Shown in pieces: positions 1 through 64,000 of a stretch of 64,000 nucleotides of DNA. Where the stretch lies: positions 4,137,001 through 4,201,000 of the forward strand of contig NZ_JACHMI010000001.1 of assembly GCF_014207985.1 (NCBI RefSeq), written 5' to 3'. Each line of letters begins with the position of its first letter. Position 1 is the stretch's first letter. A program made the translations under genes and the position numbers. Source of the DNA: Nonomuraea rubra (GTDB lineage Bacteria > Actinomycetota > Actinomycetes > Streptosporangiales > Streptosporangiaceae). Below the pieces are notes generated by a model that saw only the letters and a list, made by a program, of their open reading frames with translations, had not been told where the DNA came from and did not search any database.

Positions 1-243
1 TCCGGACCCATCGCCGAGGAATATCCGATAACATCCCCGGCGTTGAGTTACAGGAACACCTGACGTCTCATCACGCGTCTCGCATCGCCTGCGGCCGGTG
101 CCCCGGGTGTGTCCCCCCTCATCTTCACCCCGCCCTCATAGCGGCGGGTGCCCTTGAAACCTCGTGCGGCCTCCGGGGTCGTACGCCCTGGCTCGTCCTT
201 TCGCAGAAGTGACGCGCCACTTCGACGGAAAGGCACGACTTTC

Positions 244-2214
244 GTGACCATGCTTGACGCTGTCATGCCCACGCTCGGCGACACCTCCGCGGCTGCGGAA
301 ACCCCCGCCGGCGAGCCGGGCCCGTCCGAGTTCGAGCTGCTCGGCCTGCCCAAGCCGCTCGTCAACGGGCTGGCCAAGCTGGGCTTCGACAGCCCGTTCC
401 CCATTCAGAGCGCGACGATCCCCGACGTGCTCGCCGGCAACGACGTGCTCGGCCGCGGCCAGACCGGCTCCGGCAAGACGCTCGCGTTCGGCCTGCCCAC
501 CATGGCCCGCATCGCCGGCGTGAGGCCCGCCCCCGGGCATCCCCGCGCGATGATCCTCGTCCCCACCCGTGAGCTCGCCCTCCAGGTGCACGACGCCCTC
601 GAGCCCCTCGGCCGCGGCCTCGGCCTGCGCATGAAGGTCGTCGTCGGCGGCATGTCCATGGGCAAGCAGATCGAGGCGCTGCGGCGCGGCGTGGACGTCG
701 TCATCGCCACCCCGGGCCGCCTCGGCGACCTGATCAGGCAGGGTGAGTGCTCGCTCGGCGACGTCGAGGTGAGCGTGCTCGACGAGGCCGACCACATGTG
801 CGACCTCGGCTTCTTCCCCGTCGTCACCGACCTGCTCGCGCAGACGCCGGCCGACGGGCAGCGGCTGCTGTTCTCCGCCACGCTCGACGGCGACGTCGAC
901 AAGCTGGTGCAGCGCTTCCTCAAGGACCCGATCACGCACTCCGTGGCCCCGGCAACCTCGCCGGTCGACACCATGGAGCACCACGTGATGCAGGTGACGC
1001 GCGACGACAAGTTCGACGTCACGGCCGAGATCGCCAACCGCGAGGGCCGTACCATCATCTTCGTCCGCACCCAGCACGGCGTGGACCGGCTGTGCAAGCA
1101 GCTGGCCAGGGTCGGCGTCAAGGCGGGCGGCCTGCACGGCGGCAAGCGCCAGAACCAGCGCACCCGCATCCTGTCGGAGTTCCGCGAGGGCTCCATCAAC
1201 GTGCTGGTCTGCACGGACGTCGCGGCCCGCGGCATCCACGTCGACAACATCAGCCTGGTGCTGCACGTCGACCCGCCGCAGGACCACAAGAGCTACCTGC
1301 ACAGGGGCGGCCGCACGGCCCGCGCCGGCGAGAAGGGCACGGTCGTCACGCTGGTGCTGCCGAACGAGCGCCGCTCGACCGACGCGCTCACCCGCCGCGC
1401 CGGGATCCACCCGTTCCGCCTGAAGGCCACGCCCGGCCACCCCAGGGTCGCCGAGGTGACCGGGGCCCGCGTGCCGAGCGGCGAGGCCATCCCCGTGTGG
1501 GAGCCGGACGTCCGCAAGCCGCTGCGTCCGCGCCGTGACGGCGGCGGCACGTCCGAGCGCCGCGGGCGCCGGGGCCGCCGCGACTTCGACGGCGAGCGCC
1601 GCCCGCGCCGCCACGACGACGGCGACCGCTCGTTCGACGACCGTCGCCCGCGCAGGCATGAGGACGGGGACCGCCCGTTCGCCGCTGGTGACGACCGTCG
1701 CCCGCGCCGGCACGAGGACGGCGACCGTCCGTTCAGCCCTGCCGGTGAGGACCGCCGGCCGCGCCGGCACGAGGACGGGGACCGCCCGTTCGCCGCCGGT
1801 GACGACCGTCGCCCGCGCAGGCACGGCGAGGGCGAGCGGCCGTTCGGGCGCACGCAGGAGCCGCGCACGTTCGGCGACGACCGCCGCCGTGACGGCAGGG
1901 GGCGCGGAGGCTATCGCTCCGACGACCGTCCCTTCCGCCAGGACGACCGTGGCGGCGACCGTGGTCCCCGCTACAACTCCGACCGTGGCCGCCCGTTCTC
2001 GGGCGACCGTGACCGCGGCTTCCGCGCCGACGACCGCCCGGCGCGCGACGGGTTCCGCTCCGGCGACCGTCCCGCCCGCGACGGGTTCCGCGCCGGTGAC
2101 CGCCCGGCCGGTGACCGCCCGGCCCGTGACGGCTACCGCACCGGTGGCGGCCGCTCGGACGAGCGCGGCAACGGCGGCTTCCGCCGCAACTCCGGCCGCC
2201 GCTTCGAGCGCTGA
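244..2214 (+). CDS. DEAD-box ATP-dependent RNA helicase with repetitive basic tail
   Basis: ATP-dependent RNA unwinding enzyme of superfamily 2, probably acting in ribosome assembly or cold adaptation. Visible motifs, numbered from the GTG at 244: Q-motif region with FPIQSATIP, Walker A GQTGSGKT at about 72-79, PTREL, TPGR, DEAD at about 180-183, SAT, and the second RecA domain with ARGIH and HRGGRTAR. After about residue 420 the protein becomes a roughly 230-residue Arg/Asp/Gly tail, which in this family serves RNA binding. I chose GTG 244 because GGAAAGG lies 10 bases upstream; ATG 250 is possible, and the longer frame from 148 has no ribosome site. A strong intrinsic terminator follows. 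Confidence 0.93.
   Translation: MTMLDAVMPTLGDTSAAAETPAGEPGPSEFELLGLPKPLVNGLAKLGFDSPFPIQSATIPDVLAGNDVLGRGQTGSGKTLAFGLPTMARIAGVRPAPGHPRAMILVPTRELALQVHDALEPLGRGLGLRMKVVVGGMSMGKQIEALRRGVDVVIATPGRLGDLIRQGECSLGDVEVSVLDEADHMCDLGFFPVVTDLLAQTPADGQRLLFSATLDGDVDKLVQRFLKDPITHSVAPATSPVDTMEHHVMQVTRDDKFDVTAEIANREGRTIIFVRTQHGVDRLCKQLARVGVKAGGLHGGKRQNQRTRILSEFREGSINVLVCTDVAARGIHVDNISLVLHVDPPQDHKSYLHRGGRTARAGEKGTVVTLVLPNERRSTDALTRRAGIHPFRLKATPGHPRVAEVTGARVPSGEAIPVWEPDVRKPLRPRRDGGGTSERRGRRGRRDFDGERRPRRHDDGDRSFDDRRPRRHEDGDRPFAAGDDRRPRRHEDGDRPFSPAGEDRRPRRHEDGDRPFAAGDDRRPRRHGEGERPFGRTQEPRTFGDDRRRDGRGRGGYRSDDRPFRQDDRGGDRGPRYNSDRGRPFSGDRDRGFRADDRPARDGFRSGDRPARDGFRAGDRPAGDRPARDGYRTGGGRSDERGNGGFRRNSGRRFER
1597..1845 (+). 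repeat. Tandem in-frame repeats in helicase tail
   Basis: Five consecutive copies of a 39-57 base unit encode variants of DDRRPRRHEDGDRPF separated by AAG or SPAG. The units stay in frame, so unequal exchange would lengthen or shorten the basic tail without breaking the gene. Further degenerate DRPARDGFR-type repeats follow to the stop codon. Confidence 0.85.
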
Positions 2215-2234
2215 CCGGCCGTTCCACCGCTGCC

Positions 2235-2277
2235 CTGCCCGCCGCACCCGTGATGGTGCGGCGGGCAGCGCCGTTTT
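2235..2277 (+). terminator. Intrinsic terminator after helicase gene
   Basis: Perfect 14-base-pair inverted repeat (2235-2248 with 2255-2268), six-base loop, then a short run of T at 2274-2277. It starts 20 bases after the helicase stop codon. Confidence 0.85.
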
Positions 2278-2287
2278 CGGGCGCGGC

Positions 2288-2376
2288 AGATCGGGATCGG
2301 CCGCAGGAGACCGGGAACGGCGGCTGGAGATCGGGAACGGCGCTGAGGATCGGGAACGGCCGCTGGGGATCGGGAA
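2288..2376. repeat. Short direct repeats upstream of the CE7 esterase
   Basis: Four to five head-to-tail copies of a unit of about 20 bases built on GATCGGGAACGGC plus CGCTGG occupy the interval between the terminator and the esterase start. Their phasing is nearly two helical turns. They may be regulator sites or a neutral minisatellite; the sequence does not decide between these. Confidence 0.7.
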
Positions 2377-2421
2377 ACGAACGCGTACCGTGTGGAGCAC
2401 CTGTTCTGTGAGGAGCCCCCC

Positions 2422-3384
2422 ATGTTCGTCGACCTGCCCCTGCCGCAACTGCGCGAGTACCGTCCCGAGCGGGCCGAGCCCGCCGACTTCGACGGCTTCT
2501 GGCGGCGGACGCTCGCCGAGGCCCGCGCCCACGACCTCGCCCCCGAGTTCACCCCCTTCCCGACCGGCCTGACCGTGGCCGAGGTGTTCGACGTGACGTT
2601 CGCCGGGTTCGGCGGGCACCCCATCAAGGGCTGGCTGCTGCTGCCGCGCCACGCCACGGCGCCGGTGCCGTGCGTGGTCGAGTACCAGGGGTACGGCGGC
2701 GGGCGCGGGCTGCCGGTCGACTGGCTGCTGTGGCCCAGCTTCGGGTACGCCGTGCTCGCCATGGACAGCCGCGGCCAGGGCGCCGGCGGGTGGCGGCGCG
2801 GGGACACCGCGGACCCGTACCCCGGCACGGGCCCGCAGACGCCGGGCGTCATGACCAGCGGCATCCACGACCCCGCCGCCTACTACTACCGGCGGCTCTA
2901 CACCGACGCCGTGCGCGCGGTCGAGGCCGCCAGGGCGCATCCGGGGATCGGGCCGGTCGCCGTCGGCGGCGCCAGCCAGGGCGGGGCGATCGCGCTGGCC
3001 GTGTCGGCGCTGGTGCCCGATCTGGCCTGCGCGCTGCTGGACGTGCCGTTCATGTGCCACATCAGGCACGCCACGCAGATCACGCCCGAGTACCCGTACG
3101 CGGAGCTCGCGGCCTACTGCCGGGCGTTCAAGGACCAGGTGGAGCGGGTCTTCGAGACGCTGGCCTACTTCGACGGGGTGAACTTCGCCGCCAGGGCCCG
3201 CACGCCCGCGCTGTTCTCCGTCGGGCTGCAGGACGGGGTCACGCCGCCGTCCACGGTGTTCGCCGCCTACAACCACTACGCGGGCGAGAAGGACATCAGG
3301 GTGTACCCGTACAACGGGCACGAGGGCGGCGAGTCGGCGCATGTCATGGAGCGGGTGGCCAGAGCGAAGAAGGCGCTGGGGTGA
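2422..3384 (+). CDS. CE7 acetyl xylan esterase / cephalosporin-C deacetylase family
   Basis: Cytoplasmic alpha/beta hydrolase removing acetyl groups from xylo-oligosaccharides and similar small esters. The 320 residues match the usual CE7 length. The catalytic triad is recognisable as S185 in GGASQGG, D271 in LQDGVTPP and H300 in NGHEGG. The family's typical N terminus ([15 protein letters not shown]) and the GAGGAG site at 2410-2415 fix the start at ATG 2422 rather than the GTG 30 bases upstream. There is no signal peptide. It stands alone, without a transporter beside it, but fits the plant cell wall theme of the RG-I and galactan loci elsewhere in the window. Confidence 0.9.
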
Positions 3385-3484
3385 ACAGCCGATGGCGCCG
3401 TCTCGCGTGGCGGACGCCGGGCGGCGCCACCCCATGACGCAGACTAGGCTTAACAGGCACGTCATCCGACCGACGAGAGAGACC

Positions 3485-3748
3485 ATGAAGACCTTCGAAG
3501 AGCTGTTCGCCGAGCTGTCAGAGAAAGCCGCCACCCGGCCCGCGGGCTCGGGCACCGTGGCCGCGCTCGACGCCGGCGTCCATGCCATCGGCAAGAAGGT
3601 CGTCGAGGAGGCCGCCGAGAGCTGGATGGCCGCCGAGTACGAGTCAGACGACAGGGCCGCTGAGGAGATCTCCCAGCTCCTCTACCACGTGCAGGTGCTG
3701 ATGATCGCCAAAGGCATCGGGCTCGACCAGGTCTACAAGCATCTCTAG
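3485..3748 (+). CDS. hisE: Phosphoribosyl-ATP pyrophosphatase HisE
   Basis: Second step of histidine biosynthesis: hydrolyses phosphoribosyl-ATP to phosphoribosyl-AMP and pyrophosphate. At 87 residues it has the usual size of stand-alone actinobacterial HisE. The metal-binding helices are visible as [12 protein letters not shown] and [16 protein letters not shown] 3485 is preceded by a GAGAGA purine stretch. hisG follows 62 bases downstream on the same strand, the usual hisEG pairing in actinomycetes, and a TAGGCT -10-like hexamer lies just upstream at about 3445. Confidence 0.96.
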
Positions 3749-3810
3749 GGCGCCACGGTGCGCCCGCCACCAGAGATAGCGGAAGGCAGACACACGTAAG
3801 GACCTGAGAC

Positions 3811-4656
3811 ATGCTGCGTCTGGCAGTACCCAACAAGGGCTCGCTCAGCGAGGCCGCCCAAGCCATGCTGAAGGAGGCCGGCTACCGGTCCCGCAGGGAC
3901 AGCAAGGAGCTCGTCGTCGTCGACGACGCCAACGGCTGGGAGCTGTTCTTCCTGCGGCCCCGCGACATCGCGGTCTACGTCGGCGAGGGCACCCTCGACG
4001 TGGGCATCACCGGCAGGGACATGCTGATCGACTCCGGCGCGCCGGTCGAGGAGATCATGTCGCTCGGCTTCGGCGCCTCCACCTTCAGGCTGGCCGCCGC
4101 GGCCGGCACGATGTCGTCGGTGCACGACCTCGACGGCAGGCGCATCGCCACCTCCTACGCCGGCCTGCTCGACAAGTACCTCTCCGACCAGGGCGTCGAC
4201 GCCCGCGTGATCAAGCTCGACGGGGCCGTCGAGACGGCCATCAGGCTCGGCGTGGCCGACGCCGTGGCCGACGTCGTCGAGACCGGCACCACGCTGCGCA
4301 ACGTCGGCCTGGAGGTGTTCGGCGACCCGATCATGAAGTCGGAGGCCGTGCTGATCAGGCGGCAGAGCGCGCCCGACACGCCGGGCGTCGGCCAGCTCGT
4401 CCGCCGCTTCCAGGGCGTCGTGCAGGCCCGCGACTACGTCATGATGGACTACGACATCCGCGCCGAGCGCATCGAGGAGGCCATCGCCCTGACGCCCGGC
4501 ATGGAGGGCCCCACGGTCTCGCCGCTGCACCGCGAGGGCTGGGTCGCCGTGCGTGCCATGGTCCGGCGCAAGGGCCACCAGCAGGTGATGGATCAGCTCT
4601 GGGACATCGGCGCAAGGGCCATCCTGGTCACCGACATCTACGCCTGCCGCCTGTGA
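3811..4656 (+). CDS. hisG: ATP phosphoribosyltransferase HisG (long form)
   Basis: First committed step of histidine synthesis, joining ATP and PRPP. The 281 residues match the long hexameric form, in which the C-terminal ACT-like domain (about 210-281) binds histidine for feedback inhibition. The N terminus MLRLAVPNKGSLSE, the GITGRDML segment and the PRPP-binding stretch ADVVETGTTLR are all present. It forms an operon with hisE directly upstream. A hairpin follows its stop codon. Confidence 0.97.
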   Translation: MLRLAVPNKGSLSEAAQAMLKEAGYRSRRDSKELVVVDDANGWELFFLRPRDIAVYVGEGTLDVGITGRDMLIDSGAPVEEIMSLGFGASTFRLAAAAGTMSSVHDLDGRRIATSYAGLLDKYLSDQGVDARVIKLDGAVETAIRLGVADAVADVVETGTTLRNVGLEVFGDPIMKSEAVLIRRQSAPDTPGVGQLVRRFQGVVQARDYVMMDYDIRAERIEEAIALTPGMEGPTVSPLHREGWVAVRAMVRRKGHQQVMDQLWDIGARAILVTDIYACRL

Positions 4657-4660
4657 GATC

Positions 4661-4689
4661 TGCCCGCTAGGTCACGAGACCGGCGGGCA
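4661..4689 (+). terminator. Hairpin after hisG
   Basis: TGCCCGC at 4661-4667 pairs with GCGGGCA at 4683-4689, and an inner GGTC/GACC extends the stem. It has no U tract, as is common for actinomycete terminators. Confidence 0.55.
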
Positions 4690-4699
4690 TATCCGAACC

Positions 4700-5284
4700 G
4701 TGCGTAACGAAGCGGTCGCCTGGCGTGGTTGTGCCAGGCACATGTGGTTCTTACTCGAACAGGGCAACCGGCGCTGGGCGGCGGGCAAGTCCGCCCACCC
4801 GCACCAGGACCCGCGACGCCGGAGGCAGGTCGCCTCCGGGCAGGAGCCCCGGGCGGTCGTGCTCTCGTGCATCGACTCCCGGGTGCCGCCCGAAGTGGTC
4901 TTCGACGTCGGCCTCGGCGACCTGCTGGTCGTCCGCACCGCCGCCCACACCCTCGACTCCCTCGTCACCGCCGCCGTCCAGTACGGCCCGCAGGATCTGC
5001 GGGCCAGCCTCGTCGTCGTCCTCGGGCACCAGCGCTGCGGCGCGGTCACGGCGGCCGCCCGCGCGTTACGCAGGCGGGTCGTCCTGCCCGGAGAGCTGCC
5101 CGCCATCGTCGCCGCGCTCGAGCCCGCCTACGCCACCGCCAACGGCCGGGTCGAGCCCATGGTCCACGCCCACATCCGCCGGACCGTCTCGCGCCTGAGA
5201 GCCGACCCCCTCCTGCACGGCAGCGCCACCGTCATCGGCGCCTACTACAGTCTGGACACCGGGCTGGTGAGCCGCGTGAGCTGA
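4700..5284 (+). CDS. Beta-class carbonic anhydrase
   Basis: Zinc enzyme interconverting carbon dioxide and bicarbonate. All four metal-site residues of the beta class are present: C57 and D59 with R61 in CIDSR, then H110 and C113 in GHQRCG. At 194 residues it is short but complete. The start is uncertain: GTG 4700 gives this length, while ATG 4742 would begin at MWFLLEQGNRRW, close to the typical family start, but it has no good ribosome site. It appears monocistronic; its stop overlaps a small palindrome TGACAAATGTCA. Confidence 0.9.
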   Translation: MRNEAVAWRGCARHMWFLLEQGNRRWAAGKSAHPHQDPRRRRQVASGQEPRAVVLSCIDSRVPPEVVFDVGLGDLLVVRTAAHTLDSLVTAAVQYGPQDLRASLVVVLGHQRCGAVTAAARALRRRVVLPGELPAIVAALEPAYATANGRVEPMVHAHIRRTVSRLRADPLLHGSATVIGAYYSLDTGLVSRVS

Positions 5285-5354
5285 CAAATGTCACCGCCAG
5301 AAGCGGAGGGAACGCACTGCTGCGGGGCACGGGCCCCGCCCTAGCGTTCAGGAC

Positions 5355-5978
5355 ATGAACGGTATCCGGTTCGACCACGTCAGCAAGCACTACGGGGACG
5401 TGCTCGCCGTGGACGACCTCTCCCTCACCATCGAGCCCGGCACGACCGTGGCCCTGCTCGGCCCCAACGGGGCGGGCAAGTCGACCTCCATCAACCTGCT
5501 GCTCGGCCTCCTGCGGCCCAGCCGGGGCACGATCGCCGTCAACGGGCGTGCCCCGGCCAGGGCTGTCGCGGCCGGCGAGGTGGGCGCCATGCTGCAGGAC
5601 GGCGCGCTCATCCCGGAACTGACCGTCAAGGAGACCGTGGACCTGGTCCGCGGCCTCTACCCGCGCCCGCTCGCCCTGGACGAGGTCCTCTCCCTGGCCG
5701 ACCTGACCGGCCTCGCCGGGCGGCGGGCGAACAAGCTGTCCGGCGGGCAGACGCAGCGGGTCAGGTTCGCCCTGGCGATCGCGGGCGCGCCGCGGGGCCG
5801 TGCTGCGGGCGGCCGGGGTGCACGCCGAGGTCCGGCTGGCGGGCACGCCGCTGCCCGAGCCGCTCGACGGCCTGTTCGCGTGGGGCGTGCGCGAGGGCAC
5901 CACCAACGTCGTACGCCACGCGCGGGCCCGGCGGTGCGAGATCAGGATGACGTACGAGGGCGGCATCGCCATCCTTGA
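5355..5978 (+). pseudogene. Truncated ABC transporter ATPase (deletion remnant)
   Basis: The first 145 or so residues are a good drug/lipid-export type ABC ATPase with Walker A GPNGAGKS at 36-43, a Q-loop region and signature LSGGQ at 128-132. After AIAGAP at about 5792 the family sequence stops: Walker B, D-loop and H-loop are missing and the frame continues into low-complexity Arg/Gly/Ala residues. That tail is the out-of-frame reading of the histidine kinase remnant beginning at about 5794. A normal gene would encode about 300 residues and be followed by a permease and a full kinase. It cannot hydrolyse ATP normally. Confidence 0.88.
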
Positions 5979-6132
5979 GATCATGGACGACGGTGACGGC
6001 GGCGGGCGGCCGTACGAGCAGGGCAGCGGGCTGCGCGGGCTGAGCGAGCGGGTGACGGGCGCGGGCGGCACGGTCACGGCGGGCCCGAGGCCCGGCGGCG
6101 GCCACCGGCTGAGCGTGCGGGTGCCCGCGTGA
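5800..6132 (+). pseudogene. C-terminal fragment of NarL-type sensor histidine kinase
   Basis: The 110-residue frame contains only the HATPase domain of a DesK/NarX-like kinase: the N box [12 protein letters not shown], a G1-like DDGDG segment and the glycine-rich [11 protein letters not shown]. Sensor segments, membrane helices and the HisKA_3 phosphoacceptor are absent. The coding frame extends a few codons upstream of GTG 5800 to the junction with the ABC ATPase fragment. Its last four bases (GTGA) overlap the response-regulator start, so the original kinase-regulator coupling has survived. Confidence 0.88.
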
Positions 6133-6734
6133 TCCGGGTGATCCTGGCCGAGGACCAGGGCATGGTACGTGGCGCGCTGGCCTCCCTGCTGGGCCTCGAA
6201 CCGGACATCGAGGTCGTCGGCGAGGCCGCGAACGGCGACGAGGCGCTGACCGTGGCGGCCGAGACCCGGCCGGACGTGGCGCTGCTCGACATCGAGATGC
6301 CCGGCACGGACGGCCTCACCGCCTGCGCGCGGATCACCGAGCGGGTGCCCGGATGCCGGGTGATGATCCTGACGACGTTCGGGCGGCCCGGTTACCTGCG
6401 TACGGCGATGGAGGCGGGCGCGGTGGCGTTCCTGGTCAAGGACAGCCCGGCCAGGGAGCTGGCGGCGGCCATCCGGCGGGTGCAGGCGGGGGAGCGGGTC
6501 ATCGACCCGGCGCTGGCCGCGGCGGCGCTGAGCGCGGGGCCCAACCCGCTGTCCGGTCGCGAGCGGGACGTGCTCGCCGCGGCGGCGGACGGCTCGACGA
6601 TCGGGGACATCGCGGCGGCGCTGCACCTGTCGGAGGGCACCGTGCGCAACTACCTGTCGTCCGCCATCCAGAAGACGCACGCGCGCAACCGCATCGAGGC
6701 CGTGCGGCGGGCAAAGGCCCAGGGCTGGTTGTAG
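6129..6734 (+). CDS. NarL/LuxR-family response regulator
   Basis: DNA-binding response regulator of 201 residues. The receiver domain has the acidic pocket LAEDQ at the start, the phosphoacceptor D54 in LLDIEMPG, a Thr in ILTTF and Lys in VKD. The LuxR-type helix-turn-helix spans about 138-197 ([27 protein letters not shown]). It resembles DesR-type regulators normally paired with ABC exporters. It is intact, but its own kinase has been reduced to a fragment, so it is now either an orphan phosphorylated by another donor or silent. Confidence 0.93.
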
Positions 6735-6780
6735 GCCAGTAGGCGCCTTGTAGGTCAGTAGGTGCCTTGTAGGTCAGTAG
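6729..6780. repeat. Tandem 19-base repeat across two stop codons
   Basis: Two complete and one partial copy of TTGTAGGTCAGTAGGTGCC run from 6729 to 6780. The first copy holds the response-regulator stop (TAG 6732-6734) and the last holds the stop of the convergent gene (TCA 6774-6776). Confidence 0.85.
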
Positions 6781-7559
6781 CGCAGCTCCGCCAGCACCCC
6801 GTAGTGGTCGGAGCCGGGCTCGGGGCCGTCGCCCACCACCTCGCAGCGCACCGGATGCCCCGCGCCGCCCGCCCTCGGCCAGGCGCTGAGCACGTAGTCG
6901 AAGCGCCGGTCGGGATACAGGGCGGGCCGCGCCCACGGGTTGGCGTTGCTCCAGGTGCAGCCGGGGCCGCCGTCGCCCGCGACCTCCCACGCGTCGTAGA
7001 ACACCAGCCCCGGCACGGGGGTGGCGGCGCGGCCGGTCAGCATCCGCATCTCGTCGCTGTCGGGCGGCGCGTTGAAGTCGCCGCACACCAGCGTGGGATG
7101 CCGGCGGGAGGTCACCTCCCGCACGAACGCGGCCAGCGCCCGCACCTGCTCCTGCCGGGCCTGCGAGTCGCCCAGCCGGTAGGCCCCGATCATCACGCTG
7201 AACACCTGTAACGGCCCGCGCGGCCCGTCCAGCTCGCAGAACAGCGCGCGGCCCGGCAGCACGCCGCCCTTCTCCTGCGGCGGGGGCCCGCCCGGCAGCA
7301 GCCGGTCCTCCTGCCGGACGATCGGCCAGCGGGACAGCACCGTCACCGGAGCCCGCGCCGGAAGCGTCGCCGCGTGCTCGTAGCCCAGCCGCTGGCCGGC
7401 CCACTCCTGTAACGCCACCACGTCGGGCGACAGGTCGCGCACCACCTTCTCGATCCGCGCCGCCCGCTCGGCGTACGGGCCCTCCTCGCCCCACACGTTC
7501 CAGGTCAGCACGCGCACGCCGGTGCCGATCAGCGGCCCGTACGGCTCCGCCCCGTTCAT
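6774..7559 (-). CDS. Endonuclease/exonuclease/phosphatase family protein
   Basis: Metal-dependent phosphoesterase of the DNase I-like fold, 261 residues. The family's signature positions are present: N21 in LTWNVWG, E52 in LQEW, GDFNAPPDSDE, RRFDYVLS and the terminal SDHYGVLAEL. No signal peptide is seen. Such proteins act on nucleic acids, phosphoinositides or sphingolipids; the substrate cannot be told here. The start codon overlaps the stop of the aminotransferase gene upstream (ATGA), so the two are translationally coupled. Confidence 0.88.
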   Translation of the reverse strand: MNGAEPYGPLIGTGVRVLTWNVWGEEGPYAERAARIEKVVRDLSPDVVALQEWAGQRLGYEHAATLPARAPVTVLSRWPIVRQEDRLLPGGPPPQEKGGVLPGRALFCELDGPRGPLQVFSVMIGAYRLGDSQARQEQVRALAAFVREVTSRRHPTLVCGDFNAPPDSDEMRMLTGRAATPVPGLVFYDAWEVAGDGGPGCTWSNANPWARPALYPDRRFDYVLSAWPRAGGAGHPVRCEVVGDGPEPGSDHYGVLAELRY

Positions 7560-8842
7560 CCCAGCCCCTCCACCGCCTTGACCGCCTGATCCACCTGCTC
7601 GGGGCCCGTCACGATACTCGTGCCGAAGCGCAGCAGCGAGGGGTTGTACGGTGTCACGCTCGCGATCACCTTGCGCTCCCGCAGCCGCTCCACCGCCTCG
7701 AACGGCTCCATGCCGGCCACCGAGCAGCACACCAGCCCCGCCGACAGGTCGGGAGCCGTGGGGGTGGCGAGCCTGACGTGCGGGATCCCGGCCAGGCCCG
7801 CCTTCAGCCGGGTGGCCAGCTCCTGCGTGCGCGCCCGCACCCGGTCCTTGCCGATCGCCGTCATGAACGCGAACGCCTGTGGCATCGCCCACCGGTGCTC
7901 GAACGCCTTGTACCCGCCCGGGGTGACCAGCTCGGCCGTGGAGGCGCCGGGGGAGCCGCCGTTCTGCCAGGCGTCGAAGGCGGCCTGGCTGAAGCTGGGC
8001 ACGATCGGGGCCACCGCTTCCCAGGCGCGGCCCCACACGATGCCGGTGCCGCGCGGCCCGAACAGCCACTTGTGCGTGCCGCTGGCCAGGAAGTCGCAGC
8101 CCAGGTCCGCCACGCCGTCGGCCATCGCGCCGAACCCGTGCACCCCGTCCACGCACAGCAGCGCCCTGTCGTGCGCGGCGCGGCCCTTGTTCGCCTCGGC
8201 CAGCATGCCGGCGATCTCGCGGACCGGCACGCGCACGCCGGTGCTGGAGTGCACCCAGGTGACGGCGACCACGCGGGTGCGCGGGCCGAGGCCGTCCTTG
8301 ATCGCCGAGACCATGCGGTCGGCCGTGGCGCGGGCCGGGTCGTCGTACAGTCTGACCCTGCGCACCTTGGCGCCCGTGCGTCCCGCCAGCAGCCGCAGGC
8401 CCTCGTGGGTGGCCAGGAAGTCGTGCTCGGTGGTCAGCACGTCCTGGCCGGGGCGCAGGACCAGGCCGGAGTAGAGCAGCGCCAGGCCCATCGTGGTGCT
8501 GTCGGTCAGCGCGATCGTGCCCGGCTCGGTGCCCAGGTAGCGGGCGGCGGCCTCGCGTACGGTCTGGTCGGGGGAGCCGCCGCCGGGCGGCGTGTACTCG
8601 GGGTCGGCGTCCAGCGCGTCGCGGTGCGTCCTGATCGCCTCCCGCACCTGCGCCGGTGCGGGGGCCAGGACGAACGCGGCGAACTGCGCGTACGCCGGGT
8701 CGAGCGTGAACTGGGAACGCACCGAGGCCCAGTCGGCCGGGTCGAAGCTCCTGGGCGGCGGGGACTCGGCGGTGCACGCCGACGCCGCGGCCGGCACGCC
8801 GGCGAGCAGCCCGGCGCCGAGCAGGGCGCGTCTGTTCAGCAT
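7556..8842 (-). CDS. Exported class V aminotransferase (isopenicillin N epimerase-like)
   Basis: PLP enzyme of the class V/cysteine desulfurase-like fold, 428 residues. The PLP lysine is K258 in SGTHKW and the cofactor aspartate lies in CVDGVHG. The N terminus MLNRRALLGAGLLAGVPAAASAC reads as a twin-arginine signal with a lipoprotein-like cleavage site at C23. A folded, cofactor-loaded enzyme carried by the Tat route is consistent with this. The start at 8842 fits the signal. Its substrate is unknown; the coupled downstream phosphoesterase may act in the same pathway. Confidence 0.87.
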   Translation of the reverse strand: MLNRRALLGAGLLAGVPAAASACTAESPPPRSFDPADWASVRSQFTLDPAYAQFAAFVLAPAPAQVREAIRTHRDALDADPEYTPPGGGSPDQTVREAAARYLGTEPGTIALTDSTTMGLALLYSGLVLRPGQDVLTTEHDFLATHEGLRLLAGRTGAKVRRVRLYDDPARATADRMVSAIKDGLGPRTRVVAVTWVHSSTGVRVPVREIAGMLAEANKGRAAHDRALLCVDGVHGFGAMADGVADLGCDFLASGTHKWLFGPRGTGIVWGRAWEAVAPIVPSFSQAAFDAWQNGGSPGASTAELVTPGGYKAFEHRWAMPQAFAFMTAIGKDRVRARTQELATRLKAGLAGIPHVRLATPTAPDLSAGLVCCSVAGMEPFEAVERLRERKVIASVTPYNPSLLRFGTSIVTGPEQVDQAVKAVEGLG

Positions 8843-8896
8843 GCTCCGCTTCCTACCCGCCCGGGCGCGTCCGCCATGCCTCGCGTCCCGCGGACG

Positions 8897-9952
8897 TCAG
8901 CCTCTGATCGCGGCGACCTGCCTGATCAGGTCGGAGACGCGGACGATGCCCAGGCAGCGGTTCAGCTCGTCGGTGACCACGAGGTCGTCGTAGACGCGGG
9001 CCGAGTCCCGGCCGGCGGCCTGCATGGCGGCGATGGCCGGGGTGGTGCGCGGCACCGTACGCGGCGGGTCGGCCAGCCGCTGCGCCGGCTTCGAGCCGTG
9101 CAGCGCGTGCCCGTAGCGGGCCGCGAACGACAGCAGGAACCGGCTGCGGTCCAGGCTGCCCTTGGGGCGCTGGAACTCGTCCACCAGGATCACGCTGGTG
9201 ATCGTCGGCTCGTGACCGAACGCCGCCACGGCCTCCTCCGCCTTCGCCTCCGCCGGCAGCGTCACGGCCGGGAGCAGCAGCTCCTGGACGCGCGGGCCGA
9301 GCATGACCGAGGCGGGGGACTCGTCGGCGATCGGCAGCGGCACCCGTACCTTGCCGTCCGGGCCGGGCGCCAGCAGCGGCCCGTGCGCCAGGCGCACGCC
9401 CAGGCCGCGGACCGTGGCCACCTGCGCCTCGCGCTCCACGCCCGGCGCCATGACGTGCGCGCCGATGCCGCGCGCCAGCGTCACCACCGCCCGTGCCACC
9501 GCGATCGCCCGGTGGTCGCCGGGGATGCGCGTCACCACGTCCGGGGCGAGGGCCAGCAGGTACGGGGAGGAGTCGGCGACCAGGTCCAGGGCCGCGCCCG
9601 CGGTGCCCACGTCGGCGAACCCGAGCAGGTAACCGATCGTGCGCAGGCCGTCGAGGCCCACCTTGAGCAGCGGCCTGTCCTGCTCGTGGCACGGTCCAGA
9701 GAGCAGCAGGATCGCCTCGCGCGGATGCCTGCCCGCCCTTCTCAGCGCCTCGTGCAGGGGCGCCAGGGCGCCGGCGCCCGACAGCACCACGTGAACAGGC
9801 AGTTCGAGCACCATGGGCAGCGGCGCGGCGCGGAGGCCGCCGTTCGCGTCCACGATGGCGGGGTGCGCGATGACGGCCCCGGTGTCGAGATCCACCAGGG
9901 GACTCGTGAGCAGGGAGGACACGTACAGATGGTGCTCCTGCCACAGCCGCAC
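8897..9952 (-). CDS. Degenerate EAL-domain protein with C-terminal CBS region
   Basis: The first 240 or so residues follow the EAL phosphodiesterase fold: PLVDLDTGAVI at the start, then GFADVGTAGAALDLV where active enzymes have DDFGTG, and GAHVMAPGVEREAQ where they have VVAEGVET. The E-x-L motif is replaced by AHPAIV and the first Asp of DDFG is lost, so cyclic-di-GMP hydrolysis is unlikely. Residues about 255-350 look like a CBS-type segment ending in VYDDLVVTDELNRCLGIVRVSDLI. The combination suggests a ligand-sensing protein rather than an enzyme. The GTG start at 9952 is provisional. Confidence 0.75.
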   Translation of the reverse strand: MRLWQEHHLYVSSLLTSPLVDLDTGAVIAHPAIVDANGGLRAAPLPMVLELPVHVVLSGAGALAPLHEALRRAGRHPREAILLLSGPCHEQDRPLLKVGLDGLRTIGYLLGFADVGTAGAALDLVADSSPYLLALAPDVVTRIPGDHRAIAVARAVVTLARGIGAHVMAPGVEREAQVATVRGLGVRLAHGPLLAPGPDGKVRVPLPIADESPASVMLGPRVQELLLPAVTLPAEAKAEEAVAAFGHEPTITSVILVDEFQRPKGSLDRSRFLLSFAARYGHALHGSKPAQRLADPPRTVPRTTPAIAAMQAAGRDSARVYDDLVVTDELNRCLGIVRVSDLIRQVAAIRG

Positions 9953-10052
9953 CAGAAGCCCCGCGAAACAAAATTTACCGACATTTCCGCTTTGGTTCCC
10001 GCGTGGGAGGGGGCGGCGGGGATGCCGGGCGGGGGTCCGCTAGCCTGCGGGC

Positions 10053-10709
10053 ATGAGCGCGCGTCCGGCGAGGGGCGGCGGGCGGTGGGTCACCGTGCCG
10101 CCGGAGCGCCTGCATCCGTGGATCGACGGGTTCGCCGGGCGTCACGGGCCCTTCTCGGCGAGCGGGGACGAGCGGGTCGTGCGGCTGCTGGCCGGTGACG
10201 GCGCGGTGGCCGAGCTGCACGTGCCGTTCCCGCCCATGACGCCGCCGGGGCCGCCGCACGTGACCAGGCTCGTCGCGCACGCCGGCCGCGAGCGGCGGGT
10301 CGGGGTGTTCCTGGTACGGCTCGGCGGGTACGCCGCGGGGATCTTCCACGGCGGCTCGCTGGTGGCGTCCAAGGTGGGGTCGCGGCTGGTGCGGGGGCGT
10401 ACGGCGGCCGGCGGGTGGTCGCAGCAGCGCTACGCCAGGCGGCGCAGGAACCAGGCGGCCCAGGCGTTCGACGACGCGGTGGAGACCGCGGTGCGGGTGG
10501 TGGCGCCGTACCTGGAGGACCTGGACGGGGTGGTGCTCGGCGGCGACCGCAGGGCGATGGACGCGCTGCGGCCGGACCGGCGGCTGGCGCCGCTGCTGGC
10601 GCTGGAGACCGAGCCCTTCCTGGTGGTGCCTGACCCCCGGCTGGCGGTGCTGCGTGACACGCCCGCGCTGTTCAGGGCGGTACGCGTCCGCATCGTCGAT
10701 CCCGCCTGA
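10053..10709 (+). CDS. acVLRF1-type peptidyl-tRNA hydrolase (Vms1/eRF1-like)
   Basis: Actinobacterial member of the Vms1-like release-factor family, which cleaves peptidyl-tRNA on stalled 50S complexes in ribosome quality control. The 218 residues carry the key loop GGWSQQRYARRRRNQA at about 120-135, with the catalytic glutamine expected at Q124/Q125, followed by the helix AAQAFDDAVE and the beta strand VVLGGDRRAMDAL typical of the eRF1 middle-domain fold. ATG 10053 is the only good start. It is transcribed divergently from the EAL-CBS gene. Confidence 0.85.
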   Translation: MSARPARGGGRWVTVPPERLHPWIDGFAGRHGPFSASGDERVVRLLAGDGAVAELHVPFPPMTPPGPPHVTRLVAHAGRERRVGVFLVRLGGYAAGIFHGGSLVASKVGSRLVRGRTAAGGWSQQRYARRRRNQAAQAFDDAVETAVRVVAPYLEDLDGVVLGGDRRAMDALRPDRRLAPLLALETEPFLVVPDPRLAVLRDTPALFRAVRVRIVDPA

Positions 10710-10710
10710 G

Positions 10711-10824
10711 CTCGGTCGGGGAACAGGCGATTCCGCCTGGGCGTGGTCCGGGGGGTCAGGCGCTTCCGCCCGGGCTCGGTCGGGGGACAGGCGATCCCGC
10801 CCGGGCGCGGTCCGGGGTCAGGCG
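10711..10824. repeat. Tandem repeat of about 32 bases between convergent genes
   Basis: Units at 10711-10741, 10742-10774, 10775-10805 and a partial one at 10806-10824 share the pattern GGTC(C)GGGG-(A)CAGGCG-TTCCGCCCGGG. Units 1 and 3 are closest to each other, as are 2 and 4, so a roughly 64-base dimer has duplicated. The last copy contains the stop codon of the reductase at 10818-10820. Confidence 0.8.
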
Positions 10825-11636
10825 AACGCGTCCTTGTGGTCGGTGAGGAAGTCCTGCCAGGTGCGGGGCTCGTGGCCGGTGAGCTCCGCGACCACCGTCG
10901 TGGTCGGCGCCCAGCCGCCGTTCCCCGTCTCGGCCTGGAGCTCGGCCAGCTCGCCCGCGAACGGCTGCGGGACGCCCTGGCGTTCCAGGTGGGCGGTCAT
11001 CTCCGCGACGGACAGGTTCACGTACCGGATCTCGCGGCCGATGGCCCTGCCGATCTCCGCGGCGATCCGCTCGTGCGACAGGGACGCCGGGCCGGTCGGC
11101 AGGTACTCGCGATCGGGGCCGACAGGGCTGGTCAGCAGGGCGGCGGCCACGTCGGCGAGGTCGCGGGTGTCGATGTAGTTCACCGCCGCGGAGCCGTACG
11201 AGCCGTACATGGTGCCGTCGCGGACGTCGCGCGGCAGGGTCTGCATGAAGCCGGTGGGCTGGAGGATCGCGTACGGGACGCCCGACTTCCTGAGGTGGGC
11301 GTCGGCCTGGCCGTGCAGGCCCATGCCGAGCCTGGCGCCGGGGGCGGCGTCGCGTACCGACACCGCGACGATCTGCGCGACGCCCGCCGCGGCGGCCAGG
11401 TCGATGACGGCACGGTGGGCGCCGACGAAGCCGGGCCAGATCCCGCTGTTGAGGAAGAGCCGGTCGCCGGGGGAGAGCAGCCGGCCGATCGTCTCCGGCT
11501 CGTCGAAGTCTGCCATCGCGTACGGGCCGCCCAGGTCCTCAGCGGGGCGGCGGACGACGGCGAGCGGGTCGTGGCCGTGCAGCCGCCGGACGAGGGCCCG
11601 GCCGATGTTGCCGGTGGCACCGGTGATCACGATCAT
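10818..11636 (-). CDS. NmrA-like NAD(P)-binding reductase/epimerase
   Basis: Atypical short-chain dehydrogenase fold of 272 residues. It begins MIVITGATGNIGRALVRRL, giving the dinucleotide-binding GATGNIG loop at about 6-12. Later segments LNSGIWPGFVGAHRAVIDLA and PTGFMQTLP match NmrA/NAD(P)H-binding proteins acting as quinone or nucleotide-sugar reductases or redox sensors. ATG 11636 has a GGGAGGA ribosome site; the longer open frame upstream has none. It is divergent from a TetR regulator, which probably controls it. Confidence 0.88.
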   Translation of the reverse strand: MIVITGATGNIGRALVRRLHGHDPLAVVRRPAEDLGGPYAMADFDEPETIGRLLSPGDRLFLNSGIWPGFVGAHRAVIDLAAAAGVAQIVAVSVRDAAPGARLGMGLHGQADAHLRKSGVPYAILQPTGFMQTLPRDVRDGTMYGSYGSAAVNYIDTRDLADVAAALLTSPVGPDREYLPTGPASLSHERIAAEIGRAIGREIRYVNLSVAEMTAHLERQGVPQPFAGELAELQAETGNGGWAPTTTVVAELTGHEPRTWQDFLTDHKDAFA

Positions 11637-11649
11637 GGGAGTCCTCCCG

Positions 11650-11713
11650 CTAAGTGGAATCTCGGATTCCGGTTGCCTGGACGGTACACTAAGCGGAACC
11701 TGATCGTCCACTT
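11650..11713. promoter_or_regulatory. Candidate TetR operators in divergent promoter
   Basis: Three copies of AAGYGGA occur: 11652-11658 and 11691-11697 on the plus strand and, inverted as TCCACTT, 11707-11713. The last two form an imperfect inverted repeat next to the regulator's GGAGG site. The first flows into a palindrome GGAATC-tcg-GATTCC at 11656-11670. This is the layout expected of an autoregulated divergent TetR system. Confidence 0.6.
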
Positions 11714-11724
11714 GGAGGTCGTAC

Positions 11725-12303
11725 GTGCGCGCGGATGCCAGGCGGAACCTGAGCAAGATCGTCGAGGCGGCCGCGGAGGTCGTCGCCGAGCGCGGCGTCA
11801 ACGCCCCCATGGAGGCCATCGCCAAGCGCGCCGGCGTCGGCATCGGCACGCTCTACCGCCGTTTCCCCGACCGCAACGCGCTGATCGCGGCCGTCGGCGA
11901 CCACTACGTCCACACGATGGCGCAGGCGCTGGACCGCGCCGCGGGCGGCTCCGCCGACGCCTGGAGCGCCATCTGGGACTTCGTCTCCTGGGCCGCCGAG
12001 CCGGGTCGCGCCGCGCTGTCCACCGCGCTGGCCGTGCTGCCGGAGGAGGCGATCGTCGACCGGGAGGAGTTCGCGCGGGTGCGGGCGGGCTGGGTGGAAC
12101 GGTTCGCCGGGCTCGTACGGCAGGCGCAGGAAGAGGGCTCCATGCGGCCCGACGTCGGCGTGGAGGATCTGATTCACCTGCTCAACGTCTTCACCTGTCA
12201 CCCGGAGCAACTCCCCGCGCCGGTGGCCGCCGACCCGGGGCGATACCTGCGTCTGATGCTCGACGGCATGAAGTCCGGCGCGGCCACGCCTTCCGGAGCG
12301 TGA
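11725..12303 (+). CDS. TetR-family transcriptional regulator
   Basis: One-component repressor of 192 residues. The N-terminal helix-turn-helix (about 8-50) has the standard pattern: KIVEAAAEVVAERG, then EAIAKRAGVGIGTLYRRFPDRNALI. The rest is a variable ligand-binding helical domain of unknown inducer. GTG 11725 is preceded by GGAGG. The 88-base gap to the divergent NmrA-like gene holds repeated AAGYGGA motifs, so the simplest reading is control of that gene and of itself. Confidence 0.93.
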   Translation: MRADARRNLSKIVEAAAEVVAERGVNAPMEAIAKRAGVGIGTLYRRFPDRNALIAAVGDHYVHTMAQALDRAAGGSADAWSAIWDFVSWAAEPGRAALSTALAVLPEEAIVDREEFARVRAGWVERFAGLVRQAQEEGSMRPDVGVEDLIHLLNVFTCHPEQLPAPVAADPGRYLRLMLDGMKSGAATPSGA

Positions 12304-12315
12304 CCACCCCGAGTC

Positions 12316-12354
12316 TTTGAGACGATTCAAAAGAATCTTGAATGCCGCTATGAT
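12316..12354 (+). promoter_or_regulatory. Operator and promoter of the RG-I LacI regulator
   Basis: TTTGAGACGATTCAAA at 12316-12331 is an imperfect palindrome with the central CG typical of LacI operators. Its right half supplies a -35-like TTCAAA (12326-12331), 17 bases before a good -10 TATGAT (12349-12354), so a bound repressor would cover the -35 box. A hairpin at 12369-12393 (9 of 10 pairs) follows in the leader. Confidence 0.7.
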
Positions 12355-12461
12355 GAGCCGGAGTTCACGGTGAACCGCAGTTGGCGGTTCGCCGTACGCA
12401 ACGGGTCCTGCGCTTTATCAGTGGATCCCGTTCTTTCAGCAGCACGGCCTCGTGAGGATCG

Positions 12462-13481
12462 ATGGCGACCAGGAACATCAAGGAGGTCGCGCAGCTGGCG
12501 CGCGTCTCAGTGGGAACGGTGAGCAATGTGCTCAACCGCCCGGAGATCGTGTCCCCCGCCACACGCGAACGCGTCTTCGAAGCGATCAAGAAACTTGGCT
12601 TCGTCCGCAATGAGGTGGCCCGCCACCTGCGGGTGGGCCGCAGCAGGACGGTCGGGCTCGTCGTGCTCGACGTGTCCAACCCGTTCTTCGTGGACGTGGC
12701 CCAGGGCGCGGAATCCGTGGCCGACGACCACGACTCGATGGTGGTGCTCTGCAACAGCGCCGGCGACCCCGGCCGCGAACGCCGCCACCTCGACCAGCTC
12801 GAACAGCAGCGGGTGATGGGCATACTGATCACCCCCGTCGAGATGGAGAGCCCGTGGGTGGAGGAGCTGATCGCCCGCGGCACCCCCGTCGTCCTGGTCG
12901 ACAGCCCCGCGACCGGGCTGCAGTGCTCGGTCGCCGTCGACGACCGGCTGGGCGGGCAGATCGCCGGCGCCCACCTCATCGAACGCGGGCACCGGCGGAT
13001 CATGTTCGTCGGCGGGCCGATGTCCATCAAACAGGTGGCCGACCGGCACGCGGGCGTGACCAGCGCCGTCGCGGCCGCCGACGGTGCCGTCGAACTGCTC
13101 ACCTCCAGCGCGCACACGCTCACCGTGGCCGAGGGGCGGGCGATCGGGGAACGCGTGGCCGCCCTGCCTCCCGGCGAGCGGCCCACCGCCGCGTTCTGCG
13201 CGAACGACATGATGGCGCTGGGATTTTTACAGGCCATGGCCTCGCACGGGCTGCGGGTGCCCGAGGATCTGGCGATCATCGGGTACGACGACATCGACTT
13301 CGCGGCCGCGGCGGCCGTGCCGCTGTCCTCGATCCGGCAGCCCCGGGAGTTGCTGGGGCGGACCGCGATCGATCTGTTGCTGGAGGAGGTGGCCGAGCCT
13401 GAGCAGCATCGGCATCGGCAGGTCATCTTCCAGCCTGACCTGGTGATCCGGGAATCCAGCGCGCTGCGTCGCGACGCCTGA
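12462..13481 (+). CDS. LacI-family regulator of the rhamnogalacturonan locus
   Basis: Repressor of 339 residues with an N-terminal LacI helix-turn-helix (IKEVAQLARVSVGTVSNVLN, about 5-24), hinge helix and periplasmic-binding-like sugar domain. Motifs such as GLVVLDVSNPFF, CANDMMALGFL and IIGYDDIDFA are standard for the family. It opens a locus of yes/lpl-type genes on the same strand, and nearly identical operators lie before its own gene and before the yesL-like gene. The effector is probably a rhamnogalacturonan oligosaccharide; this is inferred from context. Confidence 0.93.
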   Translation: MATRNIKEVAQLARVSVGTVSNVLNRPEIVSPATRERVFEAIKKLGFVRNEVARHLRVGRSRTVGLVVLDVSNPFFVDVAQGAESVADDHDSMVVLCNSAGDPGRERRHLDQLEQQRVMGILITPVEMESPWVEELIARGTPVVLVDSPATGLQCSVAVDDRLGGQIAGAHLIERGHRRIMFVGGPMSIKQVADRHAGVTSAVAAADGAVELLTSSAHTLTVAEGRAIGERVAALPPGERPTAAFCANDMMALGFLQAMASHGLRVPEDLAIIGYDDIDFAAAAAVPLSSIRQPRELLGRTAIDLLLEEVAEPEQHRHRQVIFQPDLVIRESSALRRDA

Positions 13482-13641
13482 ACCGGATATTTCCGCCCGA
13501 GGATTTCTTCGCCGCCGGCATGGGACCGCACGCGCGGGCGTGCCGTGGTGCGCCGGCGGCCTCGTCATGCGCACGATTCGCCGGGCCGGCGTGCCCGGCA
13601 TGTGGGCTGCCCTCGTTTCCGCAGCTCAGAAGGAGTACTTC

Positions 13642-14298
13642 ATGGAAGTTCTCTACACCAACCATCTCTCCGCCCCACAGGACCTCGCCGGCTTCCGCAT
13701 GGAGGGCGACGGGGCCATGTCCTTCCCCCAGGGCAGGCTCCGGCTGGAAAGCCTCAGACCGGCGGCCGAGGGGCAGGCCGCCAACCTGGTCCTCTGGTGC
13801 CCGGAGGACTTTCCGCCGGACATCCGCGTCGAGTGGGACTTCTGGCCCGTCAGGGAGCCAGGGCTGGCGATCATGTTCTTTCACGCGCGAGGAAGGGCCG
13901 GCGAGGACCTGTTCGATCCGGCCCTGGCCCCGCGCAACGGCCCCTACGACCAGTACCACCACGGCGACATCGACGCCTACCACGTCTCCTACTTCCGCCG
14001 GATGTGGCCGTCGGAGCGTGCCCTCCACACCTGCAACCTGCGCAAGAGCCACGGCTTCCACCTGGTCGCCCAGGGTGCGGATCCGCTGCCGGGCGTGATG
14101 GACGCCGACGGCCCCTACGCGATTAGGATCGACGTCAAGGGGGGAGCGGTGACGTTCTCAATCAACGATTTGGTCTCGTTCCGCTGGCAGGATGACGGGT
14201 CGATCGGGGGCCCTGCCCTGGCAGGAGGCAAGGTCGGGTTCCGGCAGATGGCTCCGCTGATCGGAGAGTACGCAAATCTCCGGGTATCTCGTCATTGA
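13642..14298 (+). CDS. DUF1961 family protein, YesU-like
   Basis: Cytoplasmic protein of 218 residues matching the size and pattern of Bacillus YesU, found with rhamnogalacturonan genes. Features include RVEWDFWPVREPGLAIMFFHARG, the YDQYHHGDIDAYHVSYFRR block and the strand-rich end, consistent with a jelly-roll lyase/lectin-like fold. AAGGAG 7 bases before ATG 13642 fixes the start; the longer open frame from 13540 lacks one. Its biochemical role is not established for the family. The operator of the next gene begins two bases after its stop. Confidence 0.85.
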   Translation: MEVLYTNHLSAPQDLAGFRMEGDGAMSFPQGRLRLESLRPAAEGQAANLVLWCPEDFPPDIRVEWDFWPVREPGLAIMFFHARGRAGEDLFDPALAPRNGPYDQYHHGDIDAYHVSYFRRMWPSERALHTCNLRKSHGFHLVAQGADPLPGVMDADGPYAIRIDVKGGAVTFSINDLVSFRWQDDGSIGGPALAGGKVGFRQMAPLIGEYANLRVSRH

Positions 14299-14323
14299 CT
14301 TTGAGTCGATTCAACACTAATTT
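14295..14323 (+). promoter_or_regulatory. Promoter with LacI operator for RG-I transport operon
   Basis: TTTGAGTCGATTCAAC at 14300-14315 matches the site at 12316-12331 in 14 of 16 positions. It lies between a -35 TTGACT (14295-14300) and a -10 TAATTT (14318-14323) spaced by 17 bases, the ideal place for repression by blocking polymerase. Confidence 0.72.
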
Positions 14324-14421
14324 CGCACCAACCGCCGTTCACTCGCTTGTAACTGGGCAGGAACCACGGTGCAATACTCCACCCCCGTATCCGTGCACAT
14401 GCCACGAGAAGGTGGTGCCGG

Positions 14422-15051
14422 ATGAACCATCCCGCCATGTCGATCAGGATTCAAGCTGCCTGCTCAGAGGTCATCTGGGCGGCCCGCCTGAACCTGATCT
14501 GGCTCGTGTTCACCCTCGCGGGAGGCGTGATTCTCGGGCTCGGGCCCGCTACCGTAGCCGCCTACACCCTGGCTCGGAGGCATGCCCGGAATGAAACGTT
14601 TCACGCCTGGAAGGAATTCTGGACCGTCTACCGACGGGAGTTCGTCCGGGCTTCGTTGCTGGTCCTGCCGGCGGTGCTCGTCGCCATCGTGCTGGTCGGC
14701 AACTACCTCTACTTCTCCGCCCTGGGACCCGGCATGGGGGCGCTGCGGATCGCGAGCTTCGTGGCCCTGATCGTGCTGGCGGGTGTGGGGGCGTACGTAG
14801 GGCCGCTCTACGCGCACTACGACCTGCCGCTGCGGGCCTACTGGCCCAAGGCGGCGCAACTGGCGCTGCTGCGTCCGGCCTCGTCCGTGATCCTGCTGCT
14901 AGCGCTCTCGGCCATCGCCTACGCGACCTCGGCGCTGCCCATCCTGGCGCCGCTGATCAGCTTCGGCGCGTGGATCTATCTCAACACGTGGCTCTGCCAG
15001 CGCTTCTTCCAGGAGAACGAGGCGCACCTGCTTTCGAAAGGGAACTCATGA
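14422..15051 (+). CDS. DUF624 membrane protein, YesL-like
   Basis: Integral membrane protein of 209 residues with four or five hydrophobic helices (about 25-50, 78-100, 105-128, 155-190). The pattern matches YesL/DUF624 proteins, which accompany oligosaccharide ABC importers in pectin and other glycan loci; they are thought to assist import but no mechanism is settled. First gene after the operator-controlled promoter. Its stop overlaps the binding-protein start (ATGA), so translation is coupled. The start ATG 14422 has a GGTGGTG-like site. Confidence 0.85.
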   Translation: MNHPAMSIRIQAACSEVIWAARLNLIWLVFTLAGGVILGLGPATVAAYTLARRHARNETFHAWKEFWTVYRREFVRASLLVLPAVLVAIVLVGNYLYFSALGPGMGALRIASFVALIVLAGVGAYVGPLYAHYDLPLRAYWPKAAQLALLRPASSVILLLALSAIAYATSALPILAPLISFGAWIYLNTWLCQRFFQENEAHLLSKGNS

Positions 15052-16607
15052 GCGCATCCCGTCGCCGGCGGCTTCTCGCTGGTGTGTTAACGCTAACGGC
15101 TGCTCTCACCGCCTCGGCCTGCTCCGGCGGTGGAGATGCGCCCGCGTCCGACCCGAACACGATCACGTTCATGGCGAAGCTGTTCGGCACCGCGCCCGAG
15201 CCCACCGGTGAGCTGCAGCAGGCCATCGAGAAGTTCCTCGGCAAGAAGATCAGGGTCACCTGGGTCCCCAACGCCGAGTACACCGAGAAGATGAACGTCA
15301 CGCTGGCCTCGGACAGCATTCCGCAGGTCGTGGTCGTGGACCCGAAGATGCCCGCGTTCGTGAAGTCCGCGCAGGCCGGGGCGTTCTGGGACCTGACCGA
15401 CAAGCTCGACAAGTATCCGAACCTCAAGCCGGCGGACGAGCGGACCGCGCTCAACGCCTCCGTCAACGGCAAGATCTACGGCCTCTACCGCATGCGGCCC
15501 CTGCTGCGCTCGGCGGTCGTGATCCGCAAGGACTGGCTGGAAAAGGTCGGCCTCAAGGAGCCGACGACGATCGACGAGTTCTACGAGGTCGCCAAGGCCT
15601 TCACCGAGAAGGACCCCGACGGCAACGGCAAGAAGGACACCTACGGCCTCATCATCCCGAAGTGGCCGTCCAGCTCCTACGCCAGCGCCAGCCCGTACGA
15701 CGTGGTCGAGACCTGGTTCGGCGCCCCGACCGGCTGGGGCGAGCGCGACGGCAAGGTCGTGCCCGGCTTCGACACCCCCGAGTTCATCGAGGCCAACAAG
15801 TTCCTCAAGAAGATGGTCGACGAGGGCCTGATCAACCCCGACTTCGCCACCCTCGACACCGCCAAGTGGAACGAGCCGTTCTTCCATGGCCGCGGTGGCA
15901 TGATCATCGACGTCAACATCCGCTCCCGCCAGGTCCTCGACCTGTTCAGGGAGGACGGCGACCAGAACTACGGTGACAAGGTCACCATGGTCGGCAACCT
16001 CGCGCGCTCCGACGGCAAGAAGTTCTCCTACCCGTTCACCGGCTACGCCGACTCCCTGGCCATCTCCAAGCAGAGCGTGCGCACCGAGGCCGAGCTGGAC
16101 AACGTGCTGAAGACGCTGGACAAGCTGGCCACCAAGGAGGGCCAGGTCCTGCTGCAGAACGGCATCGAGGGCCGCAACTTCAAGGTCGAGAACGGCGACA
16201 CCGCCACGCTGATCAACGTGGACGACCCCGCGGTCAGGACCGTCCAGGACAACGTGGACGACGCGTTCACCCAGCTCAGCACCAAGGGCACGATGGACAT
16301 CGGCGGCATCGCCTACCAGCGCATCCCGCCGGGGCAGCCGTACCGGGACATCATCGCCAAGCAGAAGCAGCTGGTGGAGGAGGACCTCAAGACGGCGGTG
16401 CACAACGCCGCGCTGCCCGTCGTGGCTCCCACGCAGATCGAGAAGGGCCCGCAGATCGACAAGATCATCGGTGACGCGCGGGTCAAGTTCCTCTCGGGCG
16501 CGATCGACGAGGCGGGCCTGAAGGCCGAGATCCAGAAGTGGCACGCCGGCGGCGGCGACCAGATCATCACCGAGGTCAACGACCTGCTCGCCAAGCTGCC
16601 CAAGTAG
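15048..16607 (+). CDS. Oligosaccharide ABC transporter binding lipoprotein (YesO/LplA-like)
   Basis: Family 1 extracellular solute-binding protein of 519 residues. It has an Arg-rich N terminus, hydrophobic core and a lipoprotein-like TASAC at about 21-25, so it is anchored outside the membrane. The length above 500 and phrases such as KPADERTALNASVNGKIYGLYR and AISKQSVRTEAELD match the LplA/YtcQ/YesO type that bring in large oligosaccharides with a shared ATPase encoded elsewhere. No ATPase gene lies in this operon. Probable substrate: unsaturated rhamnogalacturonan fragments, from context. Confidence 0.9.
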   Translation: MSASRRRRLLAGVLTLTAALTASACSGGGDAPASDPNTITFMAKLFGTAPEPTGELQQAIEKFLGKKIRVTWVPNAEYTEKMNVTLASDSIPQVVVVDPKMPAFVKSAQAGAFWDLTDKLDKYPNLKPADERTALNASVNGKIYGLYRMRPLLRSAVVIRKDWLEKVGLKEPTTIDEFYEVAKAFTEKDPDGNGKKDTYGLIIPKWPSSSYASASPYDVVETWFGAPTGWGERDGKVVPGFDTPEFIEANKFLKKMVDEGLINPDFATLDTAKWNEPFFHGRGGMIIDVNIRSRQVLDLFREDGDQNYGDKVTMVGNLARSDGKKFSYPFTGYADSLAISKQSVRTEAELDNVLKTLDKLATKEGQVLLQNGIEGRNFKVENGDTATLINVDDPAVRTVQDNVDDAFTQLSTKGTMDIGGIAYQRIPPGQPYRDIIAKQKQLVEEDLKTAVHNAALPVVAPTQIEKGPQIDKIIGDARVKFLSGAIDEAGLKAEIQKWHAGGGDQIITEVNDLLAKLPK

Positions 16608-16621
16608 TACGACCCCCCGCC

Positions 16622-16652
16622 TGAGGGGCCCGGATGCCCTCCGGGCCCCTCA
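16622..16652 (+). terminator. Intercistronic hairpin after the binding-protein gene
   Basis: Perfect 13-base-pair stem (16622-16634 with 16640-16652) and five-base loop, between the binding-protein stop and the permease ribosome site. With no U tract it is better read as a partial terminator or RNA stabiliser that lets the binding protein be made in excess of the permeases. Confidence 0.65.
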
Positions 16653-16669
16653 CATGAAAGGAGGCCGCT

Positions 16670-17647
16670 GTGGCCACCGACCTGGCGACGCCTCCGAAGG
16701 CGGCGCCCAAGGCGAAGAAGCCGAAACGGGCCGACAAGGTCCCGCTGGGCACGGCGGTGCTGCGTTACCGCTGGCTCTACCTGATGCTCCTCCCGGGCGT
16801 CGCCTACTTCGTGATCTTCAAGTACCTGCCGATGTACGGCGTGACGATCGCGTTCCAGGACTACCTGCCCTTCCTCGGCTACTCGGGCAGCCCCTGGGTC
16901 GGCCTCAAGCACTTCGAGCAGCTCTTCTCCGGGCCCGACTTCGCCCGGCTGCTGGCCAACACGCTGATCCTGGCGGCACTGCACATCCTGTTCGTCTTCA
17001 CCGCGCCGGTCATCGTCGCGCTGATGCTGAACGAGCTGCGCGTCAACATCCTCAAGCGCTCGATCCAGTCGCTGATCTACATCCCGCACTTCCTGTCGTG
17101 GACCATCGTCGCGGCGCTGACGTACGTGCTGTTCGCGGCCGACTTCGGCGTGATCGCCGCCTGGATGCGCGACCTCCTGGGCGACACCACGAAGGTCGAC
17201 TACATGGCGCAGGAGCAGTGGTTCCGCGAGATCGTCATCCTGCAGCAGCTGTGGAAGATGACGGGCTGGGGCACGATCATCTACCTGGCCGCGCTGGCCG
17301 GCGTGGACCCCAACCTGTACGAGGCCGCCCGCATGGACGGCGCCGGCCGCTTCCGCCAGATGTGGCACGTCACGCTGCCCGCGATCCGCCCGACGGTCGT
17401 CGTCATGGCCATCCTCGCCTCCGGCAACCTGCTGGACTCCGGCTTCGAGCAGATCTGGCTGATGACCACGTCGCTCAACCGCGAGGTCGCCGAGGTGTTC
17501 GACACCTACGTGTACTACGCGGGTGTCCAGAACGGGAACTTCAGCTACTCCACCGCCGTCGGCCTGTTCAAGGGCGTGGCCGGCGTCATCCTGATCTTCG
17601 GCTCCAACTGGCTGGCCAAGCGCATGGGCCAGCGGGGACTGTTCTAG
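16670..17647 (+). CDS. ABC sugar transporter permease (YesP/LplB-like)
   Basis: MalF-type inner membrane permease of 325 residues with a charged N-terminal tail and six predicted helices. The EAA loop that contacts the ATPase reads YEAARMDGAGRFRQMWHVTLPAI at about 219-241. GTG 16670 follows AAAGGAGG by 6 bases. It is the first permease of the RG-I importer and is separated from its partner by only 11 bases. Confidence 0.93.
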   Translation: MATDLATPPKAAPKAKKPKRADKVPLGTAVLRYRWLYLMLLPGVAYFVIFKYLPMYGVTIAFQDYLPFLGYSGSPWVGLKHFEQLFSGPDFARLLANTLILAALHILFVFTAPVIVALMLNELRVNILKRSIQSLIYIPHFLSWTIVAALTYVLFAADFGVIAAWMRDLLGDTTKVDYMAQEQWFREIVILQQLWKMTGWGTIIYLAALAGVDPNLYEAARMDGAGRFRQMWHVTLPAIRPTVVVMAILASGNLLDSGFEQIWLMTTSLNREVAEVFDTYVYYAGVQNGNFSYSTAVGLFKGVAGVILIFGSNWLAKRMGQRGLF

Positions 17648-17658
17648 GGGGCCCCGGC

Positions 17659-18570
17659 ATGACCACTATGACTGAGACCAAGCCCAAGCAGCTCGCGGTC
17701 AACAACAACAGCTCCGCCGGCAGCCGCGTCTTCGACACCCTGAACGTGGTCGCGCTCGTCGGCCTGGCGCTGATCACGGTGCTGCCGCTGCTGTACGTGC
17801 TGGCCGCCTCGTTCTCCAGCGAGCCGGAGATCGCCTCCAGGCCCTTCTTCCTGTGGCCGGAGAAGATCGTCACCGAGGCGTACGAGTACATCTTCGCCAC
17901 CCCCACCTTCATCCGCTCCCTGCTCACGACCGTCGTCGTGACCGCGGTCGGCATGGTGGTGCAGGTGATGCTGACCTTCACCATGGCCTACCCGCTGGCC
18001 AAGCGGTACCTGCCGGGCCGCACCCTGGTGCTGAACCTGGTCATCTTCACGATGGTGTTCTCCGGCGGCATGATCCCCACCTACCTGGTGGTGCGCGACC
18101 TGGGGCTGCTCGACAGCTACTGGGCGCTGATCCTGCCGCTGGCGATCAACCCGTTCTACCTGATCATCGTCAAGAGCTTCTTCCAGGAGCTGCCGCAGGC
18201 GCTGGAGGAGGCGGCCAGGATCGACGGCTGCAACGAGATGGGCGTCTTCTTCAAGATCGTCCTTCCGCTGTCCAAGCCGATCATCGCGACGTTCTCGCTG
18301 TTCTACGCGGTGGCGATCTGGAACGACTACATGTCGCCGCTGCTGTACATCACCGATTCCAACAAGTGGACGCTGCAGATCCTCGTCCGCCAGCTCATCG
18401 CCACCGATCCCGCGGCCGCCCTGTCGCAGATGGACCGCACCTGGGTGCCGCCGGAGCAGGGGGTGAAGTTCGCGATCATCGTGATCGCGACGCTGCCGAT
18501 CCTGTTCTTCTACCCGTTCCTGCAGAAGCACTTCGCCAAGGGCGTGCTGATCGGGGGCGTCAAGGAGTGA
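17659..18570 (+). CDS. ABC sugar transporter permease (YesQ/LplC-like)
   Basis: MalG-type permease of 303 residues, partner of the preceding protein. Six helices are visible and the EAA loop is LEEAARIDGCNEMGVFFKIVLPL. The insert before the last helix (TDPAAALSQMDRTWVPPEQG) is usual in the LplC group. ATG 17659 is chosen as the start of family similarity. The last bases overlap the esterase start (GTGA). Confidence 0.93.
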   Translation: MTTMTETKPKQLAVNNNSSAGSRVFDTLNVVALVGLALITVLPLLYVLAASFSSEPEIASRPFFLWPEKIVTEAYEYIFATPTFIRSLLTTVVVTAVGMVVQVMLTFTMAYPLAKRYLPGRTLVLNLVIFTMVFSGGMIPTYLVVRDLGLLDSYWALILPLAINPFYLIIVKSFFQELPQALEEAARIDGCNEMGVFFKIVLPLSKPIIATFSLFYAVAIWNDYMSPLLYITDSNKWTLQILVRQLIATDPAAALSQMDRTWVPPEQGVKFAIIVIATLPILFFYPFLQKHFAKGVLIGGVKE

Positions 18571-19190
18571 GCACGCGCACCGTGCTGCTGGCGGGGGACT
18601 CGACGGTCGCCTCCTGCCCGGCCTTCGAAGCGCCGATGTCCGGATGGGGCGCGCAGCTCGGATCGTACGTCGGCGGCCCGGTGCGCAACCTCGCCAAGGG
18701 CGGCGCCACCACGGCCAGCCACCGCGCCGAGGGCCTGTGGGCGGCGCTGCTGCGCGAGACCTCGCCCGGCGACGTCGTGGTGATCCAGTTCGGGCACAAC
18801 GACCAGAAGGAGCCCGGACTGCCGTACCGGGAGAACCTGCGCGCCTTCGTCGAGGAGGCGCGCGGGGCGGGCGCGCTCGGGGTGCTGTGCACGCCGGTGC
18901 AGCGCCGCAGGTTCGACGGCGGGCGGCTGGTGCCCACGCACGGCGACTACCCCGACCGCGTGCGCGAGCTGGCCGCCGCCGAGGACGTGCCGCTCATCGA
19001 CCTGACCCGCGCCACCACCGAGCTGTACGAGCGCCTCGGCCCCGAGGGCTCGAAGGCCCTGTTCACCCACTTCCCGCCCGGCACCCATCCGCTCTACCCG
19101 GACGGCGTGGCCGACGACACCCACTTCTGCTTCCGCGGCGCCGACGAGGTGGCCGCCATCGTCGCCGAGCGACTGAAGGAGATCGCATGA
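18567..19190 (+). CDS. SGNH hydrolase, rhamnogalacturonan acetylesterase-like
   Basis: GDSL/SGNH esterase of 207 residues, the CE12/YesT type that removes acetyl groups from rhamnogalacturonan. The four SGNH blocks are present: GDSTVAS with S12, glycine in NLAKGGATT, GHND at about 73-76 and DDTHF near the C terminus holding the Asp and His. There is no signal peptide, so it acts on imported oligosaccharides. The start overlaps the permease stop and its end overlaps the lyase start. Confidence 0.9.
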   Translation: MSTRTVLLAGDSTVASCPAFEAPMSGWGAQLGSYVGGPVRNLAKGGATTASHRAEGLWAALLRETSPGDVVVIQFGHNDQKEPGLPYRENLRAFVEEARGAGALGVLCTPVQRRRFDGGRLVPTHGDYPDRVRELAAAEDVPLIDLTRATTELYERLGPEGSKALFTHFPPGTHPLYPDGVADDTHFCFRGADEVAAIVAERLKEIA

Positions 19191-21763
19191 CAGACCTGCG
19201 GTGGCTGGACCGGCCGGGAGACCAGGGGGTGACCTGGGGAGTCCCGTGGCCGCGCGGCACGGTCGAGCCCGGCACGCCGTTCGCGCTGACCGGCGGCGAC
19301 GGCCGCGAGGTGCCGGTGCAGAGCTGGGTGACCGCCACCTGGCCGGACGGCTCCGCCAAGTGGACGGCGCACGCCATCGGCGCCCGGCCCGCCGCGGAGC
19401 GGTACCGGCTCCAGCCCGGCGGCGAGCCCGCCGCGCCCGGCACCGCCGTCACCGTCACCCACGAGGGCCGCGAGCTGGTGGTGAGCACGGGCGTGGTCAC
19501 CTGGACGATCGGCGGCGGCGCGGTGGCCAGGTCGATCTCGCGCGGGAGCCGCGAGATCGCCAGGGACGTGCGCCTGGTCAGCCTCCGCCAGGACGGGCCC
19601 ACCCCCGACGAGGGCGGCCACGTCGCCCGCGAGCAGGCCGAGGGCCTGGTCGAGAGCGTCACGGTCGAGCAGGAAGGACCCCTGCGCGCCGTCGTCCGGC
19701 TGGAGGGCAGGCACGGCGACTGGCTGCCGTTCACCGTGCGCCTGTACTTCTACGCCGGCGCCGAGCACGTGCGCGTCCTGCACACCTTCGTCTGGGACGG
19801 CGACCCCGAGCGCGACTTCCTGGCCGGCCTCGGCCTGCGCGCCGACGTCGTCATGCGCGACGAGCTCCACGACCGGCACGTGCGCCTGGCCGGCGGCGAG
19901 GGTTTCCTGACCGAGGCCGTACGCGGGCTCACCGGCCTGCGCCGCGACCCCGGCGAGGCCGCACGCCGCGCCCAGGTCGAGGGCCGCCCGGCCGGCGAGC
20001 TCGACCCCGAGGTGGCGAGCCGCCTGCACCTCATCCCCGCCTGGAACGACCACACCCTCGACCAGACCTCCGCCGACGGCTACACGCTGCGCAAGCGCAC
20101 CAAGGACGGCCACGCCTGGGTGACGATCCCGGCCGGCGCCCGCTCGCAGGGCTACGGCTACGTCGGCGGCGTCAGCGGCGGGCTCGGCTTCGGGCTGCGC
20201 GACTTCTGGCGCCTGCACCCCACCCGCCTGGACATCAGGAACGCGGCCACCGACCTCGCCACCGTCACCGTCTGGCTGTGGTCGCCGTCCGCCCCGGCCA
20301 TGGACCTGCGCTTCTACCACGACGGCCTGGGCCAGGACACCTTCGAGGAGCAGCTCGAGGGCCTGGAGATCACCTACGAGGACTACGAGCCCGGGTTCGG
20401 CGACCCGCGCGGCATCGCCCGTACGCACGAGCTGAGCCTGCGCGCCCACGACACCACGCCCGCCGCGCACGAGCTGGCCGCGCACGCCGCCGCCATGAAC
20501 GAGCCCGCGCTGCTGGTCGCGAGCCCCGAGCGGGTGCGCGAGGCGGGCGTGTTCGGCGTGTGGGGCCTGCCCGACCGCTCCACGCCCGCGCGCGCCGAGA
20601 TCGAGGACCGCCTCGACTTCCTCTTCGACCTGTACGTGCGCGAGCGCGAGCAACGCCGCTGGTACGGGTTCTGGGACTACGGCGACGTCATGCACACCTA
20701 CGACGGCGACCGCCACACCTGGCGCTACGACGTCGGCGGCTACGCCTGGGACAACTCGGAGCTGTCACCCGACCTGTGGCTGTGGCTGCAGTTCCTGCGC
20801 ACCGGCCGCGCCGACGTCTTCCGCTTCGCCGAGTCCATGACCCGCCACACCGGCGAGGTGGACGTCTACCACCTCGGCAGGTGGAAGGGCCTGGGCAGCC
20901 GCCACAACGTGCAGCACTGGGGCTGCAGCTGCAAGCAGCTGCGCATCTCCAACGCCGCCTACCGGCGCTTCTACTACTACCTGACGGCCGACGAGCGCAC
21001 CGGCGACCTCATGGACGAGCTCAGCGTGCCCGAGGAGACGTTCCTGGCGATCGACCCGCTGCGCAAGGTCCGCGAGGACGTCTACAGCCCCGACCCGTCC
21101 GCGCTGTCGGTCGGGCTCGGCACCGACTGGGGCTCGCTGGCGGCGGCCTGGCTGACCCGGTGGGAGCGGCACGGCGACGAGCGCGCCAGGGACCGGCTGC
21201 TCGGCACGATGGCCGACATCGGCGCGATGCCGCGCCGCTTCCTGACGGGCGAGGGCCGCCTCGACCTGGAGACCGGGCGCTTCGACACCTCCCGCGATCA
21301 GATCTCCATCTCGCACCTGTCGTCGCTGTTCGGGCTGCCGGAGATGTGCGCGGAGCTGATCGCGCTCGACCTGGGCGTGCCCGGGTTCGAGGAGGCGTGG
21401 CTGGAGTACTGCCGGCTCTACCTGGCGCCGCCCGAGCAGCAGGAGGCCGAGGTGGGGCAGCGGCTGAGCGGGATCTCGCTGATCCAGGCGCACAGCCGGC
21501 TCACGGCGTACGCGGCCGCCCGCACCGGGGACGCCGAGCTGGCCGCGTGGGCCTGGCGCAAGTTCCGCCTGGGCGAGGGCGACCAGCTCAACCGTAACCC
21601 GCTGCAACATCAGGAGAAGTGGGAGCTGACCCTGGTGGACGGGCCCGAGGTGCCGCACCCGGTGCACGAGGCGCCGTTCGTGAGCACCAACAGCGCCGCG
21701 CAGTACGGCCTGGCCGCCATTCACAACCTGGTGCTGATCGGCGAACATCTGACGAATGGTTGA
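19187..21763 (+). CDS. PL26 / YetA-like exo-rhamnogalacturonan lyase
   Basis: Large cytoplasmic protein of 858 residues resembling the PcRGLX/YetA family. That family cleaves unsaturated rhamnogalacturonan I ends by beta-elimination and has an N-terminal RIFT-barrel-like domain, a central domain and an alpha/alpha-barrel part. The start MTDLRWLDRPGDQGVTWGVPWPRG and the block VQSWVTATWPDGSAKWTAHAIG are typical. The later YGDVMHTYDGDRHTWRYDVGGYAWDNSE and QHWGCSCKQLR stretches probably form the barrel active site. ATG 19187 overlaps the esterase stop. It is the last gene of the operon and a hairpin follows at 21773-21791. Confidence 0.85.
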   Translation: MTDLRWLDRPGDQGVTWGVPWPRGTVEPGTPFALTGGDGREVPVQSWVTATWPDGSAKWTAHAIGARPAAERYRLQPGGEPAAPGTAVTVTHEGRELVVSTGVVTWTIGGGAVARSISRGSREIARDVRLVSLRQDGPTPDEGGHVAREQAEGLVESVTVEQEGPLRAVVRLEGRHGDWLPFTVRLYFYAGAEHVRVLHTFVWDGDPERDFLAGLGLRADVVMRDELHDRHVRLAGGEGFLTEAVRGLTGLRRDPGEAARRAQVEGRPAGELDPEVASRLHLIPAWNDHTLDQTSADGYTLRKRTKDGHAWVTIPAGARSQGYGYVGGVSGGLGFGLRDFWRLHPTRLDIRNAATDLATVTVWLWSPSAPAMDLRFYHDGLGQDTFEEQLEGLEITYEDYEPGFGDPRGIARTHELSLRAHDTTPAAHELAAHAAAMNEPALLVASPERVREAGVFGVWGLPDRSTPARAEIEDRLDFLFDLYVREREQRRWYGFWDYGDVMHTYDGDRHTWRYDVGGYAWDNSELSPDLWLWLQFLRTGRADVFRFAESMTRHTGEVDVYHLGRWKGLGSRHNVQHWGCSCKQLRISNAAYRRFYYYLTADERTGDLMDELSVPEETFLAIDPLRKVREDVYSPDPSALSVGLGTDWGSLAAAWLTRWERHGDERARDRLLGTMADIGAMPRRFLTGEGRLDLETGRFDTSRDQISISHLSSLFGLPEMCAELIALDLGVPGFEEAWLEYCRLYLAPPEQQEAEVGQRLSGISLIQAHSRLTAYAAARTGDAELAAWAWRKFRLGEGDQLNRNPLQHQEKWELTLVDGPEVPHPVHEAPFVSTNSAAQYGLAAIHNLVLIGEHLTNG

Positions 21764-21772
21764 CAAGAGGTG

Positions 21773-21864
21773 GGGCTCCCGCTGGGAGCCCTACACTGAT
21801 CGGTATGCATACTCCCGATTGACCGGCGGCAGCACGCCCAATCCTCGTTTCCTAGCTCGGGAGT
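21773..21864 (+). promoter_or_regulatory. Possible attenuator leader of the ABC-F gene
   Basis: A perfect hairpin GGGCTCCC-gct-GGGAGCCC (21773-21791) is followed by a -10-like TACACT (21792-21797), a five-codon frame at 21805, and an inverted repeat ACTCCCGA (21811-21818)/TCGGGAGT (21857-21864). The left arm lies inside the mini-gene. The right arm contains GGGAG, the only ribosome-site-like sequence before the ABC-F start. The first hairpin may also terminate the RG-I operon. Confidence 0.5.
21805..21822 (+). CDS. Candidate leader peptide MHTPD
   Basis: A five-codon frame (Met-His-Thr-Pro-Asp-stop) starts 7 bases after a TANNNT -10 element, so it could be translated from a leaderless transcript. 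Codons 3-5 form the left arm of the inverted repeat that would mask the GGGAG before the ABC-F gene. Short peptides in this position control many antibiotic-resistance ABC-F and erm genes. It is also short enough to be chance. Confidence 0.35.
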   Translation: MHTPD

Positions 21865-21877
21865 GTTACCGGTCACC

Positions 21878-23476
21878 ATGATCATCGCTAATGATATAGA
21901 GCTGCGCGCGGGCGCGCGCCTGCTCATCGAGAAGGCCTCGTTCCGGGTCAATCCCGGCGACAAGATCGGGCTCGTCGGCCGCAACGGCGCGGGCAAGACG
22001 ACGCTGACCAAGGTGCTGGCGGGTGAGGGCATCCCCGCCGCCGGCACGGTCACCACCACCGGCAGTGTGGGCTACCTGCCGCAGGATCCGCGCACCGGTG
22101 ACCTGCAGGTGCTCGCCCGCGACCGCATCCTGTCGGCGCGCGGGCTCGACGAGGTCATCCGCAAGCTGCGCGAGGCCGAGCTCGGCATGTCCTCCGCCGA
22201 CGACCGCACCCGGGAGAAGGCCGTCAGGCGGTACGGCCGGCTCGAAGATCAGATGCATGTGCTGGGCGGGTACGCCGCCGAGTCGGAGGCCGCCTCCATC
22301 GCCTCCAGCCTGGGCCTGCCCGACCGGGTGCTGGGACAGCCGTTGCAAACGCTTTCCGGAGGCCAGCGCAGGCGCGTGGAATTGGCGCGAATTCTTTTCA
22401 GCGGGGCGGAAACTCTCCTTCTCGACGAGCCCACAAACCACCTAGATGCGGACTCAATCGGGTGGCTTCGCGATTTTTTGCGCAGTCATCAAGGTGGCTT
22501 GGTGATCATCAGCCACGACGTCGGCCTTCTTGAAGCCACGGTCAACAAGGTGCTGCACCTGGACGCCAACCGGGCGGTGATCGATCACTACAACGTCGGC
22601 TGGAAGGCGTACCTGGCCCAGCGCGAGACCGACGAGAAGCGCAGGAAGCGGGAGCGGGCCAACGCCGAGAAGCAGGCCGGCGCGCTGCTGGCGCAGGCCG
22701 ACAAGATGCGCGCCAAGGCCACCAAGGCCAAGGCCGCCCAGGACATGATGCGCCGGGCGCACCGGCTGCTGGCCGGCACCGAGGAGGAGCGGCAGAGCGA
22801 CAAGGTGGCGCGGCTGCGCTTCCCCGAGCCGCAGCCGTGCGGGCGCACCCCGCTCATGGCCGAGGAGCTGTCCAAGTCGTACGGGTCGCTGGAGGTCTTC
22901 ACCGACGTCAACGTGGCCATCGACCGAGGTCACCGGGTCGTCATCCTGGGCCTGAACGGCGCCGGCAAGACCACTCTGCTGCGCATTCTCGGCGGCCTGG
23001 AGCAGCCCGACACCGGAGCGATCAAGCCGGGCCACGGTCTCAAGGTCGGTTACTACGCCCAGGAGCACGAGACGCTCGACGCCGATCGTACGCTTCTGGA
23101 GAACATGCGTTCGGCCGGCGGCGAATTCACCGACACCGAGTTGCGCAAGGTGCTCGGCTCGTTCCTGTTCACCGGTGACGATGTCGACAAGCCCGCCGGC
23201 GTCCTGTCCGGTGGCGAGAAGACCAGGCTCGCACTAGCGATCTTGGTTCTCTCCAGTGCCAATGTCCTCCTTCTCGACGAGCCCACGAACAACCTCGATC
23301 CGGTCAGTCGCGAGCAGGTTCTCAACGCTCTGAGGTCGTATTCAGGAGCAATCGTCCTAGTCACACATGACGAGGGTGCCGTTGACGCCCTGTCACCGGA
23401 TAGGGTGATCTTGCTACCTGACGGAACTGAAGACGCGTGGAGCGACGAATTTTCCGATCTTGTGGCACTTGCCTGA
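21878..23476 (+). CDS. ABC-F family ATPase (translation factor / antibiotic resistance type)
   Basis: Soluble protein of 532 residues with two ABC domains and no membrane helices, the ABC-F layout. Domain 1 has GRNGAGKTT and LSGGQRRR with LLLDEPTNHLD. Domain 2 has GLNGAGKTT and LSGGEKTR with LLLDEPTNNLD. A charged linker of about 80 residues (KRRKRERANAEKQ...) sits between them. These proteins enter the ribosomal E site; some give resistance to macrolides, lincosamides or pleuromutilins, others aid normal translation. ATG 21878 matches the family start. Stretches around 22370-22500 and 23220-23480 are clearly less GC-rich than their surroundings. Confidence 0.9.
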   Translation: MIIANDIELRAGARLLIEKASFRVNPGDKIGLVGRNGAGKTTLTKVLAGEGIPAAGTVTTTGSVGYLPQDPRTGDLQVLARDRILSARGLDEVIRKLREAELGMSSADDRTREKAVRRYGRLEDQMHVLGGYAAESEAASIASSLGLPDRVLGQPLQTLSGGQRRRVELARILFSGAETLLLDEPTNHLDADSIGWLRDFLRSHQGGLVIISHDVGLLEATVNKVLHLDANRAVIDHYNVGWKAYLAQRETDEKRRKRERANAEKQAGALLAQADKMRAKATKAKAAQDMMRRAHRLLAGTEEERQSDKVARLRFPEPQPCGRTPLMAEELSKSYGSLEVFTDVNVAIDRGHRVVILGLNGAGKTTLLRILGGLEQPDTGAIKPGHGLKVGYYAQEHETLDADRTLLENMRSAGGEFTDTELRKVLGSFLFTGDDVDKPAGVLSGGEKTRLALAILVLSSANVLLLDEPTNNLDPVSREQVLNALRSYSGAIVLVTHDEGAVDALSPDRVILLPDGTEDAWSDEFSDLVALA

Positions 23477-23589
23477 TCTTAATTTGAGTGGGTACGGATC
23501 TTTTCCCGTGGAGTAGGTAGCCGATCCCGCTGAAATGACTGATCATGGCGGAGTAACGCTGCGGAAGTCCGGCACTACAGGAGGTACTC

Positions 23590-23805
23590 GTGGCCGAGAC
23601 ACTGAAGAAGGGCACCCGGGTCACCGGGGCCGACCGGGAAAAACTGGCCGGCGATCTCAAGAAGCGCTACGCCGCGGGCGAAAGCATCCGCGCCCTGGCC
23701 GCTTCGACCGGTCGGTCTTACGGGTTCATCCACCGCATCCTCAGCGAGTCCGGTGTGACTCTGCGTGGGCGCGGCGGGGCGACCCGAGGCAAGTCCAAGC
23801 GCTGA
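23590..23805 (+). CDS. Small conserved helix-turn-helix protein
   Basis: A 71-residue basic protein. Residues about 14-60 form a helix-turn-helix: DREKLAGDLKKRYAAGESIRALAASTGRSYGFIHRILSESG, followed by a GRGGATRGKSKR tail. I recognise this as a small HTH protein widely conserved in actinomycetes, but no function is assigned to it. GTG 23590 is preceded by AGGAGG at an ideal distance. It stands between the ABC-F and enoyl-CoA hydratase genes on the same strand. Confidence 0.88.
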   Translation: MAETLKKGTRVTGADREKLAGDLKKRYAAGESIRALAASTGRSYGFIHRILSESGVTLRGRGGATRGKSKR

Positions 23806-23929
23806 CGGCCGCCTCGGAACGTGCGACCGCAGCCGCCCGTCCCTAGTCAGCCGCCGTCGCGCCCGGGCCAGAACGATATTCTGTAGGCTCGGGCGCGACG
23901 GTCAGCACTCCGACGACAAGGAGCGGGCG

Positions 23930-24745
23930 ATGGCGGAAGCGCAGGCGCAACAGCGCGGGGGGTATACGGACGACGGCCCTGCCACGGCAGAGGGCGGAGT
24001 TCGCTTCGAGGTGGACGGTGAGATAGCGACGATCACGCTGGCCCGGCCGGAAAAGCGCAACGCACAGACGTTCGCGACCTGGTCGGCACTGGCTCGCATC
24101 GGCGAGAGCCTGCCCGAGCAGGTGCGCGTCGTCGTCGTGAAAGGTGAGGGACCGTCCTTCTCGGCAGGCATCGACCTGCGAATGTTCACAGCTGAGGGGG
24201 TGCCCGGACAGGGCTCGTTCGGCTCGGCGGCCAGGAGTGACGGCGCCGACTTCGAGCAGCGCATCAGGCAGGCCCAAGCGGGGTTCCTGTGGCTGCGCCG
24301 CCCGGAGATCGTCTCCATCGCCGCGGTGCAGGGGCACGCGATCGGGGCGGGATTCCAGCTCGCGCTTGCCTGTGACCTGCGGATCGTGGCCGACGACGTC
24401 TCGTTCTGCATGAAAGAGCCCGCACTGGGCCTGGTGCCCGACCTGACGGGGACCAAGCCCCTGGTGGAGCTGGTGGGCCTGGCCAAGGCGATCGACATCT
24501 GCCTGACCGCCAGGACCGTGCACGCCGACGAGGCCATGCGCATCGGCCTCGCGGAGAGAGTGGTCGCCGGGGGCGACCTGGATCAAGCGATCGGCGAGAA
24601 GGTCGCGCAGCTGCTGTCCACCAACCGGGACGCGGCCGTGGCGACCAAGCGGCTCCTCCAGGGGGCGCAGGCACGCACCCTGGAGGAGCAGAGTGTGGCC
24701 GAGGGGATCGAGCAGGCGGCGCGGATCAGGGCGCTGTTCGGCTGA
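23930..24745 (+). CDS. Enoyl-CoA hydratase/isomerase family protein
   Basis: Crotonase-fold enzyme of 271 residues acting on acyl-CoA thioesters. The oxyanion-hole segments are SFSAGIDLRMF (about 83-93) and QGHAIGAGFQLALACDLRIV (about 137-156). The usual first catalytic glutamate region reads KEPALGLVPDLTGTKPLVELVG, with Asp where hydratases often have Gly-Glu, so hydratase activity is not certain. ATG 23930 follows AAGGAG. A TATTCT -10-like element lies at about 23876. Confidence 0.9.
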   Translation: MAEAQAQQRGGYTDDGPATAEGGVRFEVDGEIATITLARPEKRNAQTFATWSALARIGESLPEQVRVVVVKGEGPSFSAGIDLRMFTAEGVPGQGSFGSAARSDGADFEQRIRQAQAGFLWLRRPEIVSIAAVQGHAIGAGFQLALACDLRIVADDVSFCMKEPALGLVPDLTGTKPLVELVGLAKAIDICLTARTVHADEAMRIGLAERVVAGGDLDQAIGEKVAQLLSTNRDAAVATKRLLQGAQARTLEEQSVAEGIEQAARIRALFG

Positions 24746-25018
24746 TTGAACGGTCAAGCAATTCGCGGTTGACGTGCGTCGGCGGTGAGCGCCTCTCGCC
24801 CGCCGCCGGGCCGTGAGGGGGCTGTGCCGTCCGCATGGGGTTGATTGGGCGGATATGTGGGGGTGAGGGCCCAGTGGCGCTCAGAATGGGCTTGGGGCGC
24901 GCTGAGGGGCCATGCGGGGGCGGCCGGTAGAGGGTGCCGGGTTTCGCGGTGAGCTGAGCCGGGAATCCCCGGGCGCTCCGGCGGCGCTGTCTCCGGCGGA
25001 GGAGAAGGGATCCCCGGG

Positions 25019-26905
25019 ATGGCGATGATGGGTGGGGGCTTCGGCCCCGGCATGATGATGTCCCTGCGGCGCGACGGCTCCGTGACCAAGCAGCGGCTGC
25101 GTCCCGGCACGGTCCGGCGCATCGCGCGCTACGCCCGGCCGTACACCCGGCAGATCACGGCGTTCCTGCTGCTCGTCGTGGCGGGCGCGGTGATCGTGGT
25201 CGCCAACCCGCTGCTGATGAAGGCGATCATCGACGACGGCATCCTGCTCAAGCAGACCGGCGTGGTGATCGGGCTGGCGGTGGCGATCGCCGCGCTCGCG
25301 GTGGTGGACGCCGGGCTGACGCTGGTGCAGCGGTGGTTCTCCGCGCGCATCGGCGAGGGCCTGATCTACGACCTGCGTACCGAGGTGTTCGACCACGTGC
25401 AGCGCATGCCGGTCGCGTTCTTCATGCGCGCGCAGACCGGCGCGCTGGTCAGCAGGCTGAACACCGACGTGATCGGCGCCCAGCGCGCCCTGACCAGCAC
25501 CCTGTCCTCCGTCGTGTCCAACGTGGTCAGCCTGGTCCTGGTGCTCGGCGCGATGCTGGCGCTGTCGTGGCAGGTGACGATGGTCGCGCTGGTGCTGCTG
25601 CCGATCTTCATCGTGCCCGCCAAGTACGTCGGCCGCCGCATGTCGGCACTGACCCGCGAGCAGATGCAGCTCGACGCCGAGATGAGCTCCGTCACCACCG
25701 AGCGCTTCAACGTGGCCGGCGCCATGGTCGCCAAGCTGTACGGCAGGCCGGAGGACGACGCCGAGGTGTTCGGCAGGCGCGCGGCCAGGGTGCGCGACGT
25801 GGGCGTGACCGTCGGCATGTACGGCACCGTGTTCCGGGTCGCGCTCGGCCTGATCGCGGCGCTGGCCACCGCCCTCGTCTACGGCATCGGCGGCGTGCTG
25901 TCCGTCTCCGGCGCCTTCGAGCTCGGCACGCTGGTGGCCCTGGCCGCGCTGCTCATGCGCCTGTACGGCCCGCTCACGTCCCTGTCGAACGTGCACGTGG
26001 ACGTGATGACCGCGCTCGTCAGCTTCGACCGGGTCTTCGAGATCCTCGACCTCAGGCCCATGGTGGCGCAGAAGCCGGACGCCGTGCCGGTGCCGGAGGG
26101 CCCGGTGACGATCGAATTCGACGACGTGCGCTTCCGCTACCCGGCCGCCGAGGAGGTCTCCCTGGCCTCGCTGGAGTCGGTGGCCAGGCAGGACACGGGC
26201 CCGTCGTACCCGGTGCTGAAGGGTGTCTCGTTCACGGCCAGGCCGGGGCAGCTCATCGCGCTCGTCGGCCACAGCGGGGCGGGCAAGACCACGATCACCT
26301 CGCTGGTGTCCCGGCTGTACGACGTCAACGAGGGCGCCGTGCGGATCAACGGGACCGACGTGCGCGACGCCACGCTCGACTCGCTGCGCGACACCGTGGG
26401 CGTCGTCATGCAGGACGCCCACCTGTTCCACGACACCATCGGCGCCAACCTGCGCTACGCCAGGCCGGAGGCGAGCGACGAGGAGATCTGGGACGCGCTG
26501 CGCGCCGCGCAGATCGGCGAGCTGGTCGAGAGCCTGCCCGACGGGCTGGACACCGTGGTGGGCGACCGCGGCTACCGGCTGTCCGGCGGCGAGAAGCAGC
26601 GGCTGGCGCTGGCCAGGCTGCTGCTGAAGGCGCCGCGCGTGGTCGTGCTCGACGAGGCCACCGCCCACCTCGACTCCGAGTCGGAGGCCGCCGTGCAGGT
26701 GGCGCTGAAGACCGCGCTGGAGGGCCGTACGTCGCTGGTCATCGCGCACCGGCTCTCGACGATCAGGGAGGCCGACGAGATCCTCGTCATCCACGACGGC
26801 CGGGTCGCCGAGCGCGGCGGGCACGAGGAGCTGCTGGCGCGCGGCGGGCTGTACGCCGAGCTCTACCGCACCCAGTTCAGCTCTTCCGGTAGCCCAGCCG
26901 CCTGA
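25019..26905 (+). CDS. ABC transporter, fused membrane and ATPase domains (exporter)
   Basis: Half-exporter of 628 residues. The N-terminal six-helix membrane domain (about 40-330) is followed by an ATPase domain with Walker A GHSGAGKTT, Q-loop, LSGGEKQRLALAR, Walker B VVVLDEATAHLD and the H-loop IAHRL. All catalytic residues are intact, so a homodimer could work. The Met/Gly-rich beginning MAMMGGGFGPGMMM precedes the first helix. Substrate unknown. Its end overlaps the convergent sulfotransferase gene by 29 bases. Confidence 0.92.
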   Translation: MAMMGGGFGPGMMMSLRRDGSVTKQRLRPGTVRRIARYARPYTRQITAFLLLVVAGAVIVVANPLLMKAIIDDGILLKQTGVVIGLAVAIAALAVVDAGLTLVQRWFSARIGEGLIYDLRTEVFDHVQRMPVAFFMRAQTGALVSRLNTDVIGAQRALTSTLSSVVSNVVSLVLVLGAMLALSWQVTMVALVLLPIFIVPAKYVGRRMSALTREQMQLDAEMSSVTTERFNVAGAMVAKLYGRPEDDAEVFGRRAARVRDVGVTVGMYGTVFRVALGLIAALATALVYGIGGVLSVSGAFELGTLVALAALLMRLYGPLTSLSNVHVDVMTALVSFDRVFEILDLRPMVAQKPDAVPVPEGPVTIEFDDVRFRYPAAEEVSLASLESVARQDTGPSYPVLKGVSFTARPGQLIALVGHSGAGKTTITSLVSRLYDVNEGAVRINGTDVRDATLDSLRDTVGVVMQDAHLFHDTIGANLRYARPEASDEEIWDALRAAQIGELVESLPDGLDTVVGDRGYRLSGGEKQRLALARLLLKAPRVVVLDEATAHLDSESEAAVQVALKTALEGRTSLVIAHRLSTIREADEILVIHDGRVAERGGHEELLARGGLYAELYRTQFSSSGSPAA

Positions 26906-27761
26906 GCTCCTCCCTGGCCACCTTCTCCACCAGCTCCAGGTCGTCGCGCCGCAACCGGGTGCGCCAGGCGCCCACCTTCGGGACCGCGGTGTCGTACAGG
27001 ACGACCTTGGACACCCGCGTCTCCAGGAACTCCGACAGCGTCGCCACCGACTGCGGCGGCCTGTCGACCAGGTCCTCGTAGCGCAGGGTGAGCAGCTGCG
27101 GCTCCGGCAGCGTGCGGCGCAGCTCGGCGCTCATCCGCACGGCGCTGCGCCAGCGCAGCGCGCTCTTGCCCGCCGCCGGCATGGTCTTCCAGCGCTCCAG
27201 GTGCTCGTCCTTGTTGACGCCCAGGAACGCGTTGGGGAACTCGGTCTGCTCGGTCAGCATCGCCGGCTTGAACCACGCCAGGCAGGCCGGGTCGCCCAGC
27301 ATGCCGGCCACCACGTCGCGGCCGTCGCGGATGAGCTGGACGAACCGGGCGTCGGGGAAGGCCTGCAGCAGCACGGGCGCGCTGTAGAGCAGGTCGGGGC
27401 TGCCGTCGCCGAAGCGGGTGACGTCGTTCGCCGACACGCAGGGGCCCAGGCCCGTGACGCCGCCCGCCTCGCGGCACGGCTCGGCGCACTCGCCGCAGGA
27501 GCGGGGCAGCACCTGCCACGACTCGGCGAGCGCGTCGCGCATGACGCGCACGGCGCCGGACGTACGGGCGATGGACGGCTTGCGGGCGAAGGCGTACACC
27601 ACGTGCGCCACGCTCGCGCGGCCCATCGTCACGTGGAAGCCCGGCGAGCGTTTCAGGGCGCGGGCCAGCAGGTCCACGCCGGAATGCGGAGCTCCGAGCA
27701 GGAAGACCGGCCGGCGGACCTTGATGCCGTTGACCACGAGGATGTGGGGCGGAAGTCGCAT
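26877..27761 (-). CDS. Sulfotransferase-family protein
   Basis: PAPS-dependent sulfotransferase fold of 294 residues. The 5'-phosphosulfate loop is VFLLGAPHSGVDLLARAL near the N terminus and the 3'-phosphate site is FVQLIRDGRDVVAGML. The LRYEDLVDRPPQSVATLSEFL segment is typical. Four cysteines (CGECAEPC and one later) in the middle are unusual and could bind a metal. I prefer ATG 27761, which leaves space for a promoter; a GTG at 27791 would collide with the divergent sirtuin start. Acceptor unknown. Confidence 0.83.
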   Translation of the reverse strand: MRLPPHILVVNGIKVRRPVFLLGAPHSGVDLLARALKRSPGFHVTMGRASVAHVVYAFARKPSIARTSGAVRVMRDALAESWQVLPRSCGECAEPCREAGGVTGLGPCVSANDVTRFGDGSPDLLYSAPVLLQAFPDARFVQLIRDGRDVVAGMLGDPACLAWFKPAMLTEQTEFPNAFLGVNKDEHLERWKTMPAAGKSALRWRSAVRMSAELRRTLPEPQLLTLRYEDLVDRPPQSVATLSEFLETRVSKVVLYDTAVPKVGAWRTRLRRDDLELVEKVAREELRRLGYRKS

Positions 27762-27791
27762 ACGGAAAGCAAGTGTGACACCGTTTCCCAC

Positions 27792-28529
27792 GTGAACGAG
27801 CCAACGTCAGTGTCGGTGCTCACCGGTGCGGGCATCTCCACCGACTCGGGGATCCCCGACTTCCGGGGGCCGCAGGGGGTCTGGACGAAGAACCCGCAGG
27901 CCGAGGCGAACGCCACCATCGACCGGTACCTCGCGGACCCCGACGTCAGGCGCGCCTCCTGGCAGGCCAGGCTGGAGTCCCCGGCCTGGAAGGCCCAGCC
28001 GAACCCCGCCCACCACGCGCTGGTCGAGCTGGAGCAGGCCGGCCTGCTGCGCGCCCTGATCACGCAGAACATCGACGAGCTGCACCAGCGCGCCGGCTCC
28101 TCGCCCGGGAAGGTCATCGAGCTGCACGGCACCATGCGCCGCGCCGAATGCCTGACCTGCGACCTGATCACGCCCATGGAGGAGGTGCTCGCCAGGGTGG
28201 CCGCGGGCGAGCAGGACCCGCCCTGCCCGCGCTGCGGCGGCATCCAGAAGTCGAACACGATCTCGTTCGGGCAGCACCTCAAACCCGAGGTGATCGACGC
28301 GGCGCTCGACGCGGCCCGCTCGTGCGACCTGTTCGTGGCGATCGGCACCTCGCTGACCGTGCACCCCGCGGCCGGGCTGTGCGGCGAGGCGCTGGACGCC
28401 GGAGCCCGGCTCGTGATCGTGAACGCGCAGCCCACCCCGTATGATCCGTTCGCCGATCGCGTCATCAACGAGCCGATCGGCCAGGCACTACCCGCGCTCG
28501 TCAAGGAGCTGATCGATGCGGCCAGGTGA
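27792..28529 (+). CDS. Sir2-family NAD-dependent protein deacylase
   Basis: Sirtuin of 245 residues removing acyl groups from lysine with NAD consumption. Seen: the NAD loop GAGISTDSGIPDFRG, TQNIDELHQRAG, catalytic His in IELHGT, zinc cysteines CLTC and CPRC, and GTSLTVHPAAG. GTG 27792 gives a standard N terminus. It overlaps the LD-carboxypeptidase gene by 14 bases, so the two are co-translated. A second, different sirtuin lies at 50.7 kb. Confidence 0.94.
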   Translation: MNEPTSVSVLTGAGISTDSGIPDFRGPQGVWTKNPQAEANATIDRYLADPDVRRASWQARLESPAWKAQPNPAHHALVELEQAGLLRALITQNIDELHQRAGSSPGKVIELHGTMRRAECLTCDLITPMEEVLARVAAGEQDPPCPRCGGIQKSNTISFGQHLKPEVIDAALDAARSCDLFVAIGTSLTVHPAAGLCGEALDAGARLVIVNAQPTPYDPFADRVINEPIGQALPALVKELIDAAR

Positions 28530-29412
28530 CACCGTCGCCATTGTTGCCCCCTCAGGACCACCCAGCGCCGTGCTGCTCAAACGCGGCGTCCAGCGGCTGG
28601 AGTCACTCGGGCTGAAGGTGGTCGTGGGCGAGCACGTGCTCGACCGCCAGGGCCTCGAGTACCTGGCGGGCGAGGACGCCGCCAGGGCCGCCGACCTGCA
28701 GTCGGCCTGGTGCGACCCCGCCGTCGCCGGGGTGTTCTGCTGCCGGGGCGGGTACGGCGCCGGGCGGCTGCTCGGCCTGCTCGACTGGGACCTGATGCGC
28801 GAGGCGGGCCCCAAGGTGCTGCTCGGGTCGAGCGACATCACGGCGCTGCACAACGCGTTCGCCATCGAGCTGGGGGTGCCCACCCTGCACGGGCCGATGG
28901 CCGCCTGCGACCTCATCGCGGGCGACGAGAGCGGGCCCGAGCCGCGTACGTGGGAGAGCCTGCGCGAGGCCCTCTTCGGCCCGGGCACCACCGTGGCGGG
29001 CGACCGGGTGCTGGCGCCCGGGCGGGCCGAGGGGGTGCTGCGCGGCGGGAACCTGTCGCTGATCGCCTCCATGTGCGGCACGCGGTGGCAGCCGTCCTTC
29101 GACGGGGCGATCGCGTTCCTGGAGGACGTGGGCGAGGAACCGTACCGGATCGACCGGATGCTCACCCAGCTCCTGCAGGCGGGCGTGCTCGACGGGGTGC
29201 GCGGGATCGCGCTCGGGTCGTGGGAGAGGTGCGGGGATCCGTACCCCGTCCTGGAAGACCGGCTGGGGTCGCTCGGGGTGCCGATCGTGGCCGGGCTGCC
29301 GGTCGGGCACGGGTCGCCGCAGCACAGTGTCTGGCTTGGGGCTCTTGGTGTTATCGATACCGAATCGTGCTCGCTAACTGGCATGATGCGGAACGAGCAG
29401 CAGGCAAGGTAG
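28516..29412 (+). CDS. LD-carboxypeptidase (peptidase S66)
   Basis: Serine peptidase of 298 residues that removes the terminal D-alanine from muropeptide tetrapeptides, used in cell wall recycling. The S66 nucleophile is S106 in GSSDITALH. The Glu-His partners lie in FLEDVGEEPYRIDRML and GLPVGHG. There is no signal peptide, which fits a cytoplasmic recycling enzyme. It overlaps the sirtuin gene upstream. Confidence 0.93.
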   Translation: MRPGDTVAIVAPSGPPSAVLLKRGVQRLESLGLKVVVGEHVLDRQGLEYLAGEDAARAADLQSAWCDPAVAGVFCCRGGYGAGRLLGLLDWDLMREAGPKVLLGSSDITALHNAFAIELGVPTLHGPMAACDLIAGDESGPEPRTWESLREALFGPGTTVAGDRVLAPGRAEGVLRGGNLSLIASMCGTRWQPSFDGAIAFLEDVGEEPYRIDRMLTQLLQAGVLDGVRGIALGSWERCGDPYPVLEDRLGSLGVPIVAGLPVGHGSPQHSVWLGALGVIDTESCSLTGMMRNEQQAR

Positions 29413-29445
29413 GAGGGACGAATCCGACAGAAAGGGACACGACGC

Positions 29446-30312
29446 GTGAACTTGTTCAGGCGCGAGCCCTCTCGCCGGCCGGTCGAGGACGTCGATCTCG
29501 ACTCGTTGCTCGCGCTCGTCGCCGAGTCCCTCGGATACTCCTTCGAGTTCGCCCGTGACGGCTCCGCCGTGACGCTCAGCGCCGACTCGGGCTCCCTCGC
29601 CGTCAAGCTCACCGGGCTGCGGCGCGAAGCCGGGCGCAGGGCCAGAGAGGACTGGCCCATGCTGGTCTCCGAACACCTCGCGCACGCCGTGGCCACCGCC
29701 GGCGAGCGGGTGGACGTGTGCGACCTCGACCAGGTACGTTCCCTGCTGCGCACCCGCGTGGAGGCCGTCGATGAGATCCCCGACCTGACCCGCGTCGTCG
29801 GCCGCCACCTCAACGCCGACCTCGTCGAACTGCTGACCGTGGGGGCACGCCCGGTACGCCCGGAGGAGTCCGGATGCTGGCCCGTGCCCACCGGGCAGGC
29901 CCTCGACCTGGCCGTGGCCAACGTGCGCGGGCGGGAGCGGCTGCGGTCGGAGTACATCGAACTGTCGGGCACGCCCGTCACCCGGCTCACCGCCTCCAGC
30001 CCCTCGGCCGCCACGCACCTGCGGTGGCTGGCCGAGTACCTTCCGGTGCCCGCCGACGGGGTGCTCGTGGCGTTGCCGGATCCGTACACGTTGCTGGTGC
30101 ATCCGGTGGACGGGATCGGGGTGGTGCGGGCGATCGAGCGGTTGCGGGTGCATGCGGCTCGTACGGATGGGCTCAGCCCGCAGGTTCACTGGTGGCATGG
30201 GGGGCGGCTCACCCTGATCAGGGCCGACATCGTGACCAGGGACGGGCAGACCAGGCTCGTCGTGGCGCCGCCGCCGGACTTCGCCCGCGTCCTGGCCCGC
30301 CTGGCGGTCTGA
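29446..30312 (+). CDS. Uncharacterised protein, DUF1444-like
   Basis: Soluble protein of 288 residues. The first half (DLDSLLALVAESLGY..., LAVKLTGLRREAGRRAREDWPMLVSEHLAHAV) loosely resembles DUF1444/YtpQ-type proteins; I am not sure of the match. The second half contains a WPVPTGQALDLAVANVRGRERL block and a TRLVVAPPPDFARVLARL end. There is no signal peptide or catalytic motif that I recognise. The GTG start at 29446 follows AAAGGGA and sits 33 bases after the carboxypeptidase gene, so co-transcription is likely. Confidence 0.7.
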   Translation: MNLFRREPSRRPVEDVDLDSLLALVAESLGYSFEFARDGSAVTLSADSGSLAVKLTGLRREAGRRAREDWPMLVSEHLAHAVATAGERVDVCDLDQVRSLLRTRVEAVDEIPDLTRVVGRHLNADLVELLTVGARPVRPEESGCWPVPTGQALDLAVANVRGRERLRSEYIELSGTPVTRLTASSPSAATHLRWLAEYLPVPADGVLVALPDPYTLLVHPVDGIGVVRAIERLRVHAARTDGLSPQVHWWHGGRLTLIRADIVTRDGQTRLVVAPPPDFARVLARLAV

Positions 30313-30403
30313 GCAGAGCTCGGTGTTCACGCCACGGTCACTGTTCGGCGGCGATACGGGAGAATCGTGGCGGAAGGCCGTCGGGTTTCTGACGATCTGA
30401 GGC

Positions 30404-33094
30404 ATGCGGCGGATTCTCGTCACGGTCCTGATCTTCAGCGCGCTGACGGCGGCTCTCGTGACCTTCCTGACGAACGCGGCCGACGAACTGGGCGGGACAG
30501 GCCACCGTCCTGAGTGCCCGGTGACGTCCGCCGGTGACGTCCGCAGGACGGCGAGGCTGGTGGTGGACAACACCGATGTCCCCGCGCCTGTCCTGACCTC
30601 GGTCACGGTGGTGACCGTGCCGTTGCGCGCACCACTCGTGGGAGGGCTGTTCCAGGGACGAGCCCACCCCGCCTACCGGCAGTCGATGCATTGCCTCCTG
30701 CGCACGGGCGACGGCGAATGGAGATGGTGGGAGAGACGTAAGTCCCCGCCCGCCGTGGTGGTCGGGAACGACAAGGTGATGATCACCGACACCGTCTACG
30801 CGGACGTGGACTACCTGGTCTGGGAGCTGTGCAGATCGCCTGATCAGAGCCTTGCACCCGGACCTCGGGGGTTCCCGGACTGCGAGGCCGAAGCCGGGGT
30901 CGGCCCATGGAGGCTGCACGGTCCCGGAGCCGGGCGGTGGTACTTCGAACTCGCCGCCGATCCCGCCGGGACCTGGGACGAGGTCACCCTAGAACTCCCT
31001 CCCGGCTGGCTGAGAGCACCGATCCCGCTGCCGGCCGCTTCCGGGCCCCGGCATCTGACATGGCGTGGACTCTCCCAGCCGGCCGGCTTCACGTTGCTGC
31101 CCGACATCGACGCGCGAAGCGTGATCACGATGAACGCTCATCCGGGTCGCTCCCTGAGCATGCTGCTGCTCAACCTCTGTGACCTGGCGATCCTGCTGCT
31201 CCCGGTGATCTGGACAGGGACGCGGAGCCGAGGGCGGAAGCGGTCACCGTCGTCCGGCCACCCTGACCCGGGGGACGAGCCCGGCCTGCGGGAGCGGCGC
31301 GCGCGTGACGCCGCCCGGGCGCGCCGCAGGAGGCGGTGGCGAGCGCGACTGCGTCTCCGCTTCCTGCTCGTGCCGCTGACGGTCACCTTGATCACTGCGG
31401 TGATCGACGAGACCAATGAGTGGTTCGGGCCGTCGGTGTCGGAGGGGGACGCCGAGTTCACGTACTGGGCCATCACGACAGGCGCGCTGTTGCTGTCCGG
31501 CGCCCTGATGCTGGGGGCGGCACGGCTGTGGCGCGCCCTTCCGGCGATGGTCCTGGTGGCGGCCATGTACGGGGGAGTGGGGCTGAGCGAGCGGCTCGTC
31601 CCCGCGGGGGAAGAGCATCTCGTCTTCCCGGACGAGATGCCACTGCTGCCCTGGTCGGCTCCCCTCGCCATCGGCGCGAGCTTGATCCTGGTGCTGTTGT
31701 TGCTGATCGCCGTGCTCAACGGCCTCCGGCTGGCCTGGCGACCTTGTGCCGACGCGGCGCTGCCCGCATGGGCCTGGTGGGCCGCGACGTCCGGGGCCGC
31801 GCTCACCGTCTCCTACGTCTGTTATGCCTCGGCCCGCGACAGGTCGTGGGCGGCCTGGCTGGACTACGACACGGCCTCCATCGCGGGAGTCGCGTGGGAT
31901 CAGCTGTGGCTGCCGTACAGCGTGGTGTGGCTGGTGAGCGGCAGTGGGCTGCTGTGGCTCTGGCCGCTTGCCCTCGTGCTCGCGTACCTGCGCGAGCAGG
32001 CGGCGGTGCGGGCGGCGATCGGCTTGCCGTTGTGGCACTCTCCCGGGGCCGGGCCGCCGACGGTGACAGGGCCGTCCGGGCGGCGCCGCCTGATGGTGGT
32101 GTGGGTCTTCGCAGCGGGTGCCATGAGCTTCAGCGAGTACTACGGCGGCCTGTACCTGCCCGTGAAATTCGTGGCCACGGCCGTCACGCTCTGGCTGATC
32201 CTGCGCGTGAGCCGGTCGAGGGTGGTCGCGCTGCATCGCCTGGACGACGGGCGGCCACTGCTGGCCACCCTGGAGCCGGGCGTGTTCGAGCAGGTGCGCG
32301 AGCGTGCTCTGACCTTCCTCGAAACCCGCAGGACGGGCCGGATGTCCGACAGCGGAGCCGCTGAGCGGCCGGAGAAACTGAAGGAGGAATTCGAGAAGCT
32401 CGAGCAATGGCCTCCGGGCCAGGAGGGGAAGCTCCCGACCGGCATCTCTCCGTTGCACCTCGCGCTCCTCGCCGGCCCTGAGCCGCCCGGCCGCGGCGGC
32501 CCGGCGGGCCTTGCCTGGAGGACCGGCTCGATCACCCTGGCGCTGGGTGTGATCCCCATGCTCTACCTGCTGTGGTGGGACGTGCAGGCCGAAGGAGGAC
32601 CACTGAGCCTGACACGGGACGCGGGCATGTGGTACTCGGCCAACGTGATCCAGGAAGTCGTCTTCTGGTTCCTACCCGGGTACCTGCTGGGTCTGTTGTG
32701 GCGTGAGCTGCCCGGCCGTACCGGTGCGATCAGGTCTCTGTCCTTGAGCGGCGCGTACGCCGCCGGGGTCGTGGCCTACTGGGTGCCGGCGGAGATCATG
32801 GATCTGGCCGACGTGACCGGGATGTCGCTGCGGGCTCTCCTGCTGTTCGTGGTGCTCACCACGGCAGGCCTGGTCACGGACATGCGCACGCTGCGTACGG
32901 TGATCCAGCCGTGGAACAGGCTCGGGCGTTTCCTGCTGGAGGTCTATCGGCTGGAGAGCATCCCGTCGCAGGCCACGTTCATCCTCGCGCAGATCGCCGC
33001 GGTGCTGGCCATCATCCAGTTCGTACGAGGGCAGGGGGGCGAGCCGCAGTACCCGAGCATCGACCCCTTCCAGGTGCCACGCCCTCCGGGGTAG
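30404..33094 (+). CDS. Large multi-helix membrane protein, possibly DUF6185
   Basis: Protein of 896 residues. An N-terminal anchor helix (about 5-25) leads into an extracytoplasmic domain of about 220 residues. A helix at about 250-270 follows, then a very basic cytoplasmic loop (RERRARDAARARRRRRWRARLRLR), and then a dozen or so further helices. A charged soluble stretch (about 640-700) precedes the last helical bundle, where IQEVVFWFLPGYLLG recalls CPBP-type membrane proteases without matching them fully. From memory this fits the DUF6185 group of actinomycetes; function unknown. Confidence 0.75.
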   Translation: MRRILVTVLIFSALTAALVTFLTNAADELGGTGHRPECPVTSAGDVRRTARLVVDNTDVPAPVLTSVTVVTVPLRAPLVGGLFQGRAHPAYRQSMHCLLRTGDGEWRWWERRKSPPAVVVGNDKVMITDTVYADVDYLVWELCRSPDQSLAPGPRGFPDCEAEAGVGPWRLHGPGAGRWYFELAADPAGTWDEVTLELPPGWLRAPIPLPAASGPRHLTWRGLSQPAGFTLLPDIDARSVITMNAHPGRSLSMLLLNLCDLAILLLPVIWTGTRSRGRKRSPSSGHPDPGDEPGLRERRARDAARARRRRRWRARLRLRFLLVPLTVTLITAVIDETNEWFGPSVSEGDAEFTYWAITTGALLLSGALMLGAARLWRALPAMVLVAAMYGGVGLSERLVPAGEEHLVFPDEMPLLPWSAPLAIGASLILVLLLLIAVLNGLRLAWRPCADAALPAWAWWAATSGAALTVSYVCYASARDRSWAAWLDYDTASIAGVAWDQLWLPYSVVWLVSGSGLLWLWPLALVLAYLREQAAVRAAIGLPLWHSPGAGPPTVTGPSGRRRLMVVWVFAAGAMSFSEYYGGLYLPVKFVATAVTLWLILRVSRSRVVALHRLDDGRPLLATLEPGVFEQVRERALTFLETRRTGRMSDSGAAERPEKLKEEFEKLEQWPPGQEGKLPTGISPLHLALLAGPEPPGRGGPAGLAWRTGSITLALGVIPMLYLLWWDVQAEGGPLSLTRDAGMWYSANVIQEVVFWFLPGYLLGLLWRELPGRTGAIRSLSLSGAYAAGVVAYWVPAEIMDLADVTGMSLRALLLFVVLTTAGLVTDMRTLRTVIQPWNRLGRFLLEVYRLESIPSQATFILAQIAAVLAIIQFVRGQGGEPQYPSIDPFQVPRPPG

Positions 33095-33130
33095 GCCACC
33101 GGACCCCTCGCGCGGAGGGAGCCCGGTGGC
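33095..33130. terminator. Bidirectional terminator between convergent genes
   Basis: GCCACCGG (33095-33102) pairs with CCGGTGGC (33123-33130), and an inner CCCTC/GAGGG adds a second stem. It fills the 41-base gap between the large membrane protein gene and the UvrA-like gene. Confidence 0.7.
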
Positions 33131-33135
33131 GGCCG

Positions 33136-35439
33136 TCACGGGCGGTTGACGTAGTCGCGGAGGTGGATGGCCGTCAGGGAGGTGCCGTTCGCGACCAGGT
33201 CGGACGGAGTGCCGGAGAAGACGACCTGGCCGCCGTCGTGGCCGGCGCCCGGGCCGAGGTCGATGATCCAGTCGGCGTGGGCCATGACGGCCTGGTGGTG
33301 CTCGATGACGATGACCGAGTTGCCGTCGTCCACGAGGCGGTCGAGGAGGGCCAGGAGCTGGTCCACGTCCGCGAGGTGGAGCCCCGTCGTGGGTTCGTCC
33401 AGCACGTACGTGGTGCCGTTCTTGGCCATGTTGATGGCGAGCTTGAGGCGCTGGCGTTCACCGCCCGACAGGGTGGTGAGGGGCTGGCCCAGGCCCAGGT
33501 AGCCGAGGCCGACCGAGACGAGGCGGTCGAGGATGGTGCCCGCCTGGCCGGTGGGGAAGAAGTCGCGGGCCTCGGAGATCGGCATCTCCAGCACCTCGCT
33601 GATGTTCTTGCCGCGCAGCCGGTACGTCAGCACCTGCGCCGTGAACCGCTTGCCCTCGCACGTCTCGCACACCGACGCCACCTCGGCCATCATCGCCAGG
33701 TCGGTGTAGATGAGGCCGATGCCCTTGCAGGCCGGGCAGGCCCCTTCGGAGTTGGCGCTGAACAGCCCCGGCTTGACCCCGTTGGCCTTGGCGAAGGCGG
33801 TGCGGATCGGGTCGAGCACCCCCGTGTACGTGGCCGGGTTGCTCCTGCGGGACCCGCGGATCGGCGACTGGTCGGCCACCACCACGCCGTCCCTGCCCGA
33901 CACGTACCCGTGGATCAGGGAGCTCTTCCCGGAGCCGGCGACGCCGGTGACCACGGTCAGCACGCCGAGCGGGATGTCCACGCTCACGTCCGCGAGGTTG
34001 TGCAGGGTGGCGTTCCTGATCGGGAGCTGCCCGGACGGCCTGCGGAAGTCGTCGCGCAGCCGTACGCGGTGGTCGAGGTAGCGGCCGGTCAGCGTGCCGG
34101 AGGAGCGCAGCCCCGACAGGTGGCCGGAGTAGCAGACCTGGCCGCCGGCCGTGCCCGCGCCGGGGCCGAGGTCGACGACGTGGTCGGCGATGGCGATGGT
34201 CTCCGGCTTGTGCTCGACCACGAGCACCGTGTTGCCCTTGTCGCACAGCGCCAGCAGCAGGCGGTTCATGCGCTGGATGTCGTGCGGGTGCAGCCCGGCG
34301 GTGGGCTCGTCGAAGACGTAGGTGACGTCGGTGAGGCTGGAATTGAGATGGCGCACCATCTTCACCCGCTGCGCCTCGCCGCCCGACAGCGTGGACGACT
34401 CCCGGTTCAGGCTGAGATAGCCGAGGCCGATCTCGACCAGCGAGTCGAGCGTCGAGCGCAGCCCCTCCAGGACCGGCCCGATGCGCGGGTCGCCGATGCC
34501 GCGGATGAAGTCGGCCAGGTCGTTGACCTGCATGGCCGAGCAGTCGGCGATGTTCAGGCCGCCGATCCTGGCCGAGCGGGCGGCCTCGTTCAGGCGGGTG
34601 CCGTCGCAGGCGGGGCAGGGGGCCAGCTTGATCGCCCGGTCGGCGAACGCCCGCGCGGCCGGCTGCATCGACTCCCGGTCCTTGCCCAGGAAGCCGCGCC
34701 TGACCCGGACGAGCAGGCCCTCGTAGGTGAAGTTGTTGTTGCCGTACTTGAGCTTGGTGGCGGGCTTGTGCAGCAGGTCCGCCCACTGCTGCTCGGTGAA
34801 GTCCTTCAGCTTGACGGCGGGGTCGAACAGGCCGGAGCCGGCCACGACCTGCCAGGGCCAGCTGTCCACCGCGTACCCGGGGGCCTTGATCGCGCCCTCG
34901 TTCAGCGACAGCTCCCTGTCGACCACCTCGTCCAGGTCGATGTCGGTCGCCTTGCCCAGCCCCTCGCACTCCGGGCACATGCCTTCGGCCATGTTGAAGC
35001 TGAAGGCGGAGGCGGAGCCGACGTGCGGCTCGGCGATGCGGCTGAAGATGATCCGCAACATGGTGTGCGCGTCGGTCGCGGTGCCCACGGTGGAGCGGGC
35101 GTTGGCGCCCATCCGCTCCTGGTCCACGATGATCGCCGCGCTGAGGTTGTGCAGCGCGTCCACGTCCGGACGGGACAGGCTCGGCATGAACGCCTGGATG
35201 AACGCCGTGTACGTCTCGTCGATCAGCCGCCGCGACTCCGCTGCGATGGTGTCGAAGACGAGCGAGGACTTGCCGGAGCCGGAAACCCCGGTGAAGACCG
35301 TGAGACGCCGCTTGGGGATGTCGAGGGAGACGCCCTTGAGGTTGTTCTCCCTGGCGCCGCGGACCTGGATGCTGTCGTGGCTGTCCGCGGCGGTGTGGTC
35401 ACGAGTCTGGACGGTGCTTGCCTGGTGGCTGGAGAGCAC
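33136..35439 (-). CDS. UvrA-like ABC ATPase (short, DrrC-type)
   Basis: Protein of 767 residues with two UvrA-like ABC domains: Walker [10 protein letters not shown] and GVAGSGKSS, signatures [12 protein letters not shown] and [12 protein letters not shown], and zinc-type CxxC pairs (CPECEG, CPACDG, CPACKG, CETCEG). True UvrA has about 950 residues; this shorter form matches the DrrC/UvrA-paralog group linked to resistance against DNA-binding drugs. The canonical repair UvrA should be elsewhere. GTG 35439 has GGAAGGG five bases upstream. Confidence 0.9.
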
Positions 35440-35596
35440 GGAACCCTTCCATCGTCGGCTGACTGTTTATGGTGTAAGGAGATTGGCCGGGACAGCTTAC
35501 CCCGGCCGGAGGGCGGGCGGAGCACGTCTGCGGGCGGGCGAACATGTCGTGAACTCGGAGCGACGCCCTGCTCAGGGCGTGCTTCAGGGGTTTAGC

Positions 35597-36358
35597 GTGG
35601 CAGGCGCCATCAGTGGAAATCCGTCGGAGTACGTCGAGTTGCGCAGGAATCATCGGGAGCCCGGCGTGCGCGCCGTCCTTGCGGGGGGAAGGCTCGTCTC
35701 GGTCGGGATCGACTCCTGGCTGATGCGCGAGCCTCCGGAGACCGTGGCCGCCTTGGTGGCCGAGGCGGTGGACGCCGCCTTCGCCAGGGAGTCGCCGGTC
35801 GACGCCGCCGTGCCGTTCGTCGAGCCGCTGGCCCTGGCGCGGGAGCTGCGCGCCGTACGGGCCGATCTGGACGCGCGGATGGCGCGGGTGACCGCGTCCA
35901 TCGAGGTGAGCGCGGCGGCGCTGCGGGCCGGGTGCGGGGTGCCGCTGATGGACTTCGGCGAGCTGTTCGACCGGCTGATCGCGATGCTGGAGACGATCGG
36001 CGGCGTGCCCGACGGCGACGTGCGCGGCACGTCGGAGGGGCCGGTGAGCGCGGTGTGCGCGCCGGGGCCGCGGCTGGTCGCGCTGAACGTGACGGCGCGT
36101 GCCCTGTACGGCGGCCCGTGGGCGCTGGGGGAGCGCGTGGTGGAGGGCGTCAACACCGCCCTGGACGACCTGCGGCACGGGCTGCTGCGGCGGCGGGCCG
36201 AGGCCGGTGCGGGCACCGAGCAGATCATGGCCAGAGTGGAGGAGCTGCGGCGGCTCGGCGTGTTGCGGATGCGGGCGTACGCGCGGGACATGGCGGCGAT
36301 GATGGACGAGGTCAGGGCGGCCGACGCGGTCGGGGGCGACGTGCCGGAGGCGGTGTGA
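35597..36358 (+). CDS. Protein with two YbaB/EbfC-like segments
   Basis: A 253-residue protein without close identification. Residues about 22-62 (VRAVLAGGRLVSVGIDSWLMREPPETVAALVAEAVDAAF) and about 155-195 (GPRLVALNVTARALYGGPWALGERVVEGVNTALDDL) both follow the strand-strand-helix pattern of the small nucleoid protein YbaB. They are separated by a helical ELRAVRADLDARMARVTASIE region. YbaB normally has about 100 residues and one such unit. GTG 35597 follows AGGGG. The next gene starts 4 bases after its stop, so they form an operon. Confidence 0.65.
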   Translation: MAGAISGNPSEYVELRRNHREPGVRAVLAGGRLVSVGIDSWLMREPPETVAALVAEAVDAAFARESPVDAAVPFVEPLALARELRAVRADLDARMARVTASIEVSAAALRAGCGVPLMDFGELFDRLIAMLETIGGVPDGDVRGTSEGPVSAVCAPGPRLVALNVTARALYGGPWALGERVVEGVNTALDDLRHGLLRRRAEAGAGTEQIMARVEELRRLGVLRMRAYARDMAAMMDEVRAADAVGGDVPEAV

Positions 36359-36362
36359 GGTC

Positions 36363-36752
36363 GTGAGCCTGGAGCTGCCCGCCGCGCTGGCGGCCGTCGA
36401 GGCGTTCCTCGGCCGGCCGTTCCCCGACGGGGACGAGGACGCCCTGGTCCGGCTGGGCGACGACCACGACGGGCGGCCGGGCGACGATCACGACGGGCGG
36501 CCGGGCGCGGACGCCAGGGTCGCGGGGCTCGGGCTGAAGGCGTCCGCTGGGCTCCTGCTCGCCCGCAAGGGCGTCACGCTGCTGCAGTACGGCCTCATCG
36601 CGGCCGCGCTGGCCGAGACGCTGGCATCGGGCGGCGAGCCCCTGACGGCGGGCGGCGAGCCGCTGGGGCCGGGCGGCGCGCCGGCGCCGGCGCTGCGACA
36701 GGCGGGGCAGCGGGCTCTCGACGCCGTCACCGCGGACGACCTCCCGGCCTGA
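36363..36752 (+). CDS. Small hypothetical protein with internal repeats
   Basis: A 129-residue acidic, Gly/Ala-rich protein that I do not recognise. A short duplicated segment GDDHDGRPGDDHDGRPG (about 32-48) comes from a direct DNA repeat at about 36459-36506, and GGEPL occurs twice near residues 90-100. The middle (LKASAGLLLARKGVTLLQYGLIAAALAETLA) is a helix pair. It probably partners the YbaB-like protein encoded 4 bases upstream. Confidence 0.6.
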   Translation: MSLELPAALAAVEAFLGRPFPDGDEDALVRLGDDHDGRPGDDHDGRPGADARVAGLGLKASAGLLLARKGVTLLQYGLIAAALAETLASGGEPLTAGGEPLGPGGAPAPALRQAGQRALDAVTADDLPA

Positions 36753-36774
36753 CGCCCGGCCGGCAGGCGACGAC

Positions 36775-36822
36775 CTCCCGGCCGATCTCCCGGCCGATCT
36801 CCCGGCCGACCTCCCGGCCGGA
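36775..36822. repeat. 12-base tandem repeat after the small hypothetical gene
   Basis: Four head-to-tail copies of CTCCCGGCCGAT (last base or two varying). The same sequence CTCCCGGCC ends the upstream gene at 36741-36749, so the repeat probably grew from that coding end. Confidence 0.75.
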
Positions 36823-36966
36823 CGCCCGGCCTCGGCCCCCGCTGCTCCTCACTCAGCTGATCGCGCAGGCTTCGCCCGATGCTCACCCCGCGTACGCCCG
36901 CCCGTCCCCGGCATGCCCGATCTTGTCGCGAGACCCAGCACCTCTACGGGGACGGAAACGAAAGAC

Positions 36967-38019
36967 ATGAAGAGATGGCACGCGCTCGCGGCGTCGGCGG
37001 CCCTGGCGCTCGCGGCCCTGCCCGGGACGGCCGCCGCCGACGCCTGGCGGCACCGGGACTTCGACCTGCAAGCACACCGTGGCGGCCTCGGGCTCGTGGT
37101 GGAGAGCTCGCTGCCCGCGTTCGCGAACGCGCTGGAGCTCGGCGTGAGCACGCTGGAGCTGGACGTGCAGATCACCGAGGACGGCCAGGCCGTCGTGACG
37201 CACGACCGCAGGATCAGCGACAGGAAGTGCCGCGACACCGCACCGGCCGTCGCGGGCGACCCCGAGTTCCCCTACGTCGGCAAGTACCTCAACACGCTGA
37301 CCCTCCAGCAGGTCAGGACCATGGACTGCGGGACGCTGACGCTCGCGGAGTTCCCCGGGCAGCGGGCCGTGCCGGGCGCGCCGATGGCCACGCTGAGGGA
37401 GGTGTTCGACCTGGTGCATCGCTACCGGGCACGCGGCGTGCAGCTGAACATCGAGACCAAGGTGGAGGCCGGCGCGCCCAGCGAGACGGCGCCCAGGGAA
37501 CAGTTCGTGCAGGTGACGCTGGGCGAGATCCGCCGGGCCGGGCTGCTGCGGCAGGTGACCATCCAGAGCTTCGACTGGGGCGCGCTCATGCGGATGCGCG
37601 AGCTGGAGCCGCGCCTGCCGCTCGTCGCCCTCACCAACCGCGACTTCCTGCAGGCGGGGCAGCCCGGCGCGTCGCCCTGGCTGGGCGGCCTGGACATCGA
37701 CGACTTCGGCGGTGACCCGCTCAAGGCGGTGAAGTCGTTCGGCGCGCAGGCGTTCTCGCCGGTCCACGGGTTCCCGCAGAACGGCAGGATCACCGACCCG
37801 GGCTACCAGCCGTACGTCACCAAGGACATGGTGGACCGGGCCCACGCCCTCGGGATCAAGGTGATCCCGTGGACGGTGGACGACGAGGCGACCATGAACA
37901 AGCTCATCGACGACGGCATCGACGGCCTCATCACCGACTACCCCGACCGGTTGCGGCAGGTCATGGACGCGCGCGGGCTCAAGCTGCCCAAGCGCTACCA
38001 CCCGCGCGGCGGGCGGTGA
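36967..38019 (+). CDS. Secreted glycerophosphodiester phosphodiesterase
   Basis: Exported GDPD enzyme of 350 residues that splits glycerophosphodiesters to glycerol-3-phosphate and an alcohol. A Sec signal (MKRWHALAASAALALAALPGTAAA) precedes the TIM barrel. Active-site features are AHRGG (about 35-39), ELDVQITEDGQAVVTHD, the NIETK strand and the end PWTVDDEATMNKLIDDGIDGLITDYPD. ATG 36967 is chosen because it begins the signal; the longer frame adds a non-signal stretch. Confidence 0.93.
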   Translation: MKRWHALAASAALALAALPGTAAADAWRHRDFDLQAHRGGLGLVVESSLPAFANALELGVSTLELDVQITEDGQAVVTHDRRISDRKCRDTAPAVAGDPEFPYVGKYLNTLTLQQVRTMDCGTLTLAEFPGQRAVPGAPMATLREVFDLVHRYRARGVQLNIETKVEAGAPSETAPREQFVQVTLGEIRRAGLLRQVTIQSFDWGALMRMRELEPRLPLVALTNRDFLQAGQPGASPWLGGLDIDDFGGDPLKAVKSFGAQAFSPVHGFPQNGRITDPGYQPYVTKDMVDRAHALGIKVIPWTVDDEATMNKLIDDGIDGLITDYPDRLRQVMDARGLKLPKRYHPRGGR

Positions 38020-38031
38020 CGCCCGGCGGCC

Positions 38032-39195
38032 TCACGCGGAGATCGGGTTGACGGCCCTGTGGTGCAGGCCGATCACCGGGATCTCGTGCAGGCTGCCCGA
38101 GTACAGGAACTGCGTCATGCCGATCAGCAGCCGTCGTACGTCCTCCTGAGGGCGTACGACGAGCCGCAGGAACTGGCTCGTCGTGCCGAGCTTGTTGCCG
38201 CACTCGCGCACGTACACGCCGTGCTCGGTGAGCAGGTGGTCGCGCAGCGGCACGCCGTCGTGGCCCGGCGGCAGCTTCACCAGCAGGAAGTTACCCTGCG
38301 AGGCGAACACCGACAGCCCCGGCATCGTGCTGAGCTGCTGGAACATCGCCCTCCTGTCGTTGCCCAGCCGCCTGAGGCTCTCCTGGTACTCGGGCATGAA
38401 CTGCCGCATCATGAACACCACGACCTCGGCGAACGAGTTGAGGTTCCATTTGGGCAGCGCGTCCCTGACCCGCCCGGCCAGCGCCGGGTTGGCCACCAGG
38501 TAGCCGAAGCGGATGCCGTGCAGGCCGAAGTTCTTGCCGAGGCTGCGCAGCACGATCACGTTCGGCCGCACGGCCGCCTCCGCCGCGATCCCCGGGTACG
38601 GCTCGGCGTCGACGAAGTCGCCGAACGACTCGTCCACGATCACCAGATCGAGGTCGATGAGCCGGTCGAGCAGGCGCAGGACCTCGTGCTTGGGCAGGTA
38701 ACCCCCGTCGGGGTTGTTCGGGTTGCAGATCACCGCCACCCGCGAGCCGCGCGTACGGACGAACGAGACGAAGTCGTTCACGTCGAGCGCGAAGTTGCGG
38801 CTCTCCTGCAGCGGATACATGTCCACCCGTTTGCCCGTCTCCAGCGGCTGGTCGGTCCAGCGGCCGAAGGTCGGGATCGGCACCGCGAGGCTCTCGCGGA
38901 CCAGCAGGTGGTCGATCCAGGTGATCAGCTCCGTGGAGCCGTTGCCCATCGCGACCGTCTTGGGGTGGAGCCCGAGCGTGGAGCAGAGCTCCTCGGTGAT
39001 CGTGCCCGCGTCGCTCGGGTAGAACTTGAGTATCGTCTCCAGATTTCTCCCGAGGTGCTCGAAGATCTCCGGTGTGGGGAAATAAGGGTTGCAAGGGATG
39101 CAGAAGTCCACCGGGGCGCGCTCTCCCGACGAGCTGCGCAGGAGTGAGAAGTACGACGGGCTGTGCGCTTGTGCCCGCAAGAGACTGAGCTCCAC
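38032..39195 (-). CDS. PLP-dependent class I/II aminotransferase (HisC/CobD-like)
   Basis: Fold type I PLP enzyme of 387 residues. Seen: NGSTELITW (phosphate loop), CNPNNPDGGYL, VDESFGDFVD, the PLP lysine in RSLGKNFGLHGIRFGYL, and a C-terminal substrate arginine in FLRLVVR. It lies between histidinol-phosphate aminotransferase and threonine-phosphate decarboxylase in style. It is not next to his or cob genes, so the substrate is open. GTG 39195 is preferred because GGAGG lies four bases upstream. Confidence 0.85.
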   Translation of the reverse strand: MELSLLRAQAHSPSYFSLLRSSSGERAPVDFCIPCNPYFPTPEIFEHLGRNLETILKFYPSDAGTITEELCSTLGLHPKTVAMGNGSTELITWIDHLLVRESLAVPIPTFGRWTDQPLETGKRVDMYPLQESRNFALDVNDFVSFVRTRGSRVAVICNPNNPDGGYLPKHEVLRLLDRLIDLDLVIVDESFGDFVDAEPYPGIAAEAAVRPNVIVLRSLGKNFGLHGIRFGYLVANPALAGRVRDALPKWNLNSFAEVVVFMMRQFMPEYQESLRRLGNDRRAMFQQLSTMPGLSVFASQGNFLLVKLPPGHDGVPLRDHLLTEHGVYVRECGNKLGTTSQFLRLVVRPQEDVRRLLIGMTQFLYSGSLHEIPVIGLHHRAVNPISA

Positions 39196-39254
39196 GACAC
39201 CTCCATGGACCACGTGTCCGATGTGTGTAGGTACGCGCGGGTGCCGTCAGTGGT

Positions 39255-40352
39255 TCATGGTGACGGTTCGGTCCTGCGGAGCGTGAGGATCGCGATGTCG
39301 TCGCGCGGTGCGGCGCGGGTGAAGCCGCGCAGGTCCGCCTCGAGCCTGGCGGCCAGCCCGCCGGACGGGGCGCGGGCGTAGGCGCGCAGCCGCTCCTCCA
39401 GCGGGTAGAAGGCGCCGCGGGGGTCGCGGGCCTCGGTGACCCCGTCGGTGCACAGCAGCATCGTCGCGCCGGGCGGGAACGTGAACCGCGTGCCCTTCCT
39501 CGGCGCCGGCGACAGCGCCGCCAGGCCGAGCGGCACGGCGGGCTCGCCCAGGTCCGCCTGGGCCGCGTCGCCGTCGTGGATGACGAACGGGGCGATGTGC
39601 CCGCAGTTGACGGCCTCGACGACGGGCCCCTCGCCGATGTCGAGCACGAGGGCGGTGACCAGCCGCTCGGGCTCGCCGGTGAGCGAGGCGAACGCGTTCT
39701 GCCTGACCACGGAGGTCTCCAGGGCGGCCACGACGCCGGTGAGCGTGGGCTCGCGGTAGGCGGCCTCCCTGAACGAGCCCAGCACAGCCAGGGCCGTGCC
39801 GATCGCGGGCAGGCCCTTGCCCTGGACGTCCGCGATCAGCACGCGGGTGCCGTGGCGGGAGGCGGCCACCTCGTACATGTCGCCGCCCACCATCGTGTCC
39901 TCCTCCACCGGCTGGTAGAGGCCGTTGACGACCACGTCGGCCGTGCGCAGGGGCAGCGGGCGCACGATCAGCCGCTGCAGCGCCGCCGCGGCCGAGCGCA
40001 GCCGGTGCACCTCCTCCTCGCGCCGCACCCGGTAGCGGCAGCCGAGCGCGCTCAGCGTCCCGAACACCGCCATGAACCCGGCCGCGAGCAGGACGTCGTC
40101 GGTCTGCGCGCCGACGTACAGGCCGATGACGATCTCCACCAGGATCACCCACACCGAGGCCAGCACCGTCTGCCAGACCTCGCCGAGCGCCGAGACGATC
40201 GCCGGCAGGAAGATCAGCAGCGGGAACAGCCGTACCGCCGTGCCCGTGGCCAGGTCCAGCGAGAGCACCACGACGGTGACCAGGATGCCCCCCAGCAGCA
40301 TCACCGGCGTGCTCAGCCGCGGCCCGTCGCGGCGCCGCCCATCGTCCGTCAC
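39255..40352 (-). CDS. Membrane-anchored PP2C/SpoIIE serine phosphatase
   Basis: Protein of 365 residues: four N-terminal helices (about 15-105), a short linker helix, and a SpoIIE-type phosphatase domain. Metal-binding Asp residues lie in VGGDMYEVAAS, ADVQGKGLPA, CTDGVTEARD and RDDIAILTL. It probably dephosphorylates an anti-sigma-factor antagonist. No partner gene is adjacent. It is divergent from the LanB-like operon across the longest gene-free stretch of the window. Confidence 0.92.
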   Translation of the reverse strand: MTDDGRRRDGPRLSTPVMLLGGILVTVVVLSLDLATGTAVRLFPLLIFLPAIVSALGEVWQTVLASVWVILVEIVIGLYVGAQTDDVLLAAGFMAVFGTLSALGCRYRVRREEEVHRLRSAAAALQRLIVRPLPLRTADVVVNGLYQPVEEDTMVGGDMYEVAASRHGTRVLIADVQGKGLPAIGTALAVLGSFREAAYREPTLTGVVAALETSVVRQNAFASLTGEPERLVTALVLDIGEGPVVEAVNCGHIAPFVIHDGDAAQADLGEPAVPLGLAALSPAPRKGTRFTFPPGATMLLCTDGVTEARDPRGAFYPLEERLRAYARAPSGGLAARLEADLRGFTRAAPRDDIAILTLRRTEPSP

Positions 40353-40765
40353 TGGTCCCCCTTCACCCCCATGTCACCTTCTATCAGTCCGTTTCTCCGC
40401 TCCGGCGCGCTGGCACGCGCCCTTGACCGCTCCTTGCCCTGGCATGCAAATGGAACGCCTTGCGGGTGCGCCGGCGCGATTATCGCCGCGTGTTTTTGTG
40501 GACGGAAATCGAGGGCTCAAGGGGGCCGGACTGAATTCGTGTCCGTGGCATTTCAGTAGGGCGGCATTGACGCTCTGTACTGCAAGGATAGGCCGGTTCG
40601 CTACGGAAAGTAAACAGTGCCGCCCTTTATGGCGGGGTTTGCCGGTGTTGACGGCTAATTTCCTCGGCGGGGTGCGGGGTTCTCATTTTCTTCTAATCCG
40701 CGAACTCATTGACACACGGAAATGATCTTGTGAATATCTGAGTTAAGACGCGGAAGGGCGAATTC
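40353..40765. other. AT-richer gene-free stretch before the LanB-like operon
   Basis: About 410 bases without a credible gene. The stretch is clearly less GC-rich than its surroundings, most of all at 40681-40745. It holds a small hairpin CCGCC/GGCGG at 40620-40635 and a TTGACA box at 40709. The drop in GC together with the following operon suggests a large regulated promoter region. One plus-strand open frame (40443-40725) lacks a ribosome site and is not called. Confidence 0.6.
40709..40737 (+). promoter_or_regulatory. Candidate promoter of the LanB-like operon
   Basis: A perfect -35 hexamer TTGACA at 40709-40714 is followed 17 bases later by GAATAT (40732-40737), a weak -10 match. It lies about 30 bases before the first start codon of the operon. 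Confidence 0.4.
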
Positions 40766-43759
40766 ATGCCTGGAAAGGGAGAGGCTCATATGGACATCGA
40801 GCACGACTGGACCCTGCTGCCGGCCGTGGTCGTCCGGAGCGCCGGGTTTCCCTGGGAACTCGTCCTGTCCCTCGTCCACCCCCGGGCGGCCGAGGCCGCC
40901 ACCGCGGTCGTACGGCTGGAGCGGCAGGCACTCGACCTGCTCGCCGAGGCGCCCGCCCGCGACCCCCGCCCGCCCGCGACGCCCAGCGGGCGGGCGGGCG
41001 GCGGGCGGCTGCGGCGTGGCCTGCGCGGCCGCCTGCGCGACCTGCGGCCCCTGCCGGACGGCACGCCCGGCCCCGACGGCTGGCTGACGGAGTGGAACGA
41101 CGTGACGGGGCGGCTGGAGGAGGCCAGGCTCACGCTGTCCGGCCTGGAGTCCGGCGACGCCGCCCTCTGCAGGGCCGCCGTGGCCGGGATCCTGGCCGAC
41201 GAACGTTTCCTCGACGCCCTCGTGTGCTCCTCGCCCGCCCTCTACCGCGACCTGCGGCACGGGGCCAAGGGCGGCAGGACCCGCCGCGAGCTCGCCGGAC
41301 AGGTGCAGCGGCTGTCGGCGTCGTGCGAGACGGCGGGCTGCTACGGGCCCGTCAACTACGGCGTCGTCGCCGCCGGGGAACGCGGAGGCTACACGTGGGC
41401 GGGGGCCCACCCGCTCGCGCGGCGGGTGGCGTTCCCGGCCGCGCGGGTGGGCGAGGCGCTGCAGCAGCGCGTGCTCGCCGAGCCCGCGCTCGTCGCCGGG
41501 CTGGTGCCGCGGCGCAAGACGTGGACGGGGGAGGTGCACGACGGGGCCGCCTTCGTGGGGCACTGCGACGGGGGGCGCACGCTGGCCGAGATCGCGGCCG
41601 CGACCGGAGTGGGCGTCGAGCGGGCCGCGGCGGCGCTGGCCGTGGCGGTGCGGCGCGGGCTCCTCACCCACGACCTGTGCCCGCCCGCCACCGTCTGCGA
41701 CACCCTGGGCTGGCTGCGTGAGCGGCTGGTCGCGAGGGGGCTGCGGCTGATCGCGGGGGACGCCGGTGCGGTGGCTTACGTCGATCGCGCGTCTGCGGCG
41801 ACGCACGATGACCGCGCGGGTGCCGTGGCGCATGACGATCTCGCGTCTGCGGCGGCGCACGGCGACAGCGCGGCGGCGGCGGTGCCGGGTGCCGCTGCCG
41901 GGCATGGGCGGGCCGCTCCATCGGGGACCTGCGAGTGCGGGTGTGCCGAGGCGAGAGGGCCGGCCGGGCGGGGTCGTGGCGGAGGTGGGAAAGGCGACGG
42001 CGCGCGGGCGCGCGGGCTGCTCGCGTCCGGGGTGCCCGGGCGGGCGTTCGCAGGGCGTACGGGCGTGCCGGCCCAGCGTGCGCGGGCGGCCGTCGGCGAG
42101 CGGCCGGCCCGGGACGCCGACCTGCCGCTCGGCCGGCGCGTCGGCGAGATCGGCGAGCTGCTCGCGCAGTACCCCGGCGCCTCGCCCGACGTGAAGCTGG
42201 CCGTGCAGCGGCGGATCGAGGCCCTGGCCGGAGGCGGGAGCCGCGACGAACGGGCGATCGTGCACGAGGCCGCCGCCGGCACGCTGCACGTCACGGTCGG
42301 TGACACGCTCGCCGCCGACCTCCGGGGCCGCGTGACCAGGGTGCTCGACGTGCTCGCCGAGGAGGCCGAGCTGACCAGGCAGCGCACCAACCGGCTGCTG
42401 GCCGGGCGGCTCGGGCCCGGCACGTACGAGCTGGCCGAGGTCCTGCGCACGACCGGCGACCTGGAGATCGAGCACGGAGACCGGCTGGCCGCGCGCATCG
42501 CCGCCCTCGTCCGCGACGCCCCCGCCGGCACCACCGAGCTGAACCTCGCCGGCCTGCTCGGCGAGCCCGCCCCGCCCGCCGCCCCGGTCCTGTGCTCGGC
42601 CGACGTCATGGTGGCCGCGCCCGAGCTGGAGACGTACGAGACCGGGGTGACCCCGCTGGTCCTCAGCCGGCTGCACGACGCGGTGCTGCTCACGCCGTGG
42701 GCGCTGCAGTTCCACGAGGAAGGCGCCGCGTGCCTGGCCGAGCGGGACACCGAGATCAGGCGGGCGCTGTCCGGGTTCACCGTGCTGAACGTCATCTCCC
42801 GCCGCTCCAACGGCGTGCCGCCGCTGGAGCTGCCCGGGCCCGTGCTGGAGCTCGGCGGGGTGGCGGCCGATCCGCGGCGGCGGCGGGTCGGGCTCGACGA
42901 GCTGTACGTGCACAGCGACGGGCAGCGGGCCGTGCTGCACGCCAAGGGGATGGAGGAGCCGCTGCTGCTGCACAACGGCGAGCACGACACGGCGCTGCAC
43001 ACGGCGTTCGCGCTGCCCAGGATCCGGCCGCCACGGCTCGGCGACCTTGCCCGGGTGCCGCGGCTGACCTGGGACAACGTGGTCGTCTCGCGGCGTCGGT
43101 GGCTGCTGGGAAGGGCCTCGTTCGAGGCGCTCGGGCAGGCAGGGGGCGATCGTGAGCTGCTGGTGGCGATGGCACGGCTGCGGGAGGTGCACGAGCTGCC
43201 GGTCGCGTTCTTCGCCTCGACCGCCCGGGAGCGCCGGTCCCTGTACGTGGACACGCGCTCGCCCGCGCTGCTCGAAGGGCTGGCCCGGATGGCCGCCTCC
43301 AGCGAGCGGGTCACGGTGACGGAGGTGTTGCCGGGGCCGGAGGCATGCTGGCTGCGGGAGGGGGAGAAGCGGTTCGCGGCCGAGCTGCGCTGCGTCTACC
43401 TGCGGCCGGCGGGGTCTTCGGCATCGGATGGTCAGGTCGTACGGTCCGGTGCCGCACGCTCGGAAGCCGCGGCAGAGCCCGGGCTCGCGCCCTCTGGAGC
43501 CGCGCCGTCTGGAGCCGCGCCGTCTGGAGCCGCGCCGTCTACAGGCCCGCAGTCTGGAGCCGAGGAGGCGGGTGCCGCGCGGTCCGGTGGGGCCGGGGCG
43601 CGGCCGGGTGTGGTGTCCCGTGACGGTCCCGGCCGGCGGGCGGATCGGGCCGGGTGGCGGCCGGACCGGTTCGTCCAGCAGTTCTACGGGCCCGTTCAGC
43701 AGCTTCGCAGGTCCGTACAGCAGTCGCACCCCTACCCCTGGCCCGGAGAGAGCGGTTGA
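40766..43759 (+). CDS. LanB-like lantibiotic dehydratase / PEARL-type protein
   Basis: Protein of 997 residues. The LanB N-terminal domain is recognisable: TLLPAVVVRSAGFP (about 16-29), ADERFLDALVCSSPALYRDL (about 144-163) and KGGRTRRELAGQVQRL followed by TAGCYGPVNYG at about 168-199. This group uses glutamyl- or aminoacyl-tRNA. The domain end near 880-900 reads VTVTEVLPGPEACWLREG. A low-complexity insert (about 335-420) contains CECGC, and a repetitive tail of about 100 residues follows the domain. No SpaB_C elimination domain is seen, so a peptide aminoacyl-tRNA ligase or glutamylating role is more likely than full dehydration. ATG 40790 is an alternative start. It overlaps the next gene (TGATG). 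Confidence 0.82.
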   Translation: MPGKGEAHMDIEHDWTLLPAVVVRSAGFPWELVLSLVHPRAAEAATAVVRLERQALDLLAEAPARDPRPPATPSGRAGGGRLRRGLRGRLRDLRPLPDGTPGPDGWLTEWNDVTGRLEEARLTLSGLESGDAALCRAAVAGILADERFLDALVCSSPALYRDLRHGAKGGRTRRELAGQVQRLSASCETAGCYGPVNYGVVAAGERGGYTWAGAHPLARRVAFPAARVGEALQQRVLAEPALVAGLVPRRKTWTGEVHDGAAFVGHCDGGRTLAEIAAATGVGVERAAAALAVAVRRGLLTHDLCPPATVCDTLGWLRERLVARGLRLIAGDAGAVAYVDRASAATHDDRAGAVAHDDLASAAAHGDSAAAAVPGAAAGHGRAAPSGTCECGCAEARGPAGRGRGGGGKGDGARARGLLASGVPGRAFAGRTGVPAQRARAAVGERPARDADLPLGRRVGEIGELLAQYPGASPDVKLAVQRRIEALAGGGSRDERAIVHEAAAGTLHVTVGDTLAADLRGRVTRVLDVLAEEAELTRQRTNRLLAGRLGPGTYELAEVLRTTGDLEIEHGDRLAARIAALVRDAPAGTTELNLAGLLGEPAPPAAPVLCSADVMVAAPELETYETGVTPLVLSRLHDAVLLTPWALQFHEEGAACLAERDTEIRRALSGFTVLNVISRRSNGVPPLELPGPVLELGGVAADPRRRRVGLDELYVHSDGQRAVLHAKGMEEPLLLHNGEHDTALHTAFALPRIRPPRLGDLARVPRLTWDNVVVSRRRWLLGRASFEALGQAGGDRELLVAMARLREVHELPVAFFASTARERRSLYVDTRSPALLEGLARMAASSERVTVTEVLPGPEACWLREGEKRFAAELRCVYLRPAGSSASDGQVVRSGAARSEAAAEPGLAPSGAAPSGAAPSGAAPSTGPQSGAEEAGAARSGGAGARPGVVSRDGPGRRADRAGWRPDRFVQQFYGPVQQLRRSVQQSHPYPWPGESG
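43491..43565 (+). repeat. 15-base tandem repeat in LanB-like gene tail
   Basis: Five copies of CGTCTGGAGCCGCGC, the fourth and fifth diverged, encode the APSGA repeats near the C terminus. They lie in the part beyond the recognisable LanB domain. Confidence 0.85.
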
Positions 43760-45021
43760 TGGAACTCCTCGTCATCCCCCCGTTCACCGACTTCACCACC
43801 GAGATCGTCCCGCCGCCAGGGGCGGAGGTGCTCGACCTGGGAGCCGGCCTCGTCGAGCGCCTCACCGACCCCGCCCGCCTGCGCGACGGGCCGCACGCCG
43901 CGCTGACCGGGCGGGCGGCGGCCGTCATCGAGCGGGCGGCGTACGACGACGCGCACCTGCGGGCCGTCGGCGCGGCGCTGCGCCTGGCGGGCGACCCCGC
44001 GCTCCGGCTCACCCTCGACGGCCTCGAACTGGCCGAGGGCAGCACGCAGAGCAGCCGCGACGTGCTCGCCGCCGCCGCGAGATGCGAGCTGTTCCGGCCC
44101 GAGGTCGACCAGGCCGTGGAGGCGGCCAAGGAGCGGCGCGTACATGTCGTGGTGGACGGCGAGCGGCAGCTTCCCGCCGCGTTCGCGCTGGTGCGGGCGC
44201 TGGGGGCGGAACGGGTGACGTTGTGCGGGCGGCTCGTGGCCGAGCAGGTGGCGGCGCTGCGGCGGGTTCCGGAGCTGGCCGGGGCCGAGTGGCTGAGCTG
44301 GTCGCCCGAGCGCGTGATCCGTCAGCGCTGGTACGCCGGCGGCTCCCGCACCACCGCGCACCAGGTGACCGGGCCGGCGGCTGCCGTGAACCGGGTGGTG
44401 GGAGCGGCGGTTCCCGCGCACTGGGCGGCCGGGCCGGCGGTTGCCGTGCGGTGGGTGACCGGGGTGGATGTGCCGCCCGTGAGCGGGCCGTGGGCGGGGC
44501 GGCTGGACGCGGTGCGCGTGGCGGCGTTCCCGCTCGACGCGCTGGCCCGCTGCCGTGGGCTGACGATCATCGTGACGCGCATCGACTTCCTGGCCGCCGT
44601 GACCGGGCTGAACGGCATGACCGTCAACCTGCGCCGCCTGCTGGCCGCGATCCCGGTGGCGGCGCCGGTGACGTGCGAGCTGGCGGTGGGGGCGCCGGGG
44701 ATCGACGCGGGCGTCGTGGGCGAGTCGCTGGAGTTGCTGGCGGACGGGCCCGGTGGGGTGCGGCTCGGCGGGTTGCGGCCGTACCGGATGGGGATCCGTA
44801 CGGTCTGGGCCGGGCACAGCGTGCGCTTCCCGCCACGCGCGGGGCACGATCTGACGCGCTGGATCGAGTTCGACGCGCCCGAGACCATGCGTGAGTGGGA
44901 GGTGGCGCGGACGATCAGGACCTGGCGCGACCGGCTGCACGGCCTCCCGCCCGGCCGGCTCGCCGCCTGCACCGTCGCCACGGAGCCGCCGGCGACCGCG
45001 GAGGGTCCGTGGCGACGGTGA
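43759..45021 (+). CDS. Radical-SAM-like protein lacking the Fe-S cysteine motif
   Basis: Protein of 420 residues in the middle of the operon. The N-terminal part resembles the B12-binding-like domain of RiPP radical SAM enzymes (LLVIPPFTDFTTEIVPPPG at the start, later VHVVVDGERQLPAAFALVRALG and RVTLCGRLVAEQVAALRRVPEL). The C-terminal part recalls the end of their barrel (VTCELAVGAPGIDAGVVGESLELLA, VRLGGLRPYRM). Between them, where CxxxCxxC should stand, is a repeated Ala/Val linker (about 197-230) with no cysteine. So it is probably a pseudo-enzyme, scaffold or new activity. Overlaps: 1 base upstream, 13 bases downstream. Confidence 0.65.
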   Translation: MELLVIPPFTDFTTEIVPPPGAEVLDLGAGLVERLTDPARLRDGPHAALTGRAAAVIERAAYDDAHLRAVGAALRLAGDPALRLTLDGLELAEGSTQSSRDVLAAAARCELFRPEVDQAVEAAKERRVHVVVDGERQLPAAFALVRALGAERVTLCGRLVAEQVAALRRVPELAGAEWLSWSPERVIRQRWYAGGSRTTAHQVTGPAAAVNRVVGAAVPAHWAAGPAVAVRWVTGVDVPPVSGPWAGRLDAVRVAAFPLDALARCRGLTIIVTRIDFLAAVTGLNGMTVNLRRLLAAIPVAAPVTCELAVGAPGIDAGVVGESLELLADGPGGVRLGGLRPYRMGIRTVWAGHSVRFPPRAGHDLTRWIEFDAPETMREWEVARTIRTWRDRLHGLPPGRLAACTVATEPPATAEGPWRR

Positions 45022-46898
45022 TTTCGTGGGCGGTTCCCGCTGGGCGGGGGGAGCTGGTCGTGGAGCTGTGTCCGTGGTTTCTGCTGCGGACCACCGGGCT
45101 GCCGGTGGCGCTGCTCGATGGGCTCGGCCATCCCGACCTGCGGCGGCTCAGCGAACGGCTGCTCGCCGCCGAACGCCGGCTGGCCGCCGAGCGGCGCTGC
45201 TTCGAGCGGCTGGCCGGACCGATGCGTGGCAGCGTTCTGCGGCTCGCCCCCGAGCGGCGGGCCCAGGCCAGGCGGTGCGTCAGGAGCGTACGCGCCGGGA
45301 TGCCACTGACCGGGGACGAGCTGGGGCTGCTGGAGTCGCTGGGGCTGGGGGAGTGGGCGCGGCGCTGGCAGTCCGCCGTGGTCGTGGCGGGCGCGGCACG
45401 GGTGGCGGCCAGGAGCGCGTACGCCGCCGCCCGGCTCGTGACCCGGCGCAAGGTCGCCGAGGCGTACGACGACGAGTCCGTACGGCAGGCGGCCTTCCTC
45501 GCCGACCCCGGTTTCTACCAGGCGATCGTGCGGCATCCGCTGGCCCGGAGGCCGGGAGACGGCACGGCGAGGCGTTCCCGCCTGCTCACCGCGGCCGCTC
45601 ACCGGCAGCTGCGGCGCTTAACGGTGGGAGGTCAGGGCGGGCCTGTCCTGTACGCGCGGTTCGAGCCGCACGGCGGCGGGGCGTTGCGCGTGGGCGAGCC
45701 GGGGCCCCAGCGGGTGGTCGTCGAGGTGGGTGACTGGCTGGCCCGGCACCTCGGGGACGCCAGCCGGGCGGAGGAACTGCGCGCCCGGTACGCGAGCACG
45801 CCCTGGCCCCAGCGCGTCCAGCACTACGAGGCCGCCCGCCTCGCGGCACTCGACCCCGCCGATGCGGCCCCCGACCTCGTCGAGGGGCGCGGTTCTCAAG
45901 AGGACGGAACGCGTGACGGCGGTGAGGCGCCGGTGCTCGGCAGGCGGGCCGGGGCACAGGGCCGGCCTCATCCGCACGGCTGGGCCGGGCGCGGCGGTGG
46001 GTGGGGACCGCAGCGCCACGACGTCTTCCGCGAGGAGCGCTCCAGCCCGTACAGCGAGCGCGTCACGATCGGCGGCGAGGCGCTGGCCGGACTACGGGAA
46101 GCACTGACGGTGGTGCTGCCCCTGTGGCACCTGGCCACGCTGCTCGACGGCGAGCCCGCCCGCGCGAGCGCGCTCGCCACCACCCTGGCCGGGCTCGCGG
46201 CCGAGGCGCCGGGCGGTCAGGACGCCATCCGGCTGACCGCCCAGGACGTGGCCCGCGCCACCGCCGGCCTGTGGGATCTCGTCCAGGACCGCCCCGGCGG
46301 CCTCCACCTCCCCGGCCCCGAGCTGATGGCCGTCGGCCCGCGCCTGGGCGAGGCGGCGTGGCTGCTGTGCGGCCTCCGGGACGACTGCCGTCCCCTGTAC
46401 GAGGGCCTCCACGCCAGGCTGCACTCCGCACCCAGCACGCTCCGCGACGCACTCCCCGCCCCCGGGCCGGCCGCCACGGCACTCCCCGCGCCCGGGCCGG
46501 CGGCCACGCGCCCGCAGCCGCCGCCCGAGATCGACCTCGGCGCCCACACCCCCCGCATCCTGATCGACGACCTGATCTACCAGCGGGCCCGCTGGCGCGT
46601 CCACCTCCCGAGGGAACGCGGCGCCGACGCCTTCGACCGCTGGCTCGCCATCCACCGCCTGCGCCGCGAACGATCCCTGCCCCGCCACGTCTTCGTCCAC
46701 CACCCCGCCGGCCCCCGCCCCTGCTACGTCGACTTCTGCGACCCGTTCGCGGTCGAGGAGCTGGCCAGGCAGGAACCGGCCGAGGTGCTGATCACCGAGA
46801 TGCTGCCCGTCCCCGGGCAGCTCTGGTGGCGGGTGGACGGCCGGGAGCAGTGCGCGGAGCTGCGGCTGGGCTGCGTCGTACGGCCCGCCGCCCGGTAA
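45009..46898 (+). CDS. Second, divergent LanB-like protein
   Basis: Protein of 629 residues. LanB-type landmarks are LCPWFLLRTTGLPVALL (about 20-36), YDDESVRQAAFLADPGFYQAIVRHPL (about 153-178) and a C-terminal RHVFVHHPAGPRPCYVDFCDPFAVEEL followed by VLITEMLPVPGQLWWR. The motif seen as GPVNYG in the first LanB-like protein is degraded here to GPVLYARF, so tRNA-dependent activity may be lost. Two low-complexity inserts are present (about 295-350, and a duplicated LPAPGPAAT near 480-500). GTG 45009 has GGAGG just upstream. It may form a complex with the first LanB-like protein. Confidence 0.72.
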   Translation: MATVISWAVPAGRGELVVELCPWFLLRTTGLPVALLDGLGHPDLRRLSERLLAAERRLAAERRCFERLAGPMRGSVLRLAPERRAQARRCVRSVRAGMPLTGDELGLLESLGLGEWARRWQSAVVVAGAARVAARSAYAAARLVTRRKVAEAYDDESVRQAAFLADPGFYQAIVRHPLARRPGDGTARRSRLLTAAAHRQLRRLTVGGQGGPVLYARFEPHGGGALRVGEPGPQRVVVEVGDWLARHLGDASRAEELRARYASTPWPQRVQHYEAARLAALDPADAAPDLVEGRGSQEDGTRDGGEAPVLGRRAGAQGRPHPHGWAGRGGGWGPQRHDVFREERSSPYSERVTIGGEALAGLREALTVVLPLWHLATLLDGEPARASALATTLAGLAAEAPGGQDAIRLTAQDVARATAGLWDLVQDRPGGLHLPGPELMAVGPRLGEAAWLLCGLRDDCRPLYEGLHARLHSAPSTLRDALPAPGPAATALPAPGPAATRPQPPPEIDLGAHTPRILIDDLIYQRARWRVHLPRERGADAFDRWLAIHRLRRERSLPRHVFVHHPAGPRPCYVDFCDPFAVEELARQEPAEVLITEMLPVPGQLWWRVDGREQCAELRLGCVVRPAAR

Positions 46899-46975
46899 TT
46901 CGGTTGCCGCGCCGCACCGGCGCCTGGTGTACTCCCGGACTGGAAGCACGCCCTACCACCGCGAGGAGGCCCCCG

Positions 46976-47077
46976 ATGGCTGAAGCGTTCGTGAACCCTC
47001 AGCTCAGTGACACCTCCAGCGCAAAGGGCATGACGCTTCTTGAGATCGTTCGATCCGGAGACCTCAGCATCACCTAG
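46976..47077 (+). CDS. Candidate RiPP precursor / scaffold peptide, 33 residues
   Basis: A short gene with a near-perfect ribosome site (GAGGAGG, 7 bases before ATG 46976). It encodes a 33-residue peptide beginning MAEAFVNPQLSDTSS and ending GMTLLEIVRSGDLSIT. The base composition is closer to average than in its neighbours. It contains eight Ser/Thr residues and no Cys, so lanthionine rings are excluded. LLEIVRSGDLSI looks like an amphipathic leader helix that a LanB recognition element could bind. It sits between the second LanB-like gene and the exporter genes, the usual place for a precursor. Confidence 0.68.
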   Translation: MAEAFVNPQLSDTSSAKGMTLLEIVRSGDLSIT

Positions 47078-48782
47078 TTCCTCCGTCCTCCGGCTGCTCC
47101 GCCCGGGACCGGGCGCCGCCGCGGCTCTCGCCGCCGCGATCGCCGCCGCGACCGCGCTCCCGCTGGCCGCGCCGCAGGTGACCCGGAGGTTCGTCGACGA
47201 CGCCATCGGCGGCGCGAGCATCCGGCACCTGACCTTGGTCGCCCTCGGCTACCTCGCGCTCGCCGTGGCGGGCCAGGCGGCCAGGATGGTGACCGCGTGG
47301 CTGGCCGGCAGGCTCGCCTGGGACGGAACCAACCGCCTGCGCGAACGCCTCACCGGCCACGCGCTCGGCCTCGACCTGGCCTTCCACGGCCGCCACACCC
47401 CCGGCGAGCTGATCGAGCGGGTGGACGGCGACGTCGTGGCGGTCGCCGACTTCGTCGTGGCGTTCCTGCTGGACGTCGTGGCCAGCGTGCTGCTCCTGGC
47501 GGGAGTGGTCGTCGTCGTGTTCGCCGTCGACTGGCGCATCGGGGCCGCGCTGCTGGCGTACTGCCTGATCGTCGGGTACGGCATGGCCCGCGCCCAGCGG
47601 CTGGCCGTGCCGTCGGCGGCCCGCGCGCGAGCCGCGAGCGCCACCCTGTTCGGCACCCTCGAAGAGCGGTTCGCCGGCGCCGAGGACATCAGGGCCAACG
47701 GCGCGGGCGAGCACACCGTGCGCCGCTTCCACCAGGTCGCCGCCGCCCTCTTCCGCGCCGAGAACCGCGACGCCCGCATCGGCACCACGCTGCTCGCCGG
47801 CACCTCCGTGGCCTTCGCCGCCGGCACGGCCGTCATGCTGGCGCTGGCCGCGTGGACCGTCGAGACGGGCACGCTCACGGTGGGCACGGCCGTGCTGCTC
47901 TTCCAGTACACGCTCATGGTGCGGGCGCCGTTCGAGCGGCTCATCGACCAGATCAGGCAGTACCAGGCGGCCCTGGCCGGCCTGGCCCGCATCGCGGCCC
48001 TGCTCGCCGAGCGGCCCGCGCTGACCCCCGGCACGCGCCCGCTGCCGGGTACCGGGCCGCTCGGCCTGCGCGTCGAAGGCGTCGCGTTCTCCTACCCGGA
48101 CGACGACGAGCAGGTGCTGTCCGGCATCGACGTCACGCTGGCGCCCGGCGAGACGCTGGGCCTGGTCGGGCGGACGGGCAGCGGCAAGACCACCCTGGCC
48201 AGGCTCGTGCTGCGGCTGCACGACCCCGTCGAGGGCGCCGTCCGCGTCGGCGGCGTGGACCTGCGCGAGGCCGACCCCCGCTCGCTGCGCGCCAGGATCG
48301 GCGTGGTCACCCAGGACGTGCAGCTGTTCGCGGCGAGCGTGCGCGACAACCTGACGCTGTTCAGGCCGTCGCCGGGCGACGAGCGGCTGATGGAGGTGCT
48401 GCAGGCGGTCGGGCTCGACGAGTGGGCGGCCGGGCTGCCCGACGGGCTCGACACCGAGCTGCGCGGCTTGTCGGCGGGGCAGGGGCAGCTCCTGGCGTTC
48501 GCGCGGGCGTTCCTCGCCGATCCCGGGCTCGTCGTCCTGGACGAGGCGTCCAGCCGCCTCGACCCCGCCACTGAGCGGCGCATCGAGGACAGCGTCGGCC
48601 GGCTGCTCGAAGGCAGGACCGGCGTGATCATCGCGCACCGCCTGTCGTCCCTGTCCCGGGTGGACAAGATCGCGGTGCTCCACCGCGGCAAGATCGTCGA
48701 GTACGGCCGCCGCGACGAGCTCGCCGCGGACCCGGGCAGCAGGTTCGGCCGGCTGCTCGACCTGGCGGGGGTGGGCCGATGA
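47040..48782 (+). CDS. ABC half-exporter 1 of the LanB-like operon
   Basis: Half-transporter of about 580 residues: six membrane helices (about 20-300) and an ATPase domain with Walker A GRTGSGKTT, a noncanonical signature LSAGQGQ, Walker B LVVLDEASSRLD and IAHRL. There is no C39 peptidase domain, so it does not itself remove a leader. The reading frame opens with TTG 47040, inside the precursor gene in another frame; no better start precedes the first helix, so translation is probably coupled and the exact start is uncertain. It overlaps the next gene by 4 bases. Confidence 0.85.
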   Translation: MRSFDPETSASPSSSVLRLLRPGPGAAAALAAAIAAATALPLAAPQVTRRFVDDAIGGASIRHLTLVALGYLALAVAGQAARMVTAWLAGRLAWDGTNRLRERLTGHALGLDLAFHGRHTPGELIERVDGDVVAVADFVVAFLLDVVASVLLLAGVVVVVFAVDWRIGAALLAYCLIVGYGMARAQRLAVPSAARARAASATLFGTLEERFAGAEDIRANGAGEHTVRRFHQVAAALFRAENRDARIGTTLLAGTSVAFAAGTAVMLALAAWTVETGTLTVGTAVLLFQYTLMVRAPFERLIDQIRQYQAALAGLARIAALLAERPALTPGTRPLPGTGPLGLRVEGVAFSYPDDDEQVLSGIDVTLAPGETLGLVGRTGSGKTTLARLVLRLHDPVEGAVRVGGVDLREADPRSLRARIGVVTQDVQLFAASVRDNLTLFRPSPGDERLMEVLQAVGLDEWAAGLPDGLDTELRGLSAGQGQLLAFARAFLADPGLVVLDEASSRLDPATERRIEDSVGRLLEGRTGVIIAHRLSSLSRVDKIAVLHRGKIVEYGRRDELAADPGSRFGRLLDLAGVGR

Positions 48783-50596
48783 GGCCGGTGATGCTGGTGG
48801 CCACCCGGCTGGCCACGTTCGACCTGCGCCGGTACGTCGTGGGGGCGCTGCTGTGGCTGCCCGTCCACGTGATCCCGCTGGCCGGTGGGCTCGTTCTGCA
48901 GCAGGTCTTCGACCAGATCAGCGGGCACCAGCCGGCCGCTCTGCGGGCCACGTTGTGGTGGTGTGCGGCGTTCGTGGGGGTCGAGCTGGTTCGCGGGCTG
49001 GTGATCGTCGTCGCGTGGACGTACGGCGTGTACTGGTGGAACGCGGCGGCGACCCTGCTGCGTGCCAACGTGCTGCGCTCCGTGCTGACCGCGCGCGGGC
49101 CGGTCGCGGCGCGGATGTCGCACTCCTCGGGTGAGGCCGTCGCGCGGATGCGGGACGACGTGGCCGACGCCGTGGACTTCACCGACGAGAGCGTCAGCCT
49201 GGCGGGGACGACGCTGTTCGCCGTCGTGGCCGTGCCGATCATGGCGTCCGTGGATCCCGTGATCACGGTGGTGCTGGCGCTGCCGATGATCGCGGTCGGG
49301 GTGCTGAGCAGGACGATGCGGCGGGTGGTGGAGCGGCTGCACCGGCGGGCCAGGAGGCTCGGCGCGGCCGTGACGGCGTACGTGGGGGAGGTGTTCGGCG
49401 GTGTGCTGGCGCTCAAGACGGCGGGGGCCGAGGAGGCGGCCCTGGAGCGGTTGCGCGAGCACAACCGGCGGCGGCGCGACGCCGCTGTCAGGGACCGCAT
49501 GGCGACCGACCTGCTGGGTGCCGCGACCACCACGACGATCGAGCTCAGCACCGGGCTCGTGCTGCTGCTCGCCGCGCCCTCCATGCGCGGCGGCGACTTC
49601 ACCGTCGGGGACCTGGCGCTGTTCACCAGCTACATCGGCTGGCTCACCGCGCTGCCCCGCTCGATCGGCACCATCCTGTACCGGCTGCCCCAGGCGGCGG
49701 TCGCCACGGAGCGGCTCACCGGGCTGATGGCGCCGCACGAGGACGCCGGCACCCTGTCAGGCGGCGCCGACGTCTGGCTGCACCGCGACCCGCCGCCCGC
49801 GGCGCCGCCTGCCGAGCCGCCTGCCGGGCCGCCCCTTGCGTCGGCGTCCTCGCACGCCGAGCCGCTGCGGGTGCTCGAAGCGCGTGGGCTCACCGTGCGG
49901 GGAGTGCTGCACGGTGTCGATCTGCGGCTCGAACGCGGGTCGTTCACGGTGGTCACAGGAGCCGTGGGGGCGGGCAAGAGCACGCTGGTACGCGCCCTGC
50001 TCGGCCTCCTGCCGCTGGACGGGGGCACGATCTCGTGGAACGGTGTCCCGGTCGAGGATCCGGGCACGTTCCTCGTCCCGGGGCGCACGGCGTACGCGGG
50101 CCAGGTGCCGCGCCTGTTCTCGGCGACGCTGCGGGAGAACCTGCTGCTCGGCCTGCCCGCGAGCGACGACGACGCCCGGCGGGCGCTGGAGCTGGCGGTG
50201 TTCGAGCAGGACCTGGACGGGATGCCGGACGGGCTCGGCACGGTCGTCGGGCCGCGCGGGGTGCGGCTGTCCGGCGGGCAGGTGCAGCGGGCCACCGCCG
50301 CCCGCGCCCTCGTCCGTGAGCCCGACCTGCTGGTGGTGGACGACCTGTCGTCCGCGCTGGACGTCGAGACCGAGCAGCTGTTGTGGGAGCGGATCGCCGG
50401 GCGCGGGCCGGAGACCGTGCTGGTCGTCTCCCATCGGCAGGCCGCGCTCGAACGGGCCGACCAGGTGATCGTCCTGGACCGGGGGCGCGTCGCCGGGTGC
50501 GGGCGGCTGGGGGAGCTGCTGGAGAGCTGCCCCGAGATGCGGCGGCTGTGGCACGCGGAGCTGATCGCGGAGGCGGAGGAGCGGACCGGCGGCTGA
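48779..50596 (+). CDS. ABC half-exporter 2 of the LanB-like operon
   Basis: Partner half-transporter of 605 residues: six helices, then an ATPase domain with Walker A GAVGAGKST, signature LSGGQVQR and Walker B LLVVDDLSSALD. The catalytic glutamate after Walker B is Asp, so its ATP site is weakened, whereas half-exporter 1 has Glu but an altered signature. That complementary degeneracy is typical of heterodimeric exporters with one working site. A Pro/Ala linker (about 340-360) separates the domains. It is the last gene of the operon. Confidence 0.9.
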   Translation: MRPVMLVATRLATFDLRRYVVGALLWLPVHVIPLAGGLVLQQVFDQISGHQPAALRATLWWCAAFVGVELVRGLVIVVAWTYGVYWWNAAATLLRANVLRSVLTARGPVAARMSHSSGEAVARMRDDVADAVDFTDESVSLAGTTLFAVVAVPIMASVDPVITVVLALPMIAVGVLSRTMRRVVERLHRRARRLGAAVTAYVGEVFGGVLALKTAGAEEAALERLREHNRRRRDAAVRDRMATDLLGAATTTTIELSTGLVLLLAAPSMRGGDFTVGDLALFTSYIGWLTALPRSIGTILYRLPQAAVATERLTGLMAPHEDAGTLSGGADVWLHRDPPPAAPPAEPPAGPPLASASSHAEPLRVLEARGLTVRGVLHGVDLRLERGSFTVVTGAVGAGKSTLVRALLGLLPLDGGTISWNGVPVEDPGTFLVPGRTAYAGQVPRLFSATLRENLLLGLPASDDDARRALELAVFEQDLDGMPDGLGTVVGPRGVRLSGGQVQRATAARALVREPDLLVVDDLSSALDVETEQLLWERIAGRGPETVLVVSHRQAALERADQVIVLDRGRVAGCGRLGELLESCPEMRRLWHAELIAEAEERTGG

Positions 50597-50683
50597 ACGG
50601 GCGCCCCGCGCCCGGCCCGGCGGAGGTGATCGGCCGCCGTGGCTGCTGGCGGAGATGGTCGGGCGCTGAGGCACCATGGAGCT

Positions 50684-51508
50684 GTGACACCAAGCACCAC
50701 GAAGGTGGCGGAGCTGGTCGAGCTGGTCGCCCTCGGGCGGGTGGCCGTGCTCAGCGGGGCCGGGCTGTCGACCGAGTCCGGCATTCCCGACTACCGGGGG
50801 CCGACCGGCCAGGCCAGGCGGGCCGAGCCGATGACGTACCAGCGGTTCGTCGGCAGCGCCGGGGCGCGGCGGCGTTACTGGGCGCGCAGCCACGTCGGCT
50901 GGCGGCAGATCGGCGAGGCCAGGCCCAACGCCGGGCACCGCGCCGTGGCCGAGCTGGAGCGGCGCGGGCTGCTGGCCGGCATCGTCACCCAGAACGTGGA
51001 CGGCCTGCACCAGGCCGCCGGCGCCCGAGGGGTGATCGAGCTGCACGGCGGGCTCGACCGCGTCGTCTGCCTGTCGTGCAGGGAGCGCACCCCGCGCGCG
51101 GAGCTGGAGCGGCGCCTGCGCGAGGCCAACCCGGGCTGGGAGGCCAGCGGGCAGATCAACCCCGACGGCGACGCCGTGCTCACCGACGAGCAGGTGGCCG
51201 GGTTCCGCGTGGTCGGCTGCGCGGGCTGTGACGGCGTGCTCAAACCGGACGTGGTGTTCTTCGGCGAGAACGTGCCCAGGCCGCGCGTGGACGAGTGCTT
51301 CGCCGTCGTGGGCGGGGCGCGGGCGCTGCTCGTGCTCGGGTCGTCGCTGGCGATCAAGTCGGGGCTGCAGTTCGTGACGAAGGCCGCCGCCCTGGGCATC
51401 CCCATCGCCATCGTCAACCAGGGGCCGACCGGCGGCGACGCCGACGCCACGCTCACCCTGGACGCCCCGCTCGGTCCCACGCTGACCGACCTCGCCTCCC
51501 AGCTCTGA
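50684..51508 (+). CDS. Sir2-family NAD-dependent deacetylase (second sirtuin)
   Basis: Sirtuin of 274 residues. NAD loop [27 protein letters not shown], catalytic His in IELHGG, zinc pairs CLSC and CAGC, and [10 protein letters not shown] are all present. It is longer than the 27.8 kb sirtuin, with an insert between the zinc pairs. It probably belongs to another subclass (SIRT4-like style), judged only by pattern. GTG 50684 removes a poorly supported extension. Confidence 0.93.
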
Positions 51509-51624
51509 CCGGCCTGCTGAACACGATCTCCCGGGCGGCGGCCCAGGGGGTCTGGGGGTGGCGGTCCAAGGGGGCGGTCCAGGGGTGGCGGGCGCATCGG
51601 TGCGGGCGCGGCAGAATGGGGCGC

Positions 51625-52008
51625 ATGCCTCCTCGTACGTGCCCGTGCGGCCTGCCCGCTCCCTACCGGGACTGCTGCGGCCGCTTCCACCGGGGCGAGG
51701 CCGCCCCGGCCACCGCCGAGCAGCTCATGCGCTCCCGGTTCAGCGCGTTCGGCGTGGGGGACGAGGCGTACCTGCTGCGCACCTGGCATCCCTCGGCCCG
51801 CCCGCCCCGGCTCGACCTGGACAGGCGGGTCCGATGGGTACGGCTGGAGGTGCTGGAGAGCACCGGCGGCAGCGTCGTGCACACCGAGGGCACCGTCCGC
51901 TTCCGCGCCCACTACCTGGAGCGCGGGAAGCCGGGCGAGATGGAGGAGCACAGCAGGTTCGTACGCCTCGACGGCCGCTGGGTCTACGCGGGAGCGCTGA
52001 ACGGATAG
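51625..52008 (+). CDS. YchJ-family (UPF0225) protein with zinc motif
   Basis: Small protein of 127 residues. The N-terminal CPCGLPAPYRDCCGRFHRGE is the SEC-C-like zinc motif with four Cys, followed by AEQLMRSRFSAFGVGDEAYLLRTWHPSARPP, an NTF2-like fold. The role of YchJ proteins is not established. It appears to be a single gene convergent with the secreted protein downstream. Confidence 0.9.
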   Translation: MPPRTCPCGLPAPYRDCCGRFHRGEAAPATAEQLMRSRFSAFGVGDEAYLLRTWHPSARPPRLDLDRRVRWVRLEVLESTGGSVVHTEGTVRFRAHYLERGKPGEMEEHSRFVRLDGRWVYAGALNG

Positions 52009-52016
52009 CCGCCCTG

Positions 52017-53564
52017 TCACTCGATGCAGTGCGTCAGCGTCCGCACCGTCTTGGTGATCCGGTAGTCGTGGTCGATGGTGACGATGGCGTTGCCGGGGCC
52101 CCAGTCGATGTTCTCGCAGGTGTCCTCCGAGCTGACGGCGCCGAAGTCCCACGCCTCATGGACGATCTTGTTGCCTGAGACCTTCCACTTCGGCCCCGAG
52201 TGCCACTTCAGGAAGAGGCTGTAGTTGCCGCCGGCCACGAGGTTGTCGGTGACGGTCACCGCGCTGAGGTTCTTGTCCACCAGGTTGACGGGGTCGGAGT
52301 GCTCCGGAGCCTGGCGCTGGTCGATCGTGTTGTGGTCGAACACCAGGCCGCTGCAGACGATCTTGCCGGGGCAGTACGCCTGGATGCCGTCGGAGTGGCT
52401 GGTCGGGGGCCCGCACAGCTTCACGTAGGAGTCGCGGATGACGACGTTCCTGCCCGACATGCGGAAGCCGTCGTCGAACCCGCGCACGCTGATGCGCTCG
52501 GCCTTGAAGTTCTTCTCGCCGACGCCCTGGTTGATGATGCAGCCGCTGGGCGGGCCGACCGTGGAGTCGGTGATGGTGAACGAGCCGCCCGTCTCCCAGT
52601 TGGTGATCAGGCCGTCGATGCGGCTGTTCCTGATCACCACGTCGTTCGCGGTGATGACGAGGTCGCCGGTGATGTGCTGCCCGTCGATGACCTGGCCGTT
52701 CTTGGCGGCGGTGACGTTGCCCTTGACGGTGGTGAGCCTGGTGCCGGGCGGCACGCCGGTGCAGGACGGGCGGGGGTGGCCGGGCAGGTCGCAGCCGCTT
52801 GGCGTCCCCGACGGCGTCGGGGTGACAGTCGGGGTGACGGTGGGGGTGACGGTTGGAGAAGCGGTGACGGTCGGAGAAGCGGTGGGGGTCGGAGAAGCGG
52901 TGGGGGTCGGAGAAGCGGTGGGGGTCGGTGAAGGGGACGGGGAGGTCGTCGCCGGTTGGAAGGTCACGTCCACCAGATAGTTGTGCCCGGCGCTCGTTCT
53001 GCGCGGAAATGCGCTGGAATCGTAGAGGTACACGCCATTGCGCGACTGCGCGCGCAGGGAATCGGTGCGCGGTGAATTGCGCGTGAAGTAACGCGGAACG
53101 ACCGCGTAGCGGCCGTTGGCGCTGAAATACGACACCGTGTACGTCCTGCCCGGCGTGAGCGCCACCCCCTTGGCCAGGCGCACCTCCTGCCAGCCCTGAC
53201 CGCTCTCCGCCACGGACGTCGCCCTGGCCAGGCGGTTGCCCCGGTCGTCCCAGAGGCTGGCGGTGTGGCCGTCCGAGCTCCTGGGGTACTTGTAGAAGCG
53301 CAGCGCCGTCACGGAGCCCGCGCGGGAGGTGGTGAAGCGCAGGCCCAGTTCCACGGGGCGCCGCGCGTTCGACAGCCGGGGCGACAGCGAGCCGGAGGCG
53401 GACCAGAAGCTCTCCTGCGTCGTGCCCGGCAGCGCCGCGGCCGGGTTGACGAGCGCGAGCCCTCCGGCCAGGACGCCTGCCACCAGCGCGGCCAGGCCGG
53501 TCCGCCGGCGGCGGAGCCGTGAGCGCCGTGGTGCCTTCTGATCGACGTGATGTGACCCGTTCAC
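52017..53564 (-). CDS. Secreted DUF4082 / Thr-Pro linker / beta-helix protein
   Basis: Exported protein of 515 residues. An Arg-rich signal (RLRRRRTGLAALVAGVLAGGLALVNPAAA) is followed by a DUF4082 beta-sandwich (about 55-195, FRFTTSRAG-like and TVSYFSANGRYAV). Next comes a Thr/Pro/Ser linker (about 205-250) and a right-handed beta-helix (about 275-500: VIDGQHITGDLVITANDVVIRNSRIDG). Such beta-helices are often polysaccharide lyases or glycosidases, but no catalytic set is clear. GTG 53564 has GGAGG seven bases upstream. Fits the pectin theme. Confidence 0.83.
   Translation of the reverse strand: MNGSHHVDQKAPRRSRLRRRRTGLAALVAGVLAGGLALVNPAAALPGTTQESFWSASGSLSPRLSNARRPVELGLRFTTSRAGSVTALRFYKYPRSSDGHTASLWDDRGNRLARATSVAESGQGWQEVRLAKGVALTPGRTYTVSYFSANGRYAVVPRYFTRNSPRTDSLRAQSRNGVYLYDSSAFPRRTSAGHNYLVDVTFQPATTSPSPSPTPTASPTPTASPTPTASPTVTASPTVTPTVTPTVTPTPSGTPSGCDLPGHPRPSCTGVPPGTRLTTVKGNVTAAKNGQVIDGQHITGDLVITANDVVIRNSRIDGLITNWETGGSFTITDSTVGPPSGCIINQGVGEKNFKAERISVRGFDDGFRMSGRNVVIRDSYVKLCGPPTSHSDGIQAYCPGKIVCSGLVFDHNTIDQRQAPEHSDPVNLVDKNLSAVTVTDNLVAGGNYSLFLKWHSGPKWKVSGNKIVHEAWDFGAVSSEDTCENIDWGPGNAIVTIDHDYRITKTVRTLTHCIE
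52814..52940 (-). repeat. Repeats encoding the Thr/Pro linker
   Basis: Successive 15-18 base units of GGTGGGGGTCGGAGAAGC type encode TASPTP, then shift to TVTPT units. The unit length preserves frame, so the linker length can vary between strains. Confidence 0.8.
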
Positions 53565-53726
53565 GAGCGAGCCTCCATGGCAGGGAACGCGCACCGAATT
53601 ACCCCGGTCGAGAATCGCGCCCATCGTGCCATGCCCCGTCGGACACCCGCCGTAGTTATCGCCATTTAACCGAGAAATAGGCCGTAATCGGACGGTGCTA
53701 AAACCCGGATTGGATTTCGGCCGCGG

Positions 53727-54557
53727 CTAGGGCTTGCGGGCGACGGCTCCGACGAACGTGTGGTACGTGATGCCGGGCTCGGCCTGGTCGTCGGAGCCGG
53801 GGCGCCATTCGGGCAGCGGGACCAGGCCGGGCTCCAGCAGGTCCAGGCCGTCGAAGTAGGCCAGGATCTCCTCACGCGTACGCCACCGGCCGGTGCCCAG
53901 CGTCTCGTTGAAGATCTTCTCGGCCGCGAACGCCTGCTTGGACACCTCCGGGTACGCCAGGCCCGGATTGTGGAAGTGGGAGACGGCCAGGTAGCTGCCG
54001 GGCGCGAGGCGGTCCACCATGCGGGCGGCGATCCCGGCCGGGCCCTCCTCGTCGGTGAGGTGGTGCAGGATGGCGAACATCAGCAGCCCCACCGGCCGGT
54101 CGAAGTCGATGAGGCGCCGCACCTCCGGGTCGGCGATGATCCCATCGGGGTCGCGGAGGTCGGCCTCCACGACCGTGCTGCCGTCGTCCACGGCGAGCAG
54201 GGCGCGGCCGTGGACCAGGACGATGGGGTCGTTGTCGACGTAGACGACCCGGGTGCCCGGGGCGGCCGCCCGGGCGATCTCGTGCACGTTGCCCTGCGTG
54301 GGCAGGCCCGAGCCGATGTCCAGGAACTGGCGGATGCCCGCCTCCGCGGCCAGGAACCGCACCACCCGCCCCAGGAACTCGCGGTTGGCGCGCGCGGCCT
54401 CGGGGGCGTCCGGGGCGACCTCCAGGGCGAGCTGCGCCATCCGCCGGTCGGCCTCGTAGTTGTCCTTGCCGCCGAGCATGAAATCGTAGACGCGGGAGAC
54501 GTTGGGCCTGGTGGTGTCGATTCCCTGGGGTGCCCGCTCCCCCCTGTCCTCGGCCAC
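53727..54557 (-). CDS. SAM-dependent methyltransferase, DUF574 (Methyltransf_19)
   Basis: Protein of 276 residues with the hallmark start of this actinobacterial family: RPNVSRVYDFMLGGKDNYEADR. A SAM-binding LDIGSGLPTQGNVHE loop follows, then VVYVDNDPIVLVHGRALL and FAILHHLTDEE. The substrate is unknown; many paralogues occur per genome. It is probably monocistronic. Confidence 0.93.
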   Translation of the reverse strand: MAEDRGERAPQGIDTTRPNVSRVYDFMLGGKDNYEADRRMAQLALEVAPDAPEAARANREFLGRVVRFLAAEAGIRQFLDIGSGLPTQGNVHEIARAAAPGTRVVYVDNDPIVLVHGRALLAVDDGSTVVEADLRDPDGIIADPEVRRLIDFDRPVGLLMFAILHHLTDEEGPAGIAARMVDRLAPGSYLAVSHFHNPGLAYPEVSKQAFAAEKIFNETLGTGRWRTREEILAYFDGLDLLEPGLVPLPEWRPGSDDQAEPGITYHTFVGAVARKP

Positions 54558-54655
54558 TGTGGGCTCCTTCGGGTACGTCGGCTCAGGCGATCGTACTGCC
54601 CGAATGGTGAAATGTCGGGAAAGTTGGGCAATTGCCCGACGGGCTGCGAGAGCCG

Positions 54656-55651
54656 TCAGGCGGACTCGCGGATCACCAGCTCCGTGGGCAGTATCACCGG
54701 GTCCACGTGCCCGGCCCCGTCGATGAGGGCCAGCAGCAGCCGCAGCGTCTCCTGCGCCATCTCGGCCAGCGGCTGGCGGATGGTCGTCAGCGGCGGATGG
54801 GTCGAGACGGCCACCGACGAGTCGTCGAACCCGCCCACCGCCACGTCGTCCGGCACCCGCCGCCCCGCCGCGCGCAGCGCCGCCAGGGCGCCGGCCGCCA
54901 TGAGGTCGGAGGCGACGAACACGGCGTCGAGGTCGGGCGTGCGCTCCAGCAGCTCCGTCATGGCCCGCTCGCCGCTGGCCTGCGTCCAGTCGCCGTGCGC
55001 GATGAGCCGCTGGGTGGCCTTGCGGCCGAGTACGTCGGCGAAGCCCTCCAGGCGCTGGATGCCGCCAGGCGTGTCCATGGGCCCGGTGATCATCGCGATG
55101 CGCTTGCGGCCGAGGCCGACGAAGTACTCGGTCATCTGCCGGGCCCCGAGCCGGTCGTCGGCGGCGGCGTACGGGATGACGGTCTCGCGCCCGATGACGG
55201 CGCCGCAGGAGACGGCGGGCGGGCCGCCGCCCAGCGCGTCGAGCAGCGGGTCGCCCGCGTGCGTCGAGACCAGCAGCACCCCGTCGGCGTGGCCGCCGCG
55301 GACGTAGCGCACCACCCGCTCCCTGTCGCCCTCGTCGCCCGCCAGCATCATCACCAGCGACAGGTCCCGCTCGGCCAGCATCCTGATGGCCACCCGGATG
55401 AGCGTGCTGTAGTTGGGATCCTCGAACAACTTCTCGTGCGGCTCCGACAGGACCATGACGACCGACCCCGTCCGCTGCGTGACCAGGCTGCGGGCGGCGC
55501 GGTTGACCACGTAACCGGTCTCCGAGATGGCCCTCTCGATGGCCACGCGCGCCGCCGGGCTCACGTACTTGTCCCCGTTGAGCAGGCGGGAGACCGTGCC
55601 GCGGGAGACCCCCGCGGCGGCGGCGACGTCGTGGATCGTAGGGCGTTTCAC
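54656..55651 (-). CDS. LacI-family regulator of the galactan locus
   Basis: Repressor of 331 residues with the LacI helix-turn-helix (IHDVAAAAGVSRGTVSRLLN, about 6-25) and sugar-binding domain (GFDDSSVAVSTHPPLTTIRQP). Its GTG start overlaps the permease stop (GTGA), so it is the last gene of the importer operon and would be induced with it. A mirror pair of 16-base sites in the divergent promoter is the probable target. In role it corresponds to GanR-type regulators, inferred from the GH42/GH53 neighbours. Confidence 0.93.
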   Translation of the reverse strand: MKRPTIHDVAAAAGVSRGTVSRLLNGDKYVSPAARVAIERAISETGYVVNRAARSLVTQRTGSVVMVLSEPHEKLFEDPNYSTLIRVAIRMLAERDLSLVMMLAGDEGDRERVVRYVRGGHADGVLLVSTHAGDPLLDALGGGPPAVSCGAVIGRETVIPYAAADDRLGARQMTEYFVGLGRKRIAMITGPMDTPGGIQRLEGFADVLGRKATQRLIAHGDWTQASGERAMTELLERTPDLDAVFVASDLMAAGALAALRAAGRRVPDDVAVGGFDDSSVAVSTHPPLTTIRQPLAEMAQETLRLLLALIDGAGHVDPVILPTELVIRESA

Positions 55652-56523
55652 TTCACGGCTCCCGAGGACAGATCGGTCTTCCAGTATCGCTGCATTGTGA
55701 GGAAGAGCGCGATCAAGGGCACGATCGACAGGAAGGCCCCGGTCAGGATCAGGTTGTAGAGGGCCGGCTGGTTCGCGCCGGAGACCAGCAGCGTGTAGAG
55801 GCCGACCGTGAGCGGGAACTTGCCGTCGTCGCCGAGCATGATGAACGGCAGCAGGAAGTTGTTCCAGATCGCCACGAACTGGAACAGGAAAATCGTCACC
55901 ATGCCCGGCACCATCAGCGGCATCGCCACCCGCGACATCAGCCGCCACTCGCCGGCCCCGTCGATGCGGCCCGCCTCCAGCAGGGAGTCCGGGATCGCCG
56001 CGGCGGCGTAGATGCGGGCCAGGTAGATGCTGTACGGGTGCAGGATCTGCGGCAGCAGCACGGCCCAGTGGCTGTCGGCCAGGCCGATCTTGGAGAACAG
56101 CAGGTACTGCGGGATCGCCAGCACCACGGCCGGCACCAGGACGCCGCCGATGAGCAGGGTGAAGATGGCGTCCCGGCCCGGGAAGCGGTACTTCGCCAGC
56201 GCGTACCCGGAGACCGCGGAGACCGCGGTGGACAGCAGCGCCCCGCCGCCGGCGTAGATCAGCGTGTTGCCGGCCCACAGCCAGAACACGCCGTCGCGGT
56301 AGGCGAACAGCTCGGCCACGTTGTCGAGGAAACCCGTGCCGAAGGAGAGGGTGGCGGTGCTGAACAGCTCGCCCGGCGACTTGGTGGCCGCGATCAGCAC
56401 CCAGCAGACCGGGAACAGGCAGTAGACCGCGCCGATCAGCAGCAGCGCGGTGGGCACGACGCCGATCGGACGGCCCGCGCGGGTGCGGCGGTGCGAGGTG
56501 GTCACGGTGGTGGCCGTCATCAT
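55648..56523 (-). CDS. ABC galacto-oligosaccharide permease (MalG-type)
   Basis: Permease of 291 residues with six helices and the EAA loop LLEAGRIDGAGEWRLMSRVAMPL. ATG 56523 shares a base with the stop of the preceding permease gene. The end (LTMQRYWKTDLSSGAVK) is typical of the family. It acts with the binding protein and other permease; no ATPase gene is present, so a shared MsiK-type ATPase is expected. Confidence 0.92.
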   Translation of the reverse strand: MMTATTVTTSHRRTRAGRPIGVVPTALLLIGAVYCLFPVCWVLIAATKSPGELFSTATLSFGTGFLDNVAELFAYRDGVFWLWAGNTLIYAGGGALLSTAVSAVSGYALAKYRFPGRDAIFTLLIGGVLVPAVVLAIPQYLLFSKIGLADSHWAVLLPQILHPYSIYLARIYAAAAIPDSLLEAGRIDGAGEWRLMSRVAMPLMVPGMVTIFLFQFVAIWNNFLLPFIMLGDDGKFPLTVGLYTLLVSGANQPALYNLILTGAFLSIVPLIALFLTMQRYWKTDLSSGAVK

Positions 56524-57407
56524 CAGCCCTCCCTGAAGGCGTGGTTGCGGACCACGCGCAGGAATCCGAACGACAGGACGAGCGAGATCGCGGCGATGAC
56601 GATCGAGGTGGCGGCGGCCGAGTACAGGTCGCCGGTGACGAACGCGTCGCGGTAGACCTTCATCAGCGGGCTCCACGTGGAGCTGATCGTGTTGGTCAGC
56701 GGGCGCAGCGTGGTCGGCTCGGTGAACACCTGGATCGTCGCGATGATCGAGAACACGGTGGTCAGGACGATCGCCGGGGTCAGGATCGGGATCTTGACCC
56801 GGACGGCGATCTGGAACTCCGAGGCGCCGTCCAGCCGCGCGGCCTCGTACAGGTCGCGGGGGATGGCCCGGAGCGTGGTGTAGAGCACCAGCATGTTGAA
56901 GCCGACCCCGCCCCACACCGCCACGTTCGCCATGGAGTACGTGACGGTGGTGGCGTCCAGGAAGTCGACGTTCAGGACGTCCCTGATCGGGCTCAGCGAG
57001 GGCAGGTAGAGGAAGCCCCACAGCAGGGTGGCCGCCACCCCCGGCACCGCGTACGGCAGGAAGATCGCGATCCGCGAGAACCGCGCCAGCCGCACCCGCG
57101 CCGAGTCCAGCAGCAGCGCGAACAGCAGCGCCAGCCCCAGCATGACGACCAGCACCAGCGCGCCGTAACCGAGCACGCGCAGCCACCCGCTCCACAGCTC
57201 GGTGTCGGCCAGGGCGGCGGCGAAGTTGTCGAACCCGACGAACACCTCCCGCCGCGCGCCCCTGCCCAGCCCCAGCCCCGACACCCTGGTACGGAGCATC
57301 GCCAGGTAGACGGTGTAGCCGATGGGCACCGCGAGGAACAGCGTGAACAGCACGATCGCGGGGGTCAGGAACAGATAGGGCCAGGGCCCCCTCTCCGACC
57401 GCTTCAT
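56523..57407 (-). CDS. ABC galacto-oligosaccharide permease (MalF-type)
   Basis: Permease of 294 residues with six helices and the EAA loop LYEAARLDGASEFQIAVRVKIPIL. It is coupled to the binding-protein gene by a 4-base overlap and to the second permease by one base. Substrate inferred from the divergent GH42 and GH53 genes. Confidence 0.92.
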   Translation of the reverse strand: MKRSERGPWPYLFLTPAIVLFTLFLAVPIGYTVYLAMLRTRVSGLGLGRGARREVFVGFDNFAAALADTELWSGWLRVLGYGALVLVVMLGLALLFALLLDSARVRLARFSRIAIFLPYAVPGVAATLLWGFLYLPSLSPIRDVLNVDFLDATTVTYSMANVAVWGGVGFNMLVLYTTLRAIPRDLYEAARLDGASEFQIAVRVKIPILTPAIVLTTVFSIIATIQVFTEPTTLRPLTNTISSTWSPLMKVYRDAFVTGDLYSAAATSIVIAAISLVLSFGFLRVVRNHAFREG

Positions 57408-58720
57408 GAGGCGATCGTGAAGCCGGACTTGCGCATGTCGGCGACCGTGGCGTCCTGCATGCCCTGCACGGCGCCGGTGAACGGGGTGCCGTCCTGCAGC
57501 GCCTTGTCGAAGCCGTCCTTGAAGGCGTTGTAGGTCACGCCCACGTTCGGGCCGAAGGTGAAGCCGCGGGCGCCGGCGGAGACGGCGGCGGCCTGCTGCC
57601 AGAAGTCGGGCTGGTTGGCGAAGTACTCGGGTGCCGCGCCGAGCGCCGACTGCGCCTTGGTGGCCGCCGGGTAGATGGCCGCCTCCTTGACCAGCAGCTC
57701 GATGGCGGCCGGGTCGGTGTTGAGCCAGGTGGCGAACTGCGCGGCGGCGGCCTTGTTCGGGGTCTTGGCCGACACGGCGGTGGACGAGCCGCCCCAGAAG
57801 CCGCTGAAGCTCTCACCGGCGTTCCACTGCGGCAGCGGCGCGGCGGCCCACTTGCCCTTGGCCTTCGGCGCGTTGCTCGACAGCACGCCCGGCGCCCACA
57901 CCGCCGACGGCCAGGTCAGCAGCTTGCCGTCGTTGAGCGCCTTGTTCCACTCGGGGGTGAAGTACGGCATGTCGTCGATGGCGCCCTCCTTGACCAGCGC
58001 GCCCCAGAAGTCGGCGACCTTCCTGGTGGGCTCGTCGGCGATGTTCACCTTCCACGACTCGCCGTTGATCGACCACCACTGCGCGCCCGCCTGCTGCGCC
58101 AGCCCTGTGAACGCTCCCGGGTCCTTGCTGGAGAACGTGCCGAGGTACGCCTTCGGGTCCTTCTTCCTGACCGTGCGGGCCGCCTCGCCGTACTCCTGCC
58201 AGGTCTTGGGCACCTCGATGCCGTACTTGTCGAACAGGTCCTGGCGGTAGAAGAGCATCATCGGGCCGCTGTCCTGCGGGATGCCGTAGACGGCCTCGGT
58301 GCCGAGCGTGACCAGGCCCCACAGGCCCTCGGAGAACTCGCCCTTGATCGAGGCCGTCTCGGCCTTGAGGTCGGCGACCGCGTCGGCGGCGATGAACGAG
58401 GGCAGGTGCTGGTACTCGGCCTGCACCACGTCCGGCGGGTTGCCGGCCTTGGCCGCGGTGAGGTACTTGGCCGCCGCGTCGTCGCCGCCCGCCTGCTTGC
58501 TGACCGTCACCTGGATGTCGGGGTGGGCCTTGTTCCAGACTTCGACGATCTTGTCCATGTTGGGGGCCCAGGTCCAGTACGTGAGCTTGACCGGGCCCTG
58601 GGCGGAGGCGGGCCGGCTCTGCGCCGCCTCGGGGCTCTCGGTGGGCTCGCTGGAGCCGCAGCTCGCGAGGGTGGCCGTGAGTGCGACGGCCAGGAATGCT
58701 CCAAGGCGGTTGGCGCGCAT
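57404..58720 (-). CDS. ABC galacto-oligosaccharide binding lipoprotein
   Basis: Family 1 solute-binding protein of 438 residues. The signal ends in LASC, a good lipobox, so it is membrane anchored outside the cell. Typical blocks are VKLTYWTWAPNMDKIVEVWNKAHPDIQV and GNPPDVVQAEYQHLPSF, with Trp-rich binding residues (QWWSINGESW, FSGFWGGSS). First gene of the importer operon; its promoter holds the 58741 operator. Confidence 0.92.
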   Translation of the reverse strand: MRANRLGAFLAVALTATLASCGSSEPTESPEAAQSRPASAQGPVKLTYWTWAPNMDKIVEVWNKAHPDIQVTVSKQAGGDDAAAKYLTAAKAGNPPDVVQAEYQHLPSFIAADAVADLKAETASIKGEFSEGLWGLVTLGTEAVYGIPQDSGPMMLFYRQDLFDKYGIEVPKTWQEYGEAARTVRKKDPKAYLGTFSSKDPGAFTGLAQQAGAQWWSINGESWKVNIADEPTRKVADFWGALVKEGAIDDMPYFTPEWNKALNDGKLLTWPSAVWAPGVLSSNAPKAKGKWAAAPLPQWNAGESFSGFWGGSSTAVSAKTPNKAAAAQFATWLNTDPAAIELLVKEAAIYPAATKAQSALGAAPEYFANQPDFWQQAAAVSAGARGFTFGPNVGVTYNAFKDGFDKALQDGTPFTGAVQGMQDATVADMRKSGFTIAS

Positions 58721-58740
58721 TGCGTACCTCCAGGGGGGTT

Positions 58741-58756
58741 CTGTGAACGTGCACAG
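58741..58756 (-). promoter_or_regulatory. LacI operator, importer side
   Basis: CTGTGAACGTGCACAG, a near-palindrome with central CG, is the exact reverse complement of the site at 58867. On the minus strand a -35 TTGACG (58784-58779) and a -10-like CACTCT precede it, so binding would block the importer promoter. Confidence 0.75.
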
Positions 58757-58866
58757 AGTGGGGCAGCGCCGAAACGTGCGTCAAGGGGTCGTTACGTTCT
58801 CGTTAATGTCCTGCAAGAGCATGAAATTTGGAGATAACTGTTCCCTTCCAGCCGCCGGGCGTCCTA

Positions 58867-58882
58867 CTGTGCACGTTCACAG
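58867..58882 (+). promoter_or_regulatory. LacI operator, GH42 side
   Basis: CTGTGCACGTTCACAG overlaps a -10-like TACTGT (58865-58870), 20 bases before the GH42 start codon. Together with its mirror copy at 58741 it gives one repressor control of both directions, perhaps with looping across 126 bases (12 helical turns). Confidence 0.75.
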
Positions 58883-58902
58883 AAGCTTTTCGAGGGGGAT
58901 GG

Positions 58903-60912
58903 ATGTATCCGGAGCGTCCTGCCGGGATCGCCTATGGCGGCGACTACAACCCGGAGCAGTGGCCGCGCGAGGTCCTGGAAGAGGACGTGGCCCTGATGCG
59001 CGAGGCCGGGGTGAGCCTGGTCAGCCTGGGCCTGTTCTCGTGGGCGCTGCTGGAGCCCGAGCAGGGGCGTTTCGAGTTCGGCTGGCTGGACGAGATCATC
59101 GACCGGCTGCACGCCGGCGGCGTCGCCGTCGACCTGGCCACGCCGACCGCCGCCCCGCCCGCCTGGTTCGTGGCCCGGCATCCCGACGTGCTGCCGGTGA
59201 CCAGGGAGGGCGTGCGGATCGGGTTCGGCGGCAGGCAGAGCGCCTGCTCCAGCGCCCCGGCCTTCCGCGAGGCGACCGCGCGGCTGGTGCGGGCGCTGGG
59301 CGAGCACTACCGCGGCCATCCGGCCGTGGTCATGTGGCACGTGCACAACGAGTACGGCGCCCCGCTCGGCGAGTGCTACTGCGAGCACAGCGTGGCCGCC
59401 TGGCGGGCCTGGCTGCGCCAGACCTACCGCGACATCTCCGCGCTGAACGACGCCTGGGGCACCACGTTCTGGGGCCAGACGTACGGCGACTGGTCCGAGA
59501 TCGACGCCCCGCGCGCCAACCACACGGCCGTCAACCCTGCCCAGCGGCTCGACTACGCCCGCTTCAGCGACGGCCAGCACCGCGAGCACTACGCGCTGCA
59601 GCGCGACATCCTGCGCGAGCTGACCCCCGGCCTCCCGGTGACCACGAACTTCGCCGGCACCGTCAATTGCAAGTCCACGGACCTCTGGCAGTGGGCCCGC
59701 GAGCTGGACGTGATCGCCAACGACCACTACCTCCAGGCGGAGCGGCCCGACAACCACATCGACCTGGCCATGTCCGCCGACCTGGCGCGGTCGGTGGCGG
59801 GCGGCGCGCCGTGGATGCTGATGGAGCACTCGGCGGGCGCGGTCAACTGGCAGCCGCGCAACCTGGCCAAGCGACCGGGCGAGATGCGCCGCAACAGCCT
59901 CGCGCACGTCGCCCGGGGCTCCGACAGCGTGCTGTTCTTCCAGTTCAGGGCCTCGCGGTTCGGGGCGGAGAAGTTCCACTCCGGGATGGTGCCGCACGCC
60001 GGGACCGACTCCGAGCAGTGGCGGGAGGTGGTGCGGCTCGGCGCCGACCTGCGCAGGCTGGCCGGCGTCAGGGGCGGCCGGGTGCGGGCCGAGGTGGCGC
60101 TCGTGTGGGACTGGGAGTCGTACTGGGCGCTGGAGCTGGACTGGCGGCCGTCGGTGGACCTGACGTTCAGGGAGCGGGTGGACGCCTTCTACGAGGCGCT
60201 GTGGCGGGAGCACGTCACGGTGGACTTCGTCCACCCTTCAGCCGATATTTCGGGATACCGGGTGGTGGTGGCGCCCAGCTCGTACCTGCTGACCGAGGCG
60301 TCCGCCAAGAACCTGCACCGGTACGTGGAGTCGGGCGGGAACCTGCTCGTGTCGTACTTCTCCGGCATCGTGGACGAGCACGACACCATCCACCCGGGCG
60401 CCCATCCCGGCGCGCTGCGCGAGCTGCTCGGCCTGTCGATCGAGGAGTTCCACCCGCTGCGCGAGCACGAGACGGTGACGCTGACCGGCGGCCCCGACGC
60501 CCTGACCGGCGCCCCGATCGTCGCGCGCGTCTGGTCGGAGCGGGTCCGCCCGGCGGGCGCGGTCACGGTCCGGGACTTCGCCGAGGGCCCGGACGCCGGC
60601 CACCCCGCCGTCACCCGCCACGCCCTCGGCGCGGGCACCGCCTGGTACCTGGCCACCGCGCCCGTCACCGGCCTGCGCGACCTGCTCGCGCAGGTGCTCG
60701 ACCACGCGGGCGTGTCCCGCCCGCACGGCCTCCCCGACACCCTGGAGCTGGTGCGCAGGGGAGGCCACGTCTTCCTGATCAACCACGGCGACCAGCCGGT
60801 GACGGTCGAGGGGGTGAGCGGCGTGAGCGTGTTCGACGGCGTACGGCACGACGGGCCGGTCACCGTCCCGGCCGGAGCGGTCACGGTCGTCGCGGAATCC
60901 CCCCAGCCCTAG
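58903..60912 (+). CDS. GH42 beta-galactosidase
   Basis: Cytoplasmic glycoside hydrolase of 669 residues releasing galactose from beta-galactosides. The acid/base is E150 in MWHVHNEYG and the nucleophile E308 in MLMEHSAGAVNW. The start GIAYGGDYNPEQWP and a trimerisation domain from about 380 are typical of GH42. ATG 58903 follows GAGGGGG. The GH53 gene begins 10 bases after its stop, so both enzymes are co-transcribed. Confidence 0.95.
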   Translation: MYPERPAGIAYGGDYNPEQWPREVLEEDVALMREAGVSLVSLGLFSWALLEPEQGRFEFGWLDEIIDRLHAGGVAVDLATPTAAPPAWFVARHPDVLPVTREGVRIGFGGRQSACSSAPAFREATARLVRALGEHYRGHPAVVMWHVHNEYGAPLGECYCEHSVAAWRAWLRQTYRDISALNDAWGTTFWGQTYGDWSEIDAPRANHTAVNPAQRLDYARFSDGQHREHYALQRDILRELTPGLPVTTNFAGTVNCKSTDLWQWARELDVIANDHYLQAERPDNHIDLAMSADLARSVAGGAPWMLMEHSAGAVNWQPRNLAKRPGEMRRNSLAHVARGSDSVLFFQFRASRFGAEKFHSGMVPHAGTDSEQWREVVRLGADLRRLAGVRGGRVRAEVALVWDWESYWALELDWRPSVDLTFRERVDAFYEALWREHVTVDFVHPSADISGYRVVVAPSSYLLTEASAKNLHRYVESGGNLLVSYFSGIVDEHDTIHPGAHPGALRELLGLSIEEFHPLREHETVTLTGGPDALTGAPIVARVWSERVRPAGAVTVRDFAEGPDAGHPAVTRHALGAGTAWYLATAPVTGLRDLLAQVLDHAGVSRPHGLPDTLELVRRGGHVFLINHGDQPVTVEGVSGVSVFDGVRHDGPVTVPAGAVTVVAESPQP

Positions 60913-60922
60913 GGAGACCCGG

Positions 60923-62029
60923 ATGAAACGCATCCTCCTCACCGCGCTGCTCTTACTCACGGCCCTCGCCGTCGTCCCGGCGCACGCCCAGGCAGGGCCG
61001 GGCCGCCTGCAGATCAGGGGCGCGGACGTGTCCAGCCTGGCCAAGTCGGAGGCGCTCGGCGGCGTCTACCGCGACGCCCGCGGGCGCAGGGGCGACGCGC
61101 TGGCCATCCTGTCCCAGGCCGGGCTCAACTACATCAGGCTCAAGGTCTGGGTGAACCCGGCCGACGGCTACAACACCAAGAGCCGGGTGCTCGCGGTGGC
61201 CAGGCGGGTCAAGGCGCTCGGCATGGGCCTGCTCGTCGACTTCCACTACTCCGACACCTGGGCCGACCCGGGCAAGCAGTACAAGCCCGCCGCGTGGGAG
61301 GCGCTGCCGTTCGAGCAGCTGCGGCAGGCCGTGTACGACCACACCTACGACGTGCTCGACGCGCTGCGCGACCAGGGCACCACGGCCGACATGGTGCAGG
61401 TCGGCAACGAGATCAACGGCGGCCTGCTCTGGCCGGACGGCTCCAACTCCACCTGGGCGAACACGGCGGCGCTGCTGAACGCCGGGTACGACGCCGCCAA
61501 GGCGGTCTCCGGCTCGACCAGGGTCGTGCTGCACCTGGCCAACGGCGGCGACAACGGCCTGTACCGGTGGTGGTTCGACAACGCGGGCGCCCACGGCATC
61601 CGCTACGACGTGATCGGCCTGTCGTACTACTCCTACTGGCACGGCACGCCGGAGGCGTTCCAGGCCAACCTCAACGACGTGGCCAGCCGGTACGGCAAGC
61701 CCGTCGTCGTGGTGGAGACCGCGTACCCGTTCACCACGGCCGACGACGACGGCTGGGAGAACATCATCACCTCCGCCGAGTCGTACCCCGGCTACCCGGC
61801 CACCCCGCAGGGGCAGTCGGCGATGCTGGCCCGGGTGGCCGACATCGTCCGCGCCGTGCCGAACGGCCTGGGCCTCGGCCTGTTCACCTGGGAGGCCACG
61901 TGGACGGGCGTGCGGGGCAACGGCTGGGACCCGGCCGACCCCTCCTCGGGCAACGGCTGGGAGAACCAGGCCCTGTTCGGCTACGACGACAGGGCGCTTC
62001 CCGCCATGTCCGTCCTCGGCCGCCGCTGA
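60923..62029 (+). CDS. Secreted GH53 endo-beta-1,4-galactanase
   Basis: Exported enzyme of 368 residues that cuts the beta-1,4-galactan side chains of type I arabinogalactan and rhamnogalacturonan I. The signal is MKRILLTALLLLTALAVVPAHAQA. Catalytic residues are E163 in VQVGNEINGG and E265 in VVVETAYP; DFHYSDTWADPGKQ is the family fingerprint. Released oligomers would be bound by the divergent ABC system and cut by the GH42 enzyme. Confidence 0.95.
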   Translation: MKRILLTALLLLTALAVVPAHAQAGPGRLQIRGADVSSLAKSEALGGVYRDARGRRGDALAILSQAGLNYIRLKVWVNPADGYNTKSRVLAVARRVKALGMGLLVDFHYSDTWADPGKQYKPAAWEALPFEQLRQAVYDHTYDVLDALRDQGTTADMVQVGNEINGGLLWPDGSNSTWANTAALLNAGYDAAKAVSGSTRVVLHLANGGDNGLYRWWFDNAGAHGIRYDVIGLSYYSYWHGTPEAFQANLNDVASRYGKPVVVVETAYPFTTADDDGWENIITSAESYPGYPATPQGQSAMLARVADIVRAVPNGLGLGLFTWEATWTGVRGNGWDPADPSSGNGWENQALFGYDDRALPAMSVLGRR

Positions 62030-62035
62030 CCGGAC

Positions 62036-62066
62036 GGGCCCGCCGGGCTGACGGATCGGCGGGCCC
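62036..62066 (+). terminator. Hairpin terminator after GH53 gene
   Basis: Perfect 10-base-pair stem GGGCCCGCCG/CGGCGGGCCC with an 11-base loop, starting 6 bases after the stop codon. No U tract. Confidence 0.7.
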
Positions 62067-62098
62067 GATGACGTGCGACCTGCCCATACCGTAGGGGT

Positions 62099-62557
62099 AT
62101 GCGGCTGACCGCCTTCACCGACATCGCGCTGCGCATCGTCATGCGCCTGGCCGTGGCGCGGCCGGACGACCTGCTCACCACCCGCGACGTGGCCGGCATG
62201 CTGGCCGTCCCCTACACCCACGCGGCCAAGGCCGTCGCCCGGCTGGGCGAGCTGGGCGTGGTGGAGGCCAGGCGCGGGCGGGGCGGCGGGATGCAGCTCA
62301 CCGAGGCGGGCAGGGCCACGACCGTCGGCGCCCTCGTACGTGCTCTGGAGGGCGCCGGCGACGTCGTGGGCTGCGAGGACGACCCGCCCTGCCCGCTGCG
62401 GGCGGCCTGCCGGCTGCGCTCGGCGCTGCGCCAGGCGCAGGAGGCGTTCTACGCCTCGCTCGACGGGATCACCGTCGCCTCGCTCGTGGACGAGCCGACC
62501 GGGCCCGTCCTGCTGTCGCTGACCCCCGGGACCGGGACCGGCGCCCCGGCAACATAA
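62099..62557 (+). CDS. nsrR: Rrf2-family nitric oxide sensor NsrR
   Basis: Repressor of 152 residues with a winged helix at the N terminus (TTRDVAGMLAVPYTHAAKAVARLG) and three Fe-S cysteines C92, C98 and C104 in GCEDDPPCPLRAAC, the NsrR arrangement. Nitric oxide damages the cluster and releases DNA. It lies directly before hmp, and an NsrR-like palindrome overlaps its stop codon. Confidence 0.93.
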   Translation: MRLTAFTDIALRIVMRLAVARPDDLLTTRDVAGMLAVPYTHAAKAVARLGELGVVEARRGRGGGMQLTEAGRATTVGALVRALEGAGDVVGCEDDPPCPLRAACRLRSALRQAQEAFYASLDGITVASLVDEPTGPVLLSLTPGTGTGAPAT

Positions 62558-62578
62558 TATGAATCTCAGATGCAAATT
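62556..62578 (+). promoter_or_regulatory. NsrR operator in hmp promoter
   Basis: A 23-base palindrome built as 11-1-11: arms AATATGAATCT and AGATGCAAATT match in 9 of 11 pairs (18 of the 22 arm bases). It fits the known NsrR pattern of AT-rich arms with ATGNAT cores. A -10-like TAATAT (62555-62560) lies inside it. Confidence 0.78.
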
Positions 62579-62599
62579 TAAGTGTCCGGAGGTTCTTTC

Positions 62600-63805
62600 A
62601 TGCTGTCCGCCAACGCCGCCGAGCTCGTCCGCGCCACCCTCCCCGCCGTCGGAGCCGAGCTGGAGACCATCACCGCGCGGTTCTACGACACGATGTTCGC
62701 CGACCACCCCGAACTGCTCGACGGGCTGTTCAACCGCGGCAACCAGCGCAGCGGCGAGCAGCGCAAGGCACTGGCGGGCGCCGTCGCGGCCTTCGCCGTC
62801 GCGCTGCTGGACAACCCCGATGAGCGCCCCGACGCGCTGCTGGCGCGCATCGCGCACAAGCACGCCGCCGTGGGCGTGACCGACGACCAGTACGTCATCG
62901 TGCACAAGTACCTGATCGCCGCCATCGCCGACGTGCTCGGCGAGGCCGTCACGCCCGAGGTCGCGAGCGCCTGGGACGAGGTCTACTGGCTGATGGCCGG
63001 CGCGCTGATCGCCATGGAGGCCCGCATCTACGCCGAGGCGGGGGCGCGTGACGGCGCGACCTGGCGGCCCTGGCGGGTCGTCGAGCGGCGCGAGGAGACG
63101 GCGGACGCCGTGTCGCTGGTGCTGAGCCCGATCGGCGAGGAGCCCGCGCCGCCGGCCCGCCCCGGCCAGTACGTGAGCGTGCGCGTGACCATGCCCGACG
63201 GTGTCCGGCAGCTGAGGCAGTACACGCTGTCCGGGCACGACGCGGACGGCCGGCGCCGCATCACGGTCAAACGGGAGCGCCGCGCCGGCGTTCCCGAGGG
63301 GGAGGTGTCCTCACTGCTGCACGCCACCGTCAAGGAGGGCGACACGCTGACCCTGTCGGCCCCGTTCGGCGACGTCGCGCTGGAGGACGGCGACGAACCG
63401 CTCGTGCTGGTCTCCGCCGGCATCGGCTGCACCCCGATCGCCGCGATGCTCCAGCACCTGGCCGACGCCGGGGACAAGCGCAGGGTGCTGGTGCTGCACG
63501 CCGACCGCTCCGAGGCCCATCACGCGCTGCGCGCGGACATGGAGCGCCTGACCGGCGAGCTGCCCGCAGGGGAGCGGATCTTCTGGTACGAGAGCGCCGC
63601 CGGAGGGAGCGCCGCCGGCGAGGGCGCCCGCACCGGGCTGATGAGCCTGGACGGGGTCGAGATCCCCGAGGGCGCGGTCGTGTACATGTGCGGCTCGGTG
63701 GAGTTCATGCGCGCCGCCCGCGCCCAGCTCATCGAGGCAGGCGTCGCCCCGCGCGACATCCACTACGAGGTGTTCGGCCCGGACCTGTGGCTCGGCGCCG
63801 CCTGA
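62600..63805 (+). CDS. hmp: Flavohemoglobin (nitric oxide dioxygenase)
   Basis: Protein of 401 residues turning nitric oxide plus oxygen into nitrate with NAD(P)H. The globin domain (1-140) has the proximal heme His in IAHKHAAVGV. The FAD domain reads RQLRQYTLSGH and the NAD domain VLVSAGIGCTPIAAML, ending YEVFGPDLWLG. ATG 62600 follows GGAGG by 7 bases. Under NsrR control by position and operator. Confidence 0.95.
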   Translation: MLSANAAELVRATLPAVGAELETITARFYDTMFADHPELLDGLFNRGNQRSGEQRKALAGAVAAFAVALLDNPDERPDALLARIAHKHAAVGVTDDQYVIVHKYLIAAIADVLGEAVTPEVASAWDEVYWLMAGALIAMEARIYAEAGARDGATWRPWRVVERREETADAVSLVLSPIGEEPAPPARPGQYVSVRVTMPDGVRQLRQYTLSGHDADGRRRITVKRERRAGVPEGEVSSLLHATVKEGDTLTLSAPFGDVALEDGDEPLVLVSAGIGCTPIAAMLQHLADAGDKRRVLVLHADRSEAHHALRADMERLTGELPAGERIFWYESAAGGSAAGEGARTGLMSLDGVEIPEGAVVYMCGSVEFMRAARAQLIEAGVAPRDIHYEVFGPDLWLGAA

Positions 63806-63820
63806 GGGCATGATGGCCGC

Positions 63821-64000
63821 ATGACGATCTCAGCGGACGAGCTGCTCACCACCACCCGCAGCGTACGCAAGCGACTCGACCTCACCCGGCCCGTCCCGAT
63901 GGAGCTGGTCAGGGAGTGCCTGGAGCTCGCCCTCCAGGCGCCCACCGGCGGCAACGCGCAGCTCTGGCACTGGATCGTGGTCACCGATCCCGGCAAGCGC
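63821..64000 (+). CDS. Nitroreductase family protein (partial, runs off the window)
   Basis: The first 60 residues are visible. LLTTTRSVRKRLDLTRPVPMELV and LELALQAPTGGNAQLWHWIVV match the N terminus of FMN-dependent nitroreductases, where Arg and Ser/Thr residues hold the flavin phosphate. It starts 16 bases after hmp, so it may share the nitric oxide response. Confidence 0.88.
   Translation, partial: MTISADELLTTTRSVRKRLDLTRPVPMELVRECLELALQAPTGGNAQLWHWIVVTDPGKR

Follow-up and report, generated by a model that had tools for sequence, protein, structure and literature searches.

PEARLs such as TglB, BhaBC-Trp and AmmB2 belong to the LanB glutamylation family and lack the elimination domain, and ATP-grasp ligases are the proposed ancestors of PEARLs and LanB enzymes (PMC11117183). 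The PEARL ATP site combines Asp, His and an E-x-R motif, and the PEARL-specific Asp and Arg (D542 and R803 in TglB) correspond to Tyr and Leu in the TbtB-type split LanB proteins, which share the same fold and carry out glutamylation in class I lanthipeptide and thiopeptide systems (PMC11117183). In BhaBC-Trp, the 3' end of the tRNA is held by a helix containing Tyr205 and Arg208, and the Y205A and R429A substitutions cause a severe drop in activity (PMC11962472). In the described ammosamide-type (pyrroloiminoquinone) clusters amm from Streptomyces sp. CNR-698 and ame from S. uncialis DCA2648, an Amm10 homologue follows the AmmB2-position PEARL, and an AmmB4-position PEARL is also present. According to PMC12715798, AmmB2 adds Trp, AmmB4 adds Arg, and Amm10 is a radical-SAM-like protein without the cysteine motif and with a C-terminal RRE. 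Throughout this work, positions 1 to 4 stand for AmmB1 to AmmB4, a presumed naming based on the published gene numbers and on the gene order of L030, a contig of the published ame strain.

The window analysed here is a 64,000-nucleotide stretch of Nonomuraea rubra DNA, in which six ORFs listed by a first-pass annotation were verified at their coordinates. The nearest matches are to N. rubra, at 98% for MID and 89-91% for LB1. The forward strand encodes the LanB-like proteins LB1 (40766..43759, 997 aa including low-complexity insertions, probably starting at the ATG of MDIEHDW at 40790) and LB2 (44994..46898, start approximate), with MID (43759..45021) between them. These genes are followed on the same strand by the 33-codon ORF PEP (46976..47077) and by ABC1 (47040..48782, PF00664 and PF00005) and ABC2 (48779..50596, PF00005 and PF00664), which Pfam and NCBIfam models identify as ABC half-exporters. 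In the locus comparison, an aminotransferase and/or a SpoIIE-like gene lies upstream and a sirtuin gene downstream wherever the contig extends that far. As the annotation had reported, no elimination domain, cyclase or protease is among the Pfam and NCBIfam models matched by the operon proteins, and PEP contains no Cys. A lanthipeptide or thiopeptide system was rejected, since the elimination domain and the cyclase are absent; the LanC cyclase and Cys-containing core peptide of class I lanthipeptide systems were not found, and the locus lacks the elimination partner gene of TbtB-type systems.

LB1 matches the Lant_dehydr_N family (PF04738, 36.9 bits), and its profile matches TbtB by sequence. 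For LB2, as for MID, no Pfam or NCBIfam family model scored above its cut-off, and LB2 was placed in the LanB glutamylation family by its fold; the HMM check suggested in the annotation thus gave a LanB-family hit for LB1 only. SpaB_C is absent from both proteins, and a PEARL-type E-x-R motif is present near the C-terminus of each. In a tree of 23 LanB-like proteins, LB1 grouped with the AmmB2-position PEARLs and LB2 with the AmmB4-position PEARLs, each with 100/100 support, which upholds the PEARL ancestry proposed in the first pass. The tree program warned that the join between the LB1 and LB2 groups may be false, a warning that leaves the groups themselves unaffected. Thermocatellispora was the nearest row from another genus in both cases (99/98 for LB1 and 99/96 for LB2), and the stem branch of Nonomuraea LB2 is 0.69, compared to 0.18 for its Thermocatellispora sister.

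In the S. uncialis ame cluster, a homologue of MID with 41% identity occupies the position of Amm10, between the position-2 and position-3 PEARLs. MID has a radical-SAM-like fold without the CX3CX2C cysteine motif, and its fold neighbours are those published for Amm10 (PMC12715798). The protein first recorded as radical-SAM-like and devoid of cysteines is therefore an Amm10 homologue with the same traits, and because of this the LanB-Amm10-LanB core is known from the described ammosamide-type clusters. Together, these results show that LB1-MID-LB2 descend from the AmmB2-Amm10-AmmB4 part of a pyrroloiminoquinone cluster. The earlier statement that no described system has this gene set does not hold for the core. 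For the Nonomuraea remnant, with its tRNA grip largely lost and its ATP site kept beside an exporter unit, we found no description in open-licence PubMed Central papers. In contrast to Amm10, MID of the window ends before the region that PMC12715798 calls the RRE. This C-terminal region is gone in eight of the 14 MID copies read, including that of the window, and is present in L088, L093, L096, L097, L098 and L024; presumably, it bound the lost scaffold. The MID count covered 36 of the genus's 54 genomes. No relative was found among viral contigs, a PDB sequence search returned a best match with E 1.4, and Foldseek on its own produced no hit at E ≤ 0.001.

Compared to amm and ame, the Nonomuraea locus has no AmmA-type scaffold and no AmmB1- or AmmB3-position PEARL, and its operon contains no oxidase (including glycine oxidase), TldD/E or halogenase gene. 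Thus, neither the AmmA/BhaA-type scaffold nor the clustered glycine oxidase and TldD/E genes that characterize pyrroloiminoquinone clusters are found here. In genome G000, two adjacent TldD-family matches lie ~75 kb downstream, at 4.26 Mb; 10 of 14 control genomes also contain this family. Scaffolds of the AmmA/BhaA type, with KIAPLALA close to the end, occur in six of the seven loci from Actinomadura, Thermocatellispora and Streptomyces, the seventh (L032) being a 4.8-kb fragment, and relatives in Thermocatellispora and Streptomyces carry four PEARLs and the scaffold. None of the 54 Nonomuraea genomes matched the KIAPLALA tail pattern. This pattern would miss an altered tail, the KVAPLALA of BhaA being one example, and a different kind of scaffold from AmmA could be encoded elsewhere in the genome.

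The LB1 proteins differ from PEARLs in the residues thought to bind the 3' end of the tRNA. Residues were counted with BhaBC-Trp numbering (PMC11962472) mapped onto LB1 by motif spacing, excluding the window's own copy (P0047) and keeping separate ten unlabelled rows, five of which have the full motif. In the Nonomuraea rows, Tyr205 is retained in 2 of 42, the Ser of SFFGP in 0 of 28 and the Tyr of FYxDR in 0 of 19; we infer that SFFGP and FYxDR are tied to tRNA binding. Arg208, which also contacts the tRNA end, persists in 27 of 42 rows, and in the window it is the one exception to the loss of residues thought to bind the 3' CCA end (the Tyr205/Arg208 helix, SFFGP and FYxDR). In contrast, the ATP-site Asp is present in 45 of 45 rows, His in 44 of 45 and the last Arg in 44 of 44, with E813 missing in 8 of 44. 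The PEARL-specific Asp and Arg are therefore found in LB1 and, since LB2 of the window has Glu for Asp, in LB1 only. No new conserved motif was found in place of the lost LB1 one.

A comparison of alignment columns gave the same picture. In the reference region 160-199, which was picked for the published tRNA helix and whose edges were set after the column table had been seen, 10 of 17 outgroup-invariant columns are kept in fewer than half of the 45 Nonomuraea LB1 rows, themselves related to one another, compared to only 7 of 147 invariant columns elsewhere in LB1 (Fisher p 9.6e-8). Among these 147 columns, 115 are retained in at least 90% of the rows. The outgroup consisted of nine rows from seven organisms (Actinomadura macra and Thermocatellispora twice each) and included five unlabelled proteins picked for carrying the full motif. 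Thus, at the sequence level, residues believed to grip the 3' CCA end of tRNA are missing from LB1, and this loss is localised. Because of it, the tRNA-dependent chemistry envisaged in the first pass finds no support, and tRNA use appears unlikely. In LB2 (634 aa, whereas the trimmed rows from other genera have 858-892 aa), erosion extends to both the tRNA and the ATP sites and includes gross deletions; relative to amm and ame its tRNA motifs are lost as well, and the window copy has Arg for the ATP-site His in addition to the Glu substitution.

Gene content across Nonomuraea was scored by tblastn (E 1e-10; 45% identity, or 60% for the ABC genes), and PEP by an exact 21-base element described below. 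Twelve PEP loci are not cut on their upstream side; of these, five lack MID, two lack LB1 and six lack LB2, and PEP occurs where MID, LB1 or both are missing. Four loci cut by contig ends (L089, L093, L096 and L100, with L093 and L100 representing one genome) were excluded from the 12; L094 is cut downstream inside ABC2, the exporter genes of L091 are partial, and L022 and L020 duplicate L095 and L099, respectively. Conversely, L097, L098, L099 and L024 contain LB1 and MID with neither the PEP element nor exporters. PEP presence without MID, LB1 or LB2, together with these four loci, places PEP in the exporter unit. The first-pass annotation had regarded the short peptide as the scaffold and had proposed a neighbourhood comparison as a check; this comparison shows that the peptide gene is not conserved in homologous loci, the outcome it had named as contradicting its proposal. 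PEP is also dissimilar to the KIAPLALA-tailed AmmA/BhaA-type scaffolds. A PEARL scaffold role was accordingly rejected, and the 33-residue peptide is probably not a PEARL carrier. The same data bear on an active PEARL pathway, in which LB1 and LB2 would add tRNA-borne amino acids to this peptide for export by ABC1-ABC2. PEARL ancestry, the E-x-R, Asp and Arg208 kept in LB1 of the window, and the adjoining small ORF and exporters are all compatible with such a pathway, but the disappearance of tRNA-site motifs from both LB1 and LB2, the severe effects of Y205A and R429A in BhaBC-Trp (PMC11962472), the variable C-terminus of PEP across loci, and the occurrence of PEP without PEARL genes and vice versa make it very unlikely.

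In the exporter unit, PEP is preceded by a promoter-like element, TTGCCG-N18-TGTACT (46904..46933, forward strand), and by a GAGGAGG ribosome-binding site (46963-46969). The CGGTTGC of the promoter-like element is identical in all 14 aligned loci and also in L022; a sigma-70 consensus scan did not call this site. PEP overlaps ABC1 out of frame by 35, 38, 41 or 44 bases, with a constant frame relation in 14 of 14 loci. Inside PEP lies the 21-base element AAGGGCATGACGCTTCTTGAG (47024..47044, forward strand), which is identical in 14 genomes and includes an SD-like AAGGG as well as the TTG at which ABC1 likely starts, nine bases past the start of a TGA in the ABC1 frame. A degenerate pattern for the KGMTLLE stretch of PEP matched 14 of the 54 genomes of the genus (2 of 54 when read backwards as a control) and recovered the same 21 bases every time, including CTT codons that are rare in the window (5 of 628 Leu codons in eleven genes); the amino-acid identity is a consequence of the search design, whereas the base identity is not. 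Across 13 of the 14 genomes, none of the 1681 stretches of 21 bases in ABC1 is as conserved as the element, nor is any 21-base stretch of ABC2, of which only 340 of 605 codons were covered in all 13 genomes. Among 297 genomes drawn from the order, the element was found in nine, all from the window's genus. Two other roles were rejected: that PEP is a structured RNA element, given a fold z-score of -0.01 and no match in Rfam at E ≤ 1, and that the 21-base element is a repeated operator, given its single genomic copy at up to 3 mismatches.

The tandem rare CTT codons, the base-level identity of the element and the constant frame relation would also fit PEP being the N-terminal part of ABC1, joined to it by a programmed +1 frameshift at CTT CTT. 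However, the zero frame has no stop codon at the site, and in N. jabiensis the element is altered and CTT CTT is absent, yet the TTG start of ABC1 is retained, so that we consider frameshifting improbable. With the TTG inside the element, its retention in N. jabiensis and the constant frame relation, the element is most likely the ABC1 translation start region nested in PEP. The exporter unit would thus be an independent module running from the promoter-like site through PEP as a 33-codon leader ORF to ABC1-ABC2. With ABC1 starting at a TTG within PEP, PEP translation is probably coupled to the ABC1-ABC2 exporter and probably sets its level. ABC paralogues are numerous in six genomes of other genera, with 27-46% identity and a best near-full-length value of 38% among the matches listed; no exporter orthologue close enough to call was found in these six genomes among the same matches.

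The coding state of the three upstream genes was assessed in the alignments. LB1 remains in one frame without stops in comparisons with seven of 12 loci (L092, L086, L085, L088, L095, L084 and L099; 9-18 gaps), and against L092, L086, L085 and L088 each of LB1, MID and LB2 keeps one stop-free frame with up to 14 gaps. LB1 is frameshifted in L083, and stops occur in the LB1 alignments of L087, L090, L097 and L098. In six pairs, LB1 changes at codon position 3 outnumbered those at position 1 or 2 by a factor of 1.4-2.3. Ratios of dN/dS, which are comparative only because they come from a simple Nei-Gojobori count on GC-rich DNA, were 0.37-0.60 for LB1, 0.41-0.48 for LB2 and 0.22-0.64 for MID, compared to 0.17-0.31 for the exporters, 0.10-0.17 for the aminotransferase and 0.10-0.35 for the aminotransferase, SIR2 and exporters together; the LB1 row of L021 and the LB2 row of L024, both spurious short matches, were left out. 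The SpoIIE-like neighbour (0.42-0.60) changes as fast as LB1.

These observations bear on the possibility that LB1, MID and LB2 are functionless, slowly decaying leftovers of a pyrroloiminoquinone pathway beside an exporter unit that works alone. The independent absence of parts across the genus, the gross deletions in LB2, the loss of the MID C-terminal region, the raised dN/dS and the frameshifted LB1 of L083 all speak for such a relic, and the patchy content, the truncation of MID, the raised ratios, the LB1 frameshifts and stops and the loss of E813 fit plain decay equally well. However, the LB1 frame is open in more than half of the loci compared, and the losses focus on the tRNA site with most other invariant columns kept, whereas neutral decay would be expected to affect the ATP site too; we therefore hold a plain relic to be rather doubtful. 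The concentration of the loss at a single site leads us to rank a tRNA-independent role of LB1, whether retained or new, above plain decay.

Overall, we consider the locus likely to combine a remodelled PEARL descendant, probably independent of tRNA, with a neighbouring exporter unit that stands on its own. Besides the observations that fit decay, the persistence of Arg208, the lack of a replacement motif, the chance of a different scaffold elsewhere in the genome and the promoter-like site passed over by the sigma-70 scan weigh against this reading. LB1-MID-LB2 would represent the remains of the AmmB2-Amm10-AmmB4 set, with no AmmA-type scaffold found and no oxidative or release enzymes at the locus. 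Judging from its motifs, LB1 would no longer use aminoacyl-tRNA and most likely still binds ATP; its possible roles are to activate a carboxylate for a nucleophile not carried by tRNA, or to serve as a binding partner. More tentatively, LB1 could be a PEARL that gave up tRNA and uses its retained ATP-grasp-like acyl-phosphate chemistry to join a carboxylate to a free nucleophile; it would then work with MID and the eroded LB2 on a new carrier or a small-molecule substrate.

If this is true, LB1 would be a step back toward the proposed ATP-grasp ancestor. The genus-wide set of proteins with an eroded tRNA site and a mostly kept ATP site represents a natural experiment on residue roles and on the question of whether the ATP half-reaction can be put to a different use. 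Likewise, comparing MID copies that keep the C-terminal region with those that lack it could help to define what Amm10 does, and the larger relatives found in Actinomadura and Thermocatellispora are candidates for pyrroloiminoquinone production. For short ORFs beside LanB genes in general, loci should be compared before such ORFs are called precursors.

The genome that holds the window encodes two more LanB-like proteins, L066 and L067, with matches on contig C1 at 4765335-4767335 and 4833853-4834659 and open frames of 909 and 937 aa, respectively. Comparison with LB1 and LB2, the LanB-like proteins of the window, revealed no close relation, and judged by eye L066 and L067 look like split LanB glutamylation enzymes. 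Additional Lant_dehydr_N matches are located on C1 at 12672248, 1788839-1790611 and 2231317-2239833, one of which spans the full model (656 bits). The window itself also contains likely plant-polysaccharide genes, which encode a three-domain PcRGLX-like protein (18644-21763) and a member of glycosyl hydrolase family 53 (60923-62029).

In another Nonomuraea locus (L091), the exporter unit looks broken, because only a short stretch of the half-exporter ABC1 remains and ABC2 is incomplete.

Smaller pyrroloiminoquinone-type clusters were observed in Actinomadura chibensis, A. macra and A. syzygii (L025, L026 and L028; about 5600-20500). Besides an AmmA-type scaffold, these clusters encode a DAO oxidoreductase, an Amm10 homologue and PEARLs, the last of these seen only at positions 2 and 3 of the putative AmmB1-AmmB4 series. 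The A. macra cluster additionally encodes one TldD-like and one PF04199 protein as well as an O-methyltransferase. The Actinomadura scaffolds end at KIAPLALA, whereas the two Streptomyces scaffolds (L030, about 3142; L031, about 3310) continue for seven further residues (LAETRSW and TTEPSRW, respectively), the last of which is Trp.

On L030, a contig of the ammosester strain S. uncialis DCA2648, the DAO gene is directly followed by PF13468 (17602-18339) and PF02441 (18336-19169) genes. This contrasts with a passage in PMC12715798, which states that the lymphostin and ammosester clusters have no amm15 and amm16 counterparts.

The nearest larger relative of the Nonomuraea remnant, which consists of LB1, the Amm10 homologue MID and LB2, is the cluster of Thermocatellispora tengchongensis (L029, L063), comprising four PEARLs and an AmmA-type scaffold.
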